Shown here piece after piece: positions 1 through 39,494 of a stretch of DNA of 39,494 bases; position 1 is the stretch's first letter; the number at the start of each line of letters is the position of its first letter. A program made the translations under genes and the position numbers. The notes under the pieces are model-generated. The model worked only from the letters and a program-made list of their open reading frames with translations. It was not told the origin of the DNA and made no database searches. Origin of the DNA: Clostridia bacterium (GTDB taxonomy: Bacteria; Bacillota; Clostridia; RUG12999); contig JAAWTG010000024.1 of the NCBI GenBank assembly GCA_022801925.1, forward strand, positions 1-39,494, read 5' to 3'.

Positions 1-63
1 AGTGCGATGCGCCGAGATAGGTTTTACATATATGTCTCCTATATACACTCATATATATTGTAT

Positions 64-105
64 CACAAAAGGCGTAATGGTTGCAAGACCATTACGCCTT
101 TTGTG
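64..105. terminator. Bidirectional intrinsic terminator
   Basis: Two perfect 18-bp arms (64-81 and 88-105) enclose a 6-nt loop. A-rich and T-rich ends flank a GC-containing core, so the hairpin can terminate transcription in either direction. The gene it serves lies left of the window. No coding sequence is visible in positions 1-411. Confidence 0.8.
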
Positions 106-173
106 GGTACAAAAAATTACAAATTTATCATAGATGTATTTCATACCACTATTTTTTATGTGAATCCACACGC

Positions 174-202
174 TTGACACCTGCATTCATTTTGTGTATA
201 AT
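174..202 (+). promoter_or_regulatory. Consensus SigA-type promoter
   Basis: TTGACA (174-179) and TATAAT (197-202) are separated by exactly 17 bp, a perfect vegetative sigma-70/SigA match. Transcription should begin near 209 and run into the structured leader that precedes the interrupted deacetylase gene. Confidence 0.85.
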
Positions 203-208
203 ATTTTG

Positions 209-312
209 TGTATCATAGAATATAGAAAAAGGCAAGACCTCAAACGGTTATGCCAAAGAATTTTATGATTTAAAAATAACGCTATTGCTTTGGTTGGCTG
301 GCGTTATTTTTT
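209..312 (+). ncRNA. Structured leader or small RNA ending in a terminator; possible riboswitch
   Basis: The predicted transcript starts with a 10-bp stem (212-221 with 260-269). This encloses a small hairpin in which GGCA (231-234) and ACC (237-239) pair with GGT (246-248) and TGCC (251-254). An intrinsic terminator follows: AAAAATAACGC (272-282) against GCGTTATTTTTT (301-312). The terminator loop contains CTTTGG (289-294), complementary to CCAAAG (253-258) of the upstream domain, so a pseudoknot or an antiterminator is possible. The layout is that of a cis-regulatory leader about 130 nt before the deacetylase start. I could not assign it to a known riboswitch class. An independent small RNA is the alternative. 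Confidence 0.5.
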
Positions 313-441
313 AGGACTGCTTTCTCCAACACATTCATTGTATCCTTGCTTCTCTTTGCTTTTATGAAATTTTATTCATGAATCCCCCATGCGCTGAATA
401 CATTGTAGTATATGACTGTTTCTAATAGGGGGCGGAGAAAT

Positions 442-999
442 TTGAAAATATTCGTTTTATCCAAGGATACATTAATTGTTTATTCCGTGGTGGTTATGCT
501 GTTGCTCGGACTGATTACGTTTGGTGTGACCAATCCCAGCATTATCACCTCCAGCGGCAGCGGTAAGGCAGTGCCTATCTACAGCGTGGACACGACAGAC
601 AAAAAAGTGGCTTTGACCTTTGACGCGGCATGGGGCGATTCCGATACGCAGCAACTCATTGACATTTTGGGGAAATATAATGTCAAAGTAAGTATTTTTG
701 TGGTGGGCGGCTGGGCAGACCGATATCCTGAATCTGTCAAAGCGTTCCACGCTGCCGGACATGAAATTTTGAATCATTCCGATTCTCATTTACATTTTAA
801 TGGGCTTTCCGCCGAAGAAATTGCCAGCGATGTACAAAACTGTGAAAAGAAAATTCAGTCTCTCACAGGCGAATCAAAAAACCTGTTTCGCGCACCCTAT
901 GGTGAATATAACGACACCGTCGTGAAAAGCGCACGCGACGCCGGTTTTGAAGTGATTCAGTGGGATGTGGAACCACACGCAACAGTTGGAAAGTATTGA
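442..999 (+). CDS. PdaB-type polysaccharide deacetylase, N-terminal part of an interrupted gene
   Basis: This is the first two thirds of a NodB-fold polysaccharide deacetylase of the sporulation PdaB group, which is anchored in the membrane and acts on peptidoglycan or related glycans. The TTG at 442 is preferred because AGGGGGCGGAG (428-437) lies just upstream; an in-frame ATG at 412 has no Shine-Dalgarno. The product has an N-terminal membrane segment, then motif 1 (LTFDAAWG), motif 2 (NHSDSH) and motif 3 (RAPYGEYN). It breaks off after IQWDV, exactly before the family's DSLDW motif, and runs 9 foreign codons to a stop at 999. The catalytic motifs beyond this point are at 22411-22665. Unless the intervening element is excised, the product should be inactive. 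Confidence 0.9.
   Translation: MKIFVLSKDTLIVYSVVVMLLLGLITFGVTNPSIITSSGSGKAVPIYSVDTTDKKVALTFDAAWGDSDTQQLIDILGKYNVKVSIFVVGGWADRYPESVKAFHAAGHEILNHSDSHLHFNGLSAEEIASDVQNCEKKIQSLTGESKNLFRAPYGEYNDTVVKSARDAGFEVIQWDVEPHATVGKY
958..992 (+). other. attL, left recombination junction
   Basis: The outer half (958-969) is deacetylase coding sequence and ends in CAGT 12 bp from the crossover. The central dinucleotide is probably GA at 970-971. The inner half carries GCAACAGTTGGAAA at 979-992, the exact reverse complement of the arm in the right junction. The identity of the two bases (GG or GA) is not fixed by sequence, but GA makes both half-sites symmetric. Confidence 0.8.
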
Positions 1000-1043
1000 T
1001 ATCAAACGTTTACGAAAAATATAATTTTCCTATCGCAATCAAC

Positions 1044-1080
1044 AAAAGCGCGATAGGCTCAAGTTGCCTGTCGCGCTTTT
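1044..1080 (-). terminator. Intrinsic terminator of the Fic gene
   Basis: Arms 1044-1058 and 1066-1080 pair over 15 bp with one G-U. The stem is GC-rich (GCGCGATAGGC core) and ends in TTTT on both strands. It lies just beyond the Fic stop codon, and also closes any plus-strand readthrough from the truncated deacetylase. Confidence 0.8.
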
Positions 1081-1102
1081 ATAACAAATATTAGTCCGTA
1101 AA

Positions 1103-1723
1103 TCATTTGCTATATGATATCAAATCTTCGGTTTTAAACGTAGTATATCCCTCATAGTAGTAACTTGCGTCAATGCCCTTCATATAGACTTTCCTGCTAT
1201 CTATATCGCTTGTCAGCGCATTTTTCAAGATATGCTTTATCTCAATATCCCGAATCGGGCTTCTCTCCATAGCAAGCAGGTAGTCCTCCTTGTCAACCTT
1301 GTTCCAATCGATAACCTTGCCGATTTCCTTTTTCAAAATCAAATCCAACCAAATCCGTGTGCTTCTGCCGTTTCCCTCACGAAATGGGTGCGCTATGTTC
1401 ATTTCAACATATTTTTCAATGATTTCATCAAAATTTGTCTGCGGCATTTTATCAATGTTATCGAGTGCCGCCTGCAAATACATAAGCGGAGCAAATCTGA
1501 AATTGCCCTTTGCCATATTTACCTCTCTTATTTTTCCGGCAAAGTCGTAGATATCTTCAAACAAATACTTATGAATCGCAGCAAGTGTTTGGAATGTGCC
1601 AGGTGTCAAAGAATCAAGATGTCCGGTTTCAAAAAGTTTCAGCGCTTTTTGCTTGCTGTTTTTTTCTTCCTCCCGCGCAAGAGCGACAGACTCGGTTATT
1701 CCCAATTTATTTTCAAGCGCCAT
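1103..1723 (-). CDS. Fic-domain protein (putative protein AMPylase)
   Basis: A 206-residue Fic/DOC-fold protein. The family transfers AMP or another nucleotide-derived group onto hydroxyl side chains of target proteins. The full active-site motif HPFREGNGRSTR is at about residues 112-123, with the catalytic His and the phosphate-binding Gly-Asn-Gly-Arg intact. The beta-hairpin region before it (NFRFAP) is also typical. No clear inhibitory [S/T]xxxE[G/N] helix motif is seen at either end, and no separate antitoxin ORF is adjacent. The ATG at 1723 is chosen to match related proteins; a TTG at 1729 is closer to the GGAG at 1735-1738. The gene stands alone at the left end of the element, between two terminators, so it may have its own promoter and could act as a stabilising or defence module. 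Confidence 0.85.
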   Translation of the reverse strand: MALENKLGITESVALAREEEKNSKQKALKLFETGHLDSLTPGTFQTLAAIHKYLFEDIYDFAGKIREVNMAKGNFRFAPLMYLQAALDNIDKMPQTNFDEIIEKYVEMNIAHPFREGNGRSTRIWLDLILKKEIGKVIDWNKVDKEDYLLAMERSPIRDIEIKHILKNALTSDIDSRKVYMKGIDASYYYEGYTTFKTEDLISYSK

Positions 1724-1775
1724 AAACAATCACACTCCATTCTACTATAGTATGCCATATCATCCATCAAAAATC

Positions 1776-1807
1776 AAGCCATCAATCATTTTTTTGATTG
1801 ATGGCTT
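1776..1807. terminator. Hairpin terminator at the end of the polysaccharide operon
   Basis: AAGCCATCAATCA (1776-1788) and its exact complement (1795-1807) flank a six-T loop. It lies between the flippase stop codon and the Fic gene and is the first terminator after the long minus-strand operon. The tail on the minus strand is GATTTTTG, a moderate U-tract. Confidence 0.65.
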
Positions 1808-1880
1808 TTGTACCACTATATACATTAGTGACTTCTAAAAAGCCCTTTGCCCGAACTTCCGGACAACCTCGGCAACGCTC

Positions 1881-3428
1881 CTAATGCTGCGCCAATTCAC
1901 CTCCGCGCTTGCCAAAAATTTTACTGCAAATTGTTTTGATGATTGCAATTGTATATTGAAACTCATTGGTTCTGCAAAACAACAAGGAACCTATCACAAC
2001 CGGCAACAGGGCGGAAATCCCTGCGCAAATCAAAAATGAAACATATGCATTTATCACATACACCTGTCCGCAAATGAACGCGATTACTATGCATTCCAAA
2101 ACTGTCGTCAATGTAAACAGCCCTATTTTTGCAAATATCCTCACGCCGTTTTGCTTCAGATACTTTGCATAAAAGATAATCAGTTTAAAAGAAAACTGAA
2201 TCACATAAGTCACCGCTGTCCCTGCCAAAATTCCTGCCATACCATACATTTTCCCGAAAATAACCGATACAATAAGATTCATCACCGTGCCGGTTATAGC
2301 TATCCATTTATCATACCGAAACATTCCCGCTGCCGCCACCATACTTGAAATTGGAATGTCCAATGTCATGATATAGAGGTTCAGTATTAAAATATACACT
2401 GTCGTTCTGCCTATCAGCAGACCGTCTCCGAACGCAAGCGTGATAAACCGGTCAACCAGTCCTGTGAGACAGCCTGCACAGAAACTCGCTATCAAAAACA
2501 TCATAAACAGCATTCTTTCCAGCACCACTTTGACGTGTTCCGGCTGTTCCACAGCAATCAGGTTTCCCACGCTGCCGCGCATTCCGCCCGAAAGCTGTTT
2601 TGTGACGCTTACCAACGTGTTAAAAATAATCGTATAATTGGAAAACAAACCTGTCTGTATTGTCCCGACAAACGCCGTTATCAAAATATTATCAGTCGAT
2701 GTCGTGATAACACCCGAAAGTTTACCGACAAAAATATTTTTCACATCACGGAAAATTGAACGAAGTTCCTCCCCCGGAAGCCGTTCTTTCATCTCGTTAA
2801 TATACGGATACTGTTTGTCAACATATTTGGAAATCAACATATTGTTCAACACGGTGCCGATAATTAGCAGAATCAAATAATATGCCAGTTCTCCGGTCAT
2901 TTTTAAAACCACAATGCCGCCGATAATTGTTACCACTTTATAAATCAAATCAAAAATGGCAATCACATATTGCTTTTGGTCTGCTATCAACATAGAACGT
3001 TTATATGTGAAAAAATAGGAAGATGTTGTCTGCACCAGAAACAGTATAAAAATGAGCATGACATATGCGTTGCTATAGCTTACATCGCGCACAATCCATT
3101 TCATAAAAGGCAAAATACAGACGCCAATCAGCAGTATTGCCAGCGCAATCACTCTGTATACCATCTTATAGCAGTGCATGAGCCTTGCAATATGCAGTTT
3201 ATCATTTCGGGCAATCGGTCCATACATGTGAAACACAATTGCCGTTCCTATCCCCAACTCCGCAAGCGACAAAAGCGAGATGATACTGGTCAAAAGCGCG
3301 TTTAACCCCACGCCCTGCTGACCGATTGTTTCAATCATCACTCTTCTTGAAAACAAACTGATAACACATACAATCACTTGCTGAACAATGCCCCACGCAG
3401 AGTTCCGTAACGTCGTAAAACTCCTCAT
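1881..3428 (-). CDS. Wzx-like polysaccharide flippase (MATE/oligosaccharide exporter superfamily)
   Basis: A 515-residue polytopic membrane protein resembling lipid-linked oligosaccharide flippases. It begins with the short amphipathic lead RSFTTLRNSAWGIVQQ, followed by many hydrophobic segments with the family's sparse charges (for example SLAELGIGTAIVFHMYGPIA near residues 55-75). Its role is to move undecaprenyl-diphosphate-linked repeat units across the membrane for Wzy polymerisation. It is the last gene of the long operon, starting 3 nt after the preceding glycosyltransferase stop. The C-terminus is basic and cytoplasmic. The flippase assignment rests on topology and context; substrate specificity cannot be read from sequence. 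Confidence 0.85.
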   Translation of the reverse strand: MRSFTTLRNSAWGIVQQVIVCVISLFSRRVMIETIGQQGVGLNALLTSIISLLSLAELGIGTAIVFHMYGPIARNDKLHIARLMHCYKMVYRVIALAILLIGVCILPFMKWIVRDVSYSNAYVMLIFILFLVQTTSSYFFTYKRSMLIADQKQYVIAIFDLIYKVVTIIGGIVVLKMTGELAYYLILLIIGTVLNNMLISKYVDKQYPYINEMKERLPGEELRSIFRDVKNIFVGKLSGVITTSTDNILITAFVGTIQTGLFSNYTIIFNTLVSVTKQLSGGMRGSVGNLIAVEQPEHVKVVLERMLFMMFLIASFCAGCLTGLVDRFITLAFGDGLLIGRTTVYILILNLYIMTLDIPISSMVAAAGMFRYDKWIAITGTVMNLIVSVIFGKMYGMAGILAGTAVTYVIQFSFKLIIFYAKYLKQNGVRIFAKIGLFTLTTVLECIVIAFICGQVYVINAYVSFLICAGISALLPVVIGSLLFCRTNEFQYTIAIIKTICSKIFGKRGGELAQH

Positions 3429-3431
3429 TTT

Positions 3432-4562
3432 TCACTTCACCTTGATAATCCTTTTTATGATTTTACCCATTTGCAGCGCATACTTTTCGTATCTGTTCAT
3501 ACCTGCGCTGATAAATCTTAAAATAATGTTATATTTGTATAGCAAATTTAACAAGAAAAAATTTCTTTTTCTTGCATTCCATAAAAGAATACGTTTTTCA
3601 CGTATCATGTAATTTTCCAGTTTCACGCTTTCAACCGCTGTTTTATACGGCTCTTTTTCTATCAGCGCCAAAAACTCTCGTTTCCGCTGCGCATGCGAAG
3701 CCGAATTATTCTTATGAAAAATATTCAATTCAAAATTATCCAATAGTGCTGTTGTGACACGGTTTTCCAGATACAGATTCCTCAAGGATTGGTTACCCTT
3801 GAACGTCCGGTTGATGATTTCCTCGCTATATTCCAGATATTTATCGGTGGTCTTTAAAATATCTTTATTGAACCGTCTGCTCGCCGAACCCTGATGTATC
3901 CGGTACAAATATAAATATTGTTCACTGAAATACACTTTCCCGCCGCTGGACAACGCCGTCACGACAAACAATCTGTCTTCCGCTTTGCGCAAATCCTCCA
4001 GAAAGCTCAGATGATTTTTTTTGATATAGTCCAGCCGGAAGATTTTTGTCGCTACCCCTGCCACAAGCGTCATATTGCCCGTACTGCTCGGAACGGCGCA
4101 AAGATGGCATACACACAAATTTTTCACGGCATGTGCACGAATCGGAACCGGCCTGACGTAAGCATTTTTTATAACCGGCGTCTCATTCCCTTTGACTGTC
4201 TTATAATTATAATAAATGACGTCCGCGTTCAGGTTTTCATTTTTCATGACAGTCTCATAAAACCCATCGCACAGCAAATCATCCGCGTCCAAAAAACACA
4301 TCCATTTTCCGCTTGCCTGCTCTATGATTGTGTTTCTTGCAAAACTCACTCCGCGGTTGACTTCCAGTCCGATAAATATAATGCGTTCATCTTTTTCCGC
4401 ATACGCTTTGCATATATCGGCGCTGTTATTTTCCGAACCATCGTCAACGATAATGATTTCAAGCTGATGGGCTTTTTCTTTTACCACGCTGTCAAGACAG
4501 GCTTTTAAATATTCTTCTTCCACGTTATACACAGGTATCCCTACGGTTAATATCTTATCCAT
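3432..4562 (-). CDS. Family 2 glycosyltransferase
   Basis: A GT-A fold glycosyltransferase of about 376 residues. The nucleotide-binding start (LTVGIPVYNVEEEYLKACLD), the VDDGS motif near residue 40 and the metal-binding DADD near residues 92-95 are all present. The C-terminal third is basic and probably membrane-associated. It should add one sugar to the lipid-linked repeat on the cytoplasmic face. The ATG at 4562 is used; a GTG two codons upstream would overlap the previous gene's stop, and translation is probably coupled either way. The donor and acceptor sugars are unknown. Confidence 0.85.
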   Translation of the reverse strand: MDKILTVGIPVYNVEEEYLKACLDSVVKEKAHQLEIIIVDDGSENNSADICKAYAEKDERIIFIGLEVNRGVSFARNTIIEQASGKWMCFLDADDLLCDGFYETVMKNENLNADVIYYNYKTVKGNETPVIKNAYVRPVPIRAHAVKNLCVCHLCAVPSSTGNMTLVAGVATKIFRLDYIKKNHLSFLEDLRKAEDRLFVVTALSSGGKVYFSEQYLYLYRIHQGSASRRFNKDILKTTDKYLEYSEEIINRTFKGNQSLRNLYLENRVTTALLDNFELNIFHKNNSASHAQRKREFLALIEKEPYKTAVESVKLENYMIREKRILLWNARKRNFFLLNLLYKYNIILRFISAGMNRYEKYALQMGKIIKRIIKVK

Positions 4563-4564
4563 AA

Positions 4565-5734
4565 TCACAAAATCTTTCTGATTGCCTGAAATGTTCTTTC
4601 ACAATGATTTGCGCTGCGCTCGCCAAAAAACCGTTCCACTCTTTCAACGTAATCCGCCTCCATTTTCATTCCTCTGCTTAATGTTTCACAAATATATTCA
4701 ACCGTTTTATCCGCGCGTTGAAACACCGGACCGAATCCATCGGTATGACAATTAAAATATCCTCGTTTATACTGCGTTGCAAAAAAAGTTTCTTCGTCAA
4801 ACTGCAAATATGCCAACGGCTTTTCCATATATGCAAAATCAAAAAATACGCTTGAATAGTCCGTAATGAGCATTGCCGATTCCATCAATAAATCCTGCAC
4901 GTCACATTCCCCAAGCGTTTTTACCTCGATTCTCGGATTCTCCGTATGAAACAGTTTGGTATAGGGCTGCAATACATAGTGCAAATAAAAAACGACTTTA
5001 AAATCGTAACGTTCCAACGCCTCCGCCAACACATCGCTTGACAAAATCTCCATAAAAATTCGGTAGTAATCGCTTTTTTGAAACGTCTCATCGCTCACGC
5101 TGCTTAGAAAATAGCGCCATGTGGGCATGATTAAAATTTGCTTTTTGGTTTCATGCGTTTCACTCAACCGGTCATACCGGCACAATCCGAGCATTTGTAT
5201 CACACCCTCCGGCTGCGAATAGTGGGCTGTCATATCCTCATATTCCGGAACAGCGCTGCAAACCATCAAGTCCGGGCGCGCTTCGGGATAGTGCAGTTCA
5301 CTTAAATCATTTGCGGTAATGCCATGTCTAATCAGCACATTTTTTCCGCGCACCAACCGGAATTTATCCAATCTCATGAATCGGTATGCGTCAAAAGAAC
5401 ACCCCATGTAATGCGTGCTGATTCTCACCTTTGCACAGGCAAATGCCAGCATATGCCGGAAGGTATACGGCTCAATCGTTTTACCGAGTTTTTTTACCCT
5501 CTCATAATCCGGCGACTGTTTTTCTATGATAAACGCCGTATTGATTTCCGGCTGCTGTTTTGTCAGGTATCTGAAAAAATGCAGTCCGTTGTCCCGCGCA
5601 TCTGTTTTCCGTTCCGCAATCAGCCATAAGTTTTTATAATATGGCAACTGTCTTGCGAATAACCCAATGACATATGCAAAAATATAGTATGCTGCATACC
5701 ATGCATAAATCATGCCGCTCATCAGTTTTTTCAT
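4565..5734 (-). CDS. CDP-glycerol glycerophosphotransferase family protein (TagB/TagF-like)
   Basis: 389 residues. The family transfers glycerol-phosphate or ribitol-phosphate from CDP-alditols onto glycans, as in wall teichoic acid synthesis. The diagnostic C-terminal region ITDYSSVFFDFAYMEKP is present near residue 290, with the earlier HG and R/H-rich segment (LIRHGITANDL) and the PTWR motif. An N-terminal hydrophobic stretch (about residues 8-28) suggests membrane association. The ATG at 5734 follows a good GGAGG and shares one base with the stop of the upstream dehydrogenase, so translation is coupled. No CDP-glycerol synthase (TagD) is visible in the window, so the activated alditol must come from elsewhere. 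The gene implies a phosphate-containing substituent on the polymer. Confidence 0.85.
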   Translation of the reverse strand: MKKLMSGMIYAWYAAYYIFAYVIGLFARQLPYYKNLWLIAERKTDARDNGLHFFRYLTKQQPEINTAFIIEKQSPDYERVKKLGKTIEPYTFRHMLAFACAKVRISTHYMGCSFDAYRFMRLDKFRLVRGKNVLIRHGITANDLSELHYPEARPDLMVCSAVPEYEDMTAHYSQPEGVIQMLGLCRYDRLSETHETKKQILIMPTWRYFLSSVSDETFQKSDYYRIFMEILSSDVLAEALERYDFKVVFYLHYVLQPYTKLFHTENPRIEVKTLGECDVQDLLMESAMLITDYSSVFFDFAYMEKPLAYLQFDEETFFATQYKRGYFNCHTDGFGPVFQRADKTVEYICETLSRGMKMEADYVERVERFFGERSANHCERTFQAIRKIL

Positions 5735-7047
5735 CACAGCCTCCAATACTGCCAGCCGAACTGTTTCGCTTCTTTTTTATCAGCAATGCCTTTTACATCT
5801 ATCAACACTTTATTTCCCACCGCCCGAAACATGGCGTCCACCTCCGCTGCGGACAAGTTGCGGAAAATCGTATGCGCCACCGCCAAAATCATGCAGTCCG
5901 CATCTTTCACCTGCTGAAAATCTGTCATTTCAATTCCATATTCTTCCGAAACCTCCGCCGCATCTGCCATTGGGTCTGCAACAAGCGGCGATATTCCATA
6001 TTCCCGAAGCCGTTTCACAATATCAATGACTTTGCTGTTGCGGATATCGGGGCAGTTTTCTTTAAAGGTCACGCCCAAAATAACAACCTTTGCATTTTTT
6101 GGCGCAAGTCCTGCCAAAATCATCTCTTTCACAGCGGCGTCTGCCACAAATGCGCCCATGGAATCGTTCACTTTTCTGCCCGACAGAATAATCTGCGAAT
6201 GATAGCCAAGTTTTTCTGCCTGATAGGTAAAATAATACGGGTCAACACCGATACAATGTCCGCCTACCAGCCCGGGATAGAATCCCAGCGCATTCCATTT
6301 GGTATTCATTCCGGCGATGACTTCCTGTGTGTCGATTCCCATTTTATCAAACACGATCGCCAGTTCATTCATAAACGCAATGTTAATGTCGCGCTGTGAA
6401 TTTTCAACCACCTTAACCGCTTCGGCGGTTCTGATATTCGACACGGCAAATGTTCCGGCTTTTATCACCATATCATACACCGCTTTTATTTCGCCAAGCG
6501 CTTCTTCGTCCATGCCGGAAACAATTTTTGTGATATTGTCAAGGCGGTGAACCTTATCGCCCGGATTGATACGTTCCGGCGAATATCCCACCTTAAAATC
6601 ACTCCCGCACACCAATCCTGATTCCTGCTCCAAAATCGGCACGCATATATCTTCCGTTACGCCCGGATAAACCGTGCTTTCAAACACGACAACAGAACCT
6701 TTTGTCAAATGTTTTCCAACGATTCTGCTCGCTTCCTCCACCGGTAAAAGATTGGGCGTATGGTCTTGATTGATGGGTGTTGGCACCGCCACAATGTGAA
6801 ACTTTGCCTCGGAAAGCCGCGCCGCATCGCACGTGAACGTAATCCGTGCTTTTTTCACCGCCTCGTCTCCGACTTCCTGCGTAGGGTCAATACCGTTTTT
6901 ATATTGCTCTATCTTCTTTTCGTTCAAATCAAACCCAATCACATCGGCGCACGCGGCAAATGCAACCGCAAGGGGCATTCCGACATATCCCAACCCTGTC
7001 ACGGCTATTTTTTCTTTTCTGTTTTTGATATCCTGAAAAAGCAACAT
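5734..7047 (-). CDS. UDP-N-acetylhexosamine/UDP-sugar 6-dehydrogenase (WbpA/WbpO/TviB type)
   Basis: An NAD-dependent dehydrogenase of 437 residues that oxidises the C6 hydroxyl of a UDP-sugar to a uronic acid. The Rossmann motif GLGYVGMP is at about 18-25. The central region contains NEL and the active-site stretch GGHCIGVDPYY, with catalytic Cys265, and a C-terminal UDP-binding domain follows. The HCIGVDPYYFTYQAEKLGY form is typical of UDP-GlcNAc/UDP-GalNAc dehydrogenases (WbpA, WbpO, TviB) rather than UDP-glucose dehydrogenases. The ATG at 7047 is chosen because CTCCCTCC at 7056-7063 gives a strong Shine-Dalgarno 7-8 nt upstream on the minus strand. Its presence implies an acidic (hexosaminuronic acid) residue in the polymer. 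The exact substrate is inference. Confidence 0.9.
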   Translation of the reverse strand: MLLFQDIKNRKEKIAVTGLGYVGMPLAVAFAACADVIGFDLNEKKIEQYKNGIDPTQEVGDEAVKKARITFTCDAARLSEAKFHIVAVPTPINQDHTPNLLPVEEASRIVGKHLTKGSVVVFESTVYPGVTEDICVPILEQESGLVCGSDFKVGYSPERINPGDKVHRLDNITKIVSGMDEEALGEIKAVYDMVIKAGTFAVSNIRTAEAVKVVENSQRDINIAFMNELAIVFDKMGIDTQEVIAGMNTKWNALGFYPGLVGGHCIGVDPYYFTYQAEKLGYHSQIILSGRKVNDSMGAFVADAAVKEMILAGLAPKNAKVVILGVTFKENCPDIRNSKVIDIVKRLREYGISPLVADPMADAAEVSEEYGIEMTDFQQVKDADCMILAVAHTIFRNLSAAEVDAMFRAVGNKVLIDVKGIADKKEAKQFGWQYWRL

Positions 7048-7066
7048 ACGCTTACCCTCCCTCCGG

Positions 7067-7864
7067 TCATTCAAATTTCTTGCCGTCCCTATAACCCTTC
7101 ATTCCGTCTTTCATGACTGCATATGCCTCAAAAAAACGCATGTTCACACCTTTTAAAATCTGTTTTTTCACAAGCAGAAGCCGTAGGCATATCAATCGCG
7201 CAAATGTCCCTGAAATTGCGGCACAGGCAGCTCCCTTGTCATACAGATATTTTTTATCATATCCTCGAAACCAAGTGGACGGTCGCTCTTTTTTCATGTT
7301 TGCAATATAGATAGGGACTGCAAAAATTTTCAGTCCTTTGTCCAGACAATCTCTTAAAAACAATGTGTCTTCGCCCGACTGATACATACAGCCTCCGCCA
7401 AAACATGTGTTAAACAATATCCCGCGCGTTTTCACCGCGCTGCTGCGAACCGCAATCCGATAGGTGGCAAAACGCATAAAATTACGCCATCTCACGCGGA
7501 ATTTTTTTTGAATCACATAATTTTCCGTATCGTCATATAAATTAAAAATCAACACATCTGCTTGCGGATTGTCGGCAAACGCTTTTTCTATCAACGCTTC
7601 ATATCCGTCCACATATCTCACATCATCGTCCGCCAGCAGGCAAATATCCGCGTCGGAACACATCAGCGCAAGGTTGCGGTTGATACCCACGCCACAGGTA
7701 TTTGTGCTAATCATTTGGGCGCAGAATGTATCAAAATGTTTTTTTTCTGTCTGATTCTGCCCGTTTTGGTTTGCAAAAATCACATCAGTCTGAATATTCA
7801 TTTTTTCCGCCAGTGAAAAATCGTTTTGATTGATTGTTGCGCACAAAACCTGTACCTTGCTCAC
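7067..7864 (-). CDS. GT-A-type glycosyltransferase (family 2-like)
   Basis: 265 residues starting at GTG 7864, seven bases after AAGGAGGG, which is far better placed than the upstream in-frame ATGs. The N-terminal part reads as a nucleotide-sugar-binding domain with LLADDDVRY (about residues 78-86) as the DxD site. The preceding segment INRNLAL matches the N-x-A pattern of GT2 enzymes. A conserved SGEDTLFLRDCLDKG follows, resembling the catalytic E/D-D motif. A basic amphipathic C-terminal helix probably binds the membrane. It lies 13 nt after the GT4 gene and 19 nt before the dehydrogenase, in one operon. Substrate is unknown. Confidence 0.8.
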   Translation of the reverse strand: MSKVQVLCATINQNDFSLAEKMNIQTDVIFANQNGQNQTEKKHFDTFCAQMISTNTCGVGINRNLALMCSDADICLLADDDVRYVDGYEALIEKAFADNPQADVLIFNLYDDTENYVIQKKFRVRWRNFMRFATYRIAVRSSAVKTRGILFNTCFGGGCMYQSGEDTLFLRDCLDKGLKIFAVPIYIANMKKERPSTWFRGYDKKYLYDKGAACAAISGTFARLICLRLLLVKKQILKGVNMRFFEAYAVMKDGMKGYRDGKKFE

Positions 7865-7877
7865 TTGTTTCCCTCCT

Positions 7878-9035
7878 TCAGGCCATGATAAGCCCATCAA
7901 ATTCCTCTACCGCTTTTTTATTATCAAACTCACTTTTTTGAAATTGCAAATCATGAAATTCTTTTAACAGCGTCAACAACTCTTCCTGCAACGTATCGTC
8001 GTCATTCGACAACACCTGTCCTGCATCCGGTTCCTGCACCATTTCATATGCTGAGGCAGTATCCGTTGTCCATATCGGCGTTCCCAAAATCCGCGCTTCT
8101 CCAAAAACCATTGGCGCCGCCTCATCATAAGAAGGCACCAGCAATACGTCAGCCGCTTTCAGATGCGGATAGGGATTCTCCAACATGCCAAGCAAAATAA
8201 TCTGCTGTTCCAGCTTATATTCCTTTATCAATTTTTCCGCTTTTTCCCAGTCGGGACCGTCGCCCGCAATTCTCCATACAAAATCAACACCGGCGTCTCT
8301 GATTTTCCCAAGCATGGGTATGATTCGTACAATGCCCTTTTCCCTTCGGAGCCGTGCGGCAGAAAATAGATTGATTTTTCCGTCTGTATAAGGCGCATCA
8401 TACGCCTTGGAAAGCGTTGCAATTTGTTCACAGTTATAGCAATTATGGACGGTTACAACCTTGCTTTCCAGCTGCGGCGCGACCTTTAAAATCTGCTTTT
8501 TCACGGAATCCGATACCGCCGCCACTTTATCAAATTGCATCAGCGTTTTTATATTATACTCACTCTTACCTTCATAGCGCTCCATATCACAATGAATGAA
8601 GCATATTTTTTGTTTTGCCTTGGCAGCATGTAAAACAAGCTCCGCACAGCCGCCGTAAAAACAATTTTCCGCTCCGTTTTGCATATAGGATATCGCTGCG
8701 TCATAGTCTCCGTCTATTTTCTCCATATGCCCCAGCAGCGGAAATACAACCTTCGTTTTCAAAATTCTTGTCAAAACAACCAGCAGTCCGCGCCACAGCA
8801 GCATAAAAATCCCTTTGTTTTTTGCCTGCGCGTGCGTCAGCCCCAGCGCCCTCACAAAACGGTTTGCTTTGGCAACCCGAACTGTTTCAGGAATTTCTTT
8901 CATCAGCGCGCCTTCCGGCGCTATCAAAAAAAGTGTGATTTCATAGTACGGCGCAATCTCTGAAAGAAGATTCGCCAACGCTTTTTGTATGCCGCCGATC
9001 TGCATATTATTGTTTATAATAAGAATCTTCTTCAT
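7878..9035 (-). CDS. Family 4 glycosyltransferase (GT-B fold)
   Basis: 385 residues. The N-terminal Rossmann half starts with the acceptor-binding glycine loop INNNMQIGGIQKAL. The C-terminal half begins at about FSAARLRREKG, has the nucleotide-sugar motif IAGDGP, and ends with the E-x7-E motif (EAAPMVFGE) typical of retaining GT4 enzymes. It probably transfers a sugar to the growing undecaprenyl-linked unit. The start lies 7 nt after the end of the Wzz-like gene. The donor cannot be deduced. Confidence 0.87.
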   Translation of the reverse strand: MKKILIINNNMQIGGIQKALANLLSEIAPYYEITLFLIAPEGALMKEIPETVRVAKANRFVRALGLTHAQAKNKGIFMLLWRGLLVVLTRILKTKVVFPLLGHMEKIDGDYDAAISYMQNGAENCFYGGCAELVLHAAKAKQKICFIHCDMERYEGKSEYNIKTLMQFDKVAAVSDSVKKQILKVAPQLESKVVTVHNCYNCEQIATLSKAYDAPYTDGKINLFSAARLRREKGIVRIIPMLGKIRDAGVDFVWRIAGDGPDWEKAEKLIKEYKLEQQIILLGMLENPYPHLKAADVLLVPSYDEAAPMVFGEARILGTPIWTTDTASAYEMVQEPDAGQVLSNDDDTLQEELLTLLKEFHDLQFQKSEFDNKKAVEEFDGLIMA

Positions 9036-9042
9036 GCGCCCG

Positions 9043-10521
9043 CTAGTCCTCCATGTCCTCTATCTGTTCAAGAGCTATATCCGGTATAATGGGGTCTGCC
9101 GACATGACTTCCTCTTCATAGCTTTCGTTTTCTGCATTTTCTTCTTCATTCAAACTGCTTTTCATCGCTTTGCTGTATGCCGCATATCTTTTTATAATTT
9201 CATATATAATCGCTGCCATACATGCAAGGATAAACCCAATGGCGATTGCAAACAATACATACATGGATGTATGCACATTTTTGTATGTCCGAACGCCCGT
9301 CAGACACTCAATATGCTTTTGCGGAATATGGGAATTATAGTCGTCAATCAGTGCAAACGCAATGCCGTATAGTTCTTTCAACTTGTCAAGCGTCTGCGTA
9401 ATATCCTGTTCCACATCTTTTTGATATTGTTCATAATTCACTCCCGCGCTTGCCGGCGTGGAGAAAATATTGATAACATCTGTGCAGTGCTGTGCGTCAA
9501 TAGTGCTGTTATTTGCACCCACACTGTCCGTAATATAATTTTTAATCAACGTATCATATGTTGTTTGTTCCTGAATGCGTTCAATTTTATCCTCTTCCAC
9601 ATTATGAATGATGGCTACATTGTCGTCCCCATCATTTTGGTTTGAATTATAGGAATTCGGCACGTCTTTGTTTGCATTGACATATGCATTCATTCTGTCC
9701 TCGGCAAGACTTACCTTTTCGAGAGAATTTTTGGCATTCAACTCGTTTTGTTCTTTCCGCTCTGTATATTTATTCATCAGCAAGGGTGTGTTCTTGCTGA
9801 GCTTTGCCGTATAGATTTCCGAAAAAATCTGCGGCATTTTAAAATCCGCCAAATAGGAAAATTCGTTGATTAAATCGGTAAATGTCAAACCTGTCGTAGG
9901 CGACCGATAGTCTTCATTTCCGATATATCCCTGCAAAACCTCAATAGAACCATCAATATTGTTCTGCAAAATTTCCGCTTGTTCAATGTAATCGTAATCA
10001 CTCTTGTTTAACGCATAATCAATTTCGCTGACCGTTGCAAGATAGATATATTTTTCATTATAATATTTGAAATAATTGTCAATCAGCCTGTCCAGTGTAT
10101 CACGTGTTTCAAAAAATGATTGATTCCCGAGATACGTCACTCTGTACACATTTGAATTATACTCATATTCCTCTCCGTCTTTCAGCTTTGCCTGCTGAAT
10201 CGCCGCCGCGTTGTCCGATATCACCGGCGTAATCTTCGTATGTGTCCGCACATTGTCATCGGTAAGTTCAAACGGCAAATCCTTGTTGGCGTTTGTAACA
10301 ACCTTGGGAGAAATAATTTCATTTGCATCAAATGCACTGCCGTCAAGCGCCTTTCCGTTGGACACACACGCGTCCTTATAACGTATCACGACCTCTGATG
10401 AATATGTCTGTATACGGTCAACGAACAAGCATGACAAAACAAGCGAGGCAGCAACCGTAACCAAAATCATAATTTTATGTTTGAATAAAAATACGAATAA
10501 ATCCCATATTGTAAGTTTCAT
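9043..10521 (-). CDS. Wzz-like polysaccharide co-polymerase (first of two)
   Basis: 492 residues with the two-transmembrane architecture of chain-length determinant proteins. One hydrophobic helix lies at about 16-34 and the other at about 423-446, enclosing a large, charged, helical extracytoplasmic domain. A cytoplasmic acidic tail (EEENAENESYEEEVMS) follows. There is no fused or neighbouring BY-type tyrosine kinase. The gene is adjacent to a second protein of the same architecture, and both have a related segment after the first helix (GKALDGSAFDANEI here, GLNPDGSRFNISEL in the neighbour). Together they probably form a heteromeric cage controlling the length or export of the polymer. Sequence similarity to canonical Wzz is weak, so the role rests on topology and context. 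Confidence 0.7.
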   Translation of the reverse strand: MKLTIWDLFVFLFKHKIMILVTVAASLVLSCLFVDRIQTYSSEVVIRYKDACVSNGKALDGSAFDANEIISPKVVTNANKDLPFELTDDNVRTHTKITPVISDNAAAIQQAKLKDGEEYEYNSNVYRVTYLGNQSFFETRDTLDRLIDNYFKYYNEKYIYLATVSEIDYALNKSDYDYIEQAEILQNNIDGSIEVLQGYIGNEDYRSPTTGLTFTDLINEFSYLADFKMPQIFSEIYTAKLSKNTPLLMNKYTERKEQNELNAKNSLEKVSLAEDRMNAYVNANKDVPNSYNSNQNDGDDNVAIIHNVEEDKIERIQEQTTYDTLIKNYITDSVGANNSTIDAQHCTDVINIFSTPASAGVNYEQYQKDVEQDITQTLDKLKELYGIAFALIDDYNSHIPQKHIECLTGVRTYKNVHTSMYVLFAIAIGFILACMAAIIYEIIKRYAAYSKAMKSSLNEEENAENESYEEEVMSADPIIPDIALEQIEDMED

Positions 10522-10531
10522 TTTATATTAC

Positions 10532-11881
10532 TCACTTTCTGTATTTTGTCATAATCAGCAGCGCTCGTTTCACAGTTGCCGTCTTTTTGGAAATGAAATG
10601 GTAGAAAAATTCCATATAAACAATGATAATCAGCGACAGGAAAAATCCCAGCAGCGCGAATTTAAAAATAATTTTCAAATCTATCGGGCTGCTTTTTTTG
10701 TCAATCTGATAGGTCAGATAGGACTCTGTCTTATATTTCAAATATTCATTGTCAACCTTAACAACCTTTTCCGACAACTCCGAAAAATCTTTTATGAGAG
10801 AAGTCAGATAATCATTAACATATTTCAGTTGTTCCGGAGAACTGTCGGCTGCCTGAGAAAGTTTTTGATAGTTATTGTTATAGCTGTCAATCTTTTTAGA
10901 AATGCGTGTTGCGTCCATACCATCGCTGTAAGAATCCCGCGCGATATCGTCTATCCCTGTTTTGGTACGGCTCATATAAAAACTATGACTGCTGTCCAGC
11001 GAAGGGATAAACGCTACGGCGGCAATATTAGGGTCATATTTATTCAGCGCATTTTTGGCAATATCCGACGCCTGCCTTTTTTTTCTGAACAAAATCCCGT
11101 TGTTGTCAATGAGATATTGCAGTTTACTCATATAGGCGGAACGATTTTTCGATATACGGTTTTGCACCACATATGCATTGAATTTCTCTAATTTTACATT
11201 TTTAAAGTTTTCCAGTTCATCTCTCAGCGTTCCGAAATTCATATTATCCTCGGTACGAAATGCGCGGTTTTCCTCACGGTGTATATTCAGCAGCGTGGAC
11301 ATTCTTTCCGCCTTGTTATACAAAATCTGATATATTTCCGTGTAATCATAATCCGAAAAATCATAGCTGTTTTCGTTAAACGTAAGTATAGAATTGTTCT
11401 CCGCATGATTTTTGTTAAAATAGTCCTCATAGCTTTGGGCAAGCGCCTCTAAAAACTCATACGTTTCATTTCTCCGCAGTTTGTTTTTCTGCGTATAATA
11501 TAAGTGAAACGACGTCGGCACATAGGTCGCCTGCGCGTCGCTCTTAATATCGGCGACCACCTCGTCCATTTCTCCTTGCGAGAACTGCGTTGTAATCTGC
11601 ATGGAGCTTCTGATGGAATCATTGGACTGATTTTTCATTTTCAGGTTCGCCTTTGCAGTATCCAAAATCTCATCACTGGTGAGTTCCGATATATTAAAGC
11701 GGCTGCCGTCAGGATTCAGCCCTTCCTCCGCGCCCGGATAGTTCAGACCTATCACCATTGATTTGCTGTTTGACAGTATCACAAAATGATACATTTCTCC
11801 TATGATTGCAAACGCAATCACCACTACTGCAATAAACGAAAAATATTTCTTTTTCAGTAATCTTTGCACTACTTTATACAT
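10532..11881 (-). CDS. Wzz-like polysaccharide co-polymerase (second of two)
   Basis: 449 residues with a transmembrane helix at about 13-33 and another at about 405-427 bracketing a helical periplasm-side domain rich in Asn, Asp and Lys. It lacks kinase or phosphatase motifs. The start at 11881 overlaps the end of the Wzy-like gene by 8 nt and follows GAGGAGAG. It shares the post-helix segment described for its neighbour, which suggests an old duplication. Probable function: partner in chain-length control or in handing polymer to the cell wall. Confidence 0.68.
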   Translation of the reverse strand: MYKVVQRLLKKKYFSFIAVVVIAFAIIGEMYHFVILSNSKSMVIGLNYPGAEEGLNPDGSRFNISELTSDEILDTAKANLKMKNQSNDSIRSSMQITTQFSQGEMDEVVADIKSDAQATYVPTSFHLYYTQKNKLRRNETYEFLEALAQSYEDYFNKNHAENNSILTFNENSYDFSDYDYTEIYQILYNKAERMSTLLNIHREENRAFRTEDNMNFGTLRDELENFKNVKLEKFNAYVVQNRISKNRSAYMSKLQYLIDNNGILFRKKRQASDIAKNALNKYDPNIAAVAFIPSLDSSHSFYMSRTKTGIDDIARDSYSDGMDATRISKKIDSYNNNYQKLSQAADSSPEQLKYVNDYLTSLIKDFSELSEKVVKVDNEYLKYKTESYLTYQIDKKSSPIDLKIIFKFALLGFFLSLIIIVYMEFFYHFISKKTATVKRALLIMTKYRK

Positions 11882-13094
11882 TGTCTTGCTCTCCTCTTAA
11901 TACTGCTTTCAAATGATTTTCCGGTAAAGTTTCTTCAAATGTCATGGCGCACATCATCATGATGTTCAGATATGGTTTAAACACATAAAACGTCAGGGAC
12001 ATGGAAAATGCCATCAGTGAGATAAATGCACAGGTATATAACGGCTGCCTTCGCACATTTCGGATAAAGCACACGCACAGCACAATAAAAAACAGCAATA
12101 GACCTATAATTCCTTTGTCATTGAATATTTGGATATAGGCGTTATGCGCTACGCCATTGCGAAATCCGCCGTCTTGCAAAATCTCGTAGGTTGAAAACAA
12201 CCCCGACCCCCGTATCGTCCTTTGGGGCGAACGCAGCGTGTAATCCAAAAGATAGCTCCAAATCTCAAAACGACCGCTGCCGCCGTCCTCCTTCACTGCC
12301 GTTATGGAATATCGATGCCGCACATCCTCCGGCAAATTAGGCACCACAACCGTCACAACCGCAAGCGCAACCAAGATGCTTGCCATAACAACAGCAATTC
12401 TGGCTTTAATGCTTTTAATACCAAACAATATATATACCAAAAGTCCTGCTAAGACACCGATCAGACCGCCGCGCGAACCTGTTTTTAATATCGCATAAAA
12501 CGACAGGATAATAATCAAAATATAGACCGGATAAAAGCGTCGTTTTTCCATAAACCGTTTTACGCTAATCAGCAGCGGCATAATAAAATAGGCGCAGAAA
12601 TGATTTTGGTCTTCTTCAAATCCCAGCACACGGATTACCGCGCGCTGCTCCGAACGGCTTACCACCTCGTTTGACGACAGCGCGATGATGATACACGTAA
12701 CCCCAACAATAATCCACGCGGATTCCATCCATTCCTTTTCCCGTCCGTTATAGATTCTCATACTGATAACCAGCAGCATGAACAATCCCAACGCCATGTC
12801 CTTTGTTGTGACAACAGTAATCGACTCATGGTACACCATCAAAAGAATGACGGTATATAAAATATAAATCACATATGTAAAATGGATATAATTCAGCGCC
12901 AATGCGCTTTTTCCCATGAGCATTCTGAGTGTTAAAACTGCCGCTATCGGCAGTGTAATAAGTTTTAACAATGAACCAAACGGTGTGGTGACTACCGTAA
13001 ATGGCAAACACACAAAATAGATACATGCCAAAATGCATTCCACACTTAACGCATCTTTTTGCACTTTATTTTCTGACTTTTTCACCATCATCAT
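11874..13094 (-). CDS. O-antigen ligase/polymerase-like membrane protein (Wzy)
   Basis: 406 residues, about ten hydrophobic segments, and the Wzy_C-type pattern. A large extracytoplasmic loop contains RFEIWSYLLDYTLRSP followed by GSGLF and HNAYIQIFNDKGIIGL, a combination characteristic of the O-antigen polymerase/ligase superfamily. A second conserved region has GSRGGLIGVLAGL. It should polymerise flipped repeat units on the outer face of the membrane. It overlaps the preceding glycosyltransferase by the 4-nt ATGA arrangement. A second Wzy-like protein is encoded at 18903-20273. Confidence 0.87.
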   Translation of the reverse strand: MMMVKKSENKVQKDALSVECILACIYFVCLPFTVVTTPFGSLLKLITLPIAAVLTLRMLMGKSALALNYIHFTYVIYILYTVILLMVYHESITVVTTKDMALGLFMLLVISMRIYNGREKEWMESAWIIVGVTCIIIALSSNEVVSRSEQRAVIRVLGFEEDQNHFCAYFIMPLLISVKRFMEKRRFYPVYILIIILSFYAILKTGSRGGLIGVLAGLLVYILFGIKSIKARIAVVMASILVALAVVTVVVPNLPEDVRHRYSITAVKEDGGSGRFEIWSYLLDYTLRSPQRTIRGSGLFSTYEILQDGGFRNGVAHNAYIQIFNDKGIIGLLLFFIVLCVCFIRNVRRQPLYTCAFISLMAFSMSLTFYVFKPYLNIMMMCAMTFEETLPENHLKAVLRGEQDNV

Positions 13095-13921
13095 ATTTTA
13101 TCCTTTACTGATTTTCGCTGCCGCCTTATTTTATCGACCGTGATTTTGAAGGGGCGCATCATCGTTCTAATACGCCAAACTGCAGTGTTCATTTCCCATG
13201 TCGGCAAAAAGCGCAACGTTTTTTGCATCAAATAAAAATTGCATTTATATTTTTTTATCACACTAAGTCCCGCACCTGTTAATCCGTCTCTGCGGCAGTA
13301 GTAACAATACAACGGTTCGTCCAGAAACAAAACGCTGTTTGCACCTGTATATGCTTCAATTGAAAACGCTGCGTCTTCGGCAGTTTGGTATACAAACGAA
13401 AATCGAATATGATCCACGATTTTCCTTCTGAATATGGCACAGCAGACACTGTTTAAATCAATACCGCCGATAAAAAGTGGATATACGCTTTGACAAAACC
13501 GTTCTTTTGTCACAAATTCATTTTGAAACGCAACCTTTGGCTGCCATTTTCCGCCATTTTCAAAAATTTGCAGATACGAAAATCTAACAATATCTGCACC
13601 AGTATTCTCCTGCGCTTCCAAAATTTTACGCAGCGCACCCGGCTGATACCAATCATCGGCATCGCAGTAAGTGATAAACTCGCCGCACGCGTTTTCAAGA
13701 CCAATGTTTCTTGTGCGTGCAACGCTACCGCCGTTTTGCTCCAGTGCTATCAATTTAATTTGATTTTTATATTTTTCCAGCATTTCAAGCGTTCTATCCT
13801 GTGACCCGTCATCAACCACAACAATCTCCGTGTCGGCTTTCTGGGAGATGATTGAAGTAATGCAGCGGTCAATATATTGTTCCGCGTTATATGCCGCAAC
13901 GATAACCGATAATTTTTTCAT
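13091..13921 (-). CDS. Family 2 glycosyltransferase
   Basis: 276 residues with a complete GT2 signature: LSVIVAAYNAEQYIDRC at the N-terminus, VVDDGSQD near residue 36, and the DxD site CDADDW near residue 91. A later EDAAF segment near residue 185 fits the catalytic base region. The C-terminus is short and very basic. The start is 15 nt after the initiating sugar transferase stop, so this enzyme may add the second sugar of the repeat unit. That order is inference from gene position. Confidence 0.87.
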   Translation of the reverse strand: MKKLSVIVAAYNAEQYIDRCITSIISQKADTEIVVVDDGSQDRTLEMLEKYKNQIKLIALEQNGGSVARTRNIGLENACGEFITYCDADDWYQPGALRKILEAQENTGADIVRFSYLQIFENGGKWQPKVAFQNEFVTKERFCQSVYPLFIGGIDLNSVCCAIFRRKIVDHIRFSFVYQTAEDAAFSIEAYTGANSVLFLDEPLYCYYCRRDGLTGAGLSVIKKYKCNFYLMQKTLRFLPTWEMNTAVWRIRTMMRPFKITVDKIRRQRKSVKDKI

Positions 13922-13936
13922 ATCCGTACTCTAATA

Positions 13937-15307
13937 TCACTGTTCTGCAGGAGACTCTGCCAAATGCATGTTATCCGCCTTTGGTTTGTCCTCCTTTACT
14001 CCTGCTGCCGACTCTTTCATAAACACCACAATTACGGTTTGAATCAGAAGTTTAATGTCAAACCATATCGAAAATTTATCTATATACATCCAATCAAACA
14101 GTATTTTATCGGACACTCTTGTATTATATTGTCCATAAACCTGCGCCAGTCCGGTTAGACCTGCCTTGAACATATATCGCAAATCATAATTTCTCACTAT
14201 TTTACTATACTCATCCGCATATATCGGTCTCTCCGGTCTGGGTCCGACAAACGACATCTCGCCTTTAAAAATATTGATAAGCTGCGGCAGTTCGTCCATT
14301 CTATGCACCCGAAGCACACGACCAACCCTTGTGATTCGTTTATCGTTTTCCGTTGCAAGACTGTTATTATGTTCTGCCTCTTTCACCATCGTTCTAAATT
14401 TGATGATGTTAAATCGTTTTTTATACATGGTATACCGCTCCTGTTTATGAAAAACAGGACCTGTTGTATCCAGTTTAATGGCAATGGCAATTAGCCCAAA
14501 CGCCGGAGAGAGCAAAATTAAGCCAAAAGCTGAAACAACAATATCAAACATGCGCTTAACAGCTTTATGTAAAATTCTGCCTCTGTCACTTTTCAGCCCT
14601 AGCACCAAAGTATCTCCAACATTCGCAATACTGCTTCCGATAAGACTGATATTCTCAACCGTCGGAACGAGACAAACCGGTTTCGCAAGCCATTTGGCGA
14701 GAAGAATAATGCGGTCAGCACGTTCCCTGTTCACCGTTTCCACTACCAAAAGGCTATGGGCATTTTTTACTTCACTTTCTATTTCACTTTCATCAAACTC
14801 TACAACATTAATTGCTTTGACGGTTCCATAATCCACCGCATTGCGCATCAATTTTTCTGAAAACCGTTTCGGGCAATTGTTTTCCCATAAGATGAGAAGC
14901 GTTTGTTTTTTTCTTTTCGCCAAAAGGATTTGAAACAGCAGCATTCGCAAGCCTAGCATGACCGGATAACACGCAGCAAAAATAATCAACATCTGCGAAA
15001 CAGGCAGCAAAACTCGTCCACCCGTCATGTACCAAATCACAAAAAATATAACAGCCGTGGGTACTAGCGCTACCGCAAGCACAATCGGATGCCGTTTCTT
15101 TTGAATTGTGTAGGAACTGGAATCATTATAGGAATCCAACATATGCATCAATGTAACGACAAAACAGATGCCTGCCAGGTAAGTAATACCATCTATCGGA
15201 CATTCCAAAATAACCCTGCCCACCACAAAAAATGTCAGGACTATTCCAAAAATGTCTAATAGTATACCACACCATTTTCCCAATCTGTTCATATTATCTA
15301 TGTGCAT
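13937..15307 (-). CDS. Undecaprenyl-phosphate sugar-1-phosphate transferase (WbaP/CpsE type)
   Basis: 456 residues. Four hydrophobic segments in the first 130 residues are followed by a cytoplasmic Rossmann-like domain. The polyisoprenyl-phosphate hexose-1-phosphate transferase domain follows: KRMFDI at 251, a re-entrant hydrophobic helix, KFRTM at 303-307, MDELPQL at 337-343 and GPRPER at 355-360. It starts repeat-unit synthesis by loading the first sugar phosphate onto undecaprenyl phosphate. AGGAGG sits 6 nt before the ATG at 15307. It is the first gene of the long operon, downstream of a terminator and a separate promoter. The C-terminal tail (about 30 residues, charged) is longer than usual. 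Confidence 0.92.
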   Translation of the reverse strand: MHIDNMNRLGKWCGILLDIFGIVLTFFVVGRVILECPIDGITYLAGICFVVTLMHMLDSYNDSSSYTIQKKRHPIVLAVALVPTAVIFFVIWYMTGGRVLLPVSQMLIIFAACYPVMLGLRMLLFQILLAKRKKQTLLILWENNCPKRFSEKLMRNAVDYGTVKAINVVEFDESEIESEVKNAHSLLVVETVNRERADRIILLAKWLAKPVCLVPTVENISLIGSSIANVGDTLVLGLKSDRGRILHKAVKRMFDIVVSAFGLILLSPAFGLIAIAIKLDTTGPVFHKQERYTMYKKRFNIIKFRTMVKEAEHNNSLATENDKRITRVGRVLRVHRMDELPQLINIFKGEMSFVGPRPERPIYADEYSKIVRNYDLRYMFKAGLTGLAQVYGQYNTRVSDKILFDWMYIDKFSIWFDIKLLIQTVIVVFMKESAAGVKEDKPKADNMHLAESPAEQ

Positions 15308-15329
15308 AAATATCCTCCTAATACAGATA

Positions 15330-15372
15330 AAAGCGGAACCAGCTGCACAAAAAACTGCACCAATTCCGCTTT
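15330..15372 (-). terminator. Terminator between the EAL gene and the long polysaccharide operon
   Basis: AAAGCGGAA (15330-15338) pairs with TTCCGCTTT (15364-15372), with an inner TGCA/TGCA pairing around an A6 loop. On the minus strand the stem is followed by T-rich sequence. It should stop transcripts from the EAL gene. The promoter at 15373-15400 directs initiation inside its first arm, so that promoter's own transcripts cannot form the full stem. Confidence 0.65.
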
Positions 15373-15400
15373 CTTATACAGCATATATTCTTTCATTCAA
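15373..15400 (-). promoter_or_regulatory. Candidate promoter of the long polysaccharide operon
   Basis: Read on the minus strand: TTGAAT (15395-15400), 16 bp, TATAAG (15373-15378). The match is good but not perfect. It is placed just upstream of the WbaP-type gene and immediately after the terminator that separates it from the EAL gene. Confidence 0.55.
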
Positions 15401-15466
15401 ACATTTTAGAATTCTATTTCACAAATTGTCTGTTTTGTTAATATTTTAATGCAACCGATTTATTGT

Positions 15467-16966
15467 TTACAGATATATCACTCTGGCATCGTTTTCGTCA
15501 ACATCATCCTCTTTGCTATCTGTCTGCGTTTGGTCAGGTATTTCCGCCGTTTCAACCCTTTCCTCTACGCCGTCTTCTGCATGATTTTCTTCCTCAATTG
15601 CCGCCGCACTCTCCTGAACTGTATCGTCCGCCGGCTGATTCTTCTTTTTACCGCGCTGTTCTATTAAAACTTTATCAAAGTCTTCCTCACTCAGTGGTTT
15701 ATAAAAATAAAATCCCTGCAAAATATCGCAGCCCGCTTCCTTGGCAACTTGTTTTTGCTCGGCAGTTTCAATCCCGCTGCAAAACACCACCGCGTCAATC
15801 TCTTTAGCAAGTTTCACAACATTGTCAAAGACAATTCTCCCTGCGCCTTCTGTTCCGTTTGCAAGCAGGCTTCTGTCAAGTTTAATCACGTTGGGTTCAA
15901 GGCTTGATACATCGTTCAGCGATGTATACCCTTTGCCGAAATTATCCAAACAGAAATTAAAACCAGCATTTTTCAGCTGCATAATATTGCCTTTGAAGAT
16001 TTCCTCATTTCGCTCTGCCCTATCCTGCGACATCTCAATGACAATCATATTTTCGCCAATACCACTTTGCGAAAAAATATTTATCATACGCTGTGCAACG
16101 CCTTCGCGCGCAAGCGTGCTTTTCGCCATTTTACAAGTTATAATGGTATCCCAATCAAGCCTTTTTGACGCCCACTCACAACATTTTTCAAACACGAGCA
16201 TATCAAATTTTTCGTGAAGATTTTCTTTTTTAATGGCATTGAGTACTTGACTTGGCATGATATTTTTGGAGTTTTCTTCTTTTAGCCGCGTCAGCACTTC
16301 ACACCCAACCACTTCACCTGTATGTGCGTCCAAAAACGGCTGATACATTTGATAAAACCCATCATTATCGATAAAATTTTCAATGTTCCTTTCAATATTA
16401 TCATTTTCGAGAATTAATTTCAAGTCGTCCTGATCTGCTATTAAATATTTGTTTTTGTTTGCTTTGGTCACGCGCGCAGCCTTTTTTGCATAACCGGCAG
16501 CCTTTAGAAATTCTGTCTTTGTCTCCGACACCATATACCCGCCCATGAAGACTTCTATCATCTTATATTCTTTTCTGTCTGCCTCCAAAAAGCTTCCGCA
16601 AAATCTTTCCAACGCGTCTTTGCTGCAGGTTGTCACGACAACATAGTTATTTCCGTCTACTTTCGCCGCCTCTCCGCTTCCATATTTACATAGCTGTAAA
16701 ACCTCATCTGTCACCTGATCCTGTATACGCATTAATTCTTTTCTGTCCACCATAGTTTGTAAATTTTCATAAAAAATATTAATGTACATCACCGCACAGT
16801 CTTGCTTTTTTTTCAACGATCGCTCATAAAACTTCTTGACGCCCGACATGCCCGATAATAGTGGCGTATCGCTGCCGTCATTTCCGGTTCCGGACATTCC
16901 AAAAAACGCTATCGCCAGACATATTACTGCAATAAATCCTATAATTAAAATTGTCATATCTATCAT
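15467..16966 (-). CDS. Membrane-anchored EAL-domain protein with degenerate catalytic residues
   Basis: 499 residues: an N-terminal transmembrane helix (4-23), a region of about 45-190 that could be a decayed GGDEF-like domain, an EAL domain at about 200-430, and a very acidic disordered tail. Active EAL proteins hydrolyse cyclic di-GMP. Here E223 (in EVL), E311, D341, K362, E400 and Q417 are kept, but the conserved Asn of the VNxS motif is Lys279 and the Asp-Asp pair of DDFG is D341-N342. It is therefore probably a c-di-GMP receptor or a scaffold rather than a phosphodiesterase. It shares a transcript with the metallophosphoesterase (27-nt gap). The position within the locus suggests it gates polysaccharide production, by inference. 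Confidence 0.82.
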   Translation of the reverse strand: MIDMTILIIGFIAVICLAIAFFGMSGTGNDGSDTPLLSGMSGVKKFYERSLKKKQDCAVMYINIFYENLQTMVDRKELMRIQDQVTDEVLQLCKYGSGEAAKVDGNNYVVVTTCSKDALERFCGSFLEADRKEYKMIEVFMGGYMVSETKTEFLKAAGYAKKAARVTKANKNKYLIADQDDLKLILENDNIERNIENFIDNDGFYQMYQPFLDAHTGEVVGCEVLTRLKEENSKNIMPSQVLNAIKKENLHEKFDMLVFEKCCEWASKRLDWDTIITCKMAKSTLAREGVAQRMINIFSQSGIGENMIVIEMSQDRAERNEEIFKGNIMQLKNAGFNFCLDNFGKGYTSLNDVSSLEPNVIKLDRSLLANGTEGAGRIVFDNVVKLAKEIDAVVFCSGIETAEQKQVAKEAGCDILQGFYFYKPLSEEDFDKVLIEQRGKKKNQPADDTVQESAAAIEEENHAEDGVEERVETAEIPDQTQTDSKEDDVDENDARVIYL

Positions 16967-16993
16967 CTAAGTTCACCTCTTTTGACTTGCCGT

Positions 16994-17842
16994 TTACTGT
17001 CGTTTCAGCGTTACCATAACCACTTCCGGCGGATTAAAAATCCTCATTTTCTGCGGATTATAATCACAGCCGCGGCTTACAATCATTGTCGTATTCATTT
17101 CCTTGTACATACCCTCTGTATATTGTGGAAACAGTTCTCCGTTTTTTCCAAACACTCCACCCACAAACGGTACACGTATAATGCCTCCGTGCATATGTCC
17201 CGATAAAATCAAATCTACCGGTAAATCATGCAGTTTCGGATACACATCAGCGCGATGATATGCTAAAATCTGAAATGCATTTTCAAGTTTGTTGCTTTGT
17301 ACCGTCTTTTTGATTTGTTCCACGATTTCCTCGCCGATAACTTCATCACCTTTATCTTCAATGCCAATGATTCGTATGGTTTCTCCGTCTTTCGTAATGT
17401 CATCTGCGGAATTTATCAGCATCGTAACGCCAGCTTCCCGCAATGCGCCGGAAATCTGTTTTCGCACCACGTATCCGTTTGATGCTTCATGATTGCCGAA
17501 AATTCCATAAACCGGAATCTCTTCCGGCAGAGCGTTTACAATCTTCAACACATTGTCTAAATTGGTATCCGGCTGCTGAATCATGTCGCCTGCAAACAGC
17601 ACAATATCTGGCTTGGACTGGCGCAGCAGTGCTATGAACTTATCGGCATATACGGAATTATGGATATCCGAAATGACCGCAATCCGACAGCCGTCAAAAG
17701 CACCTGGCAGCTTTTCACTGGTATAGTCATATTCTGTCAGATATACGTTTTGGTTCATCACAAAATTAATTCCCGCAGCAACGCCTGCCGCAATGACAAT
17801 GATAAGCAGAAAAACAAAAAATCCTTTTATGATGCGTTTCAT
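16994..17842 (-). CDS. Membrane-anchored calcineurin-like metallophosphoesterase
   Basis: 282 residues with a signal-anchor helix at about 5-27 and the complete two-metal phosphoesterase set: SDIHN (D59, H61), GD (D86), GNHE (N117, H118), AYHRAD and GHMHGG. The arrangement matches the YkuE/LpxH-related group of extracytoplasmic phosphoesterases. The substrate is not predictable; lipid-linked or polymer phosphodiesters would fit the context. It is the first gene of a two-gene unit with the EAL protein, driven by the promoter at 18060-18088 through a leader of about 210 nt that contains the repeat array. Confidence 0.87.
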   Translation of the reverse strand: MKRIIKGFFVFLLIIVIAAGVAAGINFVMNQNVYLTEYDYTSEKLPGAFDGCRIAVISDIHNSVYADKFIALLRQSKPDIVLFAGDMIQQPDTNLDNVLKIVNALPEEIPVYGIFGNHEASNGYVVRKQISGALREAGVTMLINSADDITKDGETIRIIGIEDKGDEVIGEEIVEQIKKTVQSNKLENAFQILAYHRADVYPKLHDLPVDLILSGHMHGGIIRVPFVGGVFGKNGELFPQYTEGMYKEMNTTMIVSRGCDYNPQKMRIFNPPEVVMVTLKRQ

Positions 17843-17885
17843 TTGTGTTCCTCACCACTCGCATTGAATGTTTAATCTATGTCAA

Positions 17886-18028
17886 GCAAAGTTGAATCTC
17901 CATGTTATGCCGCCGCACCGGCTGCCGCATTTCATGCGGCAAAGTTGAGACACCTCACCCTGCGTCCAGAGTGTTATGCGCCGCCCATGGGTAGCCAAAC
18001 AAAAGTCGAATCTCTTATGCCTACGCAG
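17886..18028. repeat. Degenerate repeat array in a leader region
   Basis: Three imperfect units follow one another. Each starts near GGCAAAGTT, GGCAAAGTT or GCCAAACAAAAGT and continues with TGAATCTC-like and TTATGCC-like blocks. The last unit (AGTCGAATCTCTTATGCCTA, 18004-18023) is the reverse complement of the repeat found at 23611 and matches others at 27522 and 39455. The array fills most of the 366-nt gap between metallophosphoesterase and amidase. Confidence 0.55.
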
Positions 18029-18059
18029 CTTCTTAAATTAAAGTAGACTCTTTACGTCT

Positions 18060-18088
18060 ATTTTATCATGTCTATTCAACTTTGTCAA
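18060..18088 (-). promoter_or_regulatory. SigA-type promoter for the metallophosphoesterase-EAL unit
   Basis: On the minus strand TTGACA (18083-18088), 17 bp, TAAAAT (18060-18065). Only one position departs from consensus. Transcription would start near 18053. Confidence 0.8.
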
Positions 18089-18120
18089 TTCATTTTGTTG
18101 AAATGCGTATAGCAATTTTA

Positions 18121-18160
18121 CCCCCTCCCCAAAGGCACTCACATCTTTGGGGGAGAGGGC
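18121..18160. repeat. GC-rich palindrome after the amidase gene
   Basis: CCCTCCCCAAAG (18123-18134) pairs with CTTTGGGGGAGAGGG (18145-18159). No U-tract follows on the minus strand, so it is a weak terminator at best and may be a palindromic intergenic repeat; a similar C/G-rich hairpin is seen near 39066-39090. Confidence 0.5.
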
Positions 18161-18208
18161 AGACCCATTTAGGTATAAAAGCGTCTATTCTCCTATGTTT
18201 CGACACTT

Positions 18209-18892
18209 CTATGCCGCTTCTGACAATTTTCGATTCACTGCTTCTGCAATGTCCGGCAGTCTGCTTTTTAGATAGGGTCCCGGACATTCCGTTTTATCGG
18301 AGAACATGCTGTGAATGGTCAAATTCCCGTTCGTGTCTCCGGTAAATTCCAGTTTCTCAATGTTATTACGCCGACAAATATCCGTACAAAGTTCAATCAG
18401 CGCGTCAATTGACGCATCGCTCACATGCCAGTTATTGCCAATTTCGTCGTTGGAAACCTCTATGGTTACAGCGCGGTGATCGTTTTCTCCGCTGCTTGAC
18501 GTCCACGCACGGTTTTTTTCCTCCACATAGCAGCCCACTTTTCCATCAATATCAATTGCATAATTTGCAGAAGCCTGTCTGTCCCGCTGGGCAAACAAAT
18601 CCCCAAGTTTTTCCAAAGTGGTGATTCCCGCCATATGATGCACTGTGATTCTGTCAATCTTATTTTCTCGCGGGAAATCCGCATTGCAGCTTAAATATGC
18701 ATATTCAATCAGGGGGCTGTTTGCTGCGATTACCTCGTTTAATTCCGCCTCCGTCAGTTTTCGTCCGACATTTTCAGGCAATTTCCCATTCAGGGTATAC
18801 CATAACCCAACAATAACCACCAGTATGGCACAAAATCCGGCCAAAAGCAGCCAGATATCCAAATAGTTTCTTGCCCTCGTTTGCTCTTTCAT
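18209..18892 (-). CDS. Membrane-anchored N-acetylmuramoyl-L-alanine amidase (Amidase_2/PGRP fold)
   Basis: 227 residues: a signal anchor at about 12-33, a linker, then a type-2 amidase domain. Zinc ligands are visible as H85/H86 (ITVHHMAG), H204 (LTIHSMF) and C213 (ECPGPYL), matching the H-H-C set of this zinc hydrolase family, which cleaves the bond between N-acetylmuramic acid and the stem peptide. AGGAGGTG precedes the ATG. It lies 10 nt after the Wzy-like gene in the same transcript. In this context it might open peptidoglycan for attachment or passage of the polymer. Phage or prophage lysin is a less likely origin because of the membrane anchor and operon setting. Confidence 0.87.
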   Translation of the reverse strand: MKEQTRARNYLDIWLLLAGFCAILVVIVGLWYTLNGKLPENVGRKLTEAELNEVIAANSPLIEYAYLSCNADFPRENKIDRITVHHMAGITTLEKLGDLFAQRDRQASANYAIDIDGKVGCYVEEKNRAWTSSSGENDHRAVTIEVSNDEIGNNWHVSDASIDALIELCTDICRRNNIEKLEFTGDTNGNLTIHSMFSDKTECPGPYLKSRLPDIAEAVNRKLSEAA

Positions 18893-18902
18893 ATCACACC
18901 TC

Positions 18903-20273
18903 CTACGTCATTTGCACATACCAATAAAAATTATATGCAAATATCATGGCAAACACACCGAATATTATTTTTGTGGTGACAGAATTCAGCCGCCTGCCGC
19001 CCTGCGACGGATCTCCTCCCGACATGATTGCCATTGAAGTGATTTTTATATTAAAAAACGCCGCGTCTACCATATTGTGGAAAAGAAAGGCGCCCCACCC
19101 CGCTCTGCCATAGAGCCGCTTATCTTTTATGAGACATCTCACCGCCACAATAACCATCATAGCCATTGCAACCAGTCCCAATTCCGTCCCTACATGAATC
19201 AACGCGTTATGGATATGGTTGACGTTGAAATAGATGTCGCTGTCATATAAATTTAACTGCCGCCAGTTGCTCGGGCCGATTCCAAAGATTGGATTCATCT
19301 TAAAATAACGCACCCCGTTTTTCATCATCTCCAGCCGTTCGGCAAAAGTTGCCGTAAAACTGGGTCTGATAACGATAAGCATAGCAGCAAACAGCAGACT
19401 CAACACCGAAAGCCCAACCGCTATCGCTCTATATTCCGCCAAAAACCGTCCCATTTTCTCCCATTTTACGATAACCGCCGCAAAGTAGAGCAGCAGACAG
19501 ACATACAGCCATGTTTTCCCCACGCGCGAAACTGCAAGATACAACAAAATTCCCAGTCCCAGTCCGATACTCATCCGCGCAAGCAAACACCCGCTGCGCC
19601 CTACAGCCTTCTTGACACCAAATTTCCGAATATCAGCAATGATAATAACAACAATTCCCACCGCCATAGCGGCAAAGCTGCCCATCGACAAGGTCAATGC
19701 AAGCGCAATCAACAATAATGGTTCTATGCAGTTCCACCACCGCATACCGCTTGCTTTTTCCTCCGATATATCATTCATATAGGAAAACCAGCCCAACACA
19801 AGAAATATGCCCATACCATTAGGATTTCCTATCACCCCGCCAAGCCTTGCCGATGAATGCAGTAGCGCCGCGTCACACACAAACTCTCCGATACCGGCAA
19901 GCGCAACAAACGCCGTCAAAATAATACACAGTTTCCTGAGCAAGCATATCCCATCCTTATCCAGATATGCCATGAGAAGATATATGACCGAAAAAGCCGC
20001 CTGAATAGACGTAAATCCTTCTGCAATATTTCCATGCGCTAGATAAGCCGAAATAAGACTGAACAGATTATAAATCATCAGTGGCAGCAATACCCATAAA
20101 TCTACCGCCACTGCGCCCTGCATAAAACCAACTACACAAAGCATGATTCCCAGAGCACAAAAAATTGCCATCTTTCCTGTGCCGCCAAGCACAAAAATGC
20201 ATATTGTTAAAAACAGGCAGGCGACAATATATTGATTTTTCACTTCTTTCAGTAGATGCTTTAATTTATCCAT
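18903..20273 (-). CDS. Wzy-like O-antigen polymerase/ligase membrane protein (second in the locus)
   Basis: 456 residues with about eleven hydrophobic segments. The superfamily pattern is present: GGVIGNPNGMGIFLVLGW in the middle, and in the large outer loop ERLEMMKNGVRYFKMNPIFGIGPSNW followed by NHIHNALIHVGTELGL. It is the first gene of its unit, with AGGAGAG before the ATG and a leader of about 110 nt. Having two Wzy-like proteins in one locus suggests one polymerises and the other ligates or extends a different product; which is which cannot be told from sequence. Confidence 0.82.
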   Translation of the reverse strand: MDKLKHLLKEVKNQYIVACLFLTICIFVLGGTGKMAIFCALGIMLCVVGFMQGAVAVDLWVLLPLMIYNLFSLISAYLAHGNIAEGFTSIQAAFSVIYLLMAYLDKDGICLLRKLCIILTAFVALAGIGEFVCDAALLHSSARLGGVIGNPNGMGIFLVLGWFSYMNDISEEKASGMRWWNCIEPLLLIALALTLSMGSFAAMAVGIVVIIIADIRKFGVKKAVGRSGCLLARMSIGLGLGILLYLAVSRVGKTWLYVCLLLYFAAVIVKWEKMGRFLAEYRAIAVGLSVLSLLFAAMLIVIRPSFTATFAERLEMMKNGVRYFKMNPIFGIGPSNWRQLNLYDSDIYFNVNHIHNALIHVGTELGLVAMAMMVIVAVRCLIKDKRLYGRAGWGAFLFHNMVDAAFFNIKITSMAIMSGGDPSQGGRRLNSVTTKIIFGVFAMIFAYNFYWYVQMT

Positions 20274-20350
20274 AGCGCAGCTCTCCTACCTAAATGATTG
20301 CAAAATATAAAATGTCAGAGTATTTTTTTAGTACCGCATCTATTGATTCC

Positions 20351-20376
20351 ACATAGAAGCATCGATCCTTCTATGT
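20351..20376 (-). other. Hairpin in the leader of the first polysaccharide operon
   Basis: ACATAGAAG (20351-20359) and CTTCTATGT (20368-20376) form a perfect 9-bp stem with an 8-nt loop. It lies just after the transcription start predicted for the promoter at 20391-20419. No U-tract follows on the minus strand, so RNA stability or protein binding is more likely than termination. Confidence 0.5.
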
Positions 20377-20390
20377 TTCGTTACCCCTAT

Positions 20391-20419
20391 ATTTTATTAG
20401 CATTTCATACATAAGTCAA
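20391..20419 (-). promoter_or_regulatory. SigA-type promoter of the Wzy-amidase unit
   Basis: On the minus strand TTGACT (20414-20419), 17 bp, TAAAAT (20391-20396). It lies between the recombinase terminator and the Wzy-like gene. Confidence 0.75.
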
Positions 20420-20589
20420 TCTTTCTGTTGCTCCTCGCCAAAAGTTTGTGAAATTAGACAAAAAAAAAGAAAGTTAGACCCATTTTTCTACAAAAATTAC
20501 AATTCTTTTTTATGTAATATCATTTTCCGACGAGCCCCTTCTTCTCAAAAGAGTTTCCCCTTCTCTGCCGAAATCAAATTTCAGCCAAA

Positions 20590-20620
20590 AAAGAGTCGGA
20601 CTTCTTATATCCGACTCTTT
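20590..20620 (-). terminator. Intrinsic terminator of the recombinase gene
   Basis: AAAGAGTCGGA (20590-20600) and TCCGACTCTTT (20610-20620) form a perfect 11-bp stem, followed on the minus strand by TTTTTTGG. It isolates the recombinase transcript from the cargo operons. Confidence 0.85.
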
Positions 20621-20638
20621 GGGGTTAGCACCCACGGG

Positions 20639-22084
20639 TTATATTTTCCACATAATATTCACATGTTCGCCGCTAAGCAGGATTTTATCAATAAACTGTG
20701 CGGCGACAATCTTCTTCTCTTCAAATGCGAGAGCGTGAAAATTAAGCTGTTCCGTTTGATGCGGCTTATTTTCACCTCGTTTCATGAGCGTCTCCCGCTC
20801 TTTATGAAGCGCTTCAATTTTTTCAGTAATATACGAACCAGAAACCGCACTGCTTTCCGCCAACACCTCCACCAGGCGGTCTATTTTTTGCTCAATCTCT
20901 AAAATTTGAGAAGCCCTTTCTTTTGTATCCGGCAGATTTACCTTGGACGGCGTTTCCTCCAGCATTTCTGCAATCCTGCCTGCAACATAATGTTCCAGTT
21001 CTCGGAGGTTCACTTGAACAGCAGTGTCACAGATTGCAAAATTCGACCTTCCCGAGCAGACTAAATAGTGTTTATCTTCTGTTTTCATATAATTAATTTT
21101 AATTGCATAGCCGCATTGTTCGCATTTCATCAGTCCGGTCAGCCAGGAATATTTTCCTGCATTTTTTCTGGAAATTTGCGGATTTTTGTTTAGTTTATGT
21201 TGCACCCGAATCCATAAACCGGAATCAATGAATCCCTCGTGACTCGCAACCGTCAGCATTTGTCCTTCCATGGAATGATATTGATTTTTGTCCCGCGCCC
21301 GCCGCCCGATAATATTACATGCATGAATACCATCAAAACACTCCATATCCTGCTGTATCTGTAATCCGTTTGCCGCATAATACCAGTAAACATCTTCGTC
21401 TGCCTTGACATATAAAGGACTATGCAGGATGCGTGACAGCGTAACATTGTCCCACGCCTCCCGTTTTGGACCGTGAATGCCTTTTTCCGTCAAAGTCCTC
21501 GCAATGCTGCGCAAAGAGGTATTCGGCTTTGCATATTCTTCAAAAACAACTTGTACCACTTTTGCCTTTTCGTTGGCAGCAAGCGAAGATACCTGCCGTC
21601 CTTCTGCCATGATCTTTGTCAAATCAAACCCATATGGCGCAGGTCCGCCCGGCCATGCACCAAGCCGGAAACGGTGGACATAGTTGTCCTTCACACGCTC
21701 AGCAATGGTTTCCCGCTCCAGTTGGGCAAACACCAACACAATATGAAGCATTGCCCGCCCCATAGGCGAGGATGTATCGAACTGCTCCGTCACAGACTGA
21801 AACTCCACGCCATATTGCTGCAAAACTTCCCAAAGCCTACTGAAATCCGCAATGGAACGGCTAAATCTATCTAAACGATATACATAAATTTTTTGGATTT
21901 CTCCTTTTTTCACCGATTCCATGAGTTCCATAAACGCGGGACGCTTGGTATTTTTTCCCGAATAGCCCTTGTCGCAGAAAACGCACACCCCCTCTCCCGC
22001 ATATTTTTGGCACAAATCAATTTGTCCCGCAACAGATAAACTGTCTTTTTTATCAACGGATTGTCTTGCATATATCGCATTCAT
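20639..22084 (-). CDS. Large serine recombinase (site-specific integrase/excisionase)
   Basis: 481 residues. The N-terminal resolvase domain has the nucleophile Ser9 in YARQS and the active-site arginines R70 and R73 in YRLDRFSRS, plus R110 and the ERETIAERV helix. The recombinase domain follows (about 145-310), with GGPAPYGF and WDNVTLSRIL. A zinc ribbon uses C321, C324, C343 and C352. A coiled-coil stretch at about 400-450 is typical of the control element for integration versus excision. At 481 residues it is on the short side for large serine recombinases. It lies at the right end of the element, reads away from attR, and its ATG overlaps the stop of a 41-codon ORF by 4 nt. It is the obvious enzyme for the att sites described here. 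Confidence 0.93.
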   Translation of the reverse strand: MNAIYARQSVDKKDSLSVAGQIDLCQKYAGEGVCVFCDKGYSGKNTKRPAFMELMESVKKGEIQKIYVYRLDRFSRSIADFSRLWEVLQQYGVEFQSVTEQFDTSSPMGRAMLHIVLVFAQLERETIAERVKDNYVHRFRLGAWPGGPAPYGFDLTKIMAEGRQVSSLAANEKAKVVQVVFEEYAKPNTSLRSIARTLTEKGIHGPKREAWDNVTLSRILHSPLYVKADEDVYWYYAANGLQIQQDMECFDGIHACNIIGRRARDKNQYHSMEGQMLTVASHEGFIDSGLWIRVQHKLNKNPQISRKNAGKYSWLTGLMKCEQCGYAIKINYMKTEDKHYLVCSGRSNFAICDTAVQVNLRELEHYVAGRIAEMLEETPSKVNLPDTKERASQILEIEQKIDRLVEVLAESSAVSGSYITEKIEALHKERETLMKRGENKPHQTEQLNFHALAFEEKKIVAAQFIDKILLSGEHVNIMWKI

Positions 22085-22206
22085 GCTATCGCACTTTCCT
22101 TTATCTTAGCTGCTCGCAGCAAAAGGATACAGCGGCGGTGCAATTCCGCTTGTTTCACGGAACGTTTTGCTTCATTTGTTTCTAAATATGTATTGGTAAT
22201 TTTCAT
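22081..22206 (-). CDS. 41-residue basic protein coupled to the recombinase (candidate directionality factor)
   Basis: A short ORF with an excellent Shine-Dalgarno (GAGGAGGGGG about 8 nt before the ATG at 22206) and an ATGA overlap with the recombinase start. The product begins MKITNTYLETNEAK and is rich in Lys, Arg and Ala, probably one or two helices, with no domain I recognise. Translational coupling predicts equal expression with the recombinase. Small partners of large serine recombinases often act as recombination directionality factors, so this is a fair hypothesis; a simple leader peptide that loads ribosomes is the alternative. Confidence 0.7.
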   Translation of the reverse strand: MKITNTYLETNEAKRSVKQAELHRRCILLLRAAKIKESAIA

Positions 22207-22251
22207 TTGTATCGTCCCCCTCCTCATAACAATCCTATGCTGACACCCAAC

Positions 22252-22369
22252 CAAAATATGACGACAGTTTTAGACTAAACTGAAAATAATTTATGAACTT
22301 TGATTCTCATGGCAGCGTATGACCTTTTTTCTCTTTACTCCCGCGCGAACGCAAAACTGTCATATTCTG
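22252..22369. repeat. Inverted repeat in the right end of the element
   Basis: CAAAATATGACGACAGTTTT (22252-22271) is mirrored by AAAACTGTCATATTCTG (22353-22369), differing by a 3-nt gap and one base. An extra small dyad (CAGTTTTAG/CTAAACTG) lies at 22265-22282. The repeats sit between the recombinase unit and attR, a usual place for operator or accessory recombination sites. The rest of 22207-22410 shows no gene. Confidence 0.5.
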
Positions 22370-22389
22370 AAAACGTGGCAGTCAGAGCG

Positions 22390-22424
22390 TTTCCAACTGT
22401 TGCCGGTAGGGATAGTCTGGACTG
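22390..22424 (+). other. attR, right recombination junction
   Basis: The inner half carries TTTCCAACTGTTGC (22390-22403), the exact reverse complement of the arm at 979-992. The central GA is at 22411-22412, and the outer half (22413-22424) is deacetylase coding sequence ending in ACTG, mirroring the CAGT of the left side at equal distance. The arm-to-centre distance is 7 bp, identical to attL. Confidence 0.8.
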
Positions 22425-22668
22425 GAAAGACCTTTCCGCCGCGGAAATCACACAGCGCGTGAGTGAAAATGTGCAAAACGGCTCCATTTGCCTGTTCCAT
22501 AACGAGGCGAAACATACGCCGGAAGCGCTGGAACAATTGATTCCAAAATTGCAGCAGGAAGGATATTCGTTTGTTCCTGTTTCGCAACTCATTTATAAAC
22601 AAAGCTATTCCATCGACCACGCCGGGCGGCAAAGCGCCTTGCAAGCGACGGGCGCAAATCTATATTAA
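22411..22668 (+). CDS. PdaB-type polysaccharide deacetylase, C-terminal part of an interrupted gene
   Basis: Codons 22411-22665 encode the missing end of the deacetylase at 442: DSLDWKDLSAAEI, the motif SICLFHNEAKHTPEAL that holds the conserved His-Asn, and the family ending YSFVPVSQLIYK. It has no start codon or Shine-Dalgarno of its own; the open frame runs back through the element only by chance (to 22300). Joined to codons 442-969 it gives a 261-residue protein, close to the usual 250-260 of PdaB. The junction rebuilds Q-W-D-V-D-S-L-D-W. In the integrated state this piece should not be translated as a functional product. Confidence 0.9.
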   Translation, partial: DSLDWKDLSAAEITQRVSENVQNGSICLFHNEAKHTPEALEQLIPKLQQEGYSFVPVSQLIYKQSYSIDHAGRQSALQATGANLY

Positions 22669-22699
22669 CAGAAAAACAAAAACCCTTGAGAGGAGATAA

Positions 22700-23368
22700 A
22701 TGAACATGGAATACACAACGCAAAACAACAGTGCACAAATTGTAGGGGAGATTACGACGCCGCCGGCGTTCAGCCATCGGCATTTTGATGAAGATTTTTT
22801 TGTGTTCACCGTAAGAGTACCGCGGCTCAGCGGCGTAGGCGATTTTATCAATGTGACGATTTCAGAAAAACTCATTTGTGCTCTGGAACTAGAGGAAGGA
22901 ACCATGGTGGAAGTCAGCGGACAATACCGTTCCTATAACAACTACAGCGGCAAAGGTAGCAAACTGGTGCTTTCCCTGTTTGCACGCGACATCAAACTGG
23001 GCGCTGACATTGAACATATTGACAACCCTAACGCCATTACGTTGGACGGTTATATTTGTAAACCGCCGGTCTACCGCACCACACCGTTTTCGCGTGAGAT
23101 CGCAGACATTCTTTTGGCGGTCAACCGTTCCTATGGAAAATCCGACTACATTCCCTGCATTGTTTGGGGACGCAACGCAAAATTTGCTTCCTCTCTGGAA
23201 GTCGGCGCGCATATCCGTCTCAGCGGACGCATTCAAAGCCGTGAATATCAGAAAAAATATGAGGACGGTTCTCTCGAAACCAAAACGGCATTTGAAATTT
23301 CCGTCTCCAAACTGGACGTGATAGACGCAGCTGAAACACCTGAAACAGGGGGTTCTTTGGAATCTTAA
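22700..23368 (+). CDS. Single-stranded DNA-binding protein with two OB folds
   Basis: 222 residues made of two consecutive SSB-like OB-fold domains (about 10-100 and 110-210). The first carries QIVGEITTPPAF and FVFTVRVPRLSG; the second repeats the pattern with ITLDGYICKPPVYR, REIADILLAVNRSYGKSDYIPCIVWG and VGAHIRLSGRIQSREYQKK, which matches the SSB signature with the W-G and G-R-I-Q-S-R-E-Y residues. Such tandem SSB variants are common in Clostridia beside the normal Ssb. GAGGAG precedes the ATG; it begins 31 nt after the deacetylase stop, so it is probably in the same operon when that gene is intact. Confidence 0.82.
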   Translation: MNMEYTTQNNSAQIVGEITTPPAFSHRHFDEDFFVFTVRVPRLSGVGDFINVTISEKLICALELEEGTMVEVSGQYRSYNNYSGKGSKLVLSLFARDIKLGADIEHIDNPNAITLDGYICKPPVYRTTPFSREIADILLAVNRSYGKSDYIPCIVWGRNAKFASSLEVGAHIRLSGRIQSREYQKKYEDGSLETKTAFEISVSKLDVIDAAETPETGGSLES

Positions 23369-23387
23369 AACGATATATGCTCATCTG

Positions 23388-23413
23388 AGGCAGACGTTTC
23401 CGTCTGCCTTTTG
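23388..23413 (+). terminator. Intrinsic terminator after the SSB gene
   Basis: AGGCAGACG (23388-23396), TTTC loop, CGTCTGCCT (23401-23409), then TTTTG. A short, stable, classical terminator. Confidence 0.88.
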
Positions 23414-23451
23414 TTACATTTTTAACAATTTCACCGCCGCCAGGCATAAAA

Positions 23452-23463
23452 GTTGTATACAAC
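23452..23463. promoter_or_regulatory. Palindrome upstream of the hydrogenase promoter
   Basis: GTTGTATACAAC is a perfect 12-bp palindrome 8 bp before the -35 element. It shares the TTGTAT/ATACAA half-site with the larger operator at 23493-23523, so both may bind one regulator. Confidence 0.5.
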
Positions 23464-23470
23464 ATTCCAC

Positions 23471-23499
23471 TTGCCAATAAAATCGTTCTGTGATACAAT
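23471..23499 (+). promoter_or_regulatory. Promoter of the hydrogenase operon
   Basis: TTGCCA (23471-23476), 17 bp, TACAAT (23494-23499). The -10 element lies within the left arm of the operator palindrome, predicting repression by occlusion. The transcript would start near 23506 and has a leader of about 175 nt. Confidence 0.7.
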
Positions 23500-23523
23500 A
23501 GTCACTAGAAGTGACTATTGTAT
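23493..23523. promoter_or_regulatory. 31-bp operator-like palindrome over the hydrogenase promoter
   Basis: ATACAATAGTCACT (23493-23506) and AGTGACTATTGTAT (23510-23523) form perfect 14-bp arms with a 3-bp centre. It covers the -10 and the start point. It does not match the Rex consensus; an HxlR-, MarR- or PadR-like dimer is possible. The regulator is unknown. Confidence 0.7.
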
Positions 23524-23610
23524 GATAGGCAGTGCCTTCGCAACTGAATTTACAGATTAATATTTCCTTTTTGGGGAATCTTACAATCAGGACTTTTTCC
23601 AGATTCGGGA

Positions 23611-23640
23611 TAGGCATGAGATTCGACTCTCTTATGCCTA
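23611..23640. repeat. TAGGCAT palindromic repeat, copy before hydC
   Basis: TAGGCATGAGA (23611-23621) is mirrored by TCTCTTATGCCTA (23628-23640), with TTCGAC in the centre. It lies in the leader of the hydrogenase operon, 41 nt before the hydC start. Confidence 0.6.
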
Positions 23641-23681
23641 ATCATGGAAACCATTTCATAACAGGAAAGGATGAATCAACA

Positions 23682-24149
23682 ATGGACGAGCAGACAAAAG
23701 AATTATATGCACAGTTAGATGACATCATTGCGCATATTACCGGCGCCAGCGGTTCGCTGGTCGAAATCCTGCATGAAGCGCAGCAGTTGTTTGGTTATCT
23801 CTCTCACGATGTGCAGCTATACATTTCCAGGAAGTTGCATTTGCCGGTGTCCAAAATCAGCGGAGTGGTCACGTTTTCCCCTGTCTTTAAGGAATCTCCT
23901 GCCGGACAAAAAAACATCAGCGTCTGCCTTGGAACCGCTTGTTTTCTCAACGGCTCCTCTGAAGTGCTCAAAGCCATGGAAAAGAAACTTGGCATTGAAG
24001 TAGACCAGACCACACCGGACGGCAAATATACATTGCACGCCGCGCGCTGTGTCGGCGCATGCGGACAGGCTCCTGTAGTCATGATAGACGATGAAATCTA
24101 TGGCGGCGTGAAACCCGGAGACATTGACAAGCTGTTTGAAACTGTCTAG
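23682..24149 (+). CDS. hydC: NuoE-like [2Fe-2S] subunit of a multimeric [FeFe] hydrogenase
   Basis: 155 residues with a thioredoxin-like ferredoxin fold. The four cluster cysteines are C82 and C87 (VCLGTAC) and C123 and C127 (CVGAC), as in NuoE and the gamma subunit of electron-bifurcating hydrogenases. An N-terminal helical bundle (about 1-60) is also typical of the family. It passes electrons between the flavoprotein and the catalytic subunit in the cytoplasm. The ATG at 23682 matches the family N-terminus, and AGGAAAGG lies upstream. It is the first gene of a three-gene operon and is bracketed by two copies of the TAGGCAT palindrome. Confidence 0.92.
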   Translation: MDEQTKELYAQLDDIIAHITGASGSLVEILHEAQQLFGYLSHDVQLYISRKLHLPVSKISGVVTFSPVFKESPAGQKNISVCLGTACFLNGSSEVLKAMEKKLGIEVDQTTPDGKYTLHAARCVGACGQAPVVMIDDEIYGGVKPGDIDKLFETV

Positions 24150-24154
24150 GGCAG

Positions 24155-24201
24155 TAGGCATAAGAGAATCGCGGAGCGCGTATTCTACGTTTTTATGCCT
24201 A
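24155..24201. repeat. TAGGCAT palindromic repeat, copy between hydC and hydB
   Basis: TAGGCATAA (24155-24163) pairs with TTATGCCTA (24193-24201); AGAAT and ATTCT extend the stem, with a GC-rich apex. It fills most of the 95-nt spacer inside the operon, where it could act as an RNA-processing or stability element. There is no U-tract. Confidence 0.6.
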
Positions 24202-24244
24202 TAGAGGAATATAGCCGGAATGCGGCAGAATGGAGATGGAACAT

Positions 24245-25723
24245 ATGGATATTATCAAAACGGATACACAAATTTTACTCCAAAATATCGGTGTGATTGA
24301 CCCGGAAGAAATCAGCAGTTATATCGAATACGACGGCTATGGCGCGCTGAAAAAAGCAGTGCAGATGAAACCGGAGGACGTTGTCGCCCTGATGCTGGAA
24401 TCGGAACTGCGCGGGCGTGGCGGAAGCGGATTTCCTGTCGGCATGAAATGGAAGATCACACGGGAACACGAAGGCGAAATAAAATATATCGTTTGTAACG
24501 CCAACGACCTTGACCCTGGCGACTATAAAGCAAAAGTGCTGGTGGAAGGCAACCCGCACAACATTGTTGAAGCGGTTATCCTGTCCGGCTATGCCGTGGG
24601 CTGCCGCATTGGATATATCAACATTCCCATGGAAAACACTTTGGCAGTGTCCCGCCTGAAAAAAGCGATTGAACAGGCGAAAGAACACGGTTTTCTGGGT
24701 GAAAACATTTTGGGCAGCGGCTTTGATTTCGATATCTATATCCGCGTGGCAACCGGCGTGTTTGCCTCCGGCGAGGAGACGGCGCTCATTGCCAACCTGG
24801 AAGGAAAACGCGGCGAACCGCACCACAAACCGCCCTATCCGTCCGCGGAAGGGGTTAATGGTATGCCAACGGTTGCAAACAACATTGAAACCATTGCCAA
24901 TATCCCCTATGTGATTCTGCATGGCGCTGATTGGCTGAAATCTATCGGCTGCACGGACAACTATGGCACCAAAGTGTTTACCCTGTCCGGCAAAATCAAA
25001 AAGACAGGACTTGTCGAAGTGCCGCTGGGTACAAGCATTCGCGAAATCATCTATGATTTGTGCGGCGTTGCGGAAAGCACGGTGCTCAAAGGCGTGCATA
25101 TCGGCGGTGCAAAAGGTAGCATTTTGCCACTCGACATGTTGGACATCCCTACCACGTATGAAAACTTTAAAAAATATGAACTGGTTATCGGTTCCGGCGG
25201 TATCGCCGTTTTGGACGATGAGGACTGCGGCGTGGAACTGGCGAAGAACTATATTTCCTTTGCCGTGCAGGAATCCTGCGGAAAATGTACGGCGTGCCGC
25301 ATTGGTCTCAAGCGCATTGAAGAAATGCTGGACGCTATCAGCGCTGGCAAAGCAACAGAAAGCGACATTTCCAAACTGCGCGAACTGGCGGAAATCGTCT
25401 GCGATTCCTCTCTCTGCGGTTTGGGACGTAATGCGCCCCACCCTGTGTTGAGTACCATTGACCATTTTATCGATGACTATAAAAACCACATTAAAAACGG
25501 CGCTTGTCCTGCCGTTGCAATCAAAAAAAGCAAATACTACAAAATCAACCCTGATAAATGTATCGGTTGTACCGCGTGCAGCCGTGTTTGTCCCATGAAA
25601 TGTATCACAGGAACCGTGAAAAATCCGCATACCATTGACATCGAAAAATGCGTGAAATGCGGCGCCTGCTTCAAAAAATGTAACTTCGGCGCTGTTGAAA
25701 TCAAAAGAATGGAGGTTGTATAA
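24245..25723 (+). CDS. hydB: NuoF-like flavoprotein subunit of the [FeFe] hydrogenase, divergent nucleotide site
   Basis: 492 residues: NuoF core (about 40-240), SLBB domain, the N3-type 4Fe-4S site (ESCGKCTACRIGLKR with a later SLCGLG cysteine) and two C-terminal ferredoxin 4Fe-4S motifs (CIGCTACSRVCPMKC and CVKCGACFKKC). It lacks the N-terminal thioredoxin-like domain found in many HydB proteins. The core keeps GRGGSGFPVG and GEETAL. However, the canonical NADEGDPGA motif reads NANDLDPGD, the Tyr of AYICGEE is Phe, and KPPFP is KPPYP. These changes fall in the FMN/NADH pocket, so the electron carrier may differ from NADH. The ATG at 24245 has GGAG 9 nt upstream; in-frame ATGs at 24230 and 24236 are less well placed. 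Confidence 0.9.
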   Translation: MDIIKTDTQILLQNIGVIDPEEISSYIEYDGYGALKKAVQMKPEDVVALMLESELRGRGGSGFPVGMKWKITREHEGEIKYIVCNANDLDPGDYKAKVLVEGNPHNIVEAVILSGYAVGCRIGYINIPMENTLAVSRLKKAIEQAKEHGFLGENILGSGFDFDIYIRVATGVFASGEETALIANLEGKRGEPHHKPPYPSAEGVNGMPTVANNIETIANIPYVILHGADWLKSIGCTDNYGTKVFTLSGKIKKTGLVEVPLGTSIREIIYDLCGVAESTVLKGVHIGGAKGSILPLDMLDIPTTYENFKKYELVIGSGGIAVLDDEDCGVELAKNYISFAVQESCGKCTACRIGLKRIEEMLDAISAGKATESDISKLRELAEIVCDSSLCGLGRNAPHPVLSTIDHFIDDYKNHIKNGACPAVAIKKSKYYKINPDKCIGCTACSRVCPMKCITGTVKNPHTIDIEKCVKCGACFKKCNFGAVEIKRMEVV

Positions 25724-25726
25724 GCT

Positions 25727-27472
25727 ATGGATGTAACATTTACGATTAACCATAAAACCATTACTGTGCCGGACACCTATACGATTTTAACCGCTGCAAA
25801 ACAGGTCGGCATTAATATTCCAACGCTTTGCCATCTCGATTTGCACGACATGAAATGCGTCAATGGGGCGGCTTCCTGCCGCGTCTGTCTGGTAGAAATT
25901 GAAGGGGAAAAATATTTGCAGCCTGCTTGTTCCACCTATGTCAGAGAAGGTATGAACGTAATGACCTCCTCCCGCCGCGCTGTTCGCGCACGCCGCGCCA
26001 TGCTGGAACTGCTGCTGAGCAATCACCCCAATAACTGCTTGATTTGCGAGAAAAACATGCACTGTGTGCTGCAAAAGCTGACGAGCGACATGGGTATTAA
26101 ACGCGGCATTAAATATAACGGTGAAATGTCCATTAACGAACAGGATGCGTCCTCGCAGGCGATTATCCGCAATCCCACCAAATGTATCATGTGCCGCCGC
26201 TGTGAAACCATGTGCAATGAAGTGCAAACCTGCGGTATTTTAACAGCAGTGGGACGTGGCTTCAAAACAATTGTCGGACCGGCGTTTAACATGCCGCTGG
26301 CGGATAGTATGTGTACCTATTGCGGACAGTGCGTCGCTGTGTGTCCTACAGCAGCGCTAACAGAAGTTAGCAACATTGGCGGCGTATGGGATGCGCTGAA
26401 TGACCCTGACAAAGTAGTTTTGGTACAGACCGCGCCCTCCATTCGTGTGGCGCTGGGCGAAGAATTCGGCATGGAAGTCGGCACAGATGTGACCGGCAAA
26501 ATGGTGGCTGCCCTGCGCGCGCTGGGATTTGACAAAGTGTTTGACACCAACTATGCGGCAGACCTCACTGTGATGGAAGAGGCGGAAGAATTTATCCAGC
26601 GTCTGCAAGGCGGCGGGAAACTGCCCATGCTGACCTCCTGTTGCCCCGCTTGGGTAAAATTTATTGAACATCAATTTCCGGCTTTGCTGGACGTTCCGTC
26701 CAGTTGTAAATCGCCGCATGAAATGTTCGGCGCTGTTGCAAAGACTTATTATGCTGAGAAAAACAGTATTGATCCTTCAAAAATTGTGGTGGTTTCCATC
26801 ATGCCTTGTCTAGCCAAAAAATATGAAGCGCATCGCGCAGAATTGGAATCGGAGGACCATCTGGCGGACGTGGATTATGTTTTGACGACCCGCGAACTGG
26901 CAAGTATGCTGCGGGAAGCAGGTGTGGATTTCCCCAATTTGGAAAATGAAGATTTCGACCCGCTTTTGGGTGAATCCTCCGGTGCAGGAACGATTTTCGG
27001 TACGTCGGGCGGCGTCATTGAAGCTGTTATGCGTACCGCTTGCGAAAAAATCACAGGCGAACCGCTGCGCCAGGTGGAATTCAAACAACTGCGCGGCATG
27101 GAAGGTATCCGTGAGGCGGAAATCATGATTGGCGACAAACCGTTTAAAATCGGTATGGCGTTTGGACTTGGCAATGCACGCAAACTGCTGGAAAGCATTG
27201 AACGCGGCGAAGCCGAGTATCAGGCAATTGAAATCATGGCATGTCCCGGCGGCTGTATCGGCGGCGGCGGGCAACCTTACTATCAAAACAGTTATGATGT
27301 GCTGCAAAAACGCCGTGCAGCGATTTACGCCAACGATGAACAAAAAACCATTCGCAAAGCGCATGAAAACCCTGAAATTATTAAACTCTACGATGAATTT
27401 TTAGGCGCGCCCGGCAGCGAACGCGCACACAAACTGCTGCATACCAAATATGTACCGCGCGAAATGATATAA
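25727..27472 (+). CDS. hydA: [FeFe] hydrogenase catalytic subunit (group A, NuoG-like N-terminus)
   Basis: 581 residues. In order: a 2Fe-2S domain (C35, C51, C54, C68), a His-Cys3 4Fe-4S site (H100, C104, C107, C113), two ferredoxin-type 4Fe-4S clusters (about 150-220), and the H-cluster domain. All three H-cluster motifs are intact: TSCCPAW (C315), MPCLAKKYE (C371) and MACPGGCIGGGGQP (C526, C530). It makes or consumes H2 in the cytoplasm, exchanging electrons through hydC and hydB and probably ferredoxin, as in bifurcating trimeric enzymes. It begins 3 nt after hydB, so translation is coupled. The maturases HydE, HydF and HydG are not in this window. Confidence 0.96.
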   Translation: MDVTFTINHKTITVPDTYTILTAAKQVGINIPTLCHLDLHDMKCVNGAASCRVCLVEIEGEKYLQPACSTYVREGMNVMTSSRRAVRARRAMLELLLSNHPNNCLICEKNMHCVLQKLTSDMGIKRGIKYNGEMSINEQDASSQAIIRNPTKCIMCRRCETMCNEVQTCGILTAVGRGFKTIVGPAFNMPLADSMCTYCGQCVAVCPTAALTEVSNIGGVWDALNDPDKVVLVQTAPSIRVALGEEFGMEVGTDVTGKMVAALRALGFDKVFDTNYAADLTVMEEAEEFIQRLQGGGKLPMLTSCCPAWVKFIEHQFPALLDVPSSCKSPHEMFGAVAKTYYAEKNSIDPSKIVVVSIMPCLAKKYEAHRAELESEDHLADVDYVLTTRELASMLREAGVDFPNLENEDFDPLLGESSGAGTIFGTSGGVIEAVMRTACEKITGEPLRQVEFKQLRGMEGIREAEIMIGDKPFKIGMAFGLGNARKLLESIERGEAEYQAIEIMACPGGCIGGGGQPYYQNSYDVLQKRRAAIYANDEQKTIRKAHENPEIIKLYDEFLGAPGSERAHKLLHTKYVPREMI

Positions 27473-27521
27473 GTAACGCAGTATCGAATTTCATGTTTTT
27501 CAGCTTTTTTGCGCCGGAGAC

Positions 27522-27548
27522 TTAGGCAAACAAAACCAAATCTCATAC
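27522..27548. repeat. Dispersed repeat copy after hydA
   Basis: TTAGGCAAACAAAA followed by AATCTCATAC resembles the units at 17994-18023 and 39455-39480. The 283-nt gap between hydA and the citrate synthase gene holds this repeat and the terminator at 27651-27695, and nothing else recognisable. Confidence 0.5.
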
Positions 27549-27650
27549 GGTTCCTAGGCTGACGGGAATCCGAACCCCATATAGCCTTTGTTGTCAAACA
27601 TTTTTGGCAGCCTATTAGATTTATTTCATTGCAACAATTCTATGGATTAA

Positions 27651-27695
27651 AAAAACACCCCACATTGTGCTGACAACACAATGTGGGGTGTTTTT
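27651..27695. terminator. Bidirectional terminator between hydA and citrate synthase
   Basis: Perfect 19-bp arms (27651-27669 and 27677-27695) with a 7-nt loop and A5/T5 ends. It serves both convergent operons. Confidence 0.93.
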
Positions 27696-27755
27696 GAAGG
27701 AGAATGTTTTTATCGTTTCAAGCACATAATTTTACCCGTATTTTTGCATAATCTA

Positions 27756-29114
27756 TCAGGGACGTGTTTCCAGCGGTACATAGTCCTGTTCTTCACAGAC
27801 CGCTTTATATGCCGGACGGATAATTTTATCCACGTTCACCAGTTCTTCCAGCCGGTGTGCGCTCCAACCCACCACGCGCGCAATGGCAAAAATGGGAGTG
27901 AACAGTTCCGGCGGAATATCCAACATACTATAAACAAATCCGCTGAAGAAATCCACATTAGCGCTGACACCTTTATAAATAGACCGTTTTTCCGCAATCA
28001 CTTCCGGCGCCAAGCGTTCCACCATGGAATAGAGTTCAAATTCATCCTGCCGTCCTTTGGTTTCGGATAGCTTCTTCACAAATCCTTCCAACACCGTTGC
28101 ACGCGGGTCAGAAATGGAATAGACCGCATGACCCATACCATAAATCAATCCCTTACGGTCAAATGCCTCTTTGTTCAGCAGTTTTTCCAAATAGGCACGT
28201 ACCTGGTCTTCATCTTTCGTGTCTTTCACATTTTGCTTCAAATCTTCCATCATGCCAACCACTTTAATGTTTGCACCGCCATGTTTCGGTCCTTTTAAAG
28301 ATGATAATGCCGCCGCAATTGCTGCATAGGTATCGGTTCCCGATGAGGATACAACATGTGTTGTAAAGGTCGAGTTATTCCCTCCCCCATGTTCCATATG
28401 TAGCACCAATGCTAAATCCAACACTTTTGCTTCCAGATCAGAATATGTTTTGTCAGGACGCAGCATTCGCAGCAGATTTTCCGCTGTAGAAAGTGTTGGG
28501 TCAGGACGGTGAATATACATGCTTTCATCGCAGCTATAGTGATTATAGGCATGGTAGCTGTAGACTGCTAACATTGGAAATACACTAATCAGCATCAAGC
28601 ACTGGCGCAGAACATTAGAAATAGAAATATCCGCCGCATTGTCATCATAGGACGCCAACGTCAACACCGCTTTGGACAGCGCGTTCATCATGTCGTTTCC
28701 GGGCGCTTTCATAATAACATCACGCACAAAATTTGTCGGCAGTCTCCGTTCCTCCGCCAACAACTCTCTGAAATCCTCCAACTGTTTTTTGTCCGGCAGC
28801 ACACCAAACAACAGTAAATATGCTGTTTCTTCAAACCCATAACGCTCATCGTCAATATATCCACGCACCAAGTCGTTAATATTATAACCACGGTAGAGCA
28901 GACGCCCTTCACATGGTTCTTTTTTCCCATCTACCATTTTGCTTGATTCAATCTGCGATATTTTCGTCAGCCCTGCCATAACCCCTACACCGCTTTTATC
29001 GCGCAATCCGCGTTTCACTTCATATTTTTCATAAAGCTCCGGCGCAATCTTATAATTGGTCTCACACTGTTTCGCGAGATTCTCTATCATAACTTCCCAC
29101 TCTGTTCTTGCCAT
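27756..29114 (-). CDS. Citrate synthase
   Basis: 452 residues, condensing acetyl-CoA and oxaloacetate to citrate in the cytoplasm. The family's active-site regions are present: LHMEHGGGNNSTFT (catalytic His), LKGPKHGGAN, GMGHAVYSISDPRA (second His) and NVDFFSGFVYSML (catalytic Asp). The ATG at 29114 (MARTEW) follows AAAGGAAG; the open frame extends further upstream without a better start. It overlaps the end of the upstream MarR gene by 53 bp, so the two are certainly co-transcribed. Length and composition fit clostridial citrate synthases. A 2-methylcitrate activity cannot be excluded from sequence. Confidence 0.92.
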   Translation of the reverse strand: MARTEWEVMIENLAKQCETNYKIAPELYEKYEVKRGLRDKSGVGVMAGLTKISQIESSKMVDGKKEPCEGRLLYRGYNINDLVRGYIDDERYGFEETAYLLLFGVLPDKKQLEDFRELLAEERRLPTNFVRDVIMKAPGNDMMNALSKAVLTLASYDDNAADISISNVLRQCLMLISVFPMLAVYSYHAYNHYSCDESMYIHRPDPTLSTAENLLRMLRPDKTYSDLEAKVLDLALVLHMEHGGGNNSTFTTHVVSSSGTDTYAAIAAALSSLKGPKHGGANIKVVGMMEDLKQNVKDTKDEDQVRAYLEKLLNKEAFDRKGLIYGMGHAVYSISDPRATVLEGFVKKLSETKGRQDEFELYSMVERLAPEVIAEKRSIYKGVSANVDFFSGFVYSMLDIPPELFTPIFAIARVVGWSAHRLEELVNVDKIIRPAYKAVCEEQDYVPLETRP

Positions 29115-29583
29115 ATCTTTCAACTTCCTTTCTCGCATTGTTCCGTATCTTAGATAAAACCCGTAAGAAAACATCCAATTCTTCTTGTCCAATGCCCTGC
29201 TGTAAATCAGCAAGAAACGCTTCCCGCGCCTTCTGCAATTTCTGCACAACCGCTCTGCCGCGCTGCGACAGTTTCAAATGCTGATAACGCCGGTCATTCC
29301 TATCATGTACCACTTCTAAATAGCCTCTGCCGGTTAGAGAATCCACCGATTTACATACCAAAGATTTTGACATGCAGCGAAATTTGGCGATTTCCTTTGC
29401 CGTATCCACTGCCGCATATTTGTGCAAAAATAAAATGACGTCCATTTCATTTTGTGACAGCCCTTCTTCTTGTACTGCCTGTGCACATATTTTCATATAC
29501 AATTTTTTCACATATCGGGAGGACACCGTCACATGTTCCCCCAAATTAAATTGCGAAAAAACGTGATCCATATAACTTTCCAT
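29062..29583 (-). CDS. MarR-family transcriptional regulator
   Basis: 173 residues with a winged-helix core. It shows the helical dimerisation ends, LSQNEMDVILFLHKY, the recognition-helix region CMSKSLVCKSVDSLTGRGYLE and the wing with the conserved D-x-R-x-R pattern (DRNDRRYQHLKLSQRG). The ATG at 29583 has GGGAG 8 nt upstream; a TTG five codons earlier lies inside that site. A palindrome at 29613-29634 just upstream of the gene and downstream of its promoter suggests autorepression. It probably controls citrate synthase with itself. The ligand is unknown. Confidence 0.87.
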   Translation of the reverse strand: MESYMDHVFSQFNLGEHVTVSSRYVKKLYMKICAQAVQEEGLSQNEMDVILFLHKYAAVDTAKEIAKFRCMSKSLVCKSVDSLTGRGYLEVVHDRNDRRYQHLKLSQRGRAVVQKLQKAREAFLADLQQGIGQEELDVFLRVLSKIRNNARKEVERYGKNRVGSYDRESRETV

Positions 29584-29612
29584 ATGCGCATCTCCCAACC
29601 GAATGGTTTCCT

Positions 29613-29634
29613 GTTCAACAATTCACTATTGAAC
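29613..29634. promoter_or_regulatory. Putative MarR operator
   Basis: GTTCAA and TTGAAC are arranged as a 22-bp imperfect palindrome (10-bp spacer) between the promoter at 29649-29677 and the MarR start. Size and position fit a MarR dimer site. Confidence 0.6.
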
Positions 29635-29648
29635 TATTTATCTTTCTT

Positions 29649-29677
29649 ATTATATCGCTTCTGTTAATTTCTGTCAA
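29649..29677 (-). promoter_or_regulatory. Consensus SigA-type promoter of the marR-citrate synthase operon
   Basis: On the minus strand TTGACA (29672-29677), 17 bp, TATAAT (29649-29654). A perfect match; transcription would start near 29642, immediately before the putative operator. Confidence 0.88.
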
Positions 29678-29731
29678 GCGTTTTGTTGAATCTGTTATAA
29701 TTTGTAACTGTTTTGTTGCCATCTTTGATAA

Positions 29732-29771
29732 AAAATGACGTTTCTCTACACAAAAAGAGAAACGTCATTTT
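29732..29771 (-). terminator. Intrinsic terminator of the stalk-domain protein gene
   Basis: AAAATGACGTTTCTC (29732-29746) pairs perfectly with 29757-29771, 7 nt after the stop codon region of the secreted protein gene. A/T ends allow function in both directions. Confidence 0.85.
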
Positions 29772-29777
29772 GATTTA

Positions 29778-32132
29778 TTAATAGATAAACACGGACTGAA
29801 TATCATCCGCCCATGTAATATGTTTTCCAATGGATTCCGATACCGCGCGCAGCGGAATCATGGTGCGTCCGTTCACAATCATGGGCGCTACATCCATTTG
29901 AATCGTCCGCCTTCGCTTTTTCTTCGCGTCTAAAATCACCAATTTGCCGTCGCCGATTCCCGCTGTAATGACCCTGTCTCCAATAAACATGGTCACCGTA
30001 TTGCTGCGGAAATCAATATCCGCGCCAAACTGCTCAAACAGTCCTCGCAGCGGAATCATCATGCGTCCGTCAATGATTTGCGGCTGTACATCGTTAAACG
30101 AAACCGGCTGGTCGTCCACATATATCGTATAAGGCTGCCCTTGCAGCGTAATATCCTCGTAATCAAACGATAACTCAAACGGCAAACTGCTCATGCCGCT
30201 TGCAACCACATAGTAGGTATAGTCATTTGCCTTGTCAAACAGCGGTACATTTTCATCAAACACCCAATAAACGCCTTCACGGCTGCGGCTGATTTGTCCC
30301 ACCATCTCAGGGTCATTGGGGTAAAAATGAATGTTGTCCGCTTCCGGGTCAATCCCCTGATTACGCCCTACGGTAATCAGAGCATCGCTTGCCATATCCA
30401 GCAATCCGTTTTTGGTTCGCCACACGGCAATATTAAGACCGGAATAATATTTCTGATTGAGTGCGTCATTGGATAAAATGGCGGCAGTACGCGCGGAGAA
30501 TTTAATTTTCCCCACCACTTTTTTACCGTCCTCCAGACCATATTCCGCCTTTAATTTATCTGCATCAATTTTATAGATAGTGCCAAAATTGCAGCTATAC
30601 GCACGAAAACTGCGCATTTGATCTTCTGTCAGCTTGGGCAGGTTTCCTTGTTCATCCAAATCCAGCCGTTTCACACTACCACGGCTTTCCCAGCTATGTA
30701 GCGTTCCATTTTCTAAACGGCTCAGCAACACATGCTCGCCCTCGTTCATTTTGTCCTCACCCGCCAGCATGGTTTCAAACGGAATTTTCTTCGGCTCGCC
30801 CACCATGTTCAGCACTGCACCGTTGCCACTGCCGCGCATCGCCGAAATGTCCGGTGCCGCTTCTTTTTCCCAATCCGCCGTGTTGATGGGAATATAGTCT
30901 ATATATTTATAATCGTCAAACGCATAGGTTGTACAAATGAGTTTTTGTCCTGTATAACTACCACTATTAACAGAAATATTTACCACGCCGGTGGTATCCC
31001 CCGCAACCCATTTGTTCATTTTATATTGTACCAACCACTTACTTTCGCCCGGTTCCAACCGCAAGATTTCCTTCTGTGCGCCGAATTTTCCTGCCAGCCC
31101 CGCGCTGAGATCCATGCGTTCCGCAAAAATTTGCGTATAGATATTCGCTGTGTCATATACTTCCTCAGGGCTGTTGATATTATAATACGTATTGGCATGG
31201 GTGGTAATTTCCAGCGGCTCTGTATCCTGATTGGTCAGCAGCACGCCAAAAAACGCGCCGCTTGTCGTTTTGTCCACATGCGACCAATAAATATTGGCAT
31301 TACCGTTCACCGGTGCGCGACACAAATTTTGCCGAACCGCCTCGGAATATAAGTCTTCATCTTTAATGTTTTCCGGCCCAGAAGACAAAAAGAAATTACG
31401 GTCTCCCGATATGCCGCTTTGCGCGTCCAGCGGTGCAAACGAAACAGCGTCAATGATACGGACGCTAATTACATAGTTCCATGTGAATGGCTCCACCTCT
31501 TTTGCACTCGGTTTCTTTTGCACGCCCGCCGAAACATAGAACGCACCATGCTGCGCCTTGGTGGTTTTGAAATACCGCAGCCGGCTGGGATAGGCATGTC
31601 CGCCGCCCCACTCCGCGCAATCTTTATCCGTTTGTTCTTCCCGCAGCGTGAGATAAGTCAAATCATAATTTTCACCCGGCATATATTCCGGTATGGGGTC
31701 GCCCGCCTCATCTGTTTGTAGCAAATATGCCGCAACCACCAGTTTGTCTGCCGGAATTTCTATAGGCAAGAGATGTCGGTTGATTTTATAGTCCTCGCCG
31801 CTTAACTCCATCTTGCCATAGATGGTATAAGTATCTTTTTGTAAATCATCTTTTACGATTTCTGCTTCTGCAAAGGCGGATTCCTCCGGCTCCGGCGATT
31901 CCTGAGGGGATATATCTTCTTTTTCCGCTTTTTCTCCCTCTTTCAAATCATCTTCCGCCGCATCAAGCGTTTGTTTTGTTTTGTCCTCTTTCGTCTGTTC
32001 CACCGGTTTCTGTCCCGCTTCGGTCTGCACAACCGGCTCTGCCGCAAGTTCCGCTTCTTCTGCTCCTGCCGGCGGACAGAGCCCGAGCAACAAAGCGCAG
32101 ATTACCCAGATTACTGTTCCTTTTTTCAACAA
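29778..32132 (-). CDS. Secreted protein with C-terminal copper-amine-oxidase-N-like stalk domains
   Basis: 784 residues. A signal peptide (KKGTVIWVICALLLGLCPPAGA) is followed by an acidic, Glu/Lys-rich linker (about 25-95), a large region without a domain I recognise (about 100-660), and a C-terminal stalk domain of two related halves. The stalk is marked by the repeated IIDGRMMIPLRGLFEQFGA and IVNGRTMIPLRAVSESIG. Such stalk domains are common at the ends of clostridial cell-surface proteins and probably aid wall association. The start is TTG at 32132, 7 nt after AAAGGAGG. It has its own promoter (32178-32206) and terminator. Function unknown; an extracellular or spore-envelope role is possible. 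Confidence 0.78.
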   Translation of the reverse strand: MLKKGTVIWVICALLLGLCPPAGAEEAELAAEPVVQTEAGQKPVEQTKEDKTKQTLDAAEDDLKEGEKAEKEDISPQESPEPEESAFAEAEIVKDDLQKDTYTIYGKMELSGEDYKINRHLLPIEIPADKLVVAAYLLQTDEAGDPIPEYMPGENYDLTYLTLREEQTDKDCAEWGGGHAYPSRLRYFKTTKAQHGAFYVSAGVQKKPSAKEVEPFTWNYVISVRIIDAVSFAPLDAQSGISGDRNFFLSSGPENIKDEDLYSEAVRQNLCRAPVNGNANIYWSHVDKTTSGAFFGVLLTNQDTEPLEITTHANTYYNINSPEEVYDTANIYTQIFAERMDLSAGLAGKFGAQKEILRLEPGESKWLVQYKMNKWVAGDTTGVVNISVNSGSYTGQKLICTTYAFDDYKYIDYIPINTADWEKEAAPDISAMRGSGNGAVLNMVGEPKKIPFETMLAGEDKMNEGEHVLLSRLENGTLHSWESRGSVKRLDLDEQGNLPKLTEDQMRSFRAYSCNFGTIYKIDADKLKAEYGLEDGKKVVGKIKFSARTAAILSNDALNQKYYSGLNIAVWRTKNGLLDMASDALITVGRNQGIDPEADNIHFYPNDPEMVGQISRSREGVYWVFDENVPLFDKANDYTYYVVASGMSSLPFELSFDYEDITLQGQPYTIYVDDQPVSFNDVQPQIIDGRMMIPLRGLFEQFGADIDFRSNTVTMFIGDRVITAGIGDGKLVILDAKKKRRRTIQMDVAPMIVNGRTMIPLRAVSESIGKHITWADDIQSVFIY

Positions 32133-32177
32133 TAAACCTCCTTTCTGCCATCTATCGCTAAAAATCGTACAAAAATT

Positions 32178-32206
32178 ATTTTATCATGTCATACGCGTTT
32201 TTTCAA
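32178..32206 (-). promoter_or_regulatory. SigA-type promoter of the stalk-domain gene
   Basis: On the minus strand TTGAAA (32201-32206), 17 bp, TAAAAT (32178-32183), about 40 nt before the TTG start. Confidence 0.7.
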
Positions 32207-32368
32207 CCAATGTAGAGAGATTTTTTCCCAAATTCTCCTTTTTTGCCAAAAAGGCAGACAACTTCTTGCTATCTGTCGTTGTTTCTCCTCTGTTAGATTC
32301 AAACTATACAGCAAGCATGAACAAAAAAACGTAATTCCTCTTGGTTCATTTCTACCCCATAAAACAAA

Positions 32369-32400
32369 AGAGCCGCAAATCCTTGACGTTTTGCAGCTCT
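32369..32400 (-). terminator. Intrinsic terminator of the RNase J gene
   Basis: On the minus strand AGAGCTGCAAA pairs with TTTGCGGCTCT (one G-U), followed by TTTGTTTT. It lies 32 nt after the stop codon. Confidence 0.78.
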
Positions 32401-32431
32401 CTCATTTTACTTGTATAAATGCCCCTCCGGA

Positions 32432-34120
32432 TTATACTTCCATAATCACCGGCAGAATCATAGGACGGCGTTTTGTTTTTTGATATAAATAAGTCGTCAA
32501 ATGACTTTTCACTGTGTTTTTAATGGAACTCCAATCGGTTGTTTTGTTGTTTTTGCAAGTGGCAAGAGAATCTTGTGCAACCTGTTTCACATCGTCCATC
32601 AGTCCTTCTGCTTCACGCACATAAACAAATCCACGTGAAATAATATCCGGACCTGCCACCACTTCCTTGGTTTTTCCGTCAATGGTGACAACAACAACAA
32701 TCAAACCGTCTTGCGACAGATGTTTCCGGTCGCGCAGCACAATGTTTCCGACGTCGCCGACGCCCAGACCGTCCACCAGCACTTTTCCGCTGGGTACGGA
32801 ACCTGTGATTTTGGCTTCATTGCGGTTGAATTCCAACACCTTACCGTTTTCCATAATGAACACATTTTCCTGCGGAATCCCCATTTTTTGTGCCAGTTTC
32901 GCATGTTGTACCAAATAACGGAAGTCTCCATGCACCGGAATGAAATATTTCGGTTTGGTAACCCCCATCATGATTTTCAGTTCTTCCTGACAGGCGTGAC
33001 CCGAAACATGAATGTCCGCCAAACTTTTATACAAAACATCTGCGCCGTGTTTGAACAGTTCGTCAATCACTTTTGCAATGGATTTTTCATTGCCCGGAAT
33101 GGGGCTGGCGGAAATCACCACCAAGTCTCCCTTACCGATTTCCACCTGCCGGTGGTCGCTCATTGCCATACGCGACAGCGCCGCCATGGGTTCCCCCTGA
33201 CTGCCGGTCGTACAAATCACAATTTTATGCGGCGGATACTTATCAATTTGGTCGATTTCAATAAGCGTCCCCTGCGGAATTTCCATATAGCCAAGCGTGG
33301 TTGCAACCTCCACCACATTTTCCATGCTTCTTCCCGAAACCGCCACTTTCCGGTTGTGTTTGACGGCAGCATTGATGATTTGCTGCACCCGGTGGACGTT
33401 GGAAGCAAACGTCGCAACAATAATCCGCTGCGTTTTTGCGTTTTGGAAAATTTCTTCAAAAGTTTCTCCCACAATACTTTCACTCATTGTGTACCCCTGC
33501 CGTTCCACATTGGTGGAATCGCTCAGCAGCGCAAGTACACCTTTTTTACCCAACTCACCCAACCGTGCCAAATCAATCATAGGCCCGTTAATGGGTGTAC
33601 AGTCAATTTTAAAGTCCCCTGTGTGCACAATGACGCCCTCCGGCGTATGGATTGCCAAGATAACCGCGTCCACAATGGAATGGTTGGAATGAATAAACTC
33701 CACCACAAACCGTCCCAGTTTCACTTTATCTCCCTGCCGCACACGGTTCATTTTCGCTTTACTCAACAGGTTGTGTTCCTTTAATTTGTTTTCCACCAAA
33801 CCAATGGTAAACCGCGTTCCATAGACCGGAACATTCAATTTTTTCAGTACATACGGCAGTGCGCCGATATGATCCTCGTGACCATGCGTCAGCACAATCC
33901 CTTTCACTTTATCTTTATTTTTTTCCAAGTAGGTAATGTCGGGAATAACCAAATCCACCCCAAACATTTCCTCATCCGGAAATGCCAGTCCGGCATCAAC
34001 CACGAGAATTTCGTTTTCATATTCATACAAATACATGTTCTTTCCAATCTCGTTTAGTCCTCCCAGTGGAATCATTTTCAATTTTGATTTTTTTGCCAAG
34101 TCCTCACCTTGTCCTTTCAT
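32432..34120 (-). CDS. rnj: Ribonuclease J
   Basis: 562 residues, a metallo-beta-lactamase/beta-CASP ribonuclease with endonuclease and 5'-3' exonuclease activity in mRNA decay and rRNA processing. The metal-binding motif THGHEDHIG is at 78-86. Further histidines and aspartates (HSNHSIVDA, HTGDFKID), the beta-CASP motifs (SDSTNVERQG, SGRSM, SASPIPGNE) and SGHACQEE are all present. The C-terminal domain ends at the usual length. The ATG at 34120 has no clear Shine-Dalgarno; a TTG seven codons later follows AAGGTGAGG and could be the true start. It is monocistronic, with a leader of about 270 nt. Confidence 0.95.
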   Translation of the reverse strand: MKGQGEDLAKKSKLKMIPLGGLNEIGKNMYLYEYENEILVVDAGLAFPDEEMFGVDLVIPDITYLEKNKDKVKGIVLTHGHEDHIGALPYVLKKLNVPVYGTRFTIGLVENKLKEHNLLSKAKMNRVRQGDKVKLGRFVVEFIHSNHSIVDAVILAIHTPEGVIVHTGDFKIDCTPINGPMIDLARLGELGKKGVLALLSDSTNVERQGYTMSESIVGETFEEIFQNAKTQRIIVATFASNVHRVQQIINAAVKHNRKVAVSGRSMENVVEVATTLGYMEIPQGTLIEIDQIDKYPPHKIVICTTGSQGEPMAALSRMAMSDHRQVEIGKGDLVVISASPIPGNEKSIAKVIDELFKHGADVLYKSLADIHVSGHACQEELKIMMGVTKPKYFIPVHGDFRYLVQHAKLAQKMGIPQENVFIMENGKVLEFNRNEAKITGSVPSGKVLVDGLGVGDVGNIVLRDRKHLSQDGLIVVVVTIDGKTKEVVAGPDIISRGFVYVREAEGLMDDVKQVAQDSLATCKNNKTTDWSSIKNTVKSHLTTYLYQKTKRRPMILPVIMEV

Positions 34121-34394
34121 TCATTTTGTTCTAAGCAAACAACATCGAACCTTACATTGCATATTTTTGCAAAAGGTTTGTGTATGTATCTTTTCAGGCT
34201 TCTGCATGTTCCGACCAAAAAATGCAGAGAGAAGGAAATTTCACCATTCCCAGAGCAATTCGCCCATAGATTTTCCGCGGTGTTTCCTTCCGGGTATTTG
34301 CAACTCTTCAGCAAAAAAGAGGCATACCATATGCCGAAAATTTCTCACATAGTATTTCTCTTTTATCGTAACCGTTCATCAAACACTGTTTTTT

Positions 34395-34403
34395 ATTATA
34401 CCA
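34395..34403 (-). promoter_or_regulatory. Extended -10 promoter candidate for RNase J
   Basis: TATAAT (34395-34400) preceded by TGG gives an extended -10 on the minus strand; no good -35 is visible. The 401-nt gap (34121-34521) contains this promoter, a small GGCATA/TATGCC hairpin at about 34321-34337 in the leader, and a weak GGCGG/CCGCC hairpin near 34492-34513 after the nucleotidyltransferase gene. I see no gene in it. Confidence 0.5.
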
Positions 34404-34521
34404 TAAACTGCACCTAAAAGAAAGCCTTTTTCCAAAAAATTTTTCATTTTATGAAAAAATCTGGAAATCCGGCGGCGAAAAGAGGGGGACGGCGGAACTT
34501 TTCAGTCCCGCCATTCCCTTT

Positions 34522-36954
34522 TTATATTTCTGACCAGCCGTCCAATTCCCGCTGATATTTTTGTGCTAGTTCTTCCGCAAATTCCTGATTCATGCCTTCA
34601 CTGATGATACGCAGCAACGGTTTATGCTTATGAGGCAGCACCAAAACCCATCCGCCGTCTTCATAGATTTTCACGCCCTCTTCCATTTCCATCTGTCGCC
34701 CTTCATGCTGTTGCATGAGATGGCGCATAATATGCCCTTTGCTGCGGTTTTTGCAGGAACATTCCCGTCTGCCAAAATATGCCGTGGGAATCCTTTGCAG
34801 CACTTGTTGCAGCGAACAGTCTTCTTCTTTGAGAAAATCCAGCAGTTTCACCAAGCCGCCGACTGCATCAAATTCCAAGACAAACTGTTCGCACAAACTT
34901 TCTCCGCCGCCTTCACGTACCAATCCAGACATCACTTCCAGTGGCGATGTTTTGGTCCAAACCACCTGCCCGTCCAGATTTTTTGCCATCTCCTCTACCC
35001 ATTTGGAGTGATCCAGCGCCGCGATATATTCTGTTCCTTTGTGGCTTTTCATCAAAATATACGCAGTGAGCATCAAAAACTGCGAGCGATTTAGGGTGGT
35101 TCCGTCCTTGCAAACAAGTGTGAGCCGTTCCCCGCTGCTGTCGATATACGCGCCAAAATCATAGTTGCCGCTTTGCATACCGCTGCGCAGTTTTTCCAAT
35201 TCTTCCGCTTCTCCGCGCCCTGGCGTGCCGGATAATTTATAATCACAAGACACCTCATTTAACACAGAGGTCAAAATAGATTTCGCAAGTCCGGTCTCTG
35301 TGTGCACCAAAAGATTAAATCCCAGTTTCGCATTGCGCAGACTGCTGACAATGTCGCGAATATAATAAGAGCGGTAACTGGCAAGCGATAGCACTTCTTT
35401 CATGTCCTGTGCGCTGCCGCGGCCAAAGTCTTCCCGCGCCAGCATATTTTCCAGTTTACGTTCTCCCTCCCGCATCAAATCAGCGCCTGTTTCGTCCATG
35501 ATACGGATTTCCGTTTGCCCTCCCGGCGCTTTCATAACGTGCATGCCGCCGCGAAATCCGTAAAAGCGAATCCCTGCGCGCGTAATCGGAATGGGTTGTT
35601 TCCCGAATTCTACTACCTGCACGCCGCCCGCTACCAGTCCTGCGGTTAGCGCATGTTTCAGCATGATACTGGCATATTCTTCATCACTGCTGACAGCAAT
35701 CTTCCCGCTGCCACAAGCGGCGGCAAACGCCGACCCGATTTTTGCCGCCACCTCCGGCGTCAGTTCTACCGAAACATTGCCACGGATACCGCTTTCACCA
35801 AATTCAATTTTGGCATTGCTGTCGCCCCAAATGACATTTTGACTGACAATAGAATCTTCTAACACCATTTTATGATTCCAAATTTTTATGCCGGGGCGCA
35901 CAATGCTGTTTTCTCCCACAATGCTGCGCGCGCCGATAGCGCTATCCTGCTGCACGGCGCTATATGGTTTGAGCACCACCCCGTCGCACAGCACGGCGTC
36001 ATATGCACTGCTGCCTGCCATTAGCCTGCAGCCGTCCCAAAGAACACTGTGTACAGCCGTTGCGCCGGTCTCCAGCACACAATCTTTTCCGATACAAGTA
36101 TAGGGTCCAATCTGTGCACCGGCATGAATCACACTGCCGCTGCCGATATAAACGGGCGGGCGCAATGTCACTTGTTTTTCCAGCGTCACGCCCGGTTCAA
36201 TCCACACGCCTTCCCGTATTTCTTCTGCTTCGGGGACAATCTGCGTTTTTCCCTGCAAAATTTCAAACTGACATGTTTTATAGGCGCTGATAGAACCGAT
36301 ATCGCACCAGTAACTATCCGTGACATAGCCATAGAGTCCATCCTGTGTGTGCATTAACTTCGGAAACAAATCTTTGGAAAAATCAAACACTTCTCCCGCC
36401 GGTACGCTTTGCAGCGCCTCCGGTTCAATGATATAAATTCCGGTGTTGACCGTATCGCTGAACACCTCGCTCCACGACGGTTTCTCCAAAAAACGTGTTA
36501 CTCTGCCCTCTCCATTTGTCACAACAACGCCATAATCCAGCGGTGTGTCCACTTGCTTAAGCACCAGCGTCGCCAGCGCTTTTTTCTGCCGGTGGCGTGC
36601 AGCCGCCTGTGATAAATCAATATCGCAAACCGCGTCTCCACTAATCACCACACACGTTTCATCCACAAACCCGTTTGTGTTTTTCACACTGCCTGCTGTC
36701 CCCAGTGGCTGTGCTTCCATAAAATAACGCACATGCACGCCAAAGCGCGCGCCATCGCCCAACCAGTCCATAATGGTTTTGGGCAAATACTGTAGTGTCA
36801 CTGCGATTTCGGTAATACCATGCGTTTTGAGCAGCAATATAATATGCTCCAGCGCAGGTTTTCCTATCACCGGCGCAAGGGGTTTGGGCTTACAGCAGGT
36901 GAGCGGGCGCAGCCTACTGCCCTCGCCGCCTGCCATAATGACTGCTTTCATAAT
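34522..36954 (-). CDS. Sugar-phosphate nucleotidyltransferase fused to a degenerate phosphohexomutase
   Basis: 810 residues. The N-terminal part (about 1-230) is a nucleotidyltransferase with MAGGEGSRLRPLT, PKPLAPV and the SGDAVCDIDLS catalytic region. A left-handed beta-helix (hexapeptide) segment follows (about 240-370), then an alpha-D-phosphohexomutase fold to the end. In the mutase part the phosphoserine loop (normally TASHNP) reads MKAPGGQTE and the metal loop (normally DGDADR) reads DSSGER, so mutase activity is probably lost. The family is annotated as mannose-1-phosphate guanylyltransferase/phosphomannomutase-like. Product probably GDP- or other NDP-sugar. The ATG at 36954 follows GGAGGTG, which can be hidden in a hairpin (36962-37018). 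Confidence 0.88.
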   Translation of the reverse strand: MMKAVIMAGGEGSRLRPLTCCKPKPLAPVIGKPALEHIILLLKTHGITEIAVTLQYLPKTIMDWLGDGARFGVHVRYFMEAQPLGTAGSVKNTNGFVDETCVVISGDAVCDIDLSQAAARHRQKKALATLVLKQVDTPLDYGVVVTNGEGRVTRFLEKPSWSEVFSDTVNTGIYIIEPEALQSVPAGEVFDFSKDLFPKLMHTQDGLYGYVTDSYWCDIGSISAYKTCQFEILQGKTQIVPEAEEIREGVWIEPGVTLEKQVTLRPPVYIGSGSVIHAGAQIGPYTCIGKDCVLETGATAVHSVLWDGCRLMAGSSAYDAVLCDGVVLKPYSAVQQDSAIGARSIVGENSIVRPGIKIWNHKMVLEDSIVSQNVIWGDSNAKIEFGESGIRGNVSVELTPEVAAKIGSAFAAACGSGKIAVSSDEEYASIMLKHALTAGLVAGGVQVVEFGKQPIPITRAGIRFYGFRGGMHVMKAPGGQTEIRIMDETGADLMREGERKLENMLAREDFGRGSAQDMKEVLSLASYRSYYIRDIVSSLRNAKLGFNLLVHTETGLAKSILTSVLNEVSCDYKLSGTPGRGEAEELEKLRSGMQSGNYDFGAYIDSSGERLTLVCKDGTTLNRSQFLMLTAYILMKSHKGTEYIAALDHSKWVEEMAKNLDGQVVWTKTSPLEVMSGLVREGGGESLCEQFVLEFDAVGGLVKLLDFLKEEDCSLQQVLQRIPTAYFGRRECSCKNRSKGHIMRHLMQQHEGRQMEMEEGVKIYEDGGWVLVLPHKHKPLLRIISEGMNQEFAEELAQKYQRELDGWSEI

Positions 36955-36961
36955 AAAAAAG

Positions 36962-37018
36962 CACCTCCACTTAATTTGCAAATAATAAACATAGTTCTAT
37001 TATTTACCTGTGAAGGTG
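36962..37018 (-). promoter_or_regulatory. Leader hairpin that can hide the Shine-Dalgarno of the nucleotidyltransferase
   Basis: On the minus strand CACCTTCAC (37010-37018) pairs with GTGGAGGTG (36962-36970, one G-U), which contains the ribosome binding site. An inner 8-bp stem (36998-37005 with 36980-36987) closes the loop. Six T follow the outer stem directly, so the same structure could also act as an intrinsic terminator. Either way it suggests regulated expression. Confidence 0.55.
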
Positions 37019-37051
37019 TTCTTATTCTGTTATTTTCCATTTTTTCTTTGC

Positions 37052-37168
37052 TTATTTCTTTTTTTCGTCTGTTTCATAAATATTTTTCCGCCGTGCACTT
37101 TTGCGGATTTGTTTCACCGCCAAATCTAAGGCAATCACAATGACAATAAGCACAATCAATTGCAGCAT
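37052..37168 (-). CDS. 38-residue single-pass membrane peptide
   Basis: A short ORF beginning MLQLIVLIVIVIALDL with a single hydrophobic helix (2-16), then a strongly basic stretch (KQIRKSARRK) and a charged tail. GGAGAG lies 6 nt before the ATG at 37168, which supports translation. The positive-inside rule places the C-terminus in the cytoplasm. It lies between bactofilin and the nucleotidyltransferase. I do not recognise the family. It sits immediately after the bactofilin terminator, so it is expressed by readthrough or from a promoter inside that region. Confidence 0.65.
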   Translation of the reverse strand: MLQLIVLIVIVIALDLAVKQIRKSARRKNIYETDEKKK

Positions 37169-37194
37169 GGTGTTCTCTCCGTTCTATTTTGGCT

Positions 37195-37230
37195 GAAAAA
37201 AGTGTACAGTATCCCTGGGACACTGTACAC
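37195..37230 (-). terminator. Intrinsic terminator after bactofilin
   Basis: GTGTACAGT (37202-37210) and ACTGTACAC (37222-37230), with CCC/GGG closing the apex, followed on the minus strand by TTTTTT. Confidence 0.85.
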
Positions 37231-37248
37231 AAAAGCTACATTTTATTT

Positions 37249-37869
37249 TTATAGACTGGGTTTGTTCATGGTAATTTTGCTGTTGATAATAGCGCCTTTT
37301 TTGATTTCCAAATTCGTTGTACAAATATCGCCGTCAATGACCGCACCTTCGCCGATTACCAATTCTTCACCGGTGGAAATATTACCTTCCACAATTCCCT
37401 TTAGCTGCGCGCTGCGGGCGGAAATATCCCCTTTGATTTTTGTCTGTTCACTGACAAACACTTCTGTTTTACTATGTATATTTCCACGAATGGTGGAACC
37501 GTTGGCTTTGATTTTTGCCGCCGTGATATCTCCATGAATTTTTCCGGCAACTTCCACATCGCTTTTACTCACAATTTCACCCTGCACTTCTCCTGCAATT
37601 TCAATGGAATCTACACTCTCAATATCTCCCTGAATTTTTGTCTGCGAAGATATGACACTGCCTTCCGAAGAGCGGAACGGTACATGCGCTTCAAAATCAG
37701 CGTCCATTCTTTCACCGGCGAACTGATAATCCGGTTGGCGCATCGCCGCAACAACCGTCTCATCTACCGCTTCTATCTGTCCAGTTGCTTCCGACGCCTG
37801 CATATTCTCATCTTCAGGTTTGGAAAAAAGCTCTTTCATAGCCCTCGAAAAATCATTTTTGATTCCCAT
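37249..37869 (-). CDS. Bactofilin (polymer-forming cytoskeletal protein)
   Basis: 206 residues. A central beta-helix of short repeats (about 70-200) gives the bactofilin signature: SSQTKIQGDIES, IAGEVQGEIVSKSDVEVAGKI and similar strands with G-D-I or G-N-I turns. The N-terminal about 60 residues are charged and probably disordered. Bactofilins polymerise without nucleotide and scaffold cell-wall or polysaccharide enzymes at defined sites. The start follows AAGGGG. It has a SigA-type promoter at 37976-38004 and its own terminator. Confidence 0.9.
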   Translation of the reverse strand: MGIKNDFSRAMKELFSKPEDENMQASEATGQIEAVDETVVAAMRQPDYQFAGERMDADFEAHVPFRSSEGSVISSQTKIQGDIESVDSIEIAGEVQGEIVSKSDVEVAGKIHGDITAAKIKANGSTIRGNIHSKTEVFVSEQTKIKGDISARSAQLKGIVEGNISTGEELVIGEGAVIDGDICTTNLEIKKGAIINSKITMNKPSL

Positions 37870-37975
37870 ATACCGAAACCCCTTACTTTTACAATATCTT
37901 ACTGTTTGTCCATATCATTGACTGCCAAACGTCAAACACCCTTTTTGCCTGATTCAATGATACCTATTCCCTATT

Positions 37976-38004
37976 ATCATACATTATTTATCGAAACTTG
38001 TCAA
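37976..38004 (-). promoter_or_regulatory. SigA-type promoter of bactofilin
   Basis: On the minus strand TTGACA (37999-38004), 17 bp, TATGAT (37976-37981). It overlaps the region just after the metA stop, so metA and bactofilin are separate units. Confidence 0.78.
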
Positions 38005-38011
38005 GTTCTTT

Positions 38012-38932
38012 TTACGATTTTATATTTTCCAAATCATAAGGCGTTTCCTGATAGACATAATAATTCAGCCAATTGGAAAACAATAAATGCGCATGGGAAC
38101 GCCAGCGCACGAGCGGCGATTTACTCGGATTATCGTCTTTATAATAGTGCAGCGGCATGTTGATTTTTTTTCCTTTTTCCAAGTCACGCCGGTATTCGCC
38201 GTCCAGTGTGAGCGCATCATATTCGCTGTGTCCCGTCACAAAAATTTGTTTGCCGCCCCGCGACATCACCAAATAAATACCCGCTTCCTTGGAAGAAGCT
38301 AAAATATCCAATTCCGAATGCTGCGTAATGTCCTCGCGGCGCACCTCCGTATAGCGAGAATGCGGCGCATAAAACATGTCATCAAACCCCCGCAGCAATT
38401 TTGTTTTGCGATGATGAATTTTATGAGGAAACACACCAAACATTTTTTCTTCCAAATTATATTTGGGTATGCCATAATGGTAATATAACGCCGCCTGCGC
38501 CCCCCAGCAGATATGCAGCGTACTGGTGACATGGCTACGCGTCCAGTCCATAATCATACACAATTCTTGCCAATAGGTGGTTTTTTCAAATTCCATATGT
38601 TCCACCGGCGCGCCGGTGATAATCATTCCATCATAGTTCTGGTCTTTGATTTCGTCAAAGGAATGGTAAAAATGCTGCAAATATTCCTCCGGCGTGTTTT
38701 TAGACCGATAGGTTGACGTACGGAGCAGTTCCACTTCCACCTGCAGCGGCGTGTTTCCCAGCAACCGCATGAGCTGCGTCTCCGTTGTGATTTTTGTCGG
38801 CATGAGATTTAAAATGATAATCCGCAGCGGGCGGATATCCTGATGAATTGCCTTTTTCTCCGGCATGACAAAAATATTCTCCGATTGCAGTTGTTTTTTT
38901 GCCGGCAGTTTATCAGGTATTTTAATAGGCAC
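38012..38932 (-). CDS. metA: Homoserine O-acyltransferase (acetyl-CoA type by sequence)
   Basis: 306 residues; activates homoserine for methionine synthesis. The catalytic Cys142 lies in [10 protein letters not shown], and the His/Glu partners lie in [10 protein letters not shown]. Residue 111 (GAPVE) is Glu, where enzymes using succinyl-CoA have Gly; structural work on the B. cereus enzyme links Glu111 to acetyl-CoA use. The GTG at 38932 is chosen because AGGTGG precedes it by 5 nt and it restores the E. coli numbering; a GTG three codons upstream is the alternative. Confidence 0.92.
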
Positions 38933-38978
38933 TGCTTCCACCTCTTTCCTTTTATTTTAATGTTATATCTTAACAATC

Positions 38979-39011
38979 ATGCCATTCTCGGACCCGTGCC
39001 GAGAATGGCAT
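38979..39011. other. Perfect 13-bp hairpin upstream of metA
   Basis: ATGCCATTCTCGG (38979-38991) pairs with 38999-39011 over a 7-nt loop. It may terminate transcription coming from the right or form part of the metA leader; no strong U-tract follows on either strand. Confidence 0.5.
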
Positions 39012-39220
39012 ACCCTACAGTATTCGGAGTGCCGCGCCTATCCCTCCACCAAACTTCGTTTGGTCCCCCTCCCTTTAGGCAAGGGAGGCGTAGCGCGACG
39101 CGAGAGCGAAGAACACTGCTTAGGAGGATTCCGACAAGGGGTACGGCGTGACGGCAAGTGAAACGAGCCGGAACAAGTCCCCTTTCGCAATGGTACCATC
39201 ACTTGACAAAGGTAAATACG

Positions 39221-39326
39221 GTTTTTCCGGCGAAAATCCTGCAAATGATTGCGTTATCCTCATTCGCGGGCACTAGCCCTGATCTTTCGTCTTCCTTATC
39301 CTTCACATGATTTTCGCCGGAAAAAC
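39221..39326. repeat. Perfect 18-bp inverted repeat enclosing 70 bp
   Basis: Arms at 39221-39238 and 39309-39326 are exact reverse complements (core TTTTTCCGGCGAAAAT). No ORF is enclosed. It lies in the 0.55-kb non-coding end of the window. Confidence 0.7.
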
Positions 39327-39335
39327 TCCATAGGA

Positions 39336-39450
39336 TCTGACCGAAAACAGAGGTGTAAAAATGAGGGGCTGGCAAGGCTGAGGACGCAGGCTTGCCTTTC
39401 GCAAGCCAAGGACGAAAACGCAGTCAGCAGCCATTTTTATTTTGGTCAGA
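39336..39450. other. Long imperfect hairpin, possible structured RNA or palindromic element
   Basis: TCTGACC (39336-39342) pairs with GGTCAGA (39444-39450). Inside, AAAAATG pairs with CATTTTT and GGCTG with CAGCC. At the apex GGCTTGC (39392-39398) pairs with GCAAGCC (39404-39410). The AGGACG motif occurs twice near the apex. I do not recognise a known RNA family. Confidence 0.5.
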
Positions 39451-39454
39451 CGTG

Positions 39455-39480
39455 TTTAGGCAAACAAAAGTCGAATATGC
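39455..39480. repeat. Dispersed repeat copy at the right edge
   Basis: TTTAGGCAAACAAAAGTCGAAT followed by ATGC shares 17 of 18 bases of its core with the unit at 17994-18011 inside the element. The copy may continue beyond the window. Confidence 0.6.
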
Positions 39481-39494
39481 GTGCGCCATGCAGG

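Follow-up and report, generated by a model that had tools for sequence, protein, structure and literature searches.

A small gene beside a large serine recombinase

What is the role of a 41-codon open reading frame (ORF) that lies directly upstream of a large serine recombinase (LSR) gene and overlaps it? The question arises from a 39,494-nucleotide stretch of DNA from a Clostridia bacterium (the window, from genome G000; coordinates refer to it unless another locus is named). A sequence-only reading had described the ORF, a strong Shine-Dalgarno sequence, an ATGA overlap and a basic helical product next to an LSR, and had put the product forward as a candidate directionality factor (RDF). The description proved accurate in each of these respects.

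20639..22084, minus strand: large serine recombinase, 481 aa; PF00239, PF07508 and PF13408 above cut-off
22081..22206, minus strand: candidate RDF gene, 41-aa peptide; ORF with homologues directly upstream of the LSR in six relatives
22219..22225, minus strand: Shine-Dalgarno GAGGAGG of the peptide gene, read from the sequence and aligned in homologous loci

The ORF is read from 22206 to 22081 and encodes MKITNTYLETNEAKRSVKQAELHRRCILLLRAAKIKESAIA, ending in a TGA stop that overlaps the ATG of the LSR gene (22084..20639). The GAGGAGG sequence stands 12 nt before the peptide ATG. Starting at the in-frame TTG at 22254 would yield a 57-aa form, but conservation begins only at the ATG. The peptide is basic, and structure prediction gives a single helix at residues 12-40, with a mean pLDDT of 80-93 across residues 11-40.

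The neighbouring protein has the Resolvase, Recombinase and zinc-ribbon domains of an LSR, and the catalytic motif YARQS is invariant in five of its relatives. Among the relatives of the LSR, identity to it is 95% for G001/L005, 86% for G002/L006, 69% for L007, 65% for G175/L065, 64% for G179/L067 and 61-62% for G379/L008. Most of the genomes were assembled from metagenomes, and for G001, G002 and G179 contig breaks are a limitation. No close relative was found in viral contigs, phages or plasmids, where the best phage match is 34% and the best plasmid match 38% identical. The window's own genome encodes a second LSR that is 37% identical (G000:C80:21135-22505).

The recombinase lies at one end of an element that splits pdaB

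Going beyond the sequence-only reading, we find that the LSR marks one end of a 21.4-kb element interrupting pdaB, a gene for a PdaB-type sporulation deacetylase, and that its operon has a sigma-E-like promoter. The parts of the interrupted locus are as follows.

442..971, plus strand: pdaB-like gene, 5' half; TIGR02764 profile positions 1-130; probable TTG start at 442, ORF readable from ATG 412
952..992, plus strand: attL, CAGTGGGATGTGGA/ACCACACGCAACAGTTGGAAA, from the sequence and compared with the family's intact pdaB
972..22412, no strand assigned: intervening element, 21.4 kb, between the pdaB halves; Fic, exopolysaccharide, EAL, amidase and LSR genes
22390..22430, plus strand: attR, TTTCCAACTGTTGCCGGTAGGGA/TAGTCTGGACTGG, from the sequence; arms inverted relative to attL, central GA
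22411..22668, plus strand: pdaB-like gene, 3' half; TIGR02764 profile positions 128-191

Joining the flanks gives a 271-aa frame containing QWDVDSLDWK, as in the uninterrupted genes of the family's other genera. TIGR02764 (PdaB) is the best family for the joined protein by 73 bits; the match spans the whole profile and scores 215 bits, where the curated cut-off is 237.4 bits. L047, a relative with an uninterrupted gene, does not reach this cut-off either (222.5 bits), so 'PdaB-like' is the safe name. The att cores read GGGATGTGGA/ACCACACGCAACAGTTGGAAA for attL and TTTCCAACTGTTGCCGGTAGGGA/TAGTCTGG for attR, and the arms contributed by the element are inverted repeats around a central GA, as in the attP of serine integrases.

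All three genomes of the genus have an interrupted pdaB, which is uninterrupted in the family's six others. Within the genus, G002 has a collinear copy of the element and G001 has both of its ends, so the insertion is old and shared. In all seven carriers pdaB is split at the same codon; the diverged ones (G175, G179, L007 and L008) carry other cargo where compared, which means that one site has been targeted repeatedly.

Strong purifying selection has acted on both halves of pdaB in the time following the shared insertion. When G000 is compared with G002, dN is 0.013 and dS 0.435 for the 5' half; in the 3' half, 25 changes are synonymous and 2 are nonsynonymous (dN 0.010, dS 0.682; binomial P = 7e-15). 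This indicates that the joined pdaB is probably used. Each half holds only some of the conserved active-site motifs of the NodB fold and should not work on its own, and excision that rejoins pdaB would be the simplest explanation. As in the class of elements that intervene in sporulation genes (skin, gin, SPbeta/spsM, yin), a sporulation gene is interrupted by an LSR element and has an att site in each half, and joining restores the frame of a gene that selection appears to have kept functional.

Two elements that otherwise differ each have a gene for a Fic protein close to an att end (window 1103-1729 and L008 669-1826), identified by PF02661 in the window and by eye in L008. Within the exopolysaccharide cluster of the window, an EAL-domain protein (PF00563; 15467-16966) hints at cyclic-di-GMP control. 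In G175 (L072, G175:C42:20000-39900; 8785-11613) the LSR operon sits at the end adjoining the pdaB 5' half, whereas in the window it adjoins the 3' half; the att sites have the same orientation in both, and the LSR module seems to have been turned around inside the element. In L007 (1827-3617), L008 (1872-3695) and L072 (9481-11211), a divergent gene encoding about 576-607 aa separates the att end from the peptide gene; the window element lacks it, and Pfam gave no match for its copies in L007 and L008. An amidoligase-like gene is common to L007 (8221-9327, PF12224), L008 (6337-8360) and the G175 element, and in L008 and G175 a neighbouring gene of about 300 aa resembles, by appearance, a class II glutamine amidotransferase.

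A sigma-E-like promoter in front of the peptide gene

22232..22261, minus strand: sigma-E-like promoter, TCATATT-N15-CATAGGAT, preceding the peptide gene

The motif before the peptide and LSR genes resembles sigma-E promoters. The window contains a single match to the pattern KMATATT-N15-CATANNAT, against 0.02 expected, and a sigma-E-like motif stands at the same place and spacing before the peptide gene in all seven loci, with a spacer that differs in sequence and, in G179 and L008, a weaker match at -35. A 15-nt spacer is at the long end for sigma-E, and the -10 element of sigma-K promoters is similar to that of sigma-E. A search for a sigma-E site before pdaB itself gave no convincing match. 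The sigma-E regulon of Bacillus subtilis includes pdaB (spoVIE), and a sporulation screen tabulates the pdaB mutant at 5% (PMC4703394). The sporulation protein SpoIVA was found in six of the seven carriers (G000, G001, G175, G179, G379 and the L007 genome); it was not found in G002, which is 85% complete.

These data bear on the strongest competing account, in which an ordinary mobile island has destroyed pdaB and the peptide is an RDF serving horizontal transfer, with no part in sporulation. Mobility is implied by the targeting of one site in several families, and there is a relaxase-like gene in L007 with a homologue in G175. However, a destroyed gene would fit poorly with the purifying selection seen on both halves across the genus; the C-terminal half alone should not complete the deacetylase active site, and the sigma-E-like promoter is conserved. 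We therefore regard loss of pdaB to such an island as unlikely.

The peptide is conserved together with the recombinase

The sequence-only reading had proposed looking for the ORF upstream of homologous recombinases, and had held that conservation of only the Shine-Dalgarno sequence and the overlap would speak against a directionality factor. We see that the amino acid sequence itself is kept. Homologous ORFs of 37-41 aa lie directly upstream of the LSR gene in L005/G001, G002, G175, G179, L007 and L008/G379; in G002 a contig edge cuts the copy beside the LSR gene, and the peptide was located on the adjoining contig. Identity between lineages is 30-88%, and M1, T6, H23, R24, R25, C26 and L28 are invariant in the alignment, giving a motif HRRC.

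Among 382 genomes of the class, the peptide profile gave strong matches (74-80 bits) in six, with all remaining matches at or below 21 bits. These six are exactly the genomes that encode this LSR, and the peptide gene comes directly before the LSR gene each time, as expected of an RDF that is conserved with a specific recombinase. Conservation at the peptide level is well beyond chance. The dN/dS ratio of the peptide gene is about 0.15 for G000-G002 and about 0.11 for L008-G179; the pair G000-G001 is too close to inform the ratio, with 2.7 synonymous against 7.3 nonsynonymous changes, which cluster towards the C end. The window element and the complete G175 element have no genes in common other than those for the peptide and the LSR, and their cargo otherwise differs; further matches between the two elements were shadow frames of the LSR gene.

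The peptide belongs to no Pfam or NCBIfam family and its profile matched no PDB entry, SprB included. Similarity to a known RDF was thus not seen in these collections, although it is not a strict requirement. Few RDFs of serine integrases are known, since they are short and unlike one another. Weak matches were obtained to a PHROG family of unknown function (E 0.008) and to Pfam cIII (E 0.07). A second DNA match to the peptide in the window's own genome (G000:C94) falls in an unrelated coding sequence, and a weak protein match (G000:C33) is not surrounded by anything that corresponds to the operon; both were rejected as chance. Small ORFs upstream of distant LSRs of 35-39% identity (L030, L032, L036 and L040) were likewise rejected as relatives of the peptide, with an hhalign probability of 4%. 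These ORFs, of about 43-54 aa, are partly alike and are possibly further directionality factors.

Alternatively, the peptide might not be a true RDF: it might regulate or repress the operon by binding DNA, or inhibit the LSR and so block integration. A small, basic, helical product encoded by the first gene of an operon would suit such a role, but the strict pairing with the LSR and the precedents of Skr and GirX favour direct action on the recombinase. The roles also overlap, since RDFs block integration too, as GirX does (PMC5595907). We give this possibility slightly less weight than that of a mobile island. Least probable of all is a leader peptide whose translation merely sets LSR expression by coupling while its amino acid sequence is incidental: the Shine-Dalgarno sequence and ATGA overlap of the window and a GTGA overlap in G175 would fit, but the residues HRRC and T6 do not vary among lineages with LSRs of only about 61-69% identity, the dN/dS ratio lies clearly below 1, and the overlap gives way to a short gap in L007, L008 and G179.

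A proposed role in excision during sporulation

The proposal of a directionality factor thus gains support from the conservation of the peptide, its one-to-one pairing with the LSR and its presence in the complete G175 element. We consider it likely that the 41-aa peptide serves as RDF for the LSR encoded next to it, and that the two belong to a new skin-like, pdaB-intervening element excised in sporulation. The LSR alone would have integrated the element into an attB inside pdaB. During sporulation, as the promoter sequence suggests, sigma-E in the mother cell would drive the peptide-LSR operon; the peptide would bind the LSR and redirect it to recombine attL with attR. We infer that the element would then be excised and pdaB rejoined in frame in the compartment that needs PdaB, while the spore chromosome would retain the element.

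More broadly, though with somewhat less assurance, the loci probably represent an undescribed group of skin-like elements in several families of Clostridia that split pdaB and carry a new RDF family, with an exopolysaccharide locus here tied to mother-cell excision. If so, the mother cell would give up this locus for PdaB and the spore would keep it. The mother-cell genes split by such elements include sigK, spsM, gerE, spoVFB, spoVR and yabG, which pdaB (spoVIE) would join as a recurring target in Clostridia; no description of a pdaB-intervening element was found in the literature searched. Each new integrase-RDF pair is also a potential tool for reversible DNA editing. Comparative genomics here yields an integrase, its likely RDF, attL, attR and the deduced attB and attP together, making the pair directly testable.

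Comparison with known systems

The systems compared share some features of this locus and lack others. Modelling of other sporulation RDFs placed their binding at one shared region of their recombinases (PMC10747680). SprB, which acts with SprA in SPbeta, is a 58-aa RDF with a mother-cell promoter, and the split gene, spsM, concerns spore polysaccharide; however, SPbeta is an active prophage in which sprB adjoins one half of spsM and sprA the other (PMC4191935), and our peptide profile has no sequence match to the solved SprA-SprB chain. In the C. difficile skin element, CD1234 is likewise a small RDF under sigma-E, associated with an LSR (CD1231) splitting a sporulation gene, but it is acidic (pI 5.5), has 72 aa and is transcribed apart from the LSR gene, which is driven by sigma-A (PMC5025042).

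GirX, from the gin element in gerE of B. cereus, is closest in size. It is a 42-aa RDF shown in vitro to direct excision of gin, a non-phage island in a split sporulation gene; the target and cargo of gin differ from those of the window element, and girX was located by deleting a region (BCE4620-BCE4625) and is described without adjacency to girC, the recombinase gene (PMC5595907).

The closest parallel in layout is Skr of the B. subtilis skin element, a 64-aa RDF encoded directly upstream of spoIVCA, overlapping it and under sigma-E control (PMC6957869). In both cases a small ORF precedes and overlaps an LSR gene behind a sigma-E promoter (here sigma-E-like), within an element that splits a mother-cell sporulation gene. 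The skin element splits sigK rather than pdaB, and Skr is longer, with an overlap of 101 nt; the comparison is one of layout. On this analogy, the peptide most likely works as Skr does.
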